DNA from: Austropuccinia psidii
Taxonomy: Eukaryota; Basidiomycota; Pucciniomycetes; Pucciniales; Sphaerophragmiaceae
Reading direction: 5' to 3'
Length of the DNA stretch: 64,000 nucleotides
Assembly (NCBI GenBank): GCA_023105745.1
Contig: JALGQZ010000001.1
Coordinates: 43,362,082-43,426,081, forward strand
Each line of letters starts with the position of its first letter. Position 1 is the stretch's first letter. Shown piece by piece: positions 1 to 64,000 of the stretch. The notes below the pieces were generated by a model. That model worked only from the letters and a program-made list of their open reading frames with translations. It had not been told where the DNA came from and did no database searches. The position numbers and the translations under genes were made by a program.

Positions 1-768
1 TTGACGCTGAAACACTTGCTCTTGAGCCTTGATGATTCTTCTGAATGATTGGGTGCCTTGATGACGTGATGAGATGTTGGAATGTTGAAATGAGCATTTG
101 ATATTGCCACCATTGAATTGCTGTTGAAAAATGATGCACAATGATGTATAAAATCATTTATGGCATATTGGTTGATTGGCAAGAAGATTACGTCCAAAGG
201 TCTTGAGGTGGAAAGGCAGAGGGGAAAAGGATGGATGTGATGGCTTCAGAGCTTGGAAAGGTGTTTCTGGGCCTTTTGGGGTTTTTGGCCACTTTTGGGT
301 TCTGAGCCAAAAACTGGTCCAAAGGCCGGGAAAGTGTCTTTTGGACACTTTGCGTCAAAGTGCGCAAAAATGCGCAAAATGCGCAAAGTGCGCAAAAATG
401 CGCAAAATGCGCAAATGCGCAAAAGTGCGCAAAATGCGCAAAAAGTGCGCAAATGCGCAAAAGTGCGCAAAATGCGCAAAAATGCGCATTATGAGCCCAA
501 ATGGCCAAAAACAGCCATTTGGGCCATTTCCCCTGGTTTTGAGGGAAATGACCAGAAATACCCATTTGGGCATAAATTGCTGCTATGGGTTCTGGATTGA
601 GGTGAAGGGCCATGGAGGCCCCAAAACACAAATGGCCATAAATGGTCCATAAGATAATGACGTGGCCATATTGGCCACTGGTGATGGATATGGCCAATTG
701 GCCATAAAGGAACTATGGCTTGAATGCCATATGGGGATCCAAGGAGGTTAATTGCCATGGTTGTGACA
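1..768 (-). mobile_element. Family A LTR, truncated by the window start
   Basis: This block is closely similar to 49691-50331 and ends in the family A LTR terminus (CCATGGTTGTGACA on the plus strand, which is the LTR 5' end of a minus-strand copy). The TATA/R/U5 half would lie left of the window. It holds the U3 region, with many TGGCCA/GGCC motifs and an expanded TGCGCA minisatellite. It appears to be inserted in an older A LTR, whose own terminus is the next feature. Open frames across it are not believable genes. Confidence 0.85.
352..488. repeat. Minisatellite of TGCGCAAAA-type units in LTR U3
   Basis: About 135 bp of imperfect 8-12 bp units built on TGCGCA followed by A runs (AAAATGCGCAAAGTGCGC and similar). 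Other family A LTRs have only one to three units at the same place (7686-7715, 15841-15880, 50041-50065), so the array has expanded in this copy. The frames reading through it as KCAKMRK-like repeats follow from the repeat and are not a protein. Confidence 0.9.
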
Positions 769-933
769 AGGGGCCCGGTTGGCCCCAGATGATAAACTGA
801 CCATTAAGGCTATAAAACATGACAATGGCCAATTTGGCCAATGATTATGGATATGGCCAAATTGTAATACATTGGATATGGCATGCATATGCCATATTGA
901 GGTCCAAGAGGGTGGATTTCCATGGTTGTGACA
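769..933 (-). mobile_element. Terminal fragment of a second family A LTR
   Basis: Aligns with 7987-8148 (GGCCAATTTGGCCA, GGATATGGCCAAATT, CCATGGTTGTGACA) and ends with the same LTR terminus. It abuts the 1-768 LTR, so one A-type LTR probably inserted into another. The next base starts family D pol sequence. Confidence 0.75.
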
Positions 934-1130
934 AATATAAAGCTTGAATGGCAGCCTAAATTCTGGCATCAGTAAGACTGGAGCAGTGGTCAAGGCTTGT
1001 CTAAAAGCTCCAAAGGCTTTGACTCTGTCAATAGTCATTTCAAATACTTTTTCCTTGTCACATAATTTATAAAGAGGTCTGGCTATAGATGCCAAATCTT
1101 CAATATGTTCCCTGTAATATCCTGAAAACC
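934..1130 (-). pseudogene. Family D pol fragment: RT tail to RNase H start
   Basis: The minus strand encodes the RT-connection/RNase H start of a Ty3/Gypsy polyprotein (LYKLCDKEKVFEMT, then PEFRLPFKLYI). This matches the same stretch of the B protein ([14 protein letters not shown]... [10 protein letters not shown]). It runs into an A LTR at 933. On the other side, removing the solo B LTR and one copy of its 5-bp duplication joins this fragment in frame to the RT segment at 2540-2708 (...FLGF then SGYYREHIEDLA). It is a piece of one D element broken by insertions, with no intact reading frame left. Confidence 0.85.
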
Positions 1131-2539
1131 TGTCAGGCTGAGTCTATGATGAAGGTGTAATAAGGCTATTTACAACTTTAACTATGACTATGACATGGTA
1201 AAATTAATTTAGAAGAAGTTTTTAATGGGTAATAAATGTTTAAGATTGAATAATAAGGGCCTTAATATTTTGAAATAGTGGTGGTGAGCTCTGTTGAAAG
1301 TCCTGGGTGCAGTCTTACCAGTTGGATTACTATAATAAGAACTAAAATACTTAAGAATTTAAAGTATAACCTGATTATTTTCCAAGAGTATAGCTGTTTT
1401 TGACAGTTGTACTACGTAGGAAATCAAGAGCAGGATGGGGAAACCTTTTCTTGTGGATAAAAGGCCTCCTTCTATCCGAAAATGGGGTGGAATGGCCCTC
1501 TAGACCATCCACATAGAGGAAGTGAAGCATTTTTTACTTCATAGTACTGGCTTGTGGCTTTCATAGTGCATTTAACCTCTGTATTGGGCTCAGATGTTGC
1601 CTTGAAACCACATCTGGGAAGTTTTTACCAATACAGAGTGAAAGCCTTCATCTGGGGACCACATAGCCCTCCTCTGACGTGTATGATGCGTAGAATGAAG
1701 TACAGAACCTTTATGGGAGCCCAATAATGAATGGTGTATGAGGTATTAAAGTATAAATATGCTTCTTTGTCTATTTGAAACCTCATAATCATACTTATGG
1801 GAGAATATCCCACAGTAAGACTGCATTGGTCTAACTGTGGGACTTTGACCTTAAAGCTGCCATACCTTTGTCCATTTTGGAGATATCAAGCTCAGGGTTG
1901 GTTCATTGTGTAGCCCTGGATGTTTTCTACACAATGGTACCTCATTTTATATGGTTATCACCAGGTATGTGAAAGGTATGCCATGTACAAGATTTTCTAT
2001 ACATGTATATGTTTTGCTTATAAACTGTATGGACCTTTTTTGCCCTACAACTTTTGTTCTAGATGAGAAATGGGGAAATGGATGGAACCATAAGATAGCC
2101 CTGATTTTTCTCTTTCCAAAAAGACCCCACTTTAAGTATCTCACACTAAAACTGTAGAAGTTAGATGGGGGTGATTATTTTATTTACCCTTATTTAACCT
2201 TATTTTGGTCATAACTTCTTTAATTCTGGTGCTAGCTCAGTTTGGTTAGTACCATTGGCGAGCCCTGACTTAGCTCTTCATTTTGAATACCCATTTTATG
2301 GGGTTAAGCCTCTTTCTCTGTATTTCAGATGATAGGTGAAAGGTAAGGTTTATGCTCAGCAACACCTTTGAGCAGTATAACTTTGTTATCCTTTGTCCTA
2401 TGATTATGGGACTTGAATATTTGTAAAGAGGTGATTTTTTTCCTTCTTTTGATCCCTTTTGAGCTGATTTATCTCAGCTCCATGTTTTGGTGGTATCTTG
2501 GTTATACAATTGATTTATGGTATGAGTCACAGGCTGACA
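1131..2539 (-). mobile_element. Solo LTR, family B
   Basis: Starts TGTCAGGCTGAG and ends CACAGGCTGACA on the plus strand, like the two B LTRs at 25329 and 43558, but at 1409 bp it is slightly shorter. It is flanked by an exact 5-bp duplication AAACC (1126-1130 and 2540-2544), so it is a genuine insertion later reduced to a solo LTR. It interrupts the family D pol. Open frames inside it have no counterpart in retroelement proteins. Confidence 0.93.
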
Positions 2540-2708
2540 AAACCCCAAAAATGACTTTATTTCCTTTTTTTTCTGAGGCAAAGGTCTTATTAGCACTGCT
2601 GCAGATTTTCTTTTTTCAATTCCAAGGGATAAACATGATACTAAATGTCCCGGTGCTTTGAGTTCTTTAAACTCAAAATGACATTTCATCTAGGAAATGT
2701 TAATGTTT
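2540..2708 (-). pseudogene. Family D pol fragment: RT C-terminal region
   Basis: Minus-strand frame CHFEFKELKAPGHLVS...SLGIEKRKSAAVL...FLGF matches the RT thumb/connection of B ([16 protein letters not shown]...) and C. In phase across both flanking solo LTRs it continues the RT at 4630-5060 and the RNase H at 934-1130. Stop codons lie just upstream (TAA, TAG), so it is dead. Confidence 0.88.
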
Positions 2709-4629
2709 TGTGAGCCTTGACGTATATTTTACATACACATATAGGACACAATTACCTTAAAAATAGATTCTGAACTATGTATAACCCATAAGTCAGAAAT
2801 ATATTCAAAATTCATCATTTTTGATTTCAGAAAAGATGAATAGCTTTTTATTGAGTAAGTAAATCCATGGATTCAAAGCCAGGTTTGGATTCTACAACAA
2901 ACTTCACCTAGGGTAGCTCCATAGAGTGAATAAGCTCAAATAAACCCTTTGAGGTGGTAATATGGAAAATATTTCAATACCACATCATCAATACCACATA
3001 AAAGATCCTTGAAAATTTTTGTTTTTTCAATTTCACACCAAAATAGTGGGAATGTGAGAAATCCCATGTTACATATACAGTAAGAATAGTGTTATTTATG
3101 TTTGTGGCACTTAATATTATGCTATTCTTACATAACCCTTGTGTACACCAATAGTGGATATCTCACTTGAAGCTTGAATTTGTATTTTGACATGAAAAAT
3201 AGTCAAGGGGGACAAAAGACATCAAAGAGAGCCAGGGTACCCAACTTCTGAGGCCTCTGAGGCGTGGAAAATGCCAAAGCCTTGATTGGTGCCTGATCTT
3301 GGCCCAATTAGTAAACTAAAACCTTTTGGGAACATGGTTCCCAAGTCAAAACTCCATTTTATCATAAGATAATAGCAAATAAGCTGCTATTTTGACGTGC
3401 CAAGGAGGTAAAGAGAAACTTAGACCCCTGCAACCATGTCAATTCTTAATGACTTACCATTTAAAAACCCCAAAAGATTAATCAAAACTCTTTTTGTAGT
3501 AGTATCCATTGATTTACCTCATAGCAACCAGCCATATAGTGCTATTTGCAATTCTACATAGAAATTAGGTAAAAACTTCAAAAATTCATTAAAAATATAA
3601 TTATTAGTGAATATTTCTGAAACTTTAAAGACAAATTAAGAACTGTATAATCAATAGAAAACCAAAAACAATCATACTTTTATAAGTAAAATTCAAATAT
3701 TTACTTACAGTCCATTTTTGATGATTAAACATGAAACACAGAATCTTTGAAATTTACAGAAAATACATTCTGTGATTAAATTTCCAATAACATTTTTAAC
3801 TTTGAGAAATAAATGATTATTTTGGAATAAAAGCAGATTTACAGTTTTTCCTCCTTTTATTCTTAACCATAAATGGGTTGGTAGTCATGTAAATGCATCA
3901 ATTAAGTAATTATGATAATCTTACATGACAACAGATGATGCAATCAGTAATATAAAAAGGTTTTATTGTTTTCTCACTAATTGGTTTTGCGTTTGCTTCA
4001 TGGAACCCTCTGTGAGGTGTCTTAGACTTAAAAGAGGCCTCCTCTTGCTGTTTTTTTCCAAATCATCACATTATTCAATTATACCTTTATTACCAACAAG
4101 TAAGTCTTAGTTGAATCTTTTCTTAAGTGTTTCAAATCTTTCAGAATCAATAAGAAAGACGTAAAATTGAGAAATCAACTATAAATTGTTGTAATCTTGA
4201 TATGAATCAATTTTGATCCTTTAAATCCACAATAATCTGTCAAATCTCTCTACTTTTAGCTTTGATAGGTTCTTTGGAGTATTAGTGAGTGATTTATCTT
4301 AATTCTTAAATTTTTTCTCTACTAAAATTGTTTTCTTCAATAATTATATTAATAATTATTCTTGTAAAAGAAGAATTATATATTAAAATAATTCTCTCAT
4401 TTTAATAAAAAAGTTTTTATTATTAAATTCTTCTTGCAATTGATTCTAGTAGACAATTACTGCTTACTGTTATAATCACTAGTAGCGTATAACAAGTAAA
4501 AGAAATAATTAGTTCTTTGATTATTTAATTGTGGTTATAATAATTTTTTATTATTATATTTCATAAGAACAGTCATAGTACTGTTGATTAATAGTAATAT
4601 TATCAACAGCTTCATAGACACATCTTCCA
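2709..4629 (+). mobile_element. Solo LTR, family C
   Basis: Begins TGTGAGCCTTGACGTATATT and ends CATAGACACATCTTCCA (consensus end CATCTTACA). Its length of 1921 bp matches the paired C LTRs (1918 and 1926 bp). It is flanked by a near-perfect duplication, TGTTT at 2704-2708 and TGCTT at 4630-4634. It lies in the D reverse transcriptase. Very AT-rich, with no coding evidence. Confidence 0.9.
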
Positions 4630-5060
4630 TGCTTACAGATTAAATTTTGACCAAAAATCTGGAAAATCTGTATGTATGTTCTTCCCAAGTCTTGGAACAG
4701 GCAATAATCTCATCAATGTAAATTATTAACCATTCTTCTGAAATTGTTTCAGGCAAGATTTCATTCATCATTCTTTGGAAGTGTGAAGGTGCATTCTTGA
4801 TACCAAAACACATCCATAAATATTCATACACTCCACAATGAACAATAATCCTCAAGTATTTTCTTACCCTTGGTGTCACCACAATTTAATGAATCCTCTA
4901 AGTGCATCCATGGTGCTTATATAAACCTATTGAGATATTTGGGTAAGGTAAATTTGGATTTTTGGTATTGGGTACCTGTCTGTAACATTGTAAGTATTCA
5001 GAGCTCTGACATGTCAGGATATAATGCTGTCAATATGTCTTTTTGTTGGAAAAACCATGG
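4630..5060 (-). pseudogene. Family D pol fragment: RT palm
   Basis: Minus-strand translation gives DRYPIPKIQ at the right end, then KYLRIIVHCGVYEYLWMCFGIKNAPSHFQRMM and the catalytic YIDE (normally YIDD) segment, as in the Ty3/Gypsy RT of families B and C. The second catalytic Asp of YxDD is Glu here. The start of RT, protease and zinc knuckle are missing: gag-like sequence from 5060 upward joins directly to the middle of RT, so an internal deletion removed well over 1 kb. Confidence 0.85.
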
Positions 5061-6615
5061 TAAATCTCTAGCTTTTTCAGCATTAAACTTGCAAGATTCA
5101 AAGGCTGTTTACACCTTAAATCACCAACCATCATTGGCCCATTTGTTAATGATTTGGGTTTTCCACCAAGTCCAAATTTGGTGTCTATGTGCTTGTCTTA
5201 ATTTAATGTACCATCTGTGGGCTGGTCTGGTAAACAAGGTGTTAAATCTTGCTGTTACCAATGTTTCTGGTAATTCAAAATCTTCTTTGATCATTTCAAT
5301 ACCCCTGATGAATTCCATATGGTCATATTCTCCTTCACCACTGAAGTGAGGCCATTTCCATTGATGGGTTCAAGTTATGGAAAGAGGTGGAAAATTCTTT
5401 TTTTAGTTGTGAATTTTCTAAATCCAATATTTGTGAGTGGGGAATTCTTGTACCCTGATTTTGATTCAGAGGTGTAGAGATTTGTGGTAAGGTGTGCATT
5501 AATTGTTCAGTATCATTCATTTTACTATTTCTACACCTTTGAGAACTTCTAAGCTCATGTTGGAAGCTCTGTATTAAATGGATTCCTTTAATTTTATACA
5601 TATCATCCTTATTTGTCAATTCTTTCCATAATTCTGGCTGTCTAGTATTATCAGAAATGACTTGATTGAACTTCATTGTTAATTTTGATACTTATTGTGA
5701 GGTGTCAAAAAACATTTTCAAGGAAATTGGATATCTCTTTACTTCAGTAAATCAGTTTGAAATCTCACCAAGGACTTTCTTCTTATCTTCTTTGATAATA
5801 TTTATGCCTTGTTTTCTTCTTTTTTTAATTATGTCATTGATATTGAATTTAGAATATTTTTCTGTTAATGCTTTAATAATGGCATATTGTTCATTTCATT
5901 TATTGTCAAATGAATTGTCATCATTAGAAGCTTCAATTTTTCTTAAACCTTTTTCAAAACACATAAGTGTCTCTTCTATTTGGCTCAGACTCAAGTTTTT
6001 TTTTTAAGATTGTTACAAATTGATGAATTTTTATCAGAAATATGACTTTTCACATCATTTATAGCTATGTAAAAGTTTGTAATTCCATCCAGAATATCAG
6101 AAATCATTTCTGATATTTTAGTTGGGCTTCCTCCTTGTTCTGCAATTCCATTATTGTTCTGGCCATCTGAAATACATTTTCCATGGCGTCCTGCTGAATC
6201 TTTGGGATTCTGTAGTTCTGGCTGTAAGGCTTTGTAGCTGTTGCTTTCCCATTGCCTTTGTCCTGAGCTTGTGGATTCTTTTTCACACTGTAACTGCTGC
6301 TGCTGGCGACTGGGGTTGTTCTTGGCACTTGCTTGGGGGGTGGAGGGTTTTTTTCCCTCCATACTGCTGTTGGATGCTCCATGTTTTGATTTTCCATCAA
6401 CGGATGTCATCCATTGAGTAACTTTCAAGTGTTGGGATGGCCCAGGAATCTTCTCACAGTCAGGCGAGAATTTATACAGTTTTTCCACATATCCTCAAGG
6501 ATCTGGTACTCTTTTTGCTGCAATGCATTGTTATATGCCTTCTGGCTGTTCTTTCTGGCTTTGTAAATTTCCACTGAGGCTTCTTGTGGCGGTGTCAGAT
6601 CTTTCTGAAGGTAAA
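5060..6615 (-). pseudogene. Family D gag and gag-pol N-terminus, with overlapping gag1
   Basis: The minus strand carries degraded gag. The capsid part at 5121-5318 (EFIRGIEMIKEDFELPE, WWKTQIINKWAND) matches C and B. Upstream, 5991-6488 is the N-terminal gag-pol frame. An overlapping frame at 6104-6400 ends in NYRIPKIQQDAMENVFQMAR, the diagnostic tail of family C gag1 (GYRIPKLEPSAVDSVFNMAR). The gag-pol frame is in the -1 register relative to gag1, as in B and C. Several stops and frameshifts are present. The A copy at 6616 interrupts it, and D resumes at 16164. Confidence 0.8.
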
Positions 6616-8148
6616 TATCACAGGGGCTCTTGGACAGAAAACAAGAGTGGCCTGGGACTCAGAAATCAGGGAACTCACTTGGAAGACTCCAAAAGATTAA
6701 AGAAAATAAAAATAAAGAATTCAATTTTTCTAAGAAGAATGCAAGTACAAAAATCAGATTCAATAAGAGAAATTTGAATCCAAATGTCCAAAAAGCCAAA
6801 CAAGTAAGTCCTTAATCACTGTTTCAACCTGCCAAGATTAACAATGGAATTAGGAAGGATATGCCCATCAAATATCCATTGACAGGTGAAGAAAGAAAAG
6901 AGAAAAGGTGCTAAATGACTGACTTGATGATATCAGTATTCACTTAACAAATAATTATAAGATAAATAAAGATAAAATAAAATCAAAATATATTGATTAA
7001 CTGGGGGAAAAACACCCCAGGGTCAAAGGAGGCTGGTATCTGTGAAACATTGAGAGCTTGATTCCTTCAGGCTGACAGCTTGTCTGTATTGAATCCTTGA
7101 AGCTGTATTAACAGCTTGATGAAGCTTATACCTTGTCAAATTGGTAAATGAACTGTGTTGAATGATTTTCCAAGATGTATGATTGAAATACAGGTCTTGA
7201 TGAATCCAGACTGTAACGAAATGAATGGCTGCCAAGTTGGATTGATGGAGCATTGACACTTGACAACTTGTTTGGAACTGCCTCTTGAATACCCCTTTGG
7301 AATGAATTGACAGTATTCCCTTGGAGGAAATACTTGAAGTGAGAATAACCAATCAATTCCTAATGGAGTCATCCGTCTTTGAGAAATTACACTTGCAAAT
7401 GAGCTTTGATGGGTCCTCTGGATGACATGACACTTTGGTGACTTATTGAGTGGTGAATTACCCCTCTGGTGTTGACAACATTGTATTTCTTGTGAAAAAG
7501 GCGCAGAATGGTTTATAACACCATTTATGACAATTTGAGTTTCTGGAGGGTGAAATTGGCCAAATATCTTTGTGAGTGAAGTCAGGAGGATGAGAGTGAA
7601 AATTGGGTTTTGGGTGACTTCAGAGGTGACAAGGTGTTTCTGGGTGTATTGGCCAGATACAGCTTATACAGCTATAAAACTGTATTTGCGCAAAATGCAA
7701 AAAAATGCATCAAAGCGCACAAAATACGTAAAACTGGAAATTAAGCTTCAAAAGGCCTGATATGGTCTTTTGGACATATCTCCCATATTACATGGGAAAA
7801 TGGCATAAGAGGATTGATTACAGCCAAATGTGCAAAAATGAACAAAATGGGTAAAAGTGCACAAAACTGTATTTAACACTTAAAAAGCCAAATACAGGCT
7901 TTTGGGCTGTATTTTCCCCGTTGACTGGAAAATACCTGAAAGTTCCCAAAAGCAGAGAATGGCCTGGAAAGGCCTGATGATAGTGAAGGGGCCAGGTTTG
8001 GCCCAGCAGTAAAATGACCATAAAAGGGCAGAAAATATTAGTGGGCCAATTTGGCCAGTGATTTTGGATATGGCCAAATTCCCATAATATTGATATGGCA
8101 CTGATATGCCATATGGAGTCCAGGAGGGTAATTTCCATGGTTGTGACG
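6616..8148 (-). repeat. 3' LTR of A-2
   Basis: 1533 bp, reading ATCACAGGGGCTCTTGG at its left (U5) end and CCATGGTTGTGACG at its right (U3) end on the plus strand. Contains the conserved GATTAACTGGGGG block (transcription-start/R block, minus strand) near 6993-7015. Terminal bases have decayed by transition. Confidence 0.9.
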
Positions 8149-8165
8149 GTACCCCCCACCTTGAA
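8149..8165 (-). other. Polypurine tract of A-2
   Basis: GTACCCCCCACCTTG on the plus strand is a G-rich purine tract on the element strand, directly against the 3' LTR. The same tract is found at 40120-40137 and 50572-50590. It is the expected plus-strand DNA primer. Confidence 0.8.
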
Positions 8166-11100
8166 ATGGTGAGCTCCTGAGCACCAAAACATGGTGAAGC
8201 TTGTTGAGGAAACTGGAAAGGATTTGAGAGAGGGATTCCAGAGGAGTTATTAACAGAAAAATAATTTGATACTGATATTGAAAATTTGGCATGTGACGCA
8301 GGACTTGCTTGATCTTCTTTTGACATTGGCTTCAGAATTGATGTAAATTTAAAATCAATGACATTGGTTCATGAATTCATTTGGCATAAGTAAAAGAAAT
8401 TTAAAATGAAAGTAAAAAGAAAATTAAAGAAGGAAAATGAAATTAAGAAAAGAAGACATAAAAGAAAATGAATCTTGAGGAGGTTCCAACCTTCAACACA
8501 GAGCTTGGTAATTGACTTTGGAATTGGCCAAGGACCTGAAAGGAAAGTTTGATGCAAGATTCTGACAGAGTGGCCAAGGTGATGTTTTGACAGATTGTAC
8601 CCCCCTCAGGGAAGTGCACACCAGGAGAGGAACTTACCTTCGGTAATTACCACTCCCTCCAGTGCCATAAAAAGAAAAGAAATTTGCTGAAAGATTGACA
8701 TGGAATTGGCAATACTTGAAAGTGAAATAAAAAAATTAATGGTCAATTAGCCCAAGTGAAAATGGCCATAATTTTGGAATTGATGTTGAACCCCAGGCCA
8801 AAGATCTGGGTTCAAAAATTTGCAGAGTGCTCACAGAGGGGCCAAGGTGATTCTTACAACAAAAAGGGTAGAATACCTCTAAATTTGCATACTGGGAGTG
8901 GGACTTACTTTTGGTAATTCCTCTCCCCACCAAGCACCATAAAAAATCAAGCTCTTGAACTATTGGGTCCTGGCTTGTCAGGATATAAAGAATGGAAAGC
9001 CCTGACCAGTTCAGGAAAATTATTGAGGTTTTCAGTTGGTTCCCATGTGGATGTTTCTGAGTCTTGACTCAAACCTTTCCATTCCACCAGAAACCATCAT
9101 TTGCCTCTCTTGAGCTTTGATTCCAGTATTTAAGACACTTCCCATTCCTCTTATTCTTCAATGATGATTGAAGGAGGAGGATTTTGATTTCTGTTTGGGA
9201 TTTTTGATGTCTTGACTGGTTCTAAGAGTGAAATATGGAAGACTGGGTGGATGGACTTCCATTGAGATGGGAGCTTGAGGTGTCAGGCATAAGTTCTGAC
9301 CTTCTTCAAGATTGAAAAAGGAACCAACCATCTTTCAGACAGTTTTTTTGGTGGCTCTAGTTTATTTGATGTTCTTGGAAGAAAGCCATACCATGTCACC
9401 AGGATTGAAAACAGGTGGACTTGCTCTAATTTTATCTGCATACCTTTTAAACTGCTTTATGGGAGCTTCAAGTTCTCTCTTGACATCCTTCTGTACTCAT
9501 TGGAATTTTGTTGGTAACTTTCCAGCAGGAGTATCTTGAGTAATGTGAATTGAGTCAAAACCAGGGTCTTTTCCATAAACAGTGAAAAACGGTGATTGGT
9601 TTGTTGAAAATTAGTCAGAGTTATTGTAGGAAAATGCAGCCAGAGGGAGCCAGGTGTTCCAATCATCTTGATGATAACTGACATACACCCAAAGGTACTG
9701 TTCTAGTATCTGATTTACCCTCTCTGTCTGTCCATCAGTTTCTGGATGTTAAGCAGTTGACAGATCTCTTGAAAACTTGAGCTGCTGAAAAAGATTGGTC
9801 CAAAAAGAGAACCTCTATCACTAACAATGCTTTAAGGAAGGCCATGCTTTGAGAAAGTATTCTTGATGAACAAATGGGCCAAATCCAGCGAAGTTATTGA
9901 AAACATTGTTGGAATGAAAACTGCCATTTTTGAGAATCTATCCATTATGACAAGGGTTGAGTCAAATAAATTGGAAAGTGCCAATTGAGTGATGAAATCT
10001 ATTGAAAGACAAATCCAAGGACCATTTGGAATTGAAAGAGGTTTGAGGAGTCCAAACTTCTTGTGATGAATATTTTTGTTTCTTGAGCACTGTTGACAGG
10101 AACAGACATAATCCTTGATAAATTGAGTCATGCCAGACCAGTGACAATCCTGCTTGAAAGGTTTGAGATTCTTCTCGTGGCCAGGGTGTCCAACTAGAGG
10201 AGAGTCATGCCTCTTTTGAAGTATGCTGAGTTGAACTGTGGGGTCATTTGAAACCACCCAATATTTGAACAAGAGAAGTTGGGAAGAGGAATCAAGAGAA
10301 TAATCTTAGACAGATTTACCTTTACCCAAATCTTCAAGAACACTTCTATATTGAGAGTCTTGCCATAATTCCTTCTGAATTGAATCAATCAAATTTGAAC
10401 ATAATTCCACCTTGAATTCAAAGAATTTCGAGACTTGAATTTCATCTTGCTTGATTGTTTTATGATAATTCATTGGGTTCTTTCTGATGAAATCTTCCCC
10501 CCTCTCTGGGTAAACATTGTACCAACATGACAATGCATCTGAAAGGGTGGTAAGTGATTGAAAAATGGAATTCAGAAAGAAATTCAGCCCAGCTGGATTG
10601 ATGGCAAGTAAGAATCTTTTATGTCAATAAATATTGAACAGAAAAATGATTGGTGAGAACATCAAAGGAGGAAGAAAGAGAAATGAGAAAAGCTCTCCAG
10701 TGCTTGAGAGCCCAGACTATGCCAAGGCATTCCTTGCCATGAATCTCATAGTTGAGCTCTTCTGGAAGAAGCTCGTGACTATCAAATGCAATGGGATGTT
10801 TTCCTGAGTCAGAGACCTGACTCAGTACAGTACCCAAGGCATAATCAGAAGCATCAGTCTCCACAATGGTGGGTATAGAAGGATTAAAGTGAAACAGGAT
10901 TGGAGTAATGGTAAATGCCTCTTTGAGTTGATGAAACTGTCCAAGATCTTCCTTATTGAGGGGAAAATGGGAAGATTTCTTGAGGAAACTTCTGATTGAA
11001 CTAATTTTCTATGAGTAATTCTTGATAAAATGGCAATAAAAGTTGGCAAAACCAAGGAATTATTGAAGAGCCTTGAGTTCTCTTGGAGGTGGCCAATTGA

Positions 11101-12640
11101 GAATTTTCTGGAATTTCTCTTGGTCCATCTTGAGGCCTCCAGAAGAAACAGAATAACCTAAATACTCTACACTAGATGCAAGAAATAGACACTGGGAGGC
11201 CTTCGCAAAGAGGTTATTGGCTCTAGGTCTTTCAAGAACAGTGGACACGTGAGTGACATGTTCTTCTTCAGATTTGGAGAATATCATAATGGCATCCAAA
11301 TAAACCGCAAAATAAATATCAAAAAGGTCATAAAAAATATAATTGACAATGTTTTGAAAAGAGGCAGGAGCATTGGTGAGTCCAAATGGGACAACTAAAT
11401 ACTCATATCTGCCATATTTAGTTCTAAAACATGTCAAATGTTCATCACTTTCCTTGATTCTGAGAAGGTTATATGCACCAAGCAAATCAAACTTGGAGAA
11501 GATAGAAGAATCATCAAATACAGTAAGAACCTGATTAATAGGAGGAACAGGATAATTGTTCTTCCTAGTAACAGCATTGAGTTTTTGGTACTCAACACAC
11601 AAATGGAGGCCCCCATCTTTCTTTTTGGCAAAGAGGACAGGTGCCCCTCTTGAAGAGAAGCTTGTCCAGATGAAACCTTTCTCTACATTCTCTGAAATGT
11701 AAGGCCTGAGTGTATCCGACTCTTGTTTTGATGAAGAATAGATCACCCCAACTGGAGGTAGAGACCCCTCCAGCTCAATATGATGATCATGGGTGCGGTG
11801 AGGTGGAAGTTTCTCTGCTTTCACCTTGGAGAATACATCCAAGTACTGGTGATAAACAGAAGGAAAAACCTTCATCACGGTTTCTATTTCTTCTGGCTCT
11901 TCCTCTTAATCCCACAACTCCTCCTGGGAGTCATGATAAGATGAAGGAGGAAGGTCCATATTCCCAAAGAAGAGATGAAGTGAAGATACATAATTATCTT
12001 CTCCAACATCTAGAATCTCTTTGATAACTTCATCTGTAGATGATACCAATGACTGATGGGAATTAAGGGAAAGAATATGGACAGAAGATGGAATAGATGG
12101 TGTTCTAGAATACCCATCCAGGGCTGCACATGATTTGGAAGACAAAACGTCATTACTGAAAGAGTTTGAAGGATCATAATAGTCGTTATTGTCAGCATTA
12201 GCAGTGATCAGCCCTTGCCTCGAATCAATAGATGGATTAAAATGATTGATAAAGTCAAAGCCCAATATAAGGTCTTTTCCCTTGGGAGTATCAATGACTC
12301 AAAAGTACCATTAAAAGCTTGGGAATGAAGGAAGCTCAACCATATATTTTGTATGGCGAGTCACAAATAAGGAAGGGGAATCGCAGAGTCCAGAATGATA
12401 AGGAGAGTTTTCTCTGGAAGTTTTGACATAGCCAAGGGATACTTGTGAACAAACTGATTTGCAATAAATGAGTTAGTAGCACCAGAATCAATGAGAATAC
12501 TGTAAAAAACATCAGAAACAGAAGAAAAAACAAAGAATTTAAGAGAATTCTCGACACCATTATTCAAAATTCACAATTTCGCTCTGGATGGAAAACATTG
12601 AAGACCATTCAACACAACATGATCTTCACTCAGGCCTTTC
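8166..12640 (-). pseudogene. A-2 pol (PR-RT-RNaseH-IN-chromodomain), dead, plus 3' UTR
   Basis: Homologous through its length to the intact pol at 35635-39336, but broken into many short frames. Recognisable in order on the minus strand: protease LIDSGAT (about 12500), RT 11060-11878, RNase H 10619-11055, integrase 9832-10272 (with QQCSRNKN and [10 protein letters not shown]), then the integrase tail and chromodomain down to about 8940. Two catalytic losses are visible besides the frameshifts: RT YLDD has become YLDA, and the RNase H LTDH Asp has become Asn. The 3' UTR (about 8170-8940) keeps both duplicated modules seen in the intact copy. It cannot supply its own enzymes. Confidence 0.92.
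12598..12629 (-). promoter_or_regulatory. Relic of the gag-pol frameshift hairpin in A-2
   Basis: The arms TTGAAGACCAT and ATGATCTTCAC face each other across a 10-nt loop, matching the perfect 11-bp stem of the intact copy at 35621-35652. One internal change leaves a possible G.U pair in RNA. The slippery heptamer next to it is destroyed (GTGAAAG in place of GGGAAAA). Confidence 0.65.
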
Positions 12641-13960
12641 ACTGGCTGGGAAATTTGCTTGACGGTTGGGTAAGCTTGTTTTGAGGCTCCTTGAAACAGG
12701 ACTCAAGACTATGCTTCCCACCACAGTACGTACACAAACCCTCCTTGATTCTTCTTCCTTTTTCAAAATTCATCAACTTGAAATCTTTATTCAACAAAGA
12801 AGAATGGGGATTTTCCCTCTTCTGAAAATTATTCTTCTTCTTTTGACTGGAGCTTGAAGAATTTTGAGTATGAGAGGAATTTAACTTTGAGGCTTCCGGC
12901 TTCTTCTCTTGATGATGACTCTTTTAATTTTGCCTCTCATGGTACCTGGTATCAAGCTTCAGGGTAATGTCAATTAAGTCTTGAAGAGAGTCAATTCTTG
13001 AAGGATGAAACACCAATTGATCTAAAATCCTGGATGGAAATCCCTTCCTGAAATGATGGATGAGAGCTCTTTCACCCCAATCCCCGATTCTTGAGACCAA
13101 ACTTCTGAAATCAGCAATGTATAATGATACATGCCCACCTTCTTTCATTATTAAAGAATCCAATTCTTCTTCAGCTAGTCTGACTTCATTTCGGTCCCAA
13201 AATAGGGTGAAGAGTTGAGATTCAAATAATTTCCATCAATTGACAAGGTAATTTGGATCTTGATTGGTTAGATTGGAAATATAAGGCTCAATCCATTTTG
13301 CAACCCTGCCAATTAGAAATTGTGTGGCATAGAGGACTTTCCTTCTTTCTTGAGAGAAATTTGCCGGATCATTATGAAATATAAATTGATAATACTGAAT
13401 TAAACTTCTAACTTTGAAGGGTTGAGTCCCATCAAAGCATTCTGGTGCCTTCATAGATGTAGTCTTGAAGGCTGGTGGGCTTGGTGCTTCAGAAAATGAA
13501 GCTGCTTGAAGTTTGGCCATAATCTGAGTAATACGCTGCATGATGGCCAATAAAGATGGTTCACACTGATGAGAGACACACTGATTAGACTGAAATAGAG
13601 TTGGTCCTCCAGTACCTTGGCGTACCCCTACAGGAGCAGGAGCACCTTCAGTACCATCAGACTCTTCCTCTTCAACATAATTCTCCTCCTCCTCTTGACC
13701 CTTTAAAATGGTCCTCGAAGTTCCTGGGAGCCCACCAACTACTCCTGAGAATGAGCTTGATCTTCTTGGCCCTCTTCCTTCCTTCCTGGATGGTGGTGCT
13801 CCTTCCATACGGGGTCCTCTATCCAATTGGGCCCTCAGTTGAGGAACTTCTGGGGTGACATCAAGAGGAACCCTTGTAGTGGGTATTAGAACAGCTTGAG
13901 CTCTGGCCTGAGGTCTTGTCTTTCTTGAATGAGGTGAATGTTGAAGAGGCTCAATTTCAG
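12640..13960 (-). pseudogene. A-2 gag, broken
   Basis: Minus-strand gag homologous to 34283-35620. It shows the acidic region (GQEEEENYVEEEE), the capsid segment ([37 protein letters not shown]) and the nucleocapsid motif [13 protein letters not shown] near 12720. In-frame stops and small indels split it into several pieces (13236-13826, 12924-13163 and flanks). The intact copy's start-codon neighbourhood has diverged here (TTGAGCCTC instead of ATGCCAGTT). Confidence 0.9.
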
Positions 13961-14636
13961 GAATTAAATGAAATAAAATGAATTTAATTTAATAAAATCA
14001 AAAATAAATGTCTTGAAGAAAAAATCAATGAATCAAAAATGAAATCTTGAGGTAAATCAATCAATCAGAAGCCATATTAAATCCTCAAGCTCAAAATAAA
14101 AATAAAAATCTTGCAGAAAATCAATCAATCAAAAGAACGCATGAGGCAAAATCAATTTATGTCAAAATTCTTCATGTGAAAAATCATTAAAATCAATGAA
14201 ATCTTCAGGTCAATCAATTTTCTTGATGTCAATATTGATTTATGTCAAATCAATCAATCAAATCAAAAGCAAGTGAGCTCTTCTTGAAAAATCAAAATTC
14301 TTGAAGAATGAATCAAATATGAATCTTGATGTGAAGAATTTGTCTGAATAATTTGATGGGCAACTTGAGAATCCAATAAAAATTAGGATTACGCCTGAAT
14401 TATGAATGAATAAAAATTTAATGATTTCAAATAATATTTAAAAAAAGAAACAAAAAATGAACATTGGGTCAGCTTTCAATTTTGAACATAAAGAATTAAT
14501 GAGAGAAAATTGAGAGGTGACAACAAATCATAAAGCTCATAAACATAAAAGAGTCTTAATTTCAATGAAATGAGTGAATGAAATTATAGAGAAAGAATTA
14601 ACAGAATGAAAAGAAATTATGAGTTAATTGATATAA
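13961..14636 (-). other. A-2 leader with PBS
   Basis: An AT-rich, low-complexity leader dominated by AATCAATCA/AAATCAA motifs, the counterpart of 33528-34282 in the intact copy. Next to the LTR the minus strand reads TTATATCAATTAACTCATAA, which differs by one base from the intact copy's primer block. Its match to the R block of its own LTRs is only 11-12 of 14. No gene is seen. Confidence 0.75.
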
Positions 14637-16163
14637 TGTCACAGGGGTTCTTGCATAGAAAACAAGAGTGGCCTGCCACTCAGCAATCAGAGAACTCACT
14701 TGGAAGACTCCAAAAGAATAATTAAAATAAAAATAAAGAATTGAATTTCTCTAAGAAGAATGCAAGTACAAAGATGAGATGCAATAAGAGGAATGAGAAG
14801 CCAAATGGCCAAAGAGCCAACCAAGTAAGTCCTGAATCACTGTTTCAACCTTCCAAAATGAACAATGGAATAAGGAAGGATATGACCACCAAATATCCAT
14901 TGACAGGTGAACAAAGAAAAGAGAAAAGGTCCTAAATGACCGACTTGATAATATCATTATTTAGTTAACAAAAAATGATGAGATAAATAATGATAAGATA
15001 AAATCAAAATATGTTAATTAGCTGGGGGAAAAACCCCTCAGGGTCAAAAGAGGCTAGTATATGTGAAAGGCTGAGAGCTTGACTCCTTCAGGCTGACAGC
15101 TGGTCTGTATTTAATCCTTGAAGCTGTATTGACAGCTTGATAACATTGATACCTTGCTAAATTGGGAAATGAACTGTCTTCAATGATTTTCCCATGATGT
15201 ATGATTGAAATACAGGTTTTGATGAATCCAGACTGTATTGAAATGAATGTGGTTGACAAGCTGGATTGATGGAGCATTGACACTTGACAACTTGTTTGTA
15301 ACTGCCTCTTGAATACCCCTTGGGAATGAATTGACATTATTCCCCTGGAGGGAATACTTGAAGTGAGAATAACCAATGAATACCTGATGGTTTCATTGGT
15401 CTTTGAGAAATTACACCTGCACTTGAGCCTTGATGGGTCCTCTGGATGACATGACACTTTGGTGACTTATGGAATTTTGAATTACCCCTCTGATATTGAC
15501 ACCATTGGATTGATGGTGAGAAAAGGTTCAGAATTGTGTATAACAACATTTATGACAATTTGGGTTGCTGGAGGGTGAAAGTGGCCAAAGGTCGTTTTGA
15601 GTGAGGTTAGGAGGATGAGATTGAAAATTGGGTTTTAGGTTACTTCAGAGGTGACAAAGTGTGTCTGGGTGAATTGGCCAATTTTGGGTTTCTGGCCAAA
15701 TACAGCTTATACAGCTTTAAAACTGTATTTGTGCAAAGTGCACAAAACTGGAAATTGAGCCCCAAAAGGCCTGATATGGCTTTTGGGGCATATTTCCCAT
15801 ATTACATGGGAAGATGGCATAAAAGGACTGAATACATCCAAATGCACAGAAATGCAAAAAATGCACAAAAGTGCGCAAAACTGTATTTAATGCTTAAAAA
15901 GCCAAATACAGGCTTTTTGTGTGGTATTTTTCCTGTGGACTTTAAAATTCTTGAAAGTGCGCAAAAGCAGATAATGGCCTGGAATGGCCTGATGATAGTG
16001 AAGGGGCCACGTTTGCCCCAGGAGTGAAATGACCATAAAAGGCCAGAAAAGATGGGAGGGCCAATTCGGCCAGTGATTATGGATATGGCCAAATTGCCAT
16101 AAGATTGATATGGCACTGATATGGCATATGGAGTCCAGGAGGGTAATTTCCATGGTTGTGACA
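14637..16163 (-). repeat. 5' LTR of A-2
   Basis: 1527 bp, TGTCACAGGGG at the left and CCATGGTTGTGACA at the right on the plus strand. Keeps the TATA-like ACTAGTATATGTGAAA block and the TTAATTAGCTGGGGG block near 15011-15060. Diverged clearly from its partner at 6616-8148, so this insertion is old. Confidence 0.92.
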
Positions 16164-16804
16164 GTATAAAAGTATTATCAGCTTCAGAATGGCATAATTT
16201 GAATATATTGGCTCCATTTACTGACCCTTTTCCTTCTGTAACTACTTATCTTCTGCCATAATCATGTCTAAAACCTTTTTGGGATCTTCTTGAGGGGTTA
16301 TAGCAGGCTCCTGATCTGGTGGAAGTCGTTATCATCTTTAAAAAGGTCCAAAATAGTAATTCTAGGTCAAAAACCCACTTACTAATTGCAGAATTATTAG
16401 GTTTTTGTAGAGTATCACTAATGTACAAATCTTTTAATTCTGAAGAAATTTGTTCTGGCTGATTATTCTGAGTCATAATAACAGTACTATTATGCTCAGA
16501 ATTTACAGTACTTGAAGGAATAATGCTAGTAACTTTTGATGCAGTTTCAATATTTTATTCTCTTACCACATTATCAGAAACTAAAATAAATGAGCAAATA
16601 AATCAATTGTGTAAAAAAAAGATTTTCTCAAAGAGAAATGAAAAAATAACGCCTCACTTATAATATGAGAAAGTTTCATTTTTTATGGATTTTTCAATTT
16701 ATAAGTATGTTTATAGATTTTTTAAATTTTTGAATATAAGAAAAAGGATTTAAAAACAGTAAAGAAATACGTCACAGGTAAAATATCATGCCTGGGCCCC
16801 CAAA
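16164..16804 (-). pseudogene. Family D leader and start of gag
   Basis: Continues the D gag interrupted by A-2. A minus-strand frame at 16246-16476 contains QISSELKDLYISDTLQKP, a plausible N-terminal gag exon. The rest is leader up to the PBS. I cannot define a start codon or exon structure here. Confidence 0.6.
16787..16804 (-). other. Primer binding site of family D
   Basis: Minus strand reads TTTGGGGGCCCAGGCATG immediately after the LTR end. The core TTTGGGGGCC is shared with the B (43540-43557) and C (19239-19256) sites, although the LTRs are unrelated. TGGGGG resembles tRNA-Pro sites of other retroelements; the tRNA is my inference. Confidence 0.65.
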
Positions 16805-17320
16805 TGTAAGGTGTGGATAGGATAATTTGATTAAAAATCAACTACTTCTCCTGTCCTCAAAATTTGAATAAGGTAAAAATTGATTAATAATATTATGAAA
16901 TAAGGTTTTCAAGAGAAAGCACACAAATTTTATTGTTTTTAAAGTTTTAAGTATAACACAATAATATTATAAAGATTTATTGTTTTTCCAACAATAAAAT
17001 TTATCCAAAAATACAGTACAAGAGATATTTAAGGCTACAAAAGGAATTTCTTCAAAAGCAATTTCAATTGGAATTAATTGAGAAACTCACTGCAGGCAAT
17101 TAATAAATCAATTAATTATTTGAAAGAATATTATTAAAGAGAAAACACACCCAAAAGTGACCAGAGTGAATTTGGAAACAAAGTGACAAAGCTAATAGTG
17201 ATGAAAGATGCTTTAATTCACTTATGGGGTGGTTCAAGAGTAAAAATTATTGTAAGAGTTATAAGAAATGATTATAATTATTTGTTCACGTGGTTGAAAT
17301 GTTTAGAATGATTTGAAAAG
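16805..17320 (-). mobile_element. Family D LTR, left part (split by C element)
   Basis: Begins TGTAAGGTGTGGATAGG and aligns with 62721-63205. The family C element follows at 17321. The LTR resumes at 47264, and the two parts together match the unbroken copy at 62721-63535, which works as an empty-site comparison. Confidence 0.85.
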
Positions 17321-19238
17321 TGTGAGCCTTGAGCTATATTTTACATACCCAAATAGGCCACAATTATCTTAAAAATAAATTTTGAATTATGCATAACTCA
17401 TAAGTCATGCATATATCCAAAATTCATCATTTTTCATTTGAGAAAAGATGAATAACTTTTTATTGAGTAAGTAAATCCATGGATTTAGGGCCAGATTTGG
17501 ATTTTACAGAAAGATTTACCTAGGGTAGCTCCATAGAGTAAATAAGCTCAAATTAACTCTTTGAGGTGGTAATATGGAAAATACTTCAATACCACATGAT
17601 CAATACCACATGAAAGATCCATGAAAACGTTTGTTTTTCTTAGTTTTATGCCAAAATGATGGGAATGTGAGAAATCCCATGTTACATATACACTAAGAAT
17701 AGTGTTATGCCTGTTTTGGGCACTTGATATCAGGGTATTCTTACATGGACGTTTGGTACACCCGTAGTGGATATCTCACTTGAAGCTTAATTTTCTATTT
17801 TGATGTGAAAAATAGGCAAGGGGGACAAAAGACATCAAAGAGAGCCAGGGTACCCAACTTCTGAGGCCTCAGAGGCAGGGACAGCTCCAAAGCTTGGATC
17901 CATGGCTGATCTTGGCCTAATTGGTAAACTAAAACCTTTTGAGAACTTGGTTACCATGTTACAACTACAGTAAATCTTAAGAAAATAGCAAATAACCTGC
18001 TATTTTCACATGCCAAGGAGGTAAAGAGCTACTTAGATTCCTGTAACCATGTCAATTCTTAATGATTTTCCATGGATAAGCCCCAAAAGAGTAATTAAAA
18101 CCCTTTTTGGACTGGTATCCATTGATTTACCTCATAGAAACCAGGAAAACACTGATATTTGCAATTCTACTTAGAAATGAGGTAAAAACTTCAAAAATTT
18201 ATTAAAAATACAATTCTTAATGAATCTCTCTGAAACGTTCAGGACTAATGGAGAACTGTATTATTTATGGTACAACAAAAAAGAATTATGGTGTTACTAG
18301 TAGAATGAAACGTTTTACTTACAGTCCATTTTTGACTATTCTATGTGAAACATTGAATCTTCAAAAATTCACACTAATTACAACCTGTGATTATAAATTT
18401 GTAACTTTGACAAATCAATGATTATTTTGTAATTAAAGAAGATTTACAGATGTTACTCCTTTTATTCTTAACCATATTGGGGTTGGTAGTCACATAAAAG
18501 CATTAATTAAGTAATTATGATAATCTTATGTGACAACAGATGATGCAATCAATAATCCAAAAGGGTTTATTGTTTTCTCACTCCCTTTTTTTTCAGTTTT
18601 CTCCATGGCACGCCTCTGTGAGCTGCTGTTGAATTAAAAGAGGCCTCCTCTTGCTGTTTTTTCCACATCATCATCATCTTATTATCCATTTATATCATTA
18701 TTACCAAAAAGTAAGTATTAGTTAAAGCTATTCTTAAGTGTTTTAATTATTTCAGAATCAAGCAGAAAGACGTGAAGTCATAGAATCCAACTCTATATTT
18801 TTGTAATACTCTTATAAATCCATTTTTATCCTTTAAATCCACAATTCTACGTCAAATCTCTCTATCTTATCTTTCAATAAGCTCTTTGGAATATTAGTGA
18901 GTGATTTAGCTTTAATTCTTGAAGTTTTTCTCTAAAAATTAGTTTTCTTCAAGAATTACCATTATAATTATTATTCCAAAAGATAATTATATATTAAAAT
19001 AATTTTATTATTTTAATAAAAAGAACTTTTATTATTAAAATCTTCTTGTAATTGATTCTTGTAGACAATTACTTGCTCACTGTTAAAATCACTAGTAGTG
19101 TTTAACACGTGAAAGAAATAATTCTTTAATTATTTAATTGTGGTTATGATGACACTTTGTTATTATATTTCATAAGAATAGTCATAGTACTGTTGATTAA
19201 TAGTAATATTATCATCAGTTTCATAGACACATCTTACA
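17321..19238 (+). repeat. 5' LTR of C
   Basis: 1918 bp, TGTGAGCCTTGAGCTATATT...TCATAGACACATCTTACA. AT-rich, no gene. Pairs with 45333-47258; the two differ by scattered substitutions and small indels, consistent with an old insertion. Confidence 0.93.
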
Positions 19239-19256
19239 TTTGGGGGCCTGGCCGTG
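19239..19256 (+). other. Primer binding site of C
   Basis: TTTGGGGGCCTGGCCGTG directly after the LTR. Nearly identical to the B site, and sharing its first ten bases with D. Confidence 0.7.
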
Positions 19257-19651
19257 TTTTTAGAACCTTGTACACTTAATTAATATATTTTTAAGTTCTA
19301 AAATATATTAATTTAATAATATTTTTTTCTTTAATTTTAAAGTTGAAATAATTTTTATTTTTGAAATTTTTTTGGGAATCTTTTTCATTGAGGAATTTGG
19401 TTTAATTTTATCTGTTCTTACATGTGGCTTTTTCACATCCAAAAACTTATAAAATTATTCTTTGAGTTACTCTGAATAAATTTTCATTCAAAATCTTAAA
19501 TTATAATTTTTTTTCTTTAAAAAGAATAATTTTTTTAATATTAAAAAATATAAAATTTATAAGAAATCTTTAAAAATATTTTGAAAAAGTATAAAAAATA
19601 ATTTTTTCTCTTTTATAATTTTTCTAGTGTCTTTAATCAAATACTGTGCAG
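19257..19651. other. C leader, no gene seen
   Basis: Very AT-rich leader between the PBS and the first recognisable exon-like frame. It ends in ACTGTGCAG, which could be a splice acceptor for the exon at 19652. Nothing else is supported. Confidence 0.5.
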
Positions 19652-20587
19652 CTGGAAACAGACTCAGTAAAAGATATATCACTAGTCCAGGATCTGAAGA
19701 CAATATTGAGGTGCAAATTGCTAAAAGGGGCACCTTATTTAACTGAGAAAAGAATAGATTACCACCAAAAGGTGTGTGTTTATCTTATATTTCACCTTTT
19801 TATCTTTGAATTGACGTGAAAACGGTGCATACCCCAAATGGAAGCAACTATTCAGTCCAACCAGATGGATGTGGACAAGGAAGAGGCATGACCAAATCCA
19901 GAAGCTCCAATTCTTCCTCAGGAAAGACACCTTTGGAGGATGCCAGAGTTTCCCCCCATTCACCAAGGTCTGTACCTACAGATTTTGACATGAATTCTGA
20001 TCCTGAACTGATTCATGATAATATTTCCAGGACTGAACCATTTTCAAGTGGCAGCAATAAGAATATATCAATGCCAGTACAAAAATTGGTTCAGAGAAGC
20101 CAAAGAAGAGGAGTGGGAAATATGCCCAAGCCTTTGGGAGGGGGCCATGAGCTCCTACTTACACATCAAGAGCTTTCTGGGTCATGAGAAGACCATAGAA
20201 CTCTTAGGAGGGTGGAGCCCCCTATCTTGCAAAGACAAGGTCAAAAAGATAAATAATTGGTTGAGGAACCAAAGTCTTTTATCCATAGACCAGAAGAAGG
20301 AACTGGAAATGACTCCAGCTTTGGAGACAGAGGCCCCAGTGGCGTCTACCAGCTCCAAACCAGCTCCAGAAGTGTCCAAAGACCAGCCCAAAGGACCTCA
20401 GAAGAAGCAGAAATGTCCCAAGAACCATCAAGGCAAAGCCAACTGGCACAGACCTTACCCACAAGGGTACAGGATCCCCAAATTGGAGCCTTCAGCCGTG
20501 GACAGTGTGTTCAATATGGCCAGAACTCTAATGGAATTCACAGCCAAGGAGCAGGAAAGGATGAACAGGACTTTTCCATGCAAATAA
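19652..20587 (+). pseudogene. Family C gag1 with a probable intron, broken
   Basis: An exon-like frame at 19652-19771 (LETDSVKDISLVQDLK...) ends at AAAAG/GTGTGT. An 84-bp intron (19772-19855, ending ATTCAG) would join it in phase to SNQ and then MDVDKEEA at 19865. The frame continues through YLHIKSFLGHEKTIELLGG and ends in PQGYRIPKLEPSAVDSVFNM and a lysine-rich tail at 20587. Breaks: GCA TGA after MDVDKEEA (probably a decayed CGA) and further stops before 20015. Its role as a separate gag product is inferred from the family layout. From 20257 the sequence is also read in the gag-pol frame. Confidence 0.7.
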
Positions 20588-23500
20588 ATCATGTACAAAC
20601 TAGTATTAATGTAGAAATTGGTAAACTTGATGCAAAGTTAACTAAAATAACATTGGATATGAGTGATTTGAAAAGACATGACAGAAAATATACTGAATGG
20701 TATAAATTGACAAATGCCATATTTGATTCAATTATCAATGCATGTAGCAGAATTGAAAGTACATTTCATGTTCAGAATGATGAAATAGAAGATCTTTCTA
20801 TTTTTAAGATTAATGATCAACGTAAAATTCTACAAGATCATGTCTTAAAGATAGTTGAAAATACCAATCAACTTGCTACACATCTAGCAAAAAGTGACAG
20901 TGAAAGGCAAAAGTTAAGAAATGAAATCATTGCAAATGTAGAAAAAATTCATAAGAATTATGAACTGCATATTCCAAGACATTCTACACCTTTGACTGAA
21001 GAAAAACCTTTTGTTAAAGGAAGTGTTACCCCACTTTTAGTAGGAAATGTTGTCTCTTTTAAAGATATTCCCAAATTGGAATAATGGCCAACATTTTCTG
21101 GTGAAGGAGAATACAACCATATTGAGTTCATCAGGACTATTGATATATATGTTACAAGAAGACTTTAATATACCTGATGAAATCATACTGGGTAAATTAC
21201 ACTGTCTGTTTACCAGGACTGCAAAGAAATGGTATTACAAGATGAGAATAGATAATGGGAAACAGGGTTGGTCTTGGTGGAAATCTGAATTGATTAACAA
21301 ATGGGCCAATAATTCTTGAAGGTTTAAAATGGAAAATGCTTTTGAAAGTTCCATTTTTAACTCAGAAAAAGATAAACCACTTACTTGGTTATTCAAGCAA
21401 AAAGACAGATTATCTGCTTTACACCCAGATATTTCTGACACTATTATTAATATGAAAATATTAAGAAAGTGTGGAGGAGAACTGGAACATGCTATCAAGA
21501 GCAGATGTGTAGAGCCTTGTTCAACAGAGGACTAAATTAATGCAATGGAAGATATCATTACCAGAACAAGAATTGGTAAAACTTGGACTAGAATCCCTAT
21601 GGAATCCAAGATGGTTTCAAAGATTCCCAGAAGGGACAGAAGACCAGAAAAACCTGTCTTGAAGTGTCATAAATGTGTAAGTACTTCACATTTAGCCAAC
21701 ACTTGTACCAAAAAGACAAAAATCAAAGAAACTCAGGTCATTGAAGGAATTCAGTGTACTGAAGAGAAAGAGGAATCTGATGAAGATTCTGAAGTCTCTG
21801 AGGATACACCAGTAGAGGACAATTCAATTGAAAACATTACAGCTTTCTTTGAGGTCACAGAAGTCCATACCCACTTGCCACAGTACAGTGAGGATTGCTG
21901 AAACCTGATCAATATCCAGGATGCCAGAATTTACAAAACAAAACCTGCTACAGGTAAAGGCTACACTTCTGGAGCATCCTGTATAACATCAGTTTTGATG
22001 AGTGATATTGAAGCCAACGTAAATCTGGATACAGGGGCATTTTGCACTTGTGTGGGCAAACTTTATTTAGAAGTTATACTTCCTGAATGTAAAAACCATC
22101 TATTACCAATAGAAGGTGTGCAGTTTAGTAGTGCCAGTACCAATATGTACCCCTTGGGTATATTAGACACTAATCTTGTATTTCCACACCCAGCAGGAAG
22201 TATAAGAATGAAAACTGAGATTGTGGTAATGGATAATTGCACATCTCAGCACATCATTCTTGGAAATGATTACTTAAATATTTATGGTATTGACATCAAT
22301 AACCATAAAGACAGATATTTTACAATTGGGGATAACAAAAGACAAAAATTTGCTTTTTCCAATATTCCAAAACAAATATCAATAGTATCTTCTAAAAATG
22401 ATACTCATAAGGAGGAATTTGTGTCTAATCAACTTGTTGAAGCACAGATTAATCCATCATTGTCACCAAAAATGAGGAATGAACTTATTGACGTGTTATA
22501 TACATACAATAATGAATTTGCCTCTGATAATGAACCATTAGGTTCTATAAGAGGATATGAAGTTGATATTACTCTTGATATTGACAGAGCATATCTTCCA
22601 GCACTTAGAAGACCAGCTCATCCAGCCAGTCCCAGAACTAGAGAAGCCTTGGAGAAGCATATCCAAGAGTAAATACAACTTGGTGTACTAAGGAAAGTGG
22701 GCCATAATGAGGAATTTGAAGTGACAACACCTGTTATCATTGCTTGGCACAATGATAAGTCAAGAATGGTTGGAGGTTTCACAGTGTTGAATACCTACAC
22801 AGTTCCAGATAGGTATCCAATCCCTAGAATTCAAGAAACCTTGACTCAATTGTCTAAAGCCAAGTATATAACATAAATGGATGAATTGAAAGGCTTTCAT
22901 CAAAATGTTTTGACCCCTAAAGCTAGGAAATTACTTAGAATTATCACTCACTGTGGTATTTATTAGTATCTTAGAATGCCATTTGGCATTAAAAATGCTC
23001 CATCCCATTAACAAAGAATGTTGAATACCATCTTTCCCACAGAATTGTCTGAAGGATGGCTTATCATTTATATTGATGATATTATCACATGTTCTGATTC
23101 ATGGTCTTTGCACCTTGAAAGACTTGCAAGAGTCCTTCACAAAGTTGCCGAAGTGAACATGAAAATTTCACTTAAGAAATGCAATTTTGGTTTTGAAGAA
23201 TTCAAAGCATTAGGACATGTTGTTTCTGGTTTGAGCTTGGGTATTGACAAAAACAAAGTAGCAGCAGTGTTACTTAAGCCAATACCCCAGAATAGGAAAG
23301 AAATGATGTATTTTCTTGGGTTTGCCAGTTATTGTCAGCAACACTTGAAAGACTTGGCAATTCTAGCCAAGTCACTATGTAGAATCTGTGATCAACAGAC
23401 TGTATTTGGGATGACATAGGAGAGAATTAAAGCTTATGAGAAGATAAATAAAGCTCTTACAGAAGCACCTTTACTCCTGATTCCTTAGTGGAATATTCCT

Positions 23501-25328
23501 TTTAAATTGTACATTGATGCATGTGGAGATGGATTATGGGAAGCCCTACATCAAGTCCATCTTATTTATGACAAACCTACAGAGGGACCAGTTTGTTATA
23601 TCTCAAGGCAAATGAAACCAACAGAGGCCAGATATGGTGCAAGCCAAATGGAGTGATTATATTTAGTATTGGCACTTGAGAAATTACACTATTATCTTGA
23701 TGGAAGTGTTTTTGAAGTAATAACTGACTTTAATTCCATGAAATCACTTCTTAACATGAAAACTCCCAACAGACATATGTTGAGATGGAAAATAGCCATT
23801 CAAGAATATAGAGGAAACATGACTATAGTCCACAAAGCAGGAAGCATTCACAGGAATGCTGATGGACTTAGCAGGTGGGCATTAGCCAACACTCCTGATA
23901 ACCCAGCTTATGTACCTTTGGAAGCTGAACCACAAATTCCAATTGAAGGGAATAACATAACTGATATTGGGACTGAATTCTTTGAAGAAGTCAGAGAATC
24001 TTATAAGCAAGACAAGAATTTCCATATCTTGACTTCTTTGTTAGATAAAGACTGCAAAGATGAATCTTTAGTCAATGCACTAGATGAAGTTTGGAAAAAT
24101 TCCTACTCTGAAGGAAGATTTCACTTGTTTGATGGGATTATTTACCACAGAACCAAACATTCTTGTGTAATGACATTATTCAGCAGATTTCTTATCAATA
24201 CCGTTCTAAATGAATGCCATGATATCATCTACTCTGGACACCTGTCAGAGGACAGAACACTTGAAAAAGTGAAGAACTGTGCATGGTGGCCATCTTGGAG
24301 AAAATAGACCATTGAATACTGCCATACCTGTGACAGATGTCAGAAAGCAAACAGGATTACAGGCAAGAAATTTTGACTTATGATCCATATTCAAGAACCA
24401 AAATCCCCTTGGGAAGTTGTTCACATGGATTGGGTCACAGCACTTCTTCCAAGTGGTGACAAAAGTTATAATGCTTGCTTAGTCATTGTAGACAGATATA
24501 GCAAAACTCCCATCTTCTTACCATGTCATAAAGATGACACAGCTATGGATACAGCTGTTCTTATATGGAGTATAGTTATCTCTCATACAGGATTATTTAA
24601 GAATATCATAAGTGACAGAGATCCCAAGTTCACATCTGAACTTTGGACCAATCTTCATAGATTGTTTGGGACTAAGTTATCATTCTCTAAAGCATACCAT
24701 CCTCAGACAGATGGATTAGCAGAGAGAATGACTCAAACTTTAGAAGAAATGATCAGGAGATTTTGTGCTTATGGGTTAGAATTTAAAGACTCAGATGGCT
24801 TTTCCCATGACCGGTGCACTCTTATACCTGCATTAGAATTGGCATATAAGACATCAGTCCATTCTTCCACAGGACAAACTCCTGCTATCTTAGAAAAAGG
24901 ATGAAATCCAAGACTCCCAGCAGACACACTGAGGAAAGACTTGATTGACATTCACCCTACAGCTTCCAGCTTCAAGATAATGCTTGATAAAGTGAAACAT
25001 CATGCAAACCAAAGCATGGATGATGCTTTTGATTATGCAAAACAGAAGTTGGACAAGAGTCATAAAGTACCAGACTTCAAAGTAGGGGACTTAGTTCTAG
25101 TTTCAACCTTTAATTTTAATAATATCAAAGCCCCAAAGATACTTAAAGATTCTTATGTAGGACCTTTTGTTATTGTTGCCTTACATGAAACCAATGCAGT
25201 TCAAGTGGAATTGTGTGGTGAATTGGAAAATAAACACCCCACTTTTCCAGTCAGCTTGATAAAGCCTTATCAACCAGCTGAGAAAGAATTTTTTCCTTTG
25301 AGGAACCCAACTCCTTTAACTGTCCCAC
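20257..25328 (+). pseudogene. Family C gag-pol polyprotein, broken; ends in nested B
   Basis: Order along the strand: N-terminal gag-pol frame 20257-21084 (coiled-coil-like), capsid 21047-21535 after a frameshift (EFI, WWKSELINKWANN), zinc knuckle CHKCVSTSHLANTC (CX2CX4HX4C) near 21666, and protease with DTG near 22030. RT is 22673-23420 with several stops, keeping YIDDIITCS. RNase H is 23470-23880. Integrase has H2C2 ([18 protein letters not shown]) and the D,D35E core (MDW, SDRDPKF, LAERM). The frame reaches TPLTVP at 25323, where B inserted, and resumes at 44996. At least eight stops or frameshifts. No ATG starts the gag-pol frame here; the first codon is TTG. Confidence 0.92.
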
Positions 25329-26766
25329 TGTCAGGCTGAGTCTATATTGAAGTGGTAACAAGAGTATTTACAACTAGAATTATGACTGTGACACGTAGAA
25401 AATTAATTTAAAATAAGAGTATTGGGTTTTAAAAGATGATTTATAATATAATTAAGGGGTTCTACTATTGAATAATAGTGGTGGTGAGCACTATTGAGAA
25501 CCCGGGGTGCAATCTTACCAGTTGGGTTAAAATAATAAGAGTTACAATGATTAAATATATAATTATACCTGTTTATTACCCAAGAGTAAAACTGTTTTTG
25601 ACAGTTTACTACGTAGGGTATTCAAGAGCAGGATGAGGAGACAATTCTGGCTGTGAAAAGCCTCCTTTTTATCCTGAAATGGGGTGGAAAGGGTGCTAGA
25701 CCTTTCCACGTAGAGGAAGTGAAGATTTTTCACTCTCTAGGACTTACTTGTGGTTTGCAAACAGCCTGTATGCCCTGTATTGGGCTCAGATGTGGTTTTG
25801 AAACCACATCTGGGCGGATTTCACCAATACAGGGTGAAAATTTTGATCTGGGGACCTCACAGCCTGATTCTGACGTGTATGACGCGTAGAATGCTGTACA
25901 GAAACTGTATGGGACCCCAGTATTGACTCAAAAATGAGGTATTGAAGTAAAAACATGCCTCTTCATCTATTTGAAACCTCATATTCATGATTATGGGATA
26001 TTATTCCATGGTAAGGCTGTATATGACAGCAGGTGGGATTTTAACCTTAAAGCAGCTATAACTTTGTCAATTCTTGAGATATCAACCTCAAAATTGGTTC
26101 AGTGTGTAGCCCTGTATGTGCTCCACACAATGGGACCTCATTTGGTATGGGTATCATTAAATATGGCAAAGGTATCCCATGTACAAGATTTTTGTACATT
26201 TGTGTGTTTTAGGCAAAAAGCTGTATTGAGCTTGTTTGCCCCATAACTTCTGCAGTAGTTGAGATATGAGGAAGTGGATGACACCATCAGATAGCCCGGA
26301 TTGTGCTCTTTCCAAAAAGACCCCGCTTCAGGTATCCCACGCTAAAACTGTAGAAGTTAGATGAGAGGTGAATGTTTTGTTCACCCTTATTTGGCGTGAA
26401 ATTGACCATAACTCCAGTAATATTGGTGCTAGCTCAGTTTGGCTGGTACCATTGGATAGCCCTGGCTTAAAGCTTAATTTTGAGTACCCATTTGATGGGG
26501 TTAAGCCTCTCCTTCTAGATTTTAGATGAGAGGTGAAAATTAAGGTTTATGCTCAGCAATAACTTTGAGCAGGAATAACTTTGTTATTTCTTGTCCTATG
26601 GTGATGGGACTTATATTTTCAGAAAGAGGTAAGTTTCCTCTTTCTTCTGATACCTTTTTAGCTGATTTGGCTCAGCTCCATGTTTTGGTGGTATCTTGGC
26701 TATACCATTGGTTTATGGTATTTTGGCTGTCATGCTTGTGCTCTGGTTTTGAGTCACAGGCTGACA
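25329..26766 (-). repeat. 3' LTR of B
   Basis: 1438 bp, TGTCAGGCTGAG...CACAGGCTGACA on the plus strand. A frame of 78 codons at 25653-25889 recurs in the other LTR, but only because LTRs are copies. The two LTRs differ by scattered point changes and no net indel. Confidence 0.95.
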
Positions 26767-26780
26767 TACCCTCCCTCTAA
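26767..26780 (-). other. Polypurine tract of B
   Basis: Minus strand AGAGGGAGGGTA abuts the LTR start TGTCAGCC. It lies only about ten bases after the gag-pol stop codon, so B has almost no 3' UTR. Confidence 0.8.
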
Positions 26781-26790
26781 AAAAGGCTCA

Positions 26791-29700
26791 TCATTGATGA
26801 GACTGTTCAGTCCTCCTAGAGGCTCTGAATCTCCTTAAATGAAGTTTCCCATCTGGTATGGCATCTTCTGCCAACCATTTGTCTTTATCTGCTGTCTGGT
26901 TCTTGAATCTGACTAGGTATTGTCTTTGATCCTTCCCATTGAGTCTGATCTTCCTGGCCCTGATGATCTTACTCACAGGTCCAGGGGAGTCTTCCACTTC
27001 CACTATCTCTTGTGGTGTGGGGTTCTTTCTTCTGGAGGGGAATTTATCCTCTTCTGTCTGGAAGTATGGTTTGACCAAACTCACTGGAAAGACTGGATGT
27101 TTCCTTGAAAGCTCCTCAGTGAGTTTGATGTCCACTGCATTTTTCCCTATCAACTTAATGATAGTAAAAGGTCCTACAAATGAGTCCCTCATCTTTTTAG
27201 GTCCTTTGAGATTGTTGAAGTTCAGTGTAGAAACCAACACCTGGTCCCCTTCTTTGAAGTCAGGTTCCATATGTGATTTGTCCCACCTCTGCTTATTGTA
27301 TTCTTTTGCCTCAGCTATGCATTTGTAAGCTGTATCGCAGGCCCTCTTCCACATATCATGGAAGTCTTTGGCTGTGGGATGGATGGTCAGAAGGTTTTTC
27401 TTCAAGTGATCCACAGGCAACAGGGGATTCCACCCTTTCTCTACCAAGGCAGGTGTTTTTCCTGTGGTGGAGTGCTGACTTGTGTTATAAGCCAGTTGGG
27501 CAGCTGGTAAGAGGGTAACCCAATCATGGGTGTATCCCTCATGGTCCTTGTACTCCATGCCATAGGCACAGAATCTTCTGAGGATGTCCTCCATTGTTTG
27601 TATCATCCTTTCAGCTAGGCCATCTGTTTGTGGATGGTAAGCTGTGGAAAAAGCAAGTTTGGTACCAAGCATGTCATATAAGTTAGTCCAAAATTCAGAT
27701 GTGAATTTTGGGTCCCTATCACTAATGATGATCTTAGGGACTCCACAGGTAGATATGATGTTATTCCAAAACAACACAGCAGTATCCATGGCTGTGTCTT
27801 CTTTATGGCATGGTAGACACCTCATGCTTTTGCCGAACCTATCAACTATGATCAAACAGGCATTATAGTTTTCTTTGCCCCCTGGGACAAGTCCTGTTAC
27901 CCAGTCCATGTTGATGGTTTCCCATGGGTGTTTGGGTTCTTCTATGTGTTTAAGTAACCCATACTTCTTCCCATGTTTCCTATTTGCCTTTTGGCATCTT
28001 TCACAAGTGTTGATGTATTCACTCAACTCTTGTTCCCACTTGGGCCACCAAGCTGTGCTTGCTACCCTCTCTTTGGTCCTGTCCTCACTCATGTGTCCCA
28101 TATAGGGGCAGTCATGGCATTCTTGTAGGATCAATGAGATGTGGTCTCTGTCTACCACTGTGAGTGCACTTGTGTGCTTTTCTCTGTGGTGGAACAGGCC
28201 ATCTATAAGAAAAAACTTATTGTCCTCATAGGCCCTCAAGCAAGGTTCTTCCAGCTGGGTTTCCAGTTCTGGACTCCTGTACTTTTGTTGAAGGAGTTGG
28301 AGTAGTATGCTACACTGTTTGTGTTTGGCATAAGACTTCTGTACTGCACTGAAGAATTCCATGTGCAGTTCTGAGGAACTTATTCCCAGTATGGGAGTTT
28401 CTGTCCCTTCTGAGTCAGTGTCTCCACTGTCAAGGGTACCACTTTCTGGTGCCCATTCAGATATTCTGAAGTTCTTCCTCCTATCTATTTCCATGAAATG
28501 GATAGGGATTTTTGCTGCAACTTCTGGGTCATAAGCTGGATTGCTTTTGACATTGTCCAGTGGCCATCTGCTGAGGCCATCTGCATTGGTATGGCTTTTA
28601 CCTTCCTTGTATATGATGGTCATGTTCCCTCTATACTCCTGGATGGCTATTTGCCATCTCAGCATATGTCTATTTGTAGTCTTCATGTTTAGTAAAGACT
28701 TCAAGGCTGTGCAGTCTATGTAGACTTCAAAGACTGCACCCTCCAAATAATAATGGAGTTTTTCTAGAGCCCAGACTAGACATAGACATTCAGTCTGGGT
28801 GGCCCCATACCTGGCTTCTAAATCTTTCAGCTGCCTTGAGATGTAGCAAATTACTCCTTCTCTTGGTTCACCATCCACAATTTGTCTTTGGTGAAGGGCT
28901 GCTCCTAGGCCTTGACTGCATTCTGCATCTATATATAACTTGAATGGTAGTTCAAAGTCAGGTAAGATGAGCACAGGTGGATTAGTGAGTTCATATTTGA
29001 TCCTCTCATATGAATCCCTCCTTTCCTTGGTTATTTCAAAAACTACATCTTTTGAACATAACTTGTATAAACTACTAGTTATGTGTGCAAAATGTTTGAT
29101 ATGGTTTCTATAGTAGCTAACAAACGCAAGGAAAGATTGCATCTCTTTGATGTTCTTTGGTACTGGTTTCTGCAGTACTGCTGCTACTTTATTCTTGTCA
29201 ATTGCCAGACTAAGACCTGAGACTTTATGTCCTAGAGCCAGTAACTCTTGTTGGCCAAAATTGCACTTTTTAAGTGAAGTTTTCAGATTTATGGGTGTGC
29301 ATTTACTTAGCACTCTGTCTATGTATTGCACATGGTCTTCCCATGTCTCTGAGTGTATAATGATATCATCAATATATACTACCATCCAGCCTTCCAATAT
29401 TTCATCTTGAAATATTGTGTCCATCATCCTTTGGAAGTGGGCTGGTGCATTCTTGATGCCAAATGGCATTCTGGTGTACTCATATATGCCCATATGGCAT
29501 ATTATTCTGAGTAATTTCATGGAATTTGGTTTAACTCCATTTTGGTGGAAGCCTTTCATACAATCCATCTTGGTTATGTATTTGGCTTTGGCCAGCTTAT
29601 CCAAGGCGTGAGGTATCCTTGGTATAGGGTACCTGTCTGCTTTTGTGTAGTTATTCAGGGCTCTGAAGTCCCCACACAGTCTAGACTTGCCATCATTCCA

Positions 29701-31858
29701 GGTGATGAGGACAGGAGTGGTGATTTCCACTATTTCATTATGTCCAATCTTTCTGACAACATCCATGTCCAGGAGTTCATTGATATGTTTCTCAATTTCC
29801 TTCCTGGTTTCCAGGCTTGCTGGATAAGGAGGTCTCCTCAGCATAGGTGGATAAGGCCTTTCCACATCCAGATATAGTTCTATATCATGGCCTTTGATCT
29901 TGCCTAATGGTTCTTCTCCAATGGCAAATGCTGGTCTATTCTTTCTCAGCATCTTCAGTAAACTTAGTTTTTGTTTACTGGTGAGGGTAGTGCTAAATTG
30001 TCCCTCTCTGAATTCCTTCAGAAGTTCTTCTAGTGGATCTTGAGAAGATATCTGGTATATGTCAAGTGAAAATTTCTTTTCCTTGTTAGTACCAATGGTG
30101 ATGTGCCTATTTTTACTGTTGTAAATGTCTATGCCATACATCCTCTGGTAATCTGTTCCCAGTAAAAATCCTTGGATGTGGGCATCATTAAGCACTACAA
30201 ACTCTGGGTTGAGTCTGATATTACCTTTCCTGTGGGGTATAATTATCTCTTTGATAATTGTCCCAATGGAAGGCATCTTCCCTGATGCACTTTTAAATTT
30301 CTTTGCCTTAGTGGGCAAGAGCTGTTTTTCCCAATTGGGGAAGTGGGTATCCAGATAATTTCTGGCTACTCTGGAGCAGTGTGCTCCACTATCAATGATC
30401 AGTGGGTGCTGGGCATTGTCAATACAAACAGTCATTTTTGTCGCTGTCCCATGTATATATGCCATTCCTTTGGTTGGTGTAACCAGGAATGTTTGTGCAT
30501 CTTGTGTGTGTTTGCACAAGTTCTTGGTAGCAGTGTCTTGTGGCATTCCTGCTTCCAACTGTATGTCCTGGATTTCCAGTGGGGTTTCCTCTTGGTATTC
30601 CACTAGAAATTCCTCTCTTGGGTCTTGCTCATCCTCAGATGGTTCTCTGATGGCATCACCCATGGAGTCTGATTCAGAATCCTCTGTTGGAGGTTCTTCC
30701 TCAGGGACTTTCTCTATGGCATAGACTTTTTTCTTTGCCTTTGGACAGTTGTTGGCATAGTGGTCTGTTGAACCACAATTGTGACAAGAATTCTTCTTCT
30801 TAGCCACTTCTGCCACTCTTTCTCTGGGTTTGTCTTTAATCTCTACCCTGAGTGGTTGTTTCTCTTTGAAACTGCTGCTTCTATATGGGGTGAATTTCCC
30901 TATATTAGTCCTCTTCCTTATGTCTTGTAAGGTGTTGGCTATGACATCTAGAGTGCAATTTTGGTTGCATCTGCATTTTACTGCATGCTCTAGTTCTCCT
31001 GGCAGTTGTGTCAGAAGTTTGTGATTCCTCATTTGGATGTTCATCTGAGGATCAATGGCTTTAAGTCTTTTAGACTGTCTGAGACACCAATCATATGGAT
31101 CTTTGTCCACAGAGTATTTGTCATTCTCAAATGACATGGTCTTTTGCCATATCCAAGTTCCATTACTGTACTTTTGGATGATTTGACTCTTCCACCATGG
31201 CCAGTTTCTTCTGCCATGGATTTCTTTCATTTCTGTGTACCATATGCTTGCATGACCTTTAAATGCAGTATTCAATCTAGCAGTGATCCAGTAGTCTGGT
31301 ATGCTTGGTACATCAATGAAGAGTCCATCAATATAATCTATGAGTTCCATATGATCATATTCTCCTGATCCAGAGAATTTGGGCCAGCTTGAGGCCTCAG
31401 GAAGCTGTTTCAAGGCTTCCTTCTCTGAATAAGACATGCCATCTCCATCCTGGTATTGTGATGGAGGTCTTGCCTTATTCAACAACATGGCATCTGGTTT
31501 GATGTCATCTGGTTGATATGGATTCTCCATAGCTTGGCCTTGTGGTTGGGGCTTCAAGCTATGGTAGGCATTAAACAACTTGTTAATTTCTTGATCCAGA
31601 CACTCCCTGTCCCTTGTGCTGTGGTGTTGTTCTTCAAAGACTATATTCAGTCTTTTGTTGGTTTCTTCAGAGGCTTTGCTCAGTTGAGCATATCCTTCTT
31701 GAAGATTCTTAACTATTTGTTCCAAGGAGGCTTGAGTTTGTCTCATCCTCTGTTGGCTAGCTTTAATTTCTGCAAACTTCTTTGCAGATTGTTCATCATA
31801 TTGGGACATTTGTAACCACAGTGTATCACTGTTGATGTTACTCTCAGATGTGACAATG
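26791..31858 (-). CDS. Family B gag-pol polyprotein (3' part, split by A)
   Basis: An open frame of at least 1672 residues counted from an internal ATG at 31809. It has an N-terminal coiled coil (1-85), gag capsid about 140-300, and a CCHC knuckle C342/C345/H350/C355. Protease is IIDSGA with D473. RT has YIDD at 812-815. RNase H carboxylates are D961, E1007, D1032 and D1077. Integrase has H1232/H1239/C1269/C1272 and D1302, D1364, E1400, exact D,D35E spacing. A chromodomain-like end at about 1610-1660 has YLVRFKN and DKWLAE. No frameshift or stop. Codons continue upstream of 31809 to the A insertion and, across it, in frame into 41842-42629. It copies and inserts the element; A has severed it from its promoter and 5' end. 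Confidence 0.93.
31854..31858. other. Target-site duplication of A (left)
   Basis: CAATG, repeated at 41837-41841 on the other side of the A element. Confidence 0.95.
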
Positions 31859-33094
31859 TGTCACAACCACGTATTTTGACCCTCCTCCTTGATGGCGGGG
31901 GCAACCCAACCTGGAGCCAAGTTGGGGCCAATTGGCCATGTCATATCATTTATGGCCAATTGACCCCTTTTGGGTGTTCCATGGCTCTTATGCCATAACC
32001 CATTCCATTGGCCACTTATGGCCCCCATCATCCTTTATGGCCTCAGGCCATATCCTGCGTCATTGGCCCTCTTGGCCAATTTCCACCTCACCAACCCCCA
32101 GGCCTCCATCACTGTTTTTGGGCCTGGGGGGTCCCTTTGTCTTCCAGGGGCTTCCAGGCCCCATGGCCACCTTCATTGGTTTCCTGGCCACCCCTTTCAT
32201 TATGGGGGTTTTGGCCTAAATGGCCTTTTTGGGCCATTTAGGCCCCCCACGGCTTCTACGGTCCGCGGTCCGTAGGCGGATTAGGCCCCTTTTGGCCTAA
32301 TCCAATGAGGCAAAAAGGGGCCAAAGGGGGCAGCCACCTAGCCCCCAAGGCCAGGTGGGTCCCAAACCACAATTGGGCCCACCTGAGCCATTTTTGGCCA
32401 CCAATCCCTTGGACCCATTTTGGCCATAAATCCCGTAGGACCCACTTTTGGTCCTGGACCACCATGGACCAACTTCACCTTCATGGCCTCTGGCAACCAC
32501 CAGAGGCCACCAAATCATCTCAACAAGCATTTCCCTCAACTTAAGGGGAATTCTTTCCTTTCCTTCATGCACTCCGTACTCAAGATTGCAGGTGTGGTGC
32601 ATATATGGTATTATATACCATTATGCACCATTTTTACTCAGCAATCCAATGGTGACGTTTTCAGGACCCAATTCCACCTTTCCATTTCAAGGTCCATAAT
32701 TCCAACGCCCATTTCGAAGGAGGACTTTTCAGCTTATCAGTCTGGCAATCCATGGCGGCAATTCAGAAGATCATTCAAGGATCCCAACCACCTGTATCTG
32801 CAGGAGGTGGGTTGGTACAATTCATTCAGGATTATTCTAAGGTCAATTCTCAAGAGGTATTACAAAATTCAATCAGTTGTCAAGACATCAAGTATTCAAT
32901 ACTCCTTGGACAACCCAATTCATCCGTACAGGCCTTATTCAATCAACCTGTATGGCCTTGGCCCAATTGGGCCATTTCTTATTCCACTGTGGGAATTCCA
33001 TCACACAGTTCAAATTTCAAGATGGCCAGAACTGTATTTCCCGATTCGGACAATACAGTCATTGATCCACCTTCCAGGATCAACTTTTCAGCTT

Positions 33095-33111
33095 TTCACA
33101 TATACTGGCCA
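33095..33111 (+). promoter_or_regulatory. Probable TATA box of the A LTR
   Basis: TTTCACATATACTGGCC is kept in LTR copies whose surroundings have diverged (minus strand near 15045-15060, 47975-47990, 49315-49335, 62158-62175). CATATA lies 36-40 bp upstream of 33141, the proposed first base of the RNA. Position and conservation fit a core promoter; the start site itself is inferred. Confidence 0.6.
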
Positions 33112-33140
33112 CCTTTTCAGCACCTGGGGACTTTTTCCCC

Positions 33141-33154
33141 AGTTAATTAATATA
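33141..33154 (+). promoter_or_regulatory. Proposed R start / self-primer of A-1
   Basis: AGTTAATTAATATA follows a GGGGACTTTTTCCCC inverted repeat. It is the perfect reverse complement of 33529-33542, just past the LTR. In Tf1/sushi-type elements the first bases of the RNA fold back on the PBS and prime reverse transcription. The block is exact in the solo LTRs at 48905 and 61747. Confidence 0.6.
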
Positions 33155-33528
33155 GTGGATTTATTTTTATCCTTATTTTCTTTTACCTTATTAAAGTTAA
33201 TACTGATAATCTTAAGTCAGTCATTCAGCACCCTTTTCTTTTATTTCCTCGCCTGTCCAGTGGATATTGGTGGTCATATCCTTATACTAATTCCATTTCC
33301 CTTTCTGGCAGGTTGAAACAGTGAATTGAGGATTCACTTGGTTGGCTTCTTTATTATCTTTGGCCATTGGCTTCATCTTTTCTTATCTCATCTTTTGGCA
33401 TACTTGTTTTCCCCTTTATTCTTTCTTAAAGAAATTCATTCTTATTATTCTTTTATCTCTGGAGCCCTCCAAGTGAGTTCTTGATTCCTGAGTGCCAGGC
33501 CCTCTTCTTCCAAGAGCCCCTGTGACAT

Positions 33529-33542
33529 TATATTAATTAACT
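33529..33542 (+). other. Primer binding block of A-1 (self-complementary type)
   Basis: TATATTAATTAACT begins one base after the LTR end. It lacks the TGG expected of a tRNA-CCA primed site, unlike B, C and D. It is complementary over all 14 bases to 33141-33154. TTAATTAA is itself palindromic, so six of the fourteen pairs carry the extra information. Confidence 0.6.
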
Positions 33543-34282
33543 CATAATTCTTCTTCATTCATTCATTCTTTTATTCTTATATTTAAATTCATTCATTCAT
33601 TTCATCAAAATTATGATTCTTTGACGTTTTATGATCTTATGATTCTTCATCACCTCTCAATTTTCCCTCATTCATTCTTCATTCTGAAAATTGAAAGCTG
33701 ACCCATTTTTTAATTTCTGTTATCTTCTCAATCTCATTCTCAATCTTAATCAATCTATTTTTATCCATAATTCAGGCATTTTTATCTTTGGTTCTCAAGT
33801 TATTCATCAGGTTATTCAGACACGTTCTTCATATCAGGATTCACTTTGATTTATTCCTCAAGATTGTTTGATTTTTTGGAAGAATTCACTTGAAAATTGA
33901 TTTGATTGACTAATTTGACATAATTGAAATTGACCTCAAGATAATTGATTGACCTGAAGACTTTATTGATTTTGCTGATTATTCACATCAAGATTATTGA
34001 CATAAATTGATTTTGACTCGAGAATTCATTTTGATTGATTGATTTTTTCTGCAAGATTTTGATTTGATTTGATTTTGATTGTTTGATTGATTGTTTTTAT
34101 TGACTTCAAGATTCTCATTGATATTGATTTTTACTTCAAGACTCATTTGATTTGATTGATTGACGTATTTGGAGAATTTTGATTCATTGATTATCCAATT
34201 TCCTCAAGATTTGATTGTTGATTTTGTACTTCAAGAAAATTTTGATTTTATTTCATTTATTTGGTTGATTATTCCTGAAATC
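33543..34282 (+). other. A-1 leader, low complexity
   Basis: About 740 bp of TTGATT/TCAAGA-rich low-complexity sequence before gag, with a direct counterpart in A-2. The gag frame is open back to a TTG at 34160, but those 41 codons are AT-rich leader, so I place the start at 34283. No other gene seen. Confidence 0.7.
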
Positions 34283-35620
34283 ATGCCAGTTCAACATTCA
34301 CCTCCAGCAAGACAGACTAGATCTCAGGCCAGAGCTCAAGCTGTTCTGACTCCAACTCCAAGGGCTCCTCTTGATGGTACCCCAGCAGTTTCTCAACTGA
34401 GGGCCAGATTGGACAGAGGACCCATTATGGAAGGAGCAGCACCATCCAGGAAGGAAGGAAGAGGGCCAAGAAGGTCAATGTCTTTATCAGGAGTGGTTGG
34501 CGGATTCCCAGGATTTTCAAGAACCAGTCCCAAGGTTCAAGGTGAAGATGGTGAAGAGGAGGAGGAGAATTCTGTGGAAGAGGAAGAGTCTAATGGCACT
34601 GAGGCTGCTCCTGCTCCTGTGGGAGCATCTGAGGGCACCAGAGGACCAACTCTAGCCCAGTCTGATCAGCCTGCCTCTCATCAGCCTGAACCGTCTTTAT
34701 TGGCCATTATGCAACAAATGACTCAGATTATGGCCAATCTGCAAGCAGCTTCTTCTTCTGAATTATCAAGACCACCAGCCTTCAAGACTCCCTCTATGAA
34801 GGCTCCAGAATGCTTTGATGGGACTCAGCCCTTCAAAGTCAGAAGCTTTATTCAGTCTTGCCAACTCATCTTTCATAATGACCCGGCAAACTTCTCTCAA
34901 GACAGAAAGAAGGTTCTTTATGCCACTTCATTCTTAGTTGGCAGGGCTGCAAAATGGATTGAGCCTTATCTTTCCAACCTCAATAATCAAGACTCAAATT
35001 ATCTCCTCAATTCCTGGTCATTATTCGAATCCCAATTGTTCACTTTATTTGGAGACCCAAATGAAGTTAGAAAAGCAGAAGCTGAATTGGATGGCCTTAG
35101 GATGAAAGAAGGTGGGCATGTTGCTTTGTATATTGCCGATTTCAGGAGTTTGGTTTCAAGAATTGGGGATTGGGGTGAAAGGGCTCTTATTCATCATTTC
35201 AGGAAGGGTTTGGCCTCCAGGATTCTGGATCAATTGGCCTCCCATCCTTCAAACATTGATTCTCTTCAAGACTTAATGGACGTCAGCCTGGAACTTGATA
35301 CCAGGTACCATGAGAGGCAGAAGGAAAAGAATCATCATCAAGAGAAGAAGCCTGAAGCCTCAAAGTCTCACTCTTCTCATCATCAAGTTTCTTCAAGTTC
35401 AAGACCAAAGAAGAAATTTCATTCTCAAAAGCGGGACAAGCCCCATTCTTCATTGTTGAATAAGGACTTCAAGTTGAAAGGTTCTGAAAAGGAAAGAAGA
35501 ATCAAGGAGGGGTTGTGTACCTATTGTGGTGGGAAGCATAGTCTTGAGTCCTGTGTCAAAAGGCCTCAAAACAAGCTTACCCAACCGTCAGGCAGTTTTC
35601 CCAGCCAGGGAAAAGCCTGA
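34283..35620 (+). CDS. Gag of A-1
   Basis: 445 residues from ATG 34283 ([20 protein letters not shown]). Forms the virus-like particle. Order: basic, proline-rich N-terminus; a very acidic stretch (GEEEEEN, VEEEES); a capsid domain starting near [13 protein letters not shown] and including [20 protein letters not shown]; a Ser/His/Lys-rich linker; and a zinc knuckle [13 protein letters not shown] near the end (35516-35554). The knuckle is CX2CX3HX4C, one residue shorter than the usual CX2CX4HX4C, and A-2 has the same spacing. The frame ends QGKA-stop with the frameshift signal immediately at the stop. Pol overlaps the last 70 bases in the -1 register. Confidence 0.93.
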
Positions 35621-38600
35621 GTGAAGACCATGTTGTGTTCAATGGTCTTCACAGTTTTCCTTCCAGGGCACAATTGTGCATTCTGAATACTGGTGTCAAG
35701 AATTCTCTTAAATTTTTTGTTTTCTCTTCTCTTTCTGATGTTTTTTACAGTATTCTCATTGATTCTGGTGCTACACACTCATTCATTGCAAAGCAGTTTG
35801 TTCACAAGTACTCACTGACTACGTCAGAACTTCCAGAGAAGATTCCTCTTATCATTTTGGACTCCTCTGAGTCCCCTTCCTTATTTGTGACTCACCATAC
35901 TAAATATATGGTTGAGCTCCCTTCCTTCCCAAGCTTTGAATGGGATTTTTTAGTCATTGATACTCCCAAGGGAGAAGACCTCATATTGGGCTTTGACTTT
36001 CTCAATCATTTTAATCCTTCTATTGATTGGAGGCAAGGGCTGATCACCTTTAATACTGATCAAAAGGACTATTCTGATCCTTCCAATTCCTTCCGTAATG
36101 ACTCTTCCTCTGCCAAATCATGTGCAGCTCTGGTTGGTGATTCTAGAACACCATCAGTTCCATCTTCTGTCCATATTCCTTCCCTTAATTCCCATCTGTC
36201 ATTACCATCATCTGGAGATGAAGTCTTCAAAGAGATTCAAGATGTTGGGGAAGATAATTCTGTATCTTCACTTCATCTCTTCTTTGGGAATATGGACCTT
36301 CCTCCTTCATCTTATCATGACTCCCTGGAGGAGTTGTGGGATGAAGAGGAAGAGCCAGAAGAAGTAGAAACTGTGATGAAGGTTGTTCCCTCTGTTTATC
36401 ACCAATACTTGGATGTATTCTCCAAGGTGAAAGCAGAGAAACTTCCTCCTCACCGTGCCTGTGATCATCATATCAAACTGGAGGGGTCTCTACCTCCAGT
36501 TGGGGTGATCTACTCTTTATCCAAACAAGAGTCAGATACACTCAGGGCCTACATTTCAGAGAATGTAGAGAAAGGTTTCATCCGGCCAAGCTCCTCCTCA
36601 ACAGGAGCACCTGTCCTCTTTGTTAAAAAGAAAGATGGTGGCCTCCGTTTGTGTGTTGATTACCGCAAACTCAATGCTGTCACTAGGAAGAACAAATATC
36701 CTGTTCCTCCTATGAACCAGCTTCTTAATGTCTTTAATGGTTCTTCTATCTTCTCCAAGATTGATTTGCGTGGTGCATATAACCTGCTTAGAATCAAGGA
36801 GGGTGATGAACATTTGACATGCTTCAGAACTAAATATGGCAGTTTTGAGTACTTGGTTATGCCATTTGGGCTCACCAATGCTCCTGCCTCTTTTCAGAAT
36901 CTTGTCAATGATATATTCCAAGATCTTCTTGATGTTTTTGTTGTGGTTTATTTGGATGACATTATGGTCTTTTCCAAATCTGAGGAAGAACATGTCACCC
37001 ATGTGTCCACTGTTCTTTCCAGACTCAGAGCCAATAACCTTTTTGCCAAGGCTTCTAAATGCCTTTTTCATGTTTCTAGTGTAGAATATCTTGGTTATGT
37101 TGTTTCTTCTGAAGGCCTCAAGATGGACCAAGCAAAAGTCCAGCAGATCCTTAATTGGCCTCCTCCAAGAAACCTCAAGGCTCTTCAATCCTTCCTTGGC
37201 TTTGCCAACTTCTACCGCCGTTTCATCAAGAATTATTCAAAGAAAATCAGTTCACTCACCAGTTTCCTCAAGAAAGATTCCTGTTTCCCCCTCAATGAGG
37301 AAGCTCTTAGCCAGTTTCATCAACTCAAAGAGGCCTTCACTACCGCTCCAATCCTTTCCCACTTCAATCCTTCTCTACCGACCATTGTAGAGACCGATGC
37401 ATCCGATTATGCTTTGGGTGCTGTACTGAGTCAGGTCTCTGACTCAGGAAAACATCCCATTGCCTTTGACAGCCGCAAGCTTATTCCAGCAGAACTCAAC
37501 TATGAAATTCATGACAAGGAACTCCTTGGTATAGTCTGGGCTCTCAAGCGCTGGAGGGCTTTTCTTCTTTCTCTGTCCTCTCCTTTTGAAGTTCTCACCG
37601 ATCATTCTTCTCTTCAGTACTTTATGTCATCAAAGATCCTTACTCGCCGTCAAGCCCGTTGGGCCGAATTCTTATCTGAATTTCATTTTTCAATCACTTA
37701 CCGCCCTGGCCGCCTAGCAACTCTTCCAGATGCCTTATCACGTCGGGACGACGTCTATCCGGAGAGGGGGGAGGATTTCATCAGCAAGAATCCAATGAAT
37801 TTTCAACAACTCATTAAGCAAGATGAAGTTCAACCCTCAAAGTTTTTTGCAGTCAAGGTGGATTCTTTTTCAAATTTGATTGATTCAATTCAGAAGAAAT
37901 TATGGCAAGATCCTCAGTACAGAAGTATTCTTCAAGATTTGGGTAAAGGTAAATCTGTCCAAGATTATTCTCTTGATTCCTCCTCCCAACTCCTTCTCTT
38001 CAAAGATCGGGTGGTAGTCCCAAATGACTCCACAATTCAACTCAGCATTCTTCAAAAGCGTCATGACTCTCCTCTAGCTGGACACCCTGGCCAAGAGAAG
38101 ACTCTCAAACTTGTCAAGCGGGATTTCCACTGGTCCGGCATGACCCAATTCATTAAGGATTATGTATCATCCTGTCAACAGTGTTCAAGAAACAAGAATA
38201 TCCACCATAAGAAGTTTGGACTCCTCAAACCTCTTTCAATTCCAAATGGTCCTTGGATTTGTCTCTCAATGGATTTCATCACTCAACTGCCCCTGTCCAA
38301 TTCTTTTGACTCAATTCTTGTCATAGTGGACAGATTCTCAAAAATGGCGGTTTTTATTCCAACAATGTCTTCAATAACTTCTTTGGATTTGGCCCATTTA
38401 TTCATCAAGAATATCTTCTCAAAGCATGGCCTCCCATCAAGCATTGTCAGTGATAGAGGTTCACTTTTTGTTTCTTCCTTCTGGACCAATCTTTGTCAGC
38501 AGCTCAAGATTTCAAGAGACTTGTCAACTGCTTACCATCCAGAAACTGATGGACAGACAGAGAGGGTAAATCAGATACTAGAACAGTATCTTCGGATGTA

Positions 38601-39336
38601 CGTCAGTTATCATCAAGATGATTGGAACACCTGGCTCCCTCTGGCTGAATTTGCCTACAATAATTCTGATCACTCTTCAACCAAGCAATCACCGTTTTTC
38701 ACTGTTTATGGAAGAGATCCACAATTTGATTCAGTTCACATCACTCAAGATACTCCTGCTGGAAAGTTATCAACAAAAATCCAATCAGTACAGCAAGATG
38801 TCAAGAGAGAACTTGAAATCGCCATAAACCGGTTTAAGAGGTATGCAGATAAAAGTAGAGCAAGTCCACCTGTTTTCAATCCTGGTGACATGGTATGGCT
38901 TTCTTCCAAGAATATCAAATCAACTAGACCCACCAAGAAACTGTCTGAAAGATGGTTGGGTCCCTTTCCAATCTTGAAGAAAGTCAGTACTCATGCTTAC
39001 CACCTCAAGCTTCCATCTCAATGGAAATCCATCCACCCAGTCTTCCATATCTCACTCTTGGAACCAGTCAAGACATCAACAATCCCAAATCGGCATCAAG
39101 AGCCTCCTCCTCCAATCATTATTGAAGAAGAAGAGGAATGGGAAGTCTCTCAAGTACTGGATTCAAAGCTCAAGAGAAGAAAATTATGGTATCTGGTGGA
39201 ATGGAAAGGTTTCAGTCAAGATTCAGAAAGATCCACTTGGGAACCAGCTGAAAACCTCAAGAATTGTCCTGAACTTGTCAAAGATTTTCATTCGTTATAT
39301 CCTGACAAGCCAGGACCCAATTCTTCAATGGCTTGA
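35548..39336 (+). CDS. Pol of A-1 (PR, RT, RNase H, integrase, chromodomain)
   Basis: Open frame without a credible start codon, so expected as a Gag-Pol fusion by -1 frameshifting at 35608-35614. Numbering from 35635: protease LIDSGATHS with D43; RT about 295-500 with YLDD at 439-442; RNase H D588, E629, D656, D699; integrase zinc site H810/H817/C847/C850; catalytic D880, D940, E976 with exact 35-residue spacing; GPF module [12 protein letters not shown] at 1103-1114; chromodomain about 1165-1222 ([27 protein letters not shown]). The putative aromatic cage W1169, W1190 and F1193 is present, so binding to methylated H3K9 is plausible. All catalytic residues are retained. The protein should copy the RNA and direct integration to silent chromatin. 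Confidence 0.95.
35608..35652 (+). promoter_or_regulatory. -1 programmed frameshift signal between gag and pol
   Basis: Slippery heptamer G GGA AAA at 35608-35614, in the X XXY YYZ register of the gag frame. A 6-nt spacer GCCTGA contains the gag stop. A stem follows: GTGAAGACCAT (35621-35631) pairs perfectly with ATGGTCTTCAC (35642-35652) around a 10-nt loop. The pol frame is exactly -1 relative to gag and is open back to 35548. All canonical parts of a -1 frameshift site are present. Efficiency is unknown. Confidence 0.85.
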
Positions 39337-39340
39337 ATTT

Positions 39341-39457
39341 TTATGGTGCTTGGTGGGGAGAGGAATTACCAAAAGTAAGTCCCACTCCTGGTATGCACCT
39401 TTAGGGGTATTCTACTCTTCTTTGTTGTAAGCATCACCTTGGCCACTCTGTGAGCAC
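39341..39457 (+). repeat. 3' UTR module, copy 1
   Basis: Contains CAAAAGTAAGTCCCACTCC, then TGGTATGCAC, and ends CACCTTGGCCACTCTGTGAG. Paired with copy 2 about 270 bp downstream. Confidence 0.8.
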
Positions 39458-39612
39458 TTTTCAATTTGGACACAGACCTTTTGGCCCGGCTTTCAACATC
39501 CGAATTCCAAATTTATGGCCATTCACACTTGGGCAAATGGACCATTCCTTTTTTACTCTCCTTCCCAAGACTTTATTCTTTCAACACATTCATTTATCAA
39601 GAGTTTTCTTAT

Positions 39613-39724
39613 TTATGGCACTGGCGGGAGGGGCAACTACTAAAAGTAAGTTCCTCTCCTGGTGTGCACTTCCCTGAGGGGTCTACAATCTGTCAAAACA
39701 TCACCTTGGCCACTCTGTGAGCAC
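39613..39724 (+). repeat. 3' UTR module, copy 2
   Basis: Contains TAAAAGTAAGTTCCTCTCC, then TGGTGTGCAC, and ends CACCTTGGCCACTCTGTGAG. About three quarters of positions match copy 1 by eye. Confidence 0.8.
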
Positions 39725-40119
39725 CTGGCATCAAATTCTTTTATTCAGGTCCTTGGTCACTTTCAAAATCAATTGTCGTAATCCGTGATGAAGATTGGAT
39801 TCCTCCTCAAATTTCATTTTCTTTATTTTTTCTGTTCCTCTCTTTATATCTGTTTCCTTTTCTCTTTTACTCTTTATATTCTCTCAAAATTTCTTTTCTT
39901 ATAACTCTTTAACGCCAAAATCTTTACGTCAAATCATGTCTTCAACTTTGTCAAAGCCAAATGTCAAGAGAAGATCAAGTCAACCTCAATTCATATGCCA
40001 ACAAGCTTATCAGTCCAATTCTTCTTTTCAAGATTCAATACCTCTGGAATCCTTACGTCAAACCCGTCTCATTAGCCTCAACAGGCCTCTACCTTATCTT
40101 GGTGCTCAGGAGCTCACCA

Positions 40120-40137
40120 TTCAAGGTAGGGGGGTAC
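40120..40137 (+). other. Polypurine tract of A-1
   Basis: CAAGGTAGGGGGGTAC ends directly against the 3' LTR. Same position and sequence type in A-2 and A-3. Confidence 0.85.
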
Positions 40138-41836
40138 TGTCACAACCACGTATTTTGACCCTCCTCCTTGATGGCGGGGGCAACCCAACCTGGAGCCAAG
40201 TTGGGGCCAATTGGCCATGTCATATCATTTATGGCCAATTGACCCCTTTTGGGTGTTCCATGGCTCTTATGCCATAACCCATTCCATTGGCCACTTATGG
40301 CCCCCATCATCCTTTATGGCCTCAGGCCATATCCTGCGTCATTGGCCCTCTTGGCCAATTTCCACCTCACCAACCCCCAGGCCTCCATCACTGTTTTTGG
40401 GCCTGGGGGGTCCCTTTGTCTTCCAGGGGCTTCCAGGCCCCATGGCCACCCCTTTCATTATGGGGGTTTTGGCCTGAATGGCCTTTTTTGGGCCATTTAG
40501 GCCCCCCACGGCTTCTACGGTCCGCGGTCCGTACGGTCCGTAAGCTGCGGTCCGTAGGCGGATTAGGCCCCTTTTGGCCTAATCCAATGAGGCAAAAAGG
40601 GGCCAAAGGGGGCAGCCACCTAGCCCCCAAGGCCAGGTGGGTCCCAAACCACAATTGGGCCCACCTGAGCCATTTTTGGCCACCAATCCCTTGGACCCAA
40701 ATTGGACCAAAAACACCTTGGACCCATTTTGGCCATAAATCCCGTAGGACCCACTTTTGGTCCTGGACCACCATGGACCAACTTCACCGTCATGGCCTCT
40801 GGCAACCACCAGAGGCCACCAAATCATCTCAACAAGCATTTCCCTCAACTTAAGGGGAATTCTTTCCTTTCCTTCATGCACTCCGTACTCAAGATTGCAG
40901 GTGTGGTGCATATATGGTATTATATACCATTATGCACCATTTTTACTCAGCAATCCAATGGTGACGTTTTCAGGACCCAATTCCACCTTTCCATTTCAAG
41001 GTCCATAATTCCAACGCCCATTTCGAAGGAGGACTTTTCAGCTTATCAGTCTGGCAATCCATGGCGGCAATTCAGAAGATCATTCAAGGATCCCAACCAC
41101 CTGTATCTGCAGGAGGTGGGTTGGTACAATTCATTCAGGATTATTCTAAGGTCAATTCTCAAGAGGTATTACAAAATTCAATCAGTTGTCAAGACATCAA
41201 GTATTCAATACTCCTTGGACAACCCAATTCATCCGTACAGGCCTTATTCAATCAACCTGTATGGCCTTGGCCCAATTGGGCCATTTCTTATTCCACTGTG
41301 GGAATTCCATCACACAGTTCAAATTTCAAGATGGCCAGAACTGTATTTCCCGATTCGGACAATACAGTCATTGATCCACCTTCCAGGATCAACTTTTCAG
41401 CTTTTCACATATACTGGCCACCTTTTCAGCACCTGGGGACTTTTTCCCCAGTTAATTAATATAGTGGATTTATTTTTATCCTTATTTTCTTTTACCTTAT
41501 TAAAGTTAATACTGATAATCTTAAGTCAGTCATTCAGCACCCTTTTCTTTTATTTCCTCGCCTGTCCAGTGGATATTGGTGGTCATATCCTTATACTAAT
41601 TCCATTTCCCTTTCTGGCAGGTTGAAACAGTGAATTGAGGATTCACTTGGTTGGCTTCTTTATTATCTTTGGCCATTGGCTTCATCTTTTCTTATCTCAT
41701 CTTTTGGCATACTTGTTTTCCCCTTTATTCTTTCTTAAAGAAATTCATTCTTATTATTCTTTTATCTCTGGAGCCCTCCAAGTGAGTTCTTGATTCCTGA
41801 GTGCCAGGCCCCCTTCTTCCAAGAGCCCCTGTGACA
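40138..41836 (+). repeat. 3' LTR of A-1
   Basis: 1699 bp. Differs from the 5' LTR by one missing 21-bp segment, extra 23-bp and 27-bp segments, one extra T and only a few substitutions that I could find. All three larger indels lie in short-repeat sequence in U3. Confidence 0.95.
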
Positions 41837-41841
41837 CAATG
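41837..41841. other. Target-site duplication of A (right)
   Basis: CAATG, matching 31854-31858. Confidence 0.95.
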
Positions 41842-42629
41842 TTATTTTCAGTCTGAGTGGGGGTAATGTTTCTATTACTAGGACTACTGATTCTAGAGTG
41901 GTTTACAACTACTTCTGGTTCTTGTGTACTTCTTTCACCAAATCTAACAGCTTCTGGATCATGGGGTCTGACTCTTTCCTCCTCTGGTTGAAGGAGGCTT
42001 TGTTCTTGCCCTTGTTTCCTTGTCTTCTCCTGGAAACTTCCTGGAATTGTGAAGAATGGTGACTCTTGGCCACTGATCTGCTGGTTTCTGAATGGTGTGA
42101 AGCTACTGGAGAGCTGATTTGGCCTGCTCCTTGTGAACCTGAAGGAATCTGAGTAGGCCCTGTCTGGATTAGTTGTTCTTCTATTGCTTGGATAGTGGCT
42201 TGATTCTCCCTTATCCTCTGTGCCCTTGCCTCCAGGAGTCTGTGCTGCCTGGTAGGATTCCAACCTTTGGTGATTACCATAAGGTCTTTGAGGTCTATCT
42301 CTTTGAGACAGATCTTCTGGCAACTTGATCCCAGTTCTGCCCAGTGAGTTTCTAGGTTGAACCTCTTGTTGTCCATGCTCCATTGAAATAAATCTTTGAG
42401 GAGTTGGTGGATCTGAAGAACTTGATCCATATCTTTCCAGTCCTCTGGTTTGAGGTTTCTGTTGAATTGGAGTGTGAATGGCAAGGTTGATATTATCTCC
42501 CTCATTGTTTTGCCATCCACTGCTGTGTCCAAGGTGTCTTCTTTCAGGTCTTCTGGTTCTGGACAATTCTTCTCTGTCCTCTGGCTGGTTCCTTTGGAAG
42601 CCAAGGTCTCTGAGGTATGCAGGGGACAT
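41842..42629 (-). CDS. 5' part of family B gag-pol frame, split off by A
   Basis: Open from ATG 42629 (MSPAYLRDLGFQRNQPEDRE) to the A junction. Removing A and one CAATG copy joins it in frame to 31858-26791: 788 plus 5068 bases is exactly 1952 codons including the stop, with no stop at the seam. The region is Pro/Ser/Arg/Gln-rich and polar, with no domain I know. From 42609 to 41909 the same DNA also encodes gag1 in the +1 register relative to this frame. The ATG sits inside the gag1 intron, so only unspliced RNA would carry it. Whether this frame is translated as a protein or is merely open is not settled by the sequence. Confidence 0.7.
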
Positions 42630-42927
42630 ATCAGTGCTTGCAAGAAGTCAAAAACTTTATGTTCTTAGGGTATTTACCTTTGACTGTGCCTTGTACAAAT
42701 TTATTGTCTGCTGACTTGGGCAGTTTGCCTTTGGAAGTTACAACTGGGTTAATAATTGTAATCTTTCCTTTACAAGTGGTTAAGGTTGGTTTACCTTGTA
42801 TTGAAGCAGAGTTTCGTGGTTTTCTACTCCTCTGAGTGGCTATGGGTGTCCACTTTTTGGCTGTAATGAGACCTTCACTGTGCCTCTTTCCTTTGCCCTT
42901 TCTGCCCTCTGGTTCTGAGGGTGTCAT
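41909..42927 (-). CDS. Family B gag1, spliced (two exons)
   Basis: Exon 1 42927-42678 (MTPSEPEGRKGKGKRHSEG; ends GTVK plus one base) and exon 2 42609-41909 (starts by completing E, then TLASKGTSQRTEK; ends LVKEVHKNQK-stop), giving 316 residues. The intron 42677-42610 is 68 bp, GTAAAT...CTCAG, with a CACTGAT branch-point candidate. Contains a lysine-rich N-terminus, a structured-looking middle (EDWKDMDQVLQIHQLLKDL, CQKICLKEIDLKDLMV) and a basic tail (RRRQGNKGKNK). Probably an accessory or alternative Gag. No known domain recognised. The start at 42927 is the first in-frame ATG; the frame is open about 100 bases further up. Confidence 0.72.
42610..42677 (-). other. Intron of family B gag1, containing the gag-pol start
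   Basis: 68 bp, donor GTAAAT, acceptor CCTCAG. Unspliced, the exon-1 frame stops at TGA 42633-42631 and the gag-pol ATG follows one base later (TGATATG). Spliced, the ATG is removed and exon 1 is fused to gag1. Confidence 0.7.
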
Positions 42928-43539
42928 TGGTGTGTTGGCCTGTGACTGTGTCTCAAGTGGGATGTAATTTTCTTCCACTGAATCAAGGCAGGAAAAAGAG
43001 GGCTTATACCAGTTAAGACTTCTCAAGAATGCTGGTTTTGCACGTCTAGGATTGGCCTCTGGGCTTGTATGTTACTACAATATGCCCTGTATAATGACAG
43101 TGTAATTGAATCAACAATTCCACGTCAGAATTACAGCTTTTGGTACCCTGTCACACTGTTTGTGTGCCAGTATCCCACAGATACACTTGTGGTTTTCAAG
43201 TGTAATCTGAATAAGTGGCTCTGTATAAGTGTAATTGAGTTAACAATACACTTAACCACGCCTCAACTGATGGTTTTTCAGTCAGAGGTGTCCTTATTCA
43301 ATCAAGAATACAGGACTTATTGATGGCTCAAGTGTTTTATATGTAAACACGCCAAAAATAAAGGTTCCAGTGGGTGTTAACCATGTGGTAAGTACTCTTA
43401 TAATATGAGTAATAAAGTAAAATATATAAAAAAATATATATTTTAAAATAAAATACGCCTAAAAAAATATAAAACAATTGTCAGAAAATAGAAAATAAGA
43501 GAAAAAACTTACTTATAAGGTCCAAAAAAGTTTTAAAAC
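42928..43539 (-). other. B leader region
   Basis: About 610 bp between the PBS and the gag1 ATG. The part nearest gag1 is open in the gag1 frame back to about 43026 without an ATG. Nothing further supported. Confidence 0.5.
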
Positions 43540-43557
43540 ATGGCCAGGCCCCCAAAA
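43540..43557 (-). other. Primer binding site of B
   Basis: Minus strand TTTTGGGGGCCTGGCCATG begins at the LTR end. The TGGGGGCC core suggests a tRNA 3' end ...GGCCCCCA, possibly tRNA-Pro. Confidence 0.7.
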
Positions 43558-44995
43558 TGTCAGGCTGAGTCTATATTAAGGTAGTAATAAGAGTATTTAC
43601 AACTAGAATTATGACTGTGACACGTAGAAAATTAATTTAAAATAAGAGTATTGGGTTTTAAAAGATGATTTATAATATAATTAAGGGGTTCTACTATTGA
43701 ATAATAGTGGTGGTGAGCACTATTGAGAACCCAGGGTGCAATCTTACCAGTTGGGTTACTATAATAAGAGTTACAATAATTAAATATATAATTATACCTG
43801 TTTATTACCCAAGAGTAAAACTGATTTTGACAGTTTACTATGTAGGGTATTCAAGAGCAGGATGAGGAGACAATTCTGGCTGTGAAAAGCCTCCTTTTTA
43901 TCCTGAAATGGGGTGGAAAGGGTGCTAGACCTTTCCACGTAGAGGAAGTGAAGATTTTTCACTCTCTAGGACTGACTTGTGGCTTGAAAACAGCCTGTAT
44001 GCCCTGTATTGGGCTCAGATGTGGTTTTGAAACCACATCTGGGTGGTTTTCACCCATACAGGGTGAAAATTTTCATCTGGGGACCTCACAGCCTGATTCT
44101 GACGTGTATGACGCGTAGAATGCTGTACAGAAACTGTATGGGACCCCAGTATTGACTGACATATGAGGTAGTGAAGTAAAAACATGCTTCTTCGTCTATT
44201 TGACACCTCATATTCATGATTATGGGATATTATCCCATGGTAAAGCTGTATATGACAGCAGGTGGGATTTTAACCTTAAAACAGCTATAACTTTGTCAAT
44301 TCTTGAGATATCAACCTCAAAATTGGTTCAGTGTGTATCCCTGGATGTGCTCTACACAATAGTACCTCATTTGGTATGGGTATCATTAAATATGGCAAAG
44401 TTATCCCATGTACAAGAGTTTTGTACATTTGCGTGTTTTAGGCAAAAAACTGTATTGAGCTTGTTTGCCCCATAACTTCTGCAGTAGTTGAGATATGAGG
44501 AAGTGGATAAAACCATCAGATAGCCCTGATTTTTCTCTTTCAAAAAAGACCCCACTTCAGGTATCCCACGCTAAAACTGTAGAAGTCAGATGAGAGGTGA
44601 ATGTTTTGTTCACCCTTATTTGGCCTGAAATTGACCATAACTCCAGTAATATTGGTGCTAGCTCAGTTTGTCTGGTACCATTGGATAGCCCTGGCTTAGA
44701 GCTTCATTTTGAGTACCCATTTGATGGGGTTAAGCCTCTCCTTCTAGATTTTAGATGAGAGGTGAAAATTAAGGTTTATGCTCAGCAATAACTTTGAGCA
44801 GGAATAACTTTGTTATTTCTTGTCCTATGGTGATGGGACTTATATTTTCAGGAAGAGGTGAGTTTCCTCTTTCTTCTGATACCTTTTAAGCTGATTTGGC
44901 TCAGTTCCATGGTTTGGTGGTATCTTGGCTATACCATTGGTTTATGGTATTTTGGCTGTCATGCTTGTTCTCTGGTTTTGAGTCACAGGCTGACA
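43558..44995 (-). repeat. 5' LTR of B
   Basis: 1438 bp, same length as its partner at 25329-26766. Contains the B promoter. A separates this promoter from most of gag-pol. Confidence 0.95.
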
Positions 44996-45195
44996 CCCAC
45001 CAGTGGAACAGAATGAAGATAAAAAGATAAAGAAATTCATTAAAGAAAGGAGACTTAGGGGTAAAAAATCAGAGAGAATATCTTGTCAGATATAGAAATC
45101 CAGTACATGAAGATGAATGGCTGGGAGAATCAGAAATACCTGACTCAGATAAACCCTTAAGGAGATTTAGACATGAAAGAAGGCCACAAGCCTGA
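44996..45195 (+). pseudogene. C-terminal chromodomain end of family C pol
   Basis: Resumes the C frame after the B insertion (CCA GTG GAA CAG...). It reads NQREYLVRYRNPVHEDEWLG and SEIPDSDKPLRRFRHERRPQ, then TGA at 45193-45195. Matches the chromodomain-like end of family B (YLVRFKN...DKWLAE). Followed by a short 3' UTR and the polypurine tract. Confidence 0.88.
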
Positions 45196-45317
45196 ATATG
45201 TCTATAAATGTGCTTTAAATTACTTGATCTGAGTGATGCAAAGAGGTTGGACAGTCGACATTAACCCCCTTTGGGGCTTTTATTATTTATACCATTGATG
45301 AAATTGTATTACTTTTT

Positions 45318-45332
45318 TTTGGTGGGAGGGAA
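45318..45332 (+). other. Polypurine tract of C
   Basis: TTTTGGTGGGAGGGAA runs into the LTR start TGTGAGCC. Confidence 0.75.
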
Positions 45333-47258
45333 TGTGAGCCTTGAGGTATACTTTACATACCCAAATAGGCCACAATTATCTTAAAAATAAATTTTTAATT
45401 ATTCATAACTCATAAGTCATGCACATATCCAAAATTCATCATTTTGGATTTCAGAAAAGGTGAATAACCTCCTATTGAGTAAGTAAATCCATGGATATAG
45501 GGCCAAATTTGGACTTCACACAAATATTCACCTAGGGTAGCTCCATAGAGAGAATAAGCTCAAATTGATCTTTGAGGTTGTAATATGGAAAATACTTCAA
45601 TACCACATCATCAATACCACATAAAAGATCCATGAAAACGTTTGTTTCTCTTTGTTTTATGCCAAAATGATGGGAATGTGAGAAATCCCATGTTACATAT
45701 ACACTAAGAATAGTGTTATGCCTGTTTTGGGCACTTGATATCAGGGTACTCTTACATGGACGTTTGGTACACCCATAGTGGATATCTCACTTGAAGCTTA
45801 ATTTTCTATTTTGACGTGAAAAATAGGCAAGGGGGACAAAAGACATCAAAGAGAGCCAGGGTACCCAACTTCTGAGGCCTCAGAGGCGTGGACAGCTCCA
45901 AAGCTTGAATCAATGGCTTATCTTGGCCTAATTGGTAACTTAAAACCTTTTGGGAACTTGCTTACCATGTTACAACTACAGTAAATCTTAAGAAAATAGC
46001 AAATAACCTGCTCTTTTGACGTGCCAAGGAGGTAAAGAACTACTTAGACTCCTGTAACCATGTCAATTCTTAATTATTTTCCATGAACAAACCCCAAAAG
46101 ATTAATTAAAACCCTTTTTGGACTTGTATCCATTGATTTACCTCATAGCAAACAGTAAAACACTGATATTTGCAATTCTACATAGAAATGAGGTAAAAAC
46201 TTCAAAAATTCATTAAAAATACAATTATTAATTAATCTCTCTGAAACGTTCAGGACCAATGTAGAACTGTATCATTTATGGTAAAACAAAAAAGAATTAT
46301 GGTTTACTAGTAGAATGAAACGTTTTACTTCCAGTCCAGTTTTGACTATTTTACGCGAAACACTGAATCTTCAAAAATTCACAGTAATTACAGCCTGTGA
46401 TGAAATTGCCAATAACATTGATAACTTTAAGAAATCAATGATTATTTTGGAATAAAAGAAGATTTACAGATGTTACTCCTTTTATTCTTAACCATATTGG
46501 CGTTGGTAGTCACATAAAAGCATTAATTAAGTAACTATGATAACCTTATGTGACAACAGATGATGCAATCAATAATCCAAAACGGTTTATTGTTTTCTCA
46601 CTCACTGTTTTTTCATTTTTCTCCATGGCACGCCTCTGTGAGCTGTTGTTGACTTACAAGAGGCCTCCTCTTGCTGTTTTTTCCACATCATCATCATGTT
46701 ATTATCCATTTATATCATTGTTACCAACAAGTAAGTATTAGTTAAAGCTATTCTTAAGTGTTTTAATTCTTTTAGAATCAATCAGATTGACGTGAAATCA
46801 TGGAATCCAACTATATATTGTTGAAATACTCTTATAAATGCATTTTGATACTTTAAATCCACAATTCTACATCAAATCTCTCTATCTTATCTTTCAATAA
46901 GCTCTTTGGAATATTAGTGAGTGATTTAGCTTTAATTCTTAAAGTTTTTCTCTAAAAATTAGTTTTCTTCAAGAATTACCATTATAATTATTCTTCCAAA
47001 AGATAATTATATACTAAAATAATCTTATTATTTTAATAAAAAGAACTTTTATTATTAAAATCTTCTTTTAATTGATTCTTGTAGACAATTACTTGCTCAC
47101 TGTTAAAATCACTAGTAGTGTTTAACACGTGAAAGAAATAATTCTTTAATTATTTAAATGTGGTTATGATAACACTTTGCTATTATATTTCATAAGAACA
47201 GTCATAGTACTGTTGATTAATAGTAATATTATCATCAGTCTCATAGACACATCTTACA
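45333..47258 (+). repeat. 3' LTR of C
   Basis: 1926 bp, TGTGAGCCTTGAGGTATACT...CATAGACACATCTTACA. AT-rich; the short frame at 46550-46741 is not convincing. Confidence 0.93.
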
Positions 47259-47263
47259 AATAG

Positions 47264-47563
47264 GGTGTTGGGAGTCTTTTATTGATTGGTTTAACTGTGT
47301 TTAAAAAAATTATAAGAGGAAAAGATTCCAGCATCAAGAGAAAAGTGGGGCAAACAAGGAATTCTTTTATAGCCACTAAATTTCTTACTCCAAAAATAAG
47401 ATTTACTATTTTCAGTCGTGGAAAAAAGATTTGCAACAGAGAGGCCAGCTTTTGCATCATTGAACCCTGGACTAGACCAATAAAGGGCCGATTTTAGGCA
47501 ATTTAGACCATTAAATCAGCCATTTCTATGGTAATACCTGGTTTTAATCCTTAAGGACACATC
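47264..47563 (-). mobile_element. Family D LTR, right part
   Basis: Continues 16805-17320 after the C element and aligns with about 63215-63520 (TCTTTTATTGATTGGTTTAA, GTGGGGCAAA). Cut at 47564 by a family A LTR. Its remaining part is not found to the right. Confidence 0.85.
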
Positions 47564-48904
47564 TGTCACAGGGGCTCATCAGAAAGCAAGAGTGGCCTGT
47601 CACTCAGGAATCAAGAACTCACTTGGAGGTCTCCAAGAGAATAAAGAAATAAAAAGTAATATACTTTTTTAAGGAAGAACAAGAGTAAAGGCAGGTGTGC
47701 CAAAGATAAAAGAAAGGGAAGCCAATCGCTGAGATAATAAAAAAGCCAACCAAATGAATCCTCAACTCACTGTTTCAACCTGTCAGAAAGAACAATGGAA
47801 TTAGTAAAGGATATGACAACCAATATCCACTGTCAGGCAAAGAAGAAAAGGTACAAATGACTGATTTAAGATTATCAGTAATTACTTTAATAAATGAAAA
47901 GAGAATAAGGATGAAAATAAATCCATTACATTAATTAACTGGGGAAAAAAGTCCCCAGGGAAGAGAAGGTGGCCAGTATATGTGAAAAGTTGAAAGACTG
48001 ATCCTGCAGGTTTGATCCCAGCCTGTATTGAGCGTTTTGGGTAAATACAGATCTGGCCATCTTGAGAATTGAACTGTGTGATGGCATTCCCAAAAGGGCC
48101 AAGGCAATACAGATTGCTTTAATACCGCCTGTATGGACCAATTGAGTTTTCCAAGGAATACTTAAGTACTTGATGCCTTCAAAACTGATTGAATGATTGA
48201 TAACATCTTGCGATTACCGTTGAAATAATCCTGGAAAGGAAATACAACCCAACTCCTGCAGGGACAGGTGGTTGGGGTCCTCAAATGGTCTTCTAATAGC
48301 CACCTGGGATTGCAAGACTGAATGACTGAAAAGACTTCCTTCAAAATGGGTGATGGATTTGGGGACTTGAATTGAAATGGCATATTTTGTTCCTGAAAAC
48401 ACCACCATTGGAGTTCTGAGCAAAATTAGTGTATAATGGTATATTATACCATATACGCACCATGCCTGAATCCTTGGTACAGAGTGCATTGGTGAAGGAG
48501 GGTCCTTCCCTTGAATGGAGGGGAAGGCTTGCTGGACGTCAGCTGGTGGCCTCTGGTGGTTTCCAGAGGCCACACTGTAGTTCTTGGCCAATTTGGGTCC
48601 TGGGTTCCTTTTGGCCATTTTTAGGGATCATGAGATTGGGGGCCAGAATTGGCTCAGGTGGCCCCACCTGGCCTTGAGGGTTGGTGGTTGGCCCCCTTGG
48701 CCTCAGGGGGTTTGGGCCAAAAGGGGCCTAAGTGTTACACAGACTGTGGGCCATGGATCACGGCCTTTGGGGCTTAGAGGCGGGTAGCGGGGCCAAATGC
48801 CCCCAAAGGCCATTTAAGCCTAAAACCCCATGATCAAAGGGGTGGGTCCAAGGGCCCTGGTGATGGATGGAGAGGTCAGAAGTCCCTGGAAGTCCAGATG
48901 GACC

Positions 48905-50331
48905 TGTCACAGGGGCTCTTGGACAGAAATACAAGAGTGGCCTGGCACTCAGCAATCAGAAAACTCACTTGGAAGACTCCAAAGAATAAAGAAAATAAAA
49001 ATAAAAGAATAAATTCCTCTAAGACATATGCAGGTACAAAGATGAGATGCAATGAGAGGAAAGAGAAGCCAAATGGCCAAAGAGCCAACCAAGTAAGTCC
49101 TTAATCACTGTTTCAACCTGCCAAAATGAACAATGGAATTAGTAAGGATATGACGACCAAATATGCATTGACAGGCAAAGAAAGAAAAAGAGAAAAGGTG
49201 CTAAATGACTGACTTGATAATATCAGTATTCACTTAACAAAAATGATAAGATAAATAAAAATAAAATAAAATCAAAATATATTAATTAACTGGGGAAAAC
49301 CACCTAGGGTGGAAAGGGTAGCCGGTATATGTGAAAAGCTGGGAGCTTGAGTTCTTCAGGCTGAAAACTGATGTGTATTAATCCTTGAGGATGTATTGAT
49401 TGTTTTGGGAATTGATACAGCTGGCTAATATTGAAATTTAATTGGGTTGAATGAATTTCCCATGCTTGAAAACAAAATACAGTTCTTGATGGATCCAGAC
49501 TGTATTGAAATGAATATGGTTGCCAAGATGGATTGAGTGGAGCTTTGACACTTGACAATTGAATTAATGAATGAATGAATGAATGAATGAAATGCCTCTT
49601 GAATCCCTTGAGAATGGTTGAACAGTATTGCCTTGGAGGAATACTGTGAATGGAATTATCCAATGATGTCTTGATGGCGTGATTGGTCTTTGACGCTGAA
49701 ACACTTGCTCTTGAGCCTTGATGAGTCCTCTGAAAGATTCGGTGCCTTGATGACGTGATGATATTTTGTAATGTTGAAATGACCATTTCATATTGCCACC
49801 ATTGAATTTCTGTTGAAAAATGATGCACAATGATATATAACATCATTTATGGCATATTGGTTCATTGGAAAGGAGATGACGTCCAAAGGTCTTGAGATGG
49901 AAAGACAGTGGGGAAAAAGATAAATTGGATGGCTTCAGAGCTTGGAAAGGTGCTTCTGGGTCCTTTGGGGTTTTTGGCTACTTTTGGGTTCTGAGCCAAA
50001 AACTGGCCCAAAGGGCAGGAAAGTGTCTTTTGGACACTTTGCGTCAAAGTGCGCAAAAATGTGCATTATGAGCACCCACATGGCCAAAAACAGCCATTTG
50101 GGCCATTTCCCCTGGGTTTGAGGGAAATGACCAGAAATACTCATTTGGGCATAAATTGCCCAAATGGCTTCTGGATTGAGGTGAAGGGCCATGAAGGCCA
50201 TAAATGGTCCATAAGATGATGAGGTGGCCATATTGGCCACTGGTGATGGATATGGCCAATTGGCCATAAAAGGACTGTGGCTTGATATGCCATATGGAGA
50301 TCCAAGGAGGTGAATTGCCATGGTTGTGACA
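48905..50331 (-). mobile_element. Solo family A LTR nested in the A-3 LTR
   Basis: 1427 bp, TGTCACAGGGGCTC...CCATGGTTGTGACA, flanked by an exact duplication GGACC (48900-48904 and 50332-50336). Keeps the exact TATATTAATTAACTGGGG block (minus-strand R block). Contains a short (AATG)n run at 49565-49592. Confidence 0.95.
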
Positions 50332-50571
50332 GGACCCCCCATGCCCAAAAAAGAGGTATTTGCCTGGGGGTTGGTGAGGTGGTGAATTGGCCAAAAAGGC
50401 CAATGGATGCAGGATATGACCAGTGAAAGGTTGCTTGGCCCAAAGGCCATAAACACAAAAGATTTTCCAATTGGCCATAAAGCTAATGACATGACCAATT
50501 GGCCATGAAATGGGCTCAGGCTATATTTGCCACAAACACCAATTGGGGGGTGATTCCACATGATTGTGACA

Positions 50572-52143
50572 GTACCCCCCACCTTGAATGGTGAGCTCCT
50601 GAGAACCAAACCAAGGTCAGTACCTGTTGAGGCTGTTTGGAAGGATTTGACGTAGGGATTACAGAGGTATTGTATCTTGAAAGAAACTTTTATGACTGGT
50701 ACAAGGTTGGGATATGGTGTGAGGATGATTTGGTCTTCTTAGGACATTTGGCTTTTGAAATTTTGAAGAATTGAATTGATTTAAATATTTGTGCATTAAG
50801 ATTATAAGAAGGAAATGTTTGAATGGATATAAAGAGGGAAAACATAAAGAAACATTAAGAGAAAATAAGAAGCAGAAATAAAGAGAAATGAAATCTTGAG
50901 GGGAATTCCAATCTTGATCACGGAATTGGAAAGCTGATTTGAACTTGCCAAGGACCTGGAAAACAAGATTTTATGCCAGGTGCTCACAGAGTGGCCAAGG
51001 TTATGTTTTGAAATATTTTAGACCCCTCAAGAAAGTGCACACCAGGAGAGGAACTTACTTTTGGTAGTTACCACTCCTGCCAGTGCCATAAAATTAAACA
51101 TTTGGTTAAGGAACTAATTTGAAAAGAAGAGACTTGGAAAGTGAAAAGAAGAATGAATGGTCCATTTGCCCAAGTGAAGATGGCCATAAATTTTGGAATT
51201 GATGTTGAAAGCCAGGCCAAAGATCTGTGTCCCAAAATTGCAGAGTGCTCACAGAGTGGTCAAGGTGATGCTGACAACAAAAGAGTAGATTACCTCTAAA
51301 TGTGCATACCAGGAGTGTGACTGATGTTTTGTAATTCTTCTCCCCACCAAGCACCATAAATGATCAAGCTCTTGAAGAATTGGGTCCTGGCTTGTCAGGA
51401 TATAAAGAATGAAAATCCTTGATACGTTCAGGGAAATTCTTGAGGTTTTCAGTTGGTTCGCAAGTAGATCTGTCTGGGTCTTGTCTGAAACCTTTCCATT
51501 CCACCAAATACCATAATTATCCTGTCTTAAGCTTTGAGTCCAGTATTTGAGAGACTTCACATTCCTCTTCTTCTTCAATGATAATTGGAGATGCAGGATC
51601 TTGATGCCAATTTGGTATTGTTGATGTCTTGACTGGTTCAAGTAGGGAAATATGGAAGACTGGGTGGATGTAATTCCATTGAGATGGTAGGCATGAGTGC
51701 TGACTTTCTTGAAGATTGGAAAAGTACCCAACCATCTTTCAGAAAGCTTCGTGGTGGGTCTAGTTGATTTGATGTTCTTGGAAGAAAGCCATACCATGTC
51801 ACACTGATTGAAAACAGGTGGACTTTCTCTACTTTTATCCGCATACTACTTAAACCTGTTTGTGGAAAATTCAAGTTCTCTCTTGACATATTTCTGTACT
51901 GATTGGATTTTTGTTGATAACTTTCCAGCAGAAGTATCTTGAGTGACATGAACTGAGTGAAATTGTGAATTCCTTCCTTAAAGAGTAAAAAATGGTGATT
52001 GTTTTGTTGAAGAGTAATCAGAATTATTCTAGGCAAATTCAGCCAGAGGGAGCCAGGTTTTCCAATCATCTTGATGATAACTGACATACATCAAAAGGTA
52101 TTGTTTAAGTATCTGATTTACCCTCTCTTTCTGTCCATAAGTA
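50572..52143 (-). pseudogene. A-3 pol C-terminus and 3' UTR
   Basis: Minus-strand homologue of A-1 pol from about residue 990 to the end. [20 protein letters not shown] is present, and WLGTF replaces the GPF motif. A frameshift falls inside the chromodomain region, which still shows EEEEECEVSQILDSKLK. The 3' UTR (about 50590-51390) keeps both duplicated modules. Several frame breaks; not functional. Confidence 0.87.
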
Positions 52144-54029
52144 TGTGAGCCTTGAGGTATATTTTACATACCCGAATACACCACAATTATCTCAAAAAGA
52201 AATTCTCAACTATGCATAACTCATAAGTCATGCATATATTCAAAATTTATCTTTTTTGATTTCAGAAAAGATGAATACCTTTTTATGGAGTAAGCAAATC
52301 CATGGATTTAAGGACAGATTTGGATTCTACACAAAATTTCACCTGGGTAGCTCCATAGAAATAAGCTCAAATCAACTCTTTGAGGTGGTAATAGGGAAAT
52401 TATTTCAATATGACATCATCAATAGCACATAAAGGATCTGTGAAAATGTTTGTTTTTTCCAATTTCACACCAAAAAAATGGAATGTGAGAAGTCCCATTT
52501 TACATATACACTAAGAATAGTGTTATGCATGTTTGTGGAAGATAATACTAAGGTATTCTTACATAAATGTTTGGTACACCCATAGTGGATATCTCACTTG
52601 AAGCTTGAATTTGTATTTTGACATGAACAATAGTCAAGGGGGACAAAGGACATCAAAGAGAGCCAGGGTACCCAACATCTGAGGCCTCTGAGGCATTGAA
52701 AGCTCCAAAGCTTGGATCCATTGCTGATCTTGGCCCAATTATTAAACTAAAACCTTTTGGGAACTTGGTTACCATGTTACAACTACAGTAAATTATAAGA
52801 AAATAGCAAATAACCTGCTATTTTGACGTGCCAAGGAGGTAAAGAACAACTTAGACTGCTGTAACCATGTCAATTCTTAATTACTTACCCTGGATAAAAC
52901 CCAAAAGAGTAATTAAAACCCTTTTTGGACTAGTATCCATTGATTTACCTCATAGCAACCAGCCATACACTGCTATTTGCAATTCTACGTAGAATTGAGG
53001 TAAAAACTTCAAAAATTCATTCAAAATACAATTCTCAATAAATCTTTCTGAAACTTTCAGGAAAAATTAAAAGATGTATAATTCATATTAAAACCAAAAA
53101 TAATCATACTTTTATATGTAAAGTTCAAGGTTTTACTTACAGTCCATTTTTGATGATTCCACGTGAAACACAGAATCCCTGAAAATTTACAGAAAATACA
53201 TTCTGTGATGAAGTTTCCAATAACATTGATATCTTTGAGAAATCAATTGTTATTTTGGAATAAAATAATATTTAAAGCTTTTACTCCTTTTATTCTTAAC
53301 CATAAATGGGTTGGTAGTCACATAAAAGCCTCAATTAAGTAATTATGATAATCTTATGTGACAACATATGATTCAATAAAAATCCCAAAAGTTTCATTGT
53401 TTTCTCACTCACTTGTATTTTTAGTTTGCTCTATGGCATGCCTCTTTGAGTTTTCTTAGACTTAAAAGAGGCTTCTTCTTGCTGTTTTTTCCAAATCATC
53501 ACATTATTCAATTATACCTTTAGTACCAATAAGTAAGTATTAGTTAAATCTTTTCTTAATTGTTTTATTCTTTCAGAAATCAATCAGAAAGACGTGAAAT
53601 AATAGAAATCAACTACATGTTGTTGTAATATTGTTAGAAATCAATTTTGATCCATTAAATCCACAATTCTACGTCAAATCTCTCTACTATTGTCTTTTAA
53701 AAAGTTAATTGGATTAATAGTGAGTGATTTATCTTAATTCTTAAAGTTTTTCTATAGTAATAGTTTTCTTAAAGAGTTATCTTTCTAATTATTTTTGTAA
53801 AAGATAATTTTATTATTTTAACGAAAGAAGTTTTTATTATTAAATTAATTCTTGTAGACAATTACTGCTTACTGTTATAATCACTAGTAGGGTATGACAT
53901 GCAAAAGAAATAATTCTTTAATTATTTAATTGTGGTTATAATAATTCTTATCATTATATTTAATAAGAACAGTGATAGCACTTTTGATTAATAGTAATAT
54001 TATCAACAGGTTCATAGAAACATCTTACA
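52144..54029 (+). mobile_element. Family C LTR without matching flanks
   Basis: 1886 bp, TGTGAGCCTTGAGGTATATT...CATAGAAACATCTTACA. The five bases outside are AAGTA on the left and GACCA on the right, so there is no target duplication. Left neighbour is family A pol, right neighbour is a family E LTR missing its first 18 bases. Best explained by recombination between C copies, or a deletion, after insertion. Confidence 0.85.
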
Positions 54030-54480
54030 GACCACATATCCAAAAAGGTCACAAGAAAAACTTTATAATAATTATACTCTTGGTAATCATCTTGAAACCA
54101 GTAAAAGCACCATAACTAGGCATAAACTATGGATTAACTCATAATCTAATGGGTAAAAATGTCAAATAAATAACACCATGAGATTCCTCATGGTAAAATA
54201 CACATATCAATTACTGAATAATATGTGATAATACCCTAAAAAGATATAAAATCTTATTTAACTCAGAAATAAATGAAGCAACATGTGAAATTAGTTGCAC
54301 CATTGTATTCCCTATGGAAAACTACCCATAAAAAAATTTTATGTCAATTCTCTAAAGTCAATACTTAAGGAATTAAGCTGAATATATGCACTTTTTGGGT
54401 CAGGGCATACACTCATGGCTTTGAGCTAATATTTCTGGAAATATACATGATAGAGAGTTAAAACAAATATAAATCCGCCA
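54030..54480 (+). mobile_element. Family E LTR fragment
   Basis: Starts GACCACATATCCAAAAAGGT, exactly the sequence 18 bases into the E LTR at 55529, and follows that LTR for about 450 bp before switching to integrase sequence. The rest of the LTR, and all of gag, protease and RT, are absent. Confidence 0.75.
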
Positions 54481-54484
54481 TGTA

Positions 54485-55410
54485 ATGACCATAAGAATAA
54501 GTGCTATAGACCCAAAATTTACTTTAGCATTATGGACAAACTGCCATAACCTGTTTGGAACAAAACTATCATTCTCAACAGCTTACCACCCCCAAACTGA
54601 TGGTCTAGCAGAAAGAATGATACAGACATTAGAAGAAATGATCAGAAGATTCTGTGCTTATGCACTGGAATTCAAAGATTCTGATTTTTTTACCCATGAT
54701 TGGTGTACATTAATACCAGCTCTTGAACTGTCATATAAAAAATCAATCCATTCCTTAACTGGCAAGACACCTGCAATGCTATAAAAAGGCTGGAATCCAA
54801 GACTCCCTTATGATACCCTCAAAAAGGACTTAGTGGATATACACCCAACAGCAAGTAGCTTCAATTTAATGCTTGACAAAGCAAGACACTATGCAAGCAG
54901 ATGTATGCAAGATTCTTTCAAGTATGCAAAAGAAAGATGGGATAAAAGTCATAAACCACCTGACTTCAAAATAAGAAACTTGGTCCTAGTTTCAACACTA
55001 AATCTCAATAATATAAAAGGCCCAAAGAAATTGAAAGATTGCTTTGCAGGACCATTTATGATAAAAGCACTACATGGACCCAATTATGTGCAATTAGAGC
55101 TCACAGGTGAACTAATGAACAAACACCCAACCTTCCCTGTAAGTCTGATAAAACCTTACAGCTCAAGTGACAAGGAATTATTTCCACTAAGAAATAAACC
55201 CCCACTTGAAATACCCCATTTAGAAGAAGGAGAGGAAAAGAAAATTGTGAAAGTCCTTAAAGAAAGAAGAACAAGAAATAAAAAATAAAGGGAATACCTT
55301 GTAAGGTATAGAAGTCTAACTCAACAAGATGAATGTCTACACAAGAAGAATATAACAGATTCTGATAAACTATTAAGAAGTTTCATACATGAAAGAAAAC
55401 CTAAAGAATA
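54485..55410 (+). pseudogene. Family E integrase tail and chromodomain
   Basis: Begins inside the integrase core (IDPKFTLALW, expected SDRDPKFTS) and keeps [15 protein letters not shown] with the catalytic Glu. It continues through integrase (GWNPRLPYDTLKKDLVDIHP, then GPFMIKAL) and a chromodomain end (REYLVRYRS...). Stops at 54782-54784 and 55286-55288. Closest to family C pol in this window. First and second catalytic Asp are missing, so it is inactive. Confidence 0.88.
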
Positions 55411-55528
55411 AGAAATGAAGCATTATTGAGCTTAAAGACTAACAAGGTCTATTGAAGAGTTAGGACAGTGGATGATGCCCTAATCAACTATATCAGATTG
55501 TGGTACAATATGCTTTGGTGGTAGTGAA

Positions 55529-57000
55529 TGTGAGCCTTTGAGATATGACCACATATCCAAAAAGGTCACAACAAATTTCTGTAATAATTATACTTATAAT
55601 AATTATCTCAAAGACTAGTAAAAATACCATAAATAAGTATAAAATATGAATTAAATCAGAATCTAATGGGTAAACATGTGGAAAAAAAATTACACCATTA
55701 GATTCCTCCTGGTAAAATACACATATTTCATCTTTATGGCATATCTGAAAACTCAATAATTACTGAAGAATAAGTTATAATATCTTAAAAAAGGTATAAA
55801 GCCTTATTTAACTCAGAAACAAATGAAACAACATGTGAAATAAATTGTACCATTTAATTCTCCATAAAAATGGCACATAAAACAATCATAAAGCTAATCT
55901 CTAAAGTCAATATTTAAGGAATTAAGATGAATATATGCACTTTTTTTGTCAATGCATATATTCATGGTTTTTAGCTATTATCTCTTAAAATATGCAAGAT
56001 AGAGAGATAAACAAAAAATACAGTCACCACATAGTTACTGTACAAACACAGATATGAACTTTATTTTACATTTTATAAACAAGGTTAAAACTTGTAATGG
56101 ATTATTGATTAAAATCAATTGAGCTGTTGACCACTTTGTTGTGAAAGTGGTCCAGACTTAAAAAAAAGTAGACAGTCAGATTCTAATAGCTCATACATGA
56201 AGAATGAGCTAGTTTTTATTATAATATTCAAGGTATAACCCCTTGAAATAATGGTTTGAAGTTTAAAATATTAAATTTTGACAGAAAAGATGAGTTACAA
56301 GAAAAATCATTCAAAATAGATTTTTAGTGATGTGATTGAATTCTCTTGGCAGTTTAATACGGATATTCTAAGCTATCATAATCCACCCCCAGAATGGCTG
56401 TAGCGTGTATAACTTAAATGTTACTAATGATCAAAGGTTAAGCTTAAATTTGATCATTTACGATCACTCACTGTAATCTTATTTTAGGTTTAACAGTTAT
56501 ATAAGTGATAAAAGTGGTGAATACTAGTTTATTATGATTCAAAATAATAAAATCCACAAATTTTAGTTTTCTGCCAAGCCTATGATATCAGAAAACTTAG
56601 AGTTATAGTGATAACTCTAAGTAATGGTGTAATAAGGAGATAAGATGGTTTAATTATGACATAATCATCACTAAACCTTAAAATACTGATCAATTCCAGT
56701 GGATACCATCAGTACATGTCTACTAGAAGCCTTCTAGAGTCTAGGAGGGAAGGTTTTAATATAAATAGACCTCTTTTTACCTCTATTTCCCCCTCAGATG
56801 CAACAAAAACATCAAATTATTTAAACCAAAGGTAAAAGCTTTATTCTTTTTATATAAAACTATTATATATTTAAAGACTCAAGTTCATCTTTATTGTAAT
56901 GATCAATTTTGATGTGATTAAATCAATTTTCAATTGTTTTGGTTAAATTTCTCTCTAAAATCTTTAATTTTTACACCATCAACCTATATATATATTGATT
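55529..57000 (+). mobile_element. Family E 3' LTR (right end uncertain)
   Basis: Starts TGTGAGCCTTTGAGATATGA after a purine-rich stretch. Contains a TATA-like ATATAAATAGACC near 56760. The region 56100-56980 matches the inverted sequence at about 60900-61746. I cannot see a clear terminal CA, so the end is approximate. Confidence 0.7.
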
Positions 57001-57976
57001 CCAAAGACATAAAAATTAGTATCATTTGCCCTCCTGAGAAAAAACCAATTTTTATAAGATTCAAAATATTTTTCAAAATTTATTAGATATTTCATAATAA
57101 AAACAATTACTATGTAGCTCTGCCCTCACTGCGATGAATTTAGTAATTTGCAAACTTAAATACTTAACCATTTAATATGATTAAGTTGATTTAGCTCTTT
57201 TGAGAAGAGATTTCTCCTGCATTCATATTTAACTGCATGAAAAATGAAATTTGTTTAATAGACAGTGTCAATCTTTTTCAAGTATTTTTCTTTTCAGCTG
57301 TTTACACCCTTAAAACCATAAAAACCAACTTGTACTTATGTCACATTTTCTTCAGATATTTCAAATATTATCTGGGCATGCTCAAGGCATTCTCATTCAC
57401 ACATTCACACCTCCTTTACCAGTAAACTCCTCAGTCATATAAATTAATGGGTTGTAATATGTTTTCGCTTCATAAATAAAGATATCAGAATGCAATAAAA
57501 GATCATTAGAGACAAACTTATACATGCTTCTTTTTTGCGGCTCTGCAGGAAGAAAACAATTGGTCAAAAAAAAGTTCCATTCACGTAGACCAAATAAGTG
57601 TTGCAAGAAACAAAGCAATAAAATATTGGATTCTGCTTTTGACACAAAATACTTGTGGCTAATTGGTATGTCTCTAATTCAACTCTAATTGAAAAACGGT
57701 ATTCAGTCAGCCTGATCAGCCTCAACTTCAAACCTACACAAACAGCACACATTGAATTAATAGCAAAGGTGAGTTTTTCTCTTTCAAGTTGACAAATAAT
57801 ATTGTTACAGGTTGCAGATTACGATCGAATTGGTTTCATAATTCATCATTTCATAAATTCCTTTCTTCCATCGGATTCGCACACTTATTTATAAAACTAC
57901 ATTTCAAGTGAGTATACCTAGAGCTTTAGCTGGTAGAAGAAGAAAAACAATGAGTGGGGTAATAATTAAAGTTTTA
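57001..57976. other. Intergenic / 3' flank of UTP11
   Basis: Mostly AT-rich. Short frames on both strands (57237-57425 plus, 57397-57645 and 57564-57752 minus) show no domain, codon pattern or splice context that I can support. Part is probably UTP11 3' UTR. Confidence 0.4.
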
Positions 57977-59402
57977 TCATCGTTTGCGCTCTGCTTTCCA
58001 TTTCTGCATATACAAAAGAAGTCAGATGATATTTTTTCAGCAAAATCACCTCAATCAATCAATCAGAAAAACGCTTTTGAATAAAGTAATTGTGACCAAT
58101 AAACTCACCCAGACTCTTGCACCAGTTTTAATACCCGAATTCATTTTTTCTTTTTGTTGTTTTTCTTCTTCTTCTTCCATTATTGCTTGTCGGTCAAGCT
58201 TATCGTACCAACTCAAATCGCGTCCATTTATTAAGCCTTTTAGTTTCGTACTCCGAGGTCCAAACTTTAAGAATTTTGCACCTTTACCCATCAAGGCCTT
58301 TTTAATCTCCAGTTCTCGTTCCGCTGTCTGTAGAACCTTGAGTCGGTTCATCCTCGACTGTAATTCTCGCATCAATTTTTTCATGTGAGCCTATGTAACC
58401 AAAAAGAATCAGCCAAACCGTCGCGACTTATTATGATGATATGTTGCAAAAGAGTGGCTACCTCAGGATCAGGAGTAAGCTCGTCTTCAGCATCCGAAAA
58501 CTCTTCCTTGAATTTTCCTTTTTGAGATTCCTTGGATAATGACTGTGTACCATTAGATTTGCTACTTTCACTGTGTTTGCGATGTTTTTTGATTGATCCG
58601 AAATCGAAATTTTTTACTGAAGAATAAAAATAAGGGATTAAGGAGATTTTTTTAAAAAAAGAGGCGTTAAATTAAGGATTTCTATTGATGAAATTTTCCT
58701 GTGTTGAGGAAAGAAACCAGTTGAAGTATCTAAAAAGATCACCAACCTTCGTCGATTGAATCTACAAAAATAGTTTTTTGGGCAGATGCAAGGTCATTGG
58801 ATAACTCTTCATGGGAAGATAATTGACTGTCCGCACTACTATCAAGATTTGTAGCTTTTGTTGAGGAAGTACTCTGACGAATTAGCTTGGTAATTTCTAA
58901 ATTGAGTTCAGATTGAGAAAATGAATCTTGATTCGGGACTCGAGTGACCATAGAGCCTAATCTTTCTTTCAATTTATTGATTTTCTTTTTAATGAATTGA
59001 TAATTACTCAAGTAAATGTCTGATTGTACTAGAAAACATTGTTCGATTTGAATTTGAAATTTCACATACGTTTTCTTCAATAGTTTTAAAAGTTTTGATA
59101 TAATTAAAATCTTGAGTCTTTAGTAATTTTACTAAATCGGTATCCAATGAATGATTTCCATTATTTTTTATATGAACGCCGTTTTCGGTTCTAGAGTTGA
59201 TCATTTCAAAATAAAATTCATCGGGATTTTTTAAGCTGGCTTTCTGTCTTAATTTATGGATCCTATCTTGCTTGGAATGATAATCTTTTGCACGTTTTAT
59301 GTAATCCTTATGTTTCTCTAAGATTCCTAGTCTTTGCCGATGCAACGGTTGGGCTCTTTCACGATGCTGACGTTTTTGGATGTTCAACTTGTATCGCGCC
59401 AT
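57977..59402 (-). CDS. UTP11: U3 snoRNP / SSU processome protein Utp11, five exons
   Basis: Nucleolar protein needed for 18S rRNA maturation. Exons on the minus strand: 59402-59070, 58984-58747, 58616-58462, 58390-58109, 58003-57977. They total 1035 bases, 344 residues. Introns are 85, 130, 71 and 105 bp, all GT...AG (donors GTATGT, GTTGGT, GTAGCC, GTGAGT), in phases that keep one frame. The N-terminus (QKRQHRERAQP, GILEKHKDYIKRAKDYHSKQ, KNPDEFYFEM, LLKTQDFNYIKT) and the C-terminal KWKAERKR are family hallmarks. TIFVDS matches the conserved centre. It is longer than yeast Utp11 (about 250 residues) through a Ser-rich insert around exons 2-3. The only convincing host gene here; CpG is retained, unlike the repeats around it. 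Confidence 0.93.
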
Positions 59403-59720
59403 GATTGATTTTATTAAGCTCTTTATTTATATTGAAAGTTAGTCCGATTGAGGCAGATATATCGAGTTGCCTGATGAGGACGGATGCCGATCAAGAGAAA
59501 TCTCGATGGATGGCGATGAATTCTGGAAGGCGATGAATTGGGATGAGCCCTGGGGAACTTCCGCTCGGCGCCCGGCGAAAGAACTCAGCTCAGCCGGCGC
59601 CCTTGCTCCATGCCAAATTCCCACAGTTCTGGAGAAAACATCGAATCGAGCCAAGCCACAATCAAGAAAAGCTCAAGATGTCCTTCCAGTAGAACAAAAA
59701 TGAGAAATACAGTGGAAAAT
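59403..59720. other. CpG-retaining block upstream of UTP11
   Basis: GC-rich compared with its surroundings and still full of CpG (CTCGGCGCCCGGCG, CAGCCGGCGCC). Open frames exist on both strands (59467-59703 plus, 59439-59654 minus) but resemble nothing I know. Could be the UTP11 promoter and 5' UTR, or a first exon of a lost divergent gene. Confidence 0.45.
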
Positions 59721-59829
59721 TTGAGAAATAAGTTTTTTTTGATTGAAATCATGGGTCTCAACTGGGACAAAGCCAATATTTTGGTCCAAAGGGTTAAATG
59801 GCCAGCTCTGGATGTGTATAAAATTTAAC

Positions 59830-60899
59830 TCAAAATACCAGAATGTTTCACCCATCAATAAGTCAAAAGTAACGGGGTGATTGAAAATTGATTTAGATTT
59901 AGTTAGGTAAATTACAAGAGGAATATTTTAAAATAATTGGAAATCTGAAAAAGCTTAAGATGAAAAAACTTGTTGCAAGAAATATAACTCAGGGCCTAGC
60001 TCAAATTTATTAATAGTCAAATTATAAATCTCTGAGTTGAGAAATACTTTTATGAATGAACTCTTTTGATCCATTTTTTTAATTTTGAAAGCAAAAATAC
60101 CAATTTATTAATATAGAAGAGCTTTAAGTTAAATTTTTCAAACCCAAATTCTGTAGGGGATTAAAATAAGGCATTTATTGAGGAAAATTATAGATAAAGA
60201 CTTTTGTTTTAATTACTTGTAAGTAGTATAACCAAGTTTATTAAGTTTCAATATTTTTCCATTAAAAAGATACTTATTTTTGGCTTTTGAAATGAAGTGG
60301 CATACTGTTCAATATTTCCAGATACTGGTCAGGATTGTTTTGATACCATAAAAGTATTTGAATTTTGAAAAATATGGCTAGAAGCTTATTTAATGATATA
60401 ATAATACCATAGATAATTGAAAAAGTGTAAGGTTTGACTATGAAAAAATAAGTAAATATTACTAATATTTTGCTTATTGTACTCTGAATGTCCTTATTAA
60501 AATGATGAATAAGATTCAAAATAATTATGATGATAAAGAAATATTATGATTATGGTGAAAAAATATTTATATTATTTAAATAAATAAATTGATATAAATT
60601 ATATTCTAAACAAAATATAATAAAAGTGAATATGTTAATATTGGATAATTAATATATTTATGGAAATTTATTATTGTTACCAACAAATAATAAATTCATA
60701 AGAAATTTTTATTTAATAATAAAAACAATTTATAACAAGAATATTACTAATATTAGCGGTTATATATTAATATAAATACAATTTCTATTAGTAGAAGAAT
60801 TATTAGAAATAATAAGAAGGAGAAGATTATTATAAAAAGAGAAATAAACCAACTTTCAACACTTTATATTATAGTTTTGGATTATTTTATGCCAAATAA
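59830..60899. other. Extremely AT-rich stretch, no gene seen
   Basis: Long runs of TAATAT/AATAAT with no usable frame, no LTR ends and no clear repeat partner in the window. The right part may be further family E LTR sequence. Confidence 0.6.
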
Positions 60900-61746
60900 T
60901 TTAAATACAGCTTATTTAAATTGTATTTACAAATACAATTTAGATAAATTACAAATATTCTTGATTTCATGTGGAATTAAAGATCTTCAAAGAAAAATTA
61001 ACAAAAACAACAATATATTGAGTGAATCACATCAAAGCTGGTGATTAAAACAAGGATTATATTTTCTCTTGAATAATATAATAGATTTACATGTAAAGAA
61101 TAAAGAAATTACCTTTTGGTTGATGTTCTTATTGTTTTTGATGGGTCTAAGGGGGAAATAGAGGAAAAAGAGCTCTATTTATAGAAGGATCCACCCTTCT
61201 AGAGTCCATAAGGCTTCCAGGAGAGTTTTATTGATGATATCCACAAGAATTGATCAGTATTCTAAGGTTTAGTGATGATTACATCATAATTAAACCTTCT
61301 TATCTCAATATTATGCCATTATTTAGAATTATAACTAAAACTCTAAGTTTTCTAGCATCATAGTATTGGAAAGCCCTAGAATTAAGGTATTTTTTAGTAT
61401 TAATTATAATATATTAGTATCTACCAGTTTCATCACTCATATTACTGTCAAATTGAAAAGGAGATTACACTGTGTGATCATAAACAATCATTTTTATGCT
61501 TTAACTTTTCTCATGAATGCATTTTCATTTATTCACACTACAGCAATTCAGAGAGTGAATAATAATAGCATTTTATGTCCTTACTAAGCTTCCAAGAGGA
61601 TTATATCACATCCTCAAAACTCTATTTTTGATTCTTCTTCTTGTAACTCATCTTTTATGTTGAAAGTTACTATTTTAAGCTTCAAACCAAGATTTCAATG
61701 GGTTATACCCTGGATATAATGATTTAAATTGCATCATTCTTCAGGC
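60900..61746 (-). mobile_element. Inverted family E LTR fragment
   Basis: The reverse complement aligns with 56140-56980, sharing GGTTTAATTATGA, CATCACTAAACCTTA, ACTCTAAGTTTTC and TATAAATAGAGCTC with a neighbouring CTCTATTTCCCCC. Right end cut by a family A LTR at 61747; left end not clear. With 55529-57000 it frames the UTP11 island in opposite orientation. Confidence 0.75.
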
Positions 61747-62720
61747 TGTCACAGGGGCTCTTGGACATAAAAGCAAAAGTGGCCTGGCACTCAGCAATGA
61801 GGGAACTCACTTGGAAGACTCCAAAGAACAAAGAAAAAAAAATAAAGAATTGAATTTCTCTAAGACAAATGCAAGTACAAAGATGAGATGCAATAAGAGA
61901 AATGAGAAGCCAAATGGACAAAGAGCCAAACAAGTAAGTCCTCAATCACTGTTTCAACCTGCCAAAATGAGCAATGGAATTGGTAAGGATATGACCACCA
62001 AATATCCATTTACAGGCAAAGAAAGAAAAGAGAAAAGGTTCTAAATGACTGACTTGATAATATCAGTATTCACTTAACAAAAATGGTAAGATAAATAAAG
62101 ATAAAATAAAATCAAAATATATTAATTAACTGGGGAAAAACCCCCCAGGGTCAAAGGAGGCTGGTATATGTGAAATGTTGAGAGTTTGACTCCGTCAGGC
62201 TGACAACTGGTCTGTATTTAATCCTTGAAGCTGTATTGACAGATTGATGAAGTGTATACCTTTCCAGATTGGGAAATGAACTGTGTTGAATGATTCTCCC
62301 ATGATGTATGATTGAAACACAGGTCTTGATGAATCCAGACTGTATTGAAATGAATGTGGTTGCCAAGCTGGATTGATGGAGCATTGACAGTTGACAACCT
62401 GTTTGGGACTGCCTCTTGAATACCCCTTGGGAATGAATTGACAGTATTCCCTTGAAGGGAATACTTGAAGTGAGAATAACCAATGAATTCCTGATGGAAT
62501 CATTGGTCTTTGAGAAAAAACACCTGCACTTGAGCCTTGATGGGTCCTCTGGATGACATGACACTTTGGTGACTTATGGAATGTTGAATTACCCCTCTGA
62601 TATTGACACCATTGAATTGCTGGTGAAAAAAGGTGCAGAATGGTGTATAACACCATTTATGACAATTTGAGTTGCTGAAGGGTGAAAGTGGCCAAAGGTC
62701 TTTGTGAGTAAAGTCAGGAG
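61747..62720 (-). mobile_element. Family A LTR, U5 side, interrupted by D
   Basis: TGTCACAGGGGCTCTTGGAC at the start, exact R block TATATTAATTAACTGGGG near 62117-62134, closely similar to 6616-7570 and 48905. Stops at GTCAGGAG where a family D LTR begins. The U3 part is not in the window. Confidence 0.88.
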
Positions 62721-63535
62721 TGTAGGGTGTGGATATGAAACTTTGATTAAAAATCAAGTACTTTTCCTGTCCTCAAAATTTGTATAAGGTAAAAAATCAA
62801 TCAAAGATAGTAAGAAATATTATTTTTAAGAGAAAACACGCCAAATTTATTTTTTATAACTTTATTAGTATAAAACAATAATATTATAAAGATTTATTGT
62901 TTTACCAACAATAAAAATTTATCCAAAAATACTCTACAAGAGATATTTAAGGCTACAAAAGAAATTTCTTCAAGAGCAATTTCAATTGGAATTAATTGAG
63001 AAAAAAACTGCAAACAATTAATTAAAGAAAAAGGTCTTTAAAAAGAATATTAAAGAGAAAACATGCCCAAAAGTGACCAGAGTGAATTTGGAAACAAAGT
63101 GACAAAGTTTACAGTGATGAAAGATGCTGTAATTCACTTATGGGGTGGTTCAGGGGTAAAAATGATTATAATGATTTTCTCACGTGGTTAAAAGGTTCAA
63201 AATGATTTTTAAGAGGTGGTTGGAATCTTTTATTGATTGGTTTAACAGTGTTTAAACTAATTAATAAAAGGAAAAGATTCTAACATGAAGAGAAAAGTGG
63301 GGCAAAGAAGACATTCTTTTATAGCCATCAATTCTCTTACTCCAAAAGTAAAATTTACTCTTGTCAGTCGTGAAAAACAGTCTGACAACAGAAAAGCCAA
63401 TTATGGCATCATTGAACCCTGGTTTAGACCAAAAACGGCTGGTTTAAGCCATTTTTAGCCATTTTAGACCCTTCAATCAGCCATTACTATAGCAATACCT
63501 GGTCTAGAGCCTTAAAACCACGTCAGAATGTGTGT
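62721..63535 (-). mobile_element. Family D LTR (unbroken copy)
   Basis: Starts TGTAGGGTGTGGATATG and matches 16805-17320 then 47264-47563 without interruption, so it serves as the empty site that proves the C insertion. It may continue to the window end. Confidence 0.8.
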
Positions 63536-64000
63536 AAGAGGAGTAGAAACCAGTTAAAACTGTTGTTACTATGATTGTTTTATCTTAAGGGTAGTTTACC
63601 CTCTTGGCAACAGCTAAAACTACCCCAGTTGGTATCAAAACCTCATCATCAATTGAGTCCACAGACCCTGTAACTCAATTCCAGGCCAAAAGTGATGAAC
63701 TTTTGCGTGAATTTTGACATCCCACGCCTGTCAGCAAGGAATTTGGGGGTCTAGCCCCCCTTAGAGCTGGACTTCCTTTCCCCCCCCAAATTTAATCTTT
63801 CCAATTTATTTTTCCTTTAATTCCTCATCATGTATTATACTTATAATTTGCATATGTAATTCAATTGAATTGTACAGTACAATACAGTAATAATTGATAC
63901 CTCATATGTAAGTCAAAGTTCACTTATGTAATACACGCGCACATTTTGACATTTCAATTGAATTCAATTGAAGAAAATACTTCAATTCCTCATAACTTCT
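63536..64000. other. Unassigned, perhaps rest of the D LTR
   Basis: No gene or LTR end seen. Contains an AATTCAATTGAATT-rich stretch near 63860 and again at the very end. Confidence 0.4.

Follow-up and report, generated by a model that had tools for sequence, protein, structure and literature searches.

Splicing probably exchanges the start codons of Gag-Pol and a second, overlapping frame in a Ty3/Gypsy retrotransposon of Austropuccinia psidii

Three introns most probably divide the RNA of a Ty3/Gypsy retrotransposon of Austropuccinia psidii, here called element B, into a message for Gag-Pol and a message for a second protein, ORF1, with splicing swapping the start codons of the two. The element lies in a 64,000-nucleotide stretch of A. 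psidii DNA (the window), for which a first-pass annotation had proposed a splicing switch from one RNA to two proteins, centred on a single intron, called intron 3 below. The switch as such is supported, but two further introns had been missed, including the one whose removal creates the start codon of ORF1. In genomic DNA the exons are found joined, with a new ATG created and the Gag-Pol ATG lost, the leader is nearly free of ATGs, and both overlapping frames carry the marks of purifying selection. Translation of either frame as proposed is a more cautious deduction than the splicing itself.

The overall architecture of element B is as follows.

25329–44995, minus strand: element B, a Ty3/Gypsy LTR retrotransposon recognised by its LTR pair, Pfam pol domains and target duplication, and split by element A
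43558–44995, minus strand: 5' LTR of B, TGTCAG...CTGACA, from the LTR pair
25329–26766, minus strand: 3' LTR of B, from the LTR pair
43535–43557, minus strand: presumed primer binding site, the stretch directly 3' of the LTR, assigned by position only
41836–42629, minus strand: predicted Gag-Pol frame, N-terminal part, interrupted by element A at about 41836, where homology to other copies ends
26791–31809, minus strand: Gag-Pol frame past element A, 1672 aa when counted from the first ATG, with a CCHC-like knuckle, reverse transcriptase (RT), RNase H and integrase

The LTRs (1438 bp each, with TG...CA ends) are 96.2% identical to one another, and CCCAC at both flanks of the element forms a 5-bp target duplication. 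Pfam placed RVT_1 (707-863), RT_RNaseH (951-1059), Integrase_H2C2 (1219-1277) and SH3_Tf2-1 (1521-1582) above their cut-offs and rve (1294-1393) under its own (30.7 bits against 32.6), and the order RT, RNase H, integrase is that of Ty3/Gypsy elements. The CCHC-like knuckle also scored under its cut-off (19.9 bits against 20.8), and Pfam named no capsid family in the Gag-Pol frame. A chromodomain, the mark of the chromovirus clade, was not found in B by Pfam (E 0.1), unlike in element A. The Gag-Pol frame is open for up to 1,957-1,958 codons in other copies of B, and a protein search with Gag-Pol as the query gave two matches.

Element A, a Ty3/Gypsy chromovirus (31858-41835, plus strand), is inserted into the Gag-Pol frame of B. 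Its LTRs are ~95.4% identical, ACAAT is present at both flanks, and its gag (486 aa) and pol (1262 aa, including the chromodomain) occupy different open frames which overlap at 35548-35620. A broken pol-like stretch with RNase H, integrase zinc and integrase core domains (Pfam) adjoins B at 23669-24901 on the plus strand, and B may be nested inside another Ty3/Gypsy element, given this adjoining stretch on the opposite strand.

The proposed switch involves the following introns and exons.

42978–43512, minus strand: intron 1 (donor D1 to acceptor A1), 535 bp, A/GTAAGT...TTCAG/TGG, removal of which gives ATGG; junction at 9 places
42795–42977, minus strand: ORF1 exon 1a, 183 nt, which begins with the TG of the splice-made ATG; from junction spacing
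42729–42794, minus strand: intron 2, 66 bp, in frame, GTAAAC...CCAAAG; junction at 13 places
42678–42728, minus strand: ORF1 exon 1b, 51 nt; from junction spacing
42610–42677, minus strand: intron 3, 68 bp, GTAAAT...CTGAT...CAG; spliced and unspliced junctions in the genome
42627–42629, minus strand: predicted Gag-Pol start codon within intron 3; in 90 of 91 copies and the first conserved ATG of the leader
41909–42609, minus strand: ORF1 exon 2, in a different frame from the Gag-Pol sequence that it overlaps; open in the window copy, with signs of purifying selection

Intron 3 had been described as a 68-bp GTAAAT...CCTCAG segment with an internal ATG at 42629-42627, and the minus strand of the window bears this out. 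If it is retained, the exon-1 frame ends at a TGA (42633-42631) and the Gag-Pol ATG follows one T later, giving TGATATG at 42633-42627; if it is spliced out, the Gag-Pol ATG is removed and exon 1 is fused in phase to the frame ending at 41909, both as originally read. The first-pass annotation had made conservation of the donor, the acceptor and TGATATG a check on its proposal, and all three are well kept. Our alignment holds 91 copies (94 loci were fetched, three of which were dropped as the same places fetched twice; two rows are identical), with GT in 88/91, AG in 89/91, ATG in 90/91, TGATATG in 87/91 and a length of 68 in 89/91. A query spanning intron 3 yielded the first 40 copies, whose conservation is biased for that reason. 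The other 51 came from protein queries not spanning it, and among these independently found copies GT is kept in 48/51, AG in 50/51 and ATG in 50/51. Furthermore, four hand-picked stop-free copies of a distant subgroup all retain GTAAAT, CTGATATG and CAG. Of these, three show 82.7-87.3% identity with the window over exon 1 and 70-73% over the leader; for the fourth (L094), the alignment starts only at the end of exon 1.

Junction patterns were then searched in the A. psidii genome (1.015 Gb, 84 contigs). The spliced junction of intron 3 was found at 19 places, nine of them without mismatch, and the unspliced junction at 8,206; a reversed-pattern control gave 0 places, as did a mock deletion of equal length shifted 10 nt from the intron. 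Nineteen exact losses between GT and AG therefore point to a product of splicing, not to chance deletion, and from its exact absence at these places the segment is very likely a spliceosomal intron.

The join of intron 1, predicted beforehand with the ATG as part of the pattern, occurs at nine genomic places (three without mismatch; reversed control, 0). The donor (TATAA/GTAAGT, 43512) is located directly downstream of the LTR and the presumed primer site, and the acceptor (TTCAG/TGG, 42978) is preceded by a pyrimidine tract. Where both sites were readable, the join would spell ATG in 76 of 86 copies and would lack it in ten, the divergent L092 among them. Seven of the nine places are also spliced at intron 3, and in all seven the distance between the two junctions is 233-234 nt, not the 300 nt of the window, a spacing which revealed the 66-bp intron 2. 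Its spliced junction is present at 13 genomic places (control, 0), and its ends are kept in the alignment (GT in 86/91, AG in 90/91). The distance from the intron-1 to the intron-2 junction is 183 nt at all three places where both patterns matched, and that from the intron-2 to the intron-3 junction is 51 nt at all five such places; in four of the seven doubly spliced places, loss of intron 2 is read from length only.

Introns can also be lost singly, since one of the 13 intron-2 places (L045) is without intron 2 only, its leader and intron 3 being present. Altogether there are 29 distinct spliced places, nine with two or three junctions and 20 with one (≤3 mismatches). At the same threshold, the share of places with a single junction is 10/19 for intron 3, 2/9 for intron 1 and 8/13 for intron 2. 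With one junction at 20 of 29 places, it may be that in many cases not all introns are removed, or that the remaining junctions have diverged too far.

Two further candidate introns were rejected. An alternative donor at 43075, paired with A1, gave 0 spliced places and is kept in one subgroup only (35/67); the donor-like A/GTAACA at 43076-43071 is present in one copy subgroup, with AATAAT in its place in the other. A 55-bp leader intron (43512-43458, D1 to 43458) likewise gave 0 spliced places. The acceptor-like TAGG that follows a T run in the leader (43461-43458) is exact in 81/91 copies and is unused in the spliced copies found.

We strongly infer that splicing caused the joined exons, and the spliced places would be spliced RNA copied back into DNA. 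At five of the seven doubly spliced places, the end of the LTR, together with the stretch following it, is in place upstream of the intron-1 junction. We dropped this as a sign of LTR-primed copying, and it does not identify the reverse transcriptase, because the RNA itself carries the LTR end. The ratio of 19 to 8,206 places suggests that new copies are overwhelmingly templated by unspliced RNA, as would follow if spliced RNA were scarce or rarely packaged. Where RNA data are absent, intron-free genomic copies of this kind offer a fossil record of transposon splicing.

For splicing to choose between two start codons, what lies upstream of them matters. In the 57 of 91 copies covering 43880-42630 (≤60 nt short at the far end), the leader has a mean of 2.3 ATGs per copy compared with 16.2 in dinucleotide shuffles (50 per copy). 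The Gag-Pol ATG is present in 66/67 copies and any other upstream ATG in ≤18/67, the commonest of these (18/67) being at 43492, inside intron 1. Because the leader is nearly ATG-free, the Gag-Pol ATG is the first conserved ATG on unspliced RNA, with the transcription start and the extent of the leader assumed, and a scanning ribosome would as a rule meet it first. Exon 1 has an ATG of any kind in 12/88 copies, scattered over eight sites. An ORF1 start at 42927, where the window copy has the exon-1 ATG that opens its frame, was rejected as this ATG is present in just 2/88 copies; the codon at this position is GTG in 27 of the first 28 copies. Across its 722 nt the leader carries 51 indels shared by ≥3 copies. 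Neither the 300 nt of exon 1 nor intron 3 has any; the overlap has a single one, and the Gag-Pol-only region two, both in frame.

With all three introns out, ORF1 of the window copy is 311 codons long, and it overlaps Gag-Pol in a different frame from 42607 to 41909. Between 42927 and 42678, exon 1 has a coding-region signature, given the excess of ORF1 third codon positions among shared variants (28/40, compared with 11/48 single-copy variants; 40 copies, non-CpG). We extended the comparison to non-CpG variants of all 91 copies, setting those shared by ≥4 copies against those in a single copy; all p-values from it are rough, because copies are related and variants not independent. In the ORF1 frame of exon 1, silent to replacing variants stand at 32:7 when shared and 23:138 when single-copy (p 9e-16), and in the Gag-Pol-only region at 60:47 and 56:366. 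Within the overlap, the odds ratio is 3.4 for ORF1-silent versus both-changing variants (p 3e-5) and 2.5 for Gag-Pol-silent versus both-changing variants (p 0.005); the Gag-Pol test had given p 0.14 at 67 copies, and for variants in 2-3 copies neither frame of the overlap gave a significant effect. When ORF1 was recoded with random synonymous codons, the Gag-Pol frame acquired 14.9 stops on average and was stop-free in none of 20,000 draws, compared with 0 stops in the window; the same recoding of Gag-Pol put 4.8 stops on average into the ORF1 frame, with 0.26% of draws stop-free. In the overlap, the third frame has 13 stops, against 13.4 and 17.4 expected. As judged from this variation, there is purifying selection on both overlapping frames, weaker on Gag-Pol.

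A search with the ORF1-frame protein gave 924 matches; every one of the 120 listed is a hypothetical protein of A. psidii MF-1. Among these 120, 35 cross the exon 1-to-2 junction (39 motif matches minus four in which different residues follow). In five gene models exon 2 is spliced to a different upstream donor, and a further one continues straight across the intron, though the MF-1 models may rest on splice-site prediction alone. The listed proteins would be pieces of transposon ORF1 and a sign of transposon genes inflating the gene count. One locus (L056) carries the ORF1/Gag-Pol stretch twice, at 1424-2468 and 2679-3696, in the same orientation.

We propose that the two messages would work as follows. 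Ribosomes would scan the leader and take the first AUG, hence splicing would decide which protein is made. On unspliced RNA, the first conserved AUG, at 42629 in intron 3, would start Gag-Pol. Removal of intron 1 would join A to TG and write an AUG that likely starts ORF1, and fully spliced RNA would have this AUG, the complete ORF1 frame and no Gag-Pol AUG. In this way one leader can have one start codon made and another unmade by splicing. If true, the two start codons are under opposite splicing control, and fully spliced and unspliced RNA each start only one protein at these sites.

The alternative that survives best keeps the two messages and changes the role of the product: spliced RNA would make a surplus structural Gag-like protein, as in copia, BARE1 and EVD, rather than a regulator. 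We consider this unlikely. The logic of spliced versus full-length RNA is the same in those elements as reported (PMC3735527, PMC8892269), and ORF1 is predicted by AlphaFold to be helical, with low confidence (mean pLDDT 54.9 for exon 2 and 68.7 for its core). However, Pfam found no gag family in the 54 ORF1 members scanned, a weak argument as Pfam names no Gag-Pol capsid either. The Pfam matches to ORF1 were weak and scattered, none of them in >7 of the 54 members, and a search for solved-structure relatives returned 0. The CCHC-like knuckle, moreover, is in the Gag-Pol frame, and ORF1 and Gag-Pol are in different frames across the overlap. The name "Gag1", which the first-pass annotation had given to the second-frame product, is therefore not retained, in view of the missing Pfam gag family in ORF1 and the place of the knuckle.

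Less probable again is the stop-restart arrangement that the same annotation had read from TGATATG, in which exon 1 is translated, stops at the TGA and restarts at the ATG one base on. The motif is retained in 87/91 copies, and on RNA that has lost intron 1 but not intron 3 this TGA does terminate the ORF1 frame, a single base ahead of the Gag-Pol ATG, so that restart could act there. This part of the idea stands as a possibility for RNA spliced at 43512-42978. On unspliced RNA it is not needed, because exon 1 has no conserved ATG (12/88 with any, as above) and the leader is nearly ATG-free, leaving little to stop from. The conservation of TGATATG could also be accounted for by splicing, as CTGAT, which contains its TGA, also fits a branch site.

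A little less probable still is a version without a switch, in which the splicing of ORF1 is real and Gag-Pol is made via a later ATG or by internal entry, with the intron ATG unused. A later in-frame ATG is present in the window copy, but the intron ATG is kept in all but one of the 91 copies, is the first conserved ATG and opens a Gag-Pol frame that is stop-free after it, and intron 3 holds just two shared variants against 28 single-copy ones (67 copies). Finally, a rarely spliced cryptic intron beside an accidental second open frame is hardly credible: the mere 19 spliced against 8,206 unspliced places would suit it, but so few are to be expected where spliced RNA is seldom copied, and this reading is contradicted by selection in exon 1 and both overlap frames, the recoding test, the single frame left by removal of three introns in the window copy and the ATG spelled at most intron-1 joins.

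Returning to the splicing switch, which we prefer, the role of ORF1 is proposed with less confidence. Its first exon is basic (19 K+R and 7 D+E per 100 residues, counted with the 66 nt of intron 2 kept), and ORF1 may be a regulator made from spliced RNA, perhaps exporting intron-keeping RNA as CERV does; this reading is reasonable because CERV of the element Cer1 gives a precedent. A programme like that of complex retroviruses is conceivable by analogy, although we hold it to be doubtful: splicing would write the start codon of an early regulator while erasing the Gag-Pol start, and this regulator, like Rev or CERV, would export unspliced RNA for Gag-Pol and for copying. If splicing does switch one RNA between two proteins, host splicing and RNA export would be control points for the spread of the element, and how a burst starts or stops would become testable. 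The published A. psidii genome is reported to be 1 Gb with over 90% transposons, mainly Gypsy (PMC8063080), and the intron boundary of element B occurs at 8,206 places in a gigabase genome.

CERV of Cer1 in C. elegans is the closest precedent that we found. In this Gypsy/Ty3 element, a spliced mRNA is reported to encode CERV, which is needed for export of the unspliced RNA (PMC10309623, PMC3315495). As proposed for B from genomic copies, a spliced multi-exon mRNA of Cer1 specifies a novel protein, partly in another frame (PMC10309623, PMC3315495). The unspliced Cer1 RNA is the source of Gag and Pol and also serves as the genome (PMC10309623, PMC3315495), as we predict for B. The two differ in layout: exons 1-3 and 5 of CERV are described as lying in the polyprotein frame, with an ORF reaching the 3' LTR region (PMC10309623, PMC3315495), whereas ORF1 is wholly 5', overlaps the Gag-Pol start in another frame and would begin at a splice-made ATG, the Gag-Pol ATG being intronic. 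The export function was shown for CERV (PMC10309623) and is proposed for ORF1 by analogy; CERV is described as having no obvious homology outside nematodes (PMC10309623). ORF1 may similarly be likened to HIV-1 Rev, a regulator made from spliced RNA, with unspliced RNA exported as the genome (PMC3315495).

Splicing also divides one transcript into two messages in the Ty1/Copia elements copia (Drosophila), BARE1 (barley) and EVD (Arabidopsis), where it is reported to remove or frameshift pol, leaving Gag as the product (PMC3735527, PMC8892269). In B, unlike these, splicing would remove the gag-pol start, and ORF1 is not recognisable as Gag. In the plant pararetrovirus RTBV, splicing from a leader donor brings a start to another frame for P4, as reported by fusing a leader uORF to a distant ORF (PMC5902531), whereas the AUG in B does not exist before splicing. 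Among fungal Ty3/Gypsy elements, Tyl3 of Yarrowia was examined for introns, and none is reported between gag and pol, as judged by software (PMC5014426). The main text of a paper on rust transposons (PMC12210899) has no mention of "intron", "splic", "gag" or "open reading frame", and we recognised no fungal LTR element with a spliced accessory gene among the titles and abstract beginnings listed for the open-access literature. Splicing into two messages is already known from copia, BARE1, EVD and Cer1; what would be new here is the proposed fungal Ty3/Gypsy design with splice-made and splice-erased starts.
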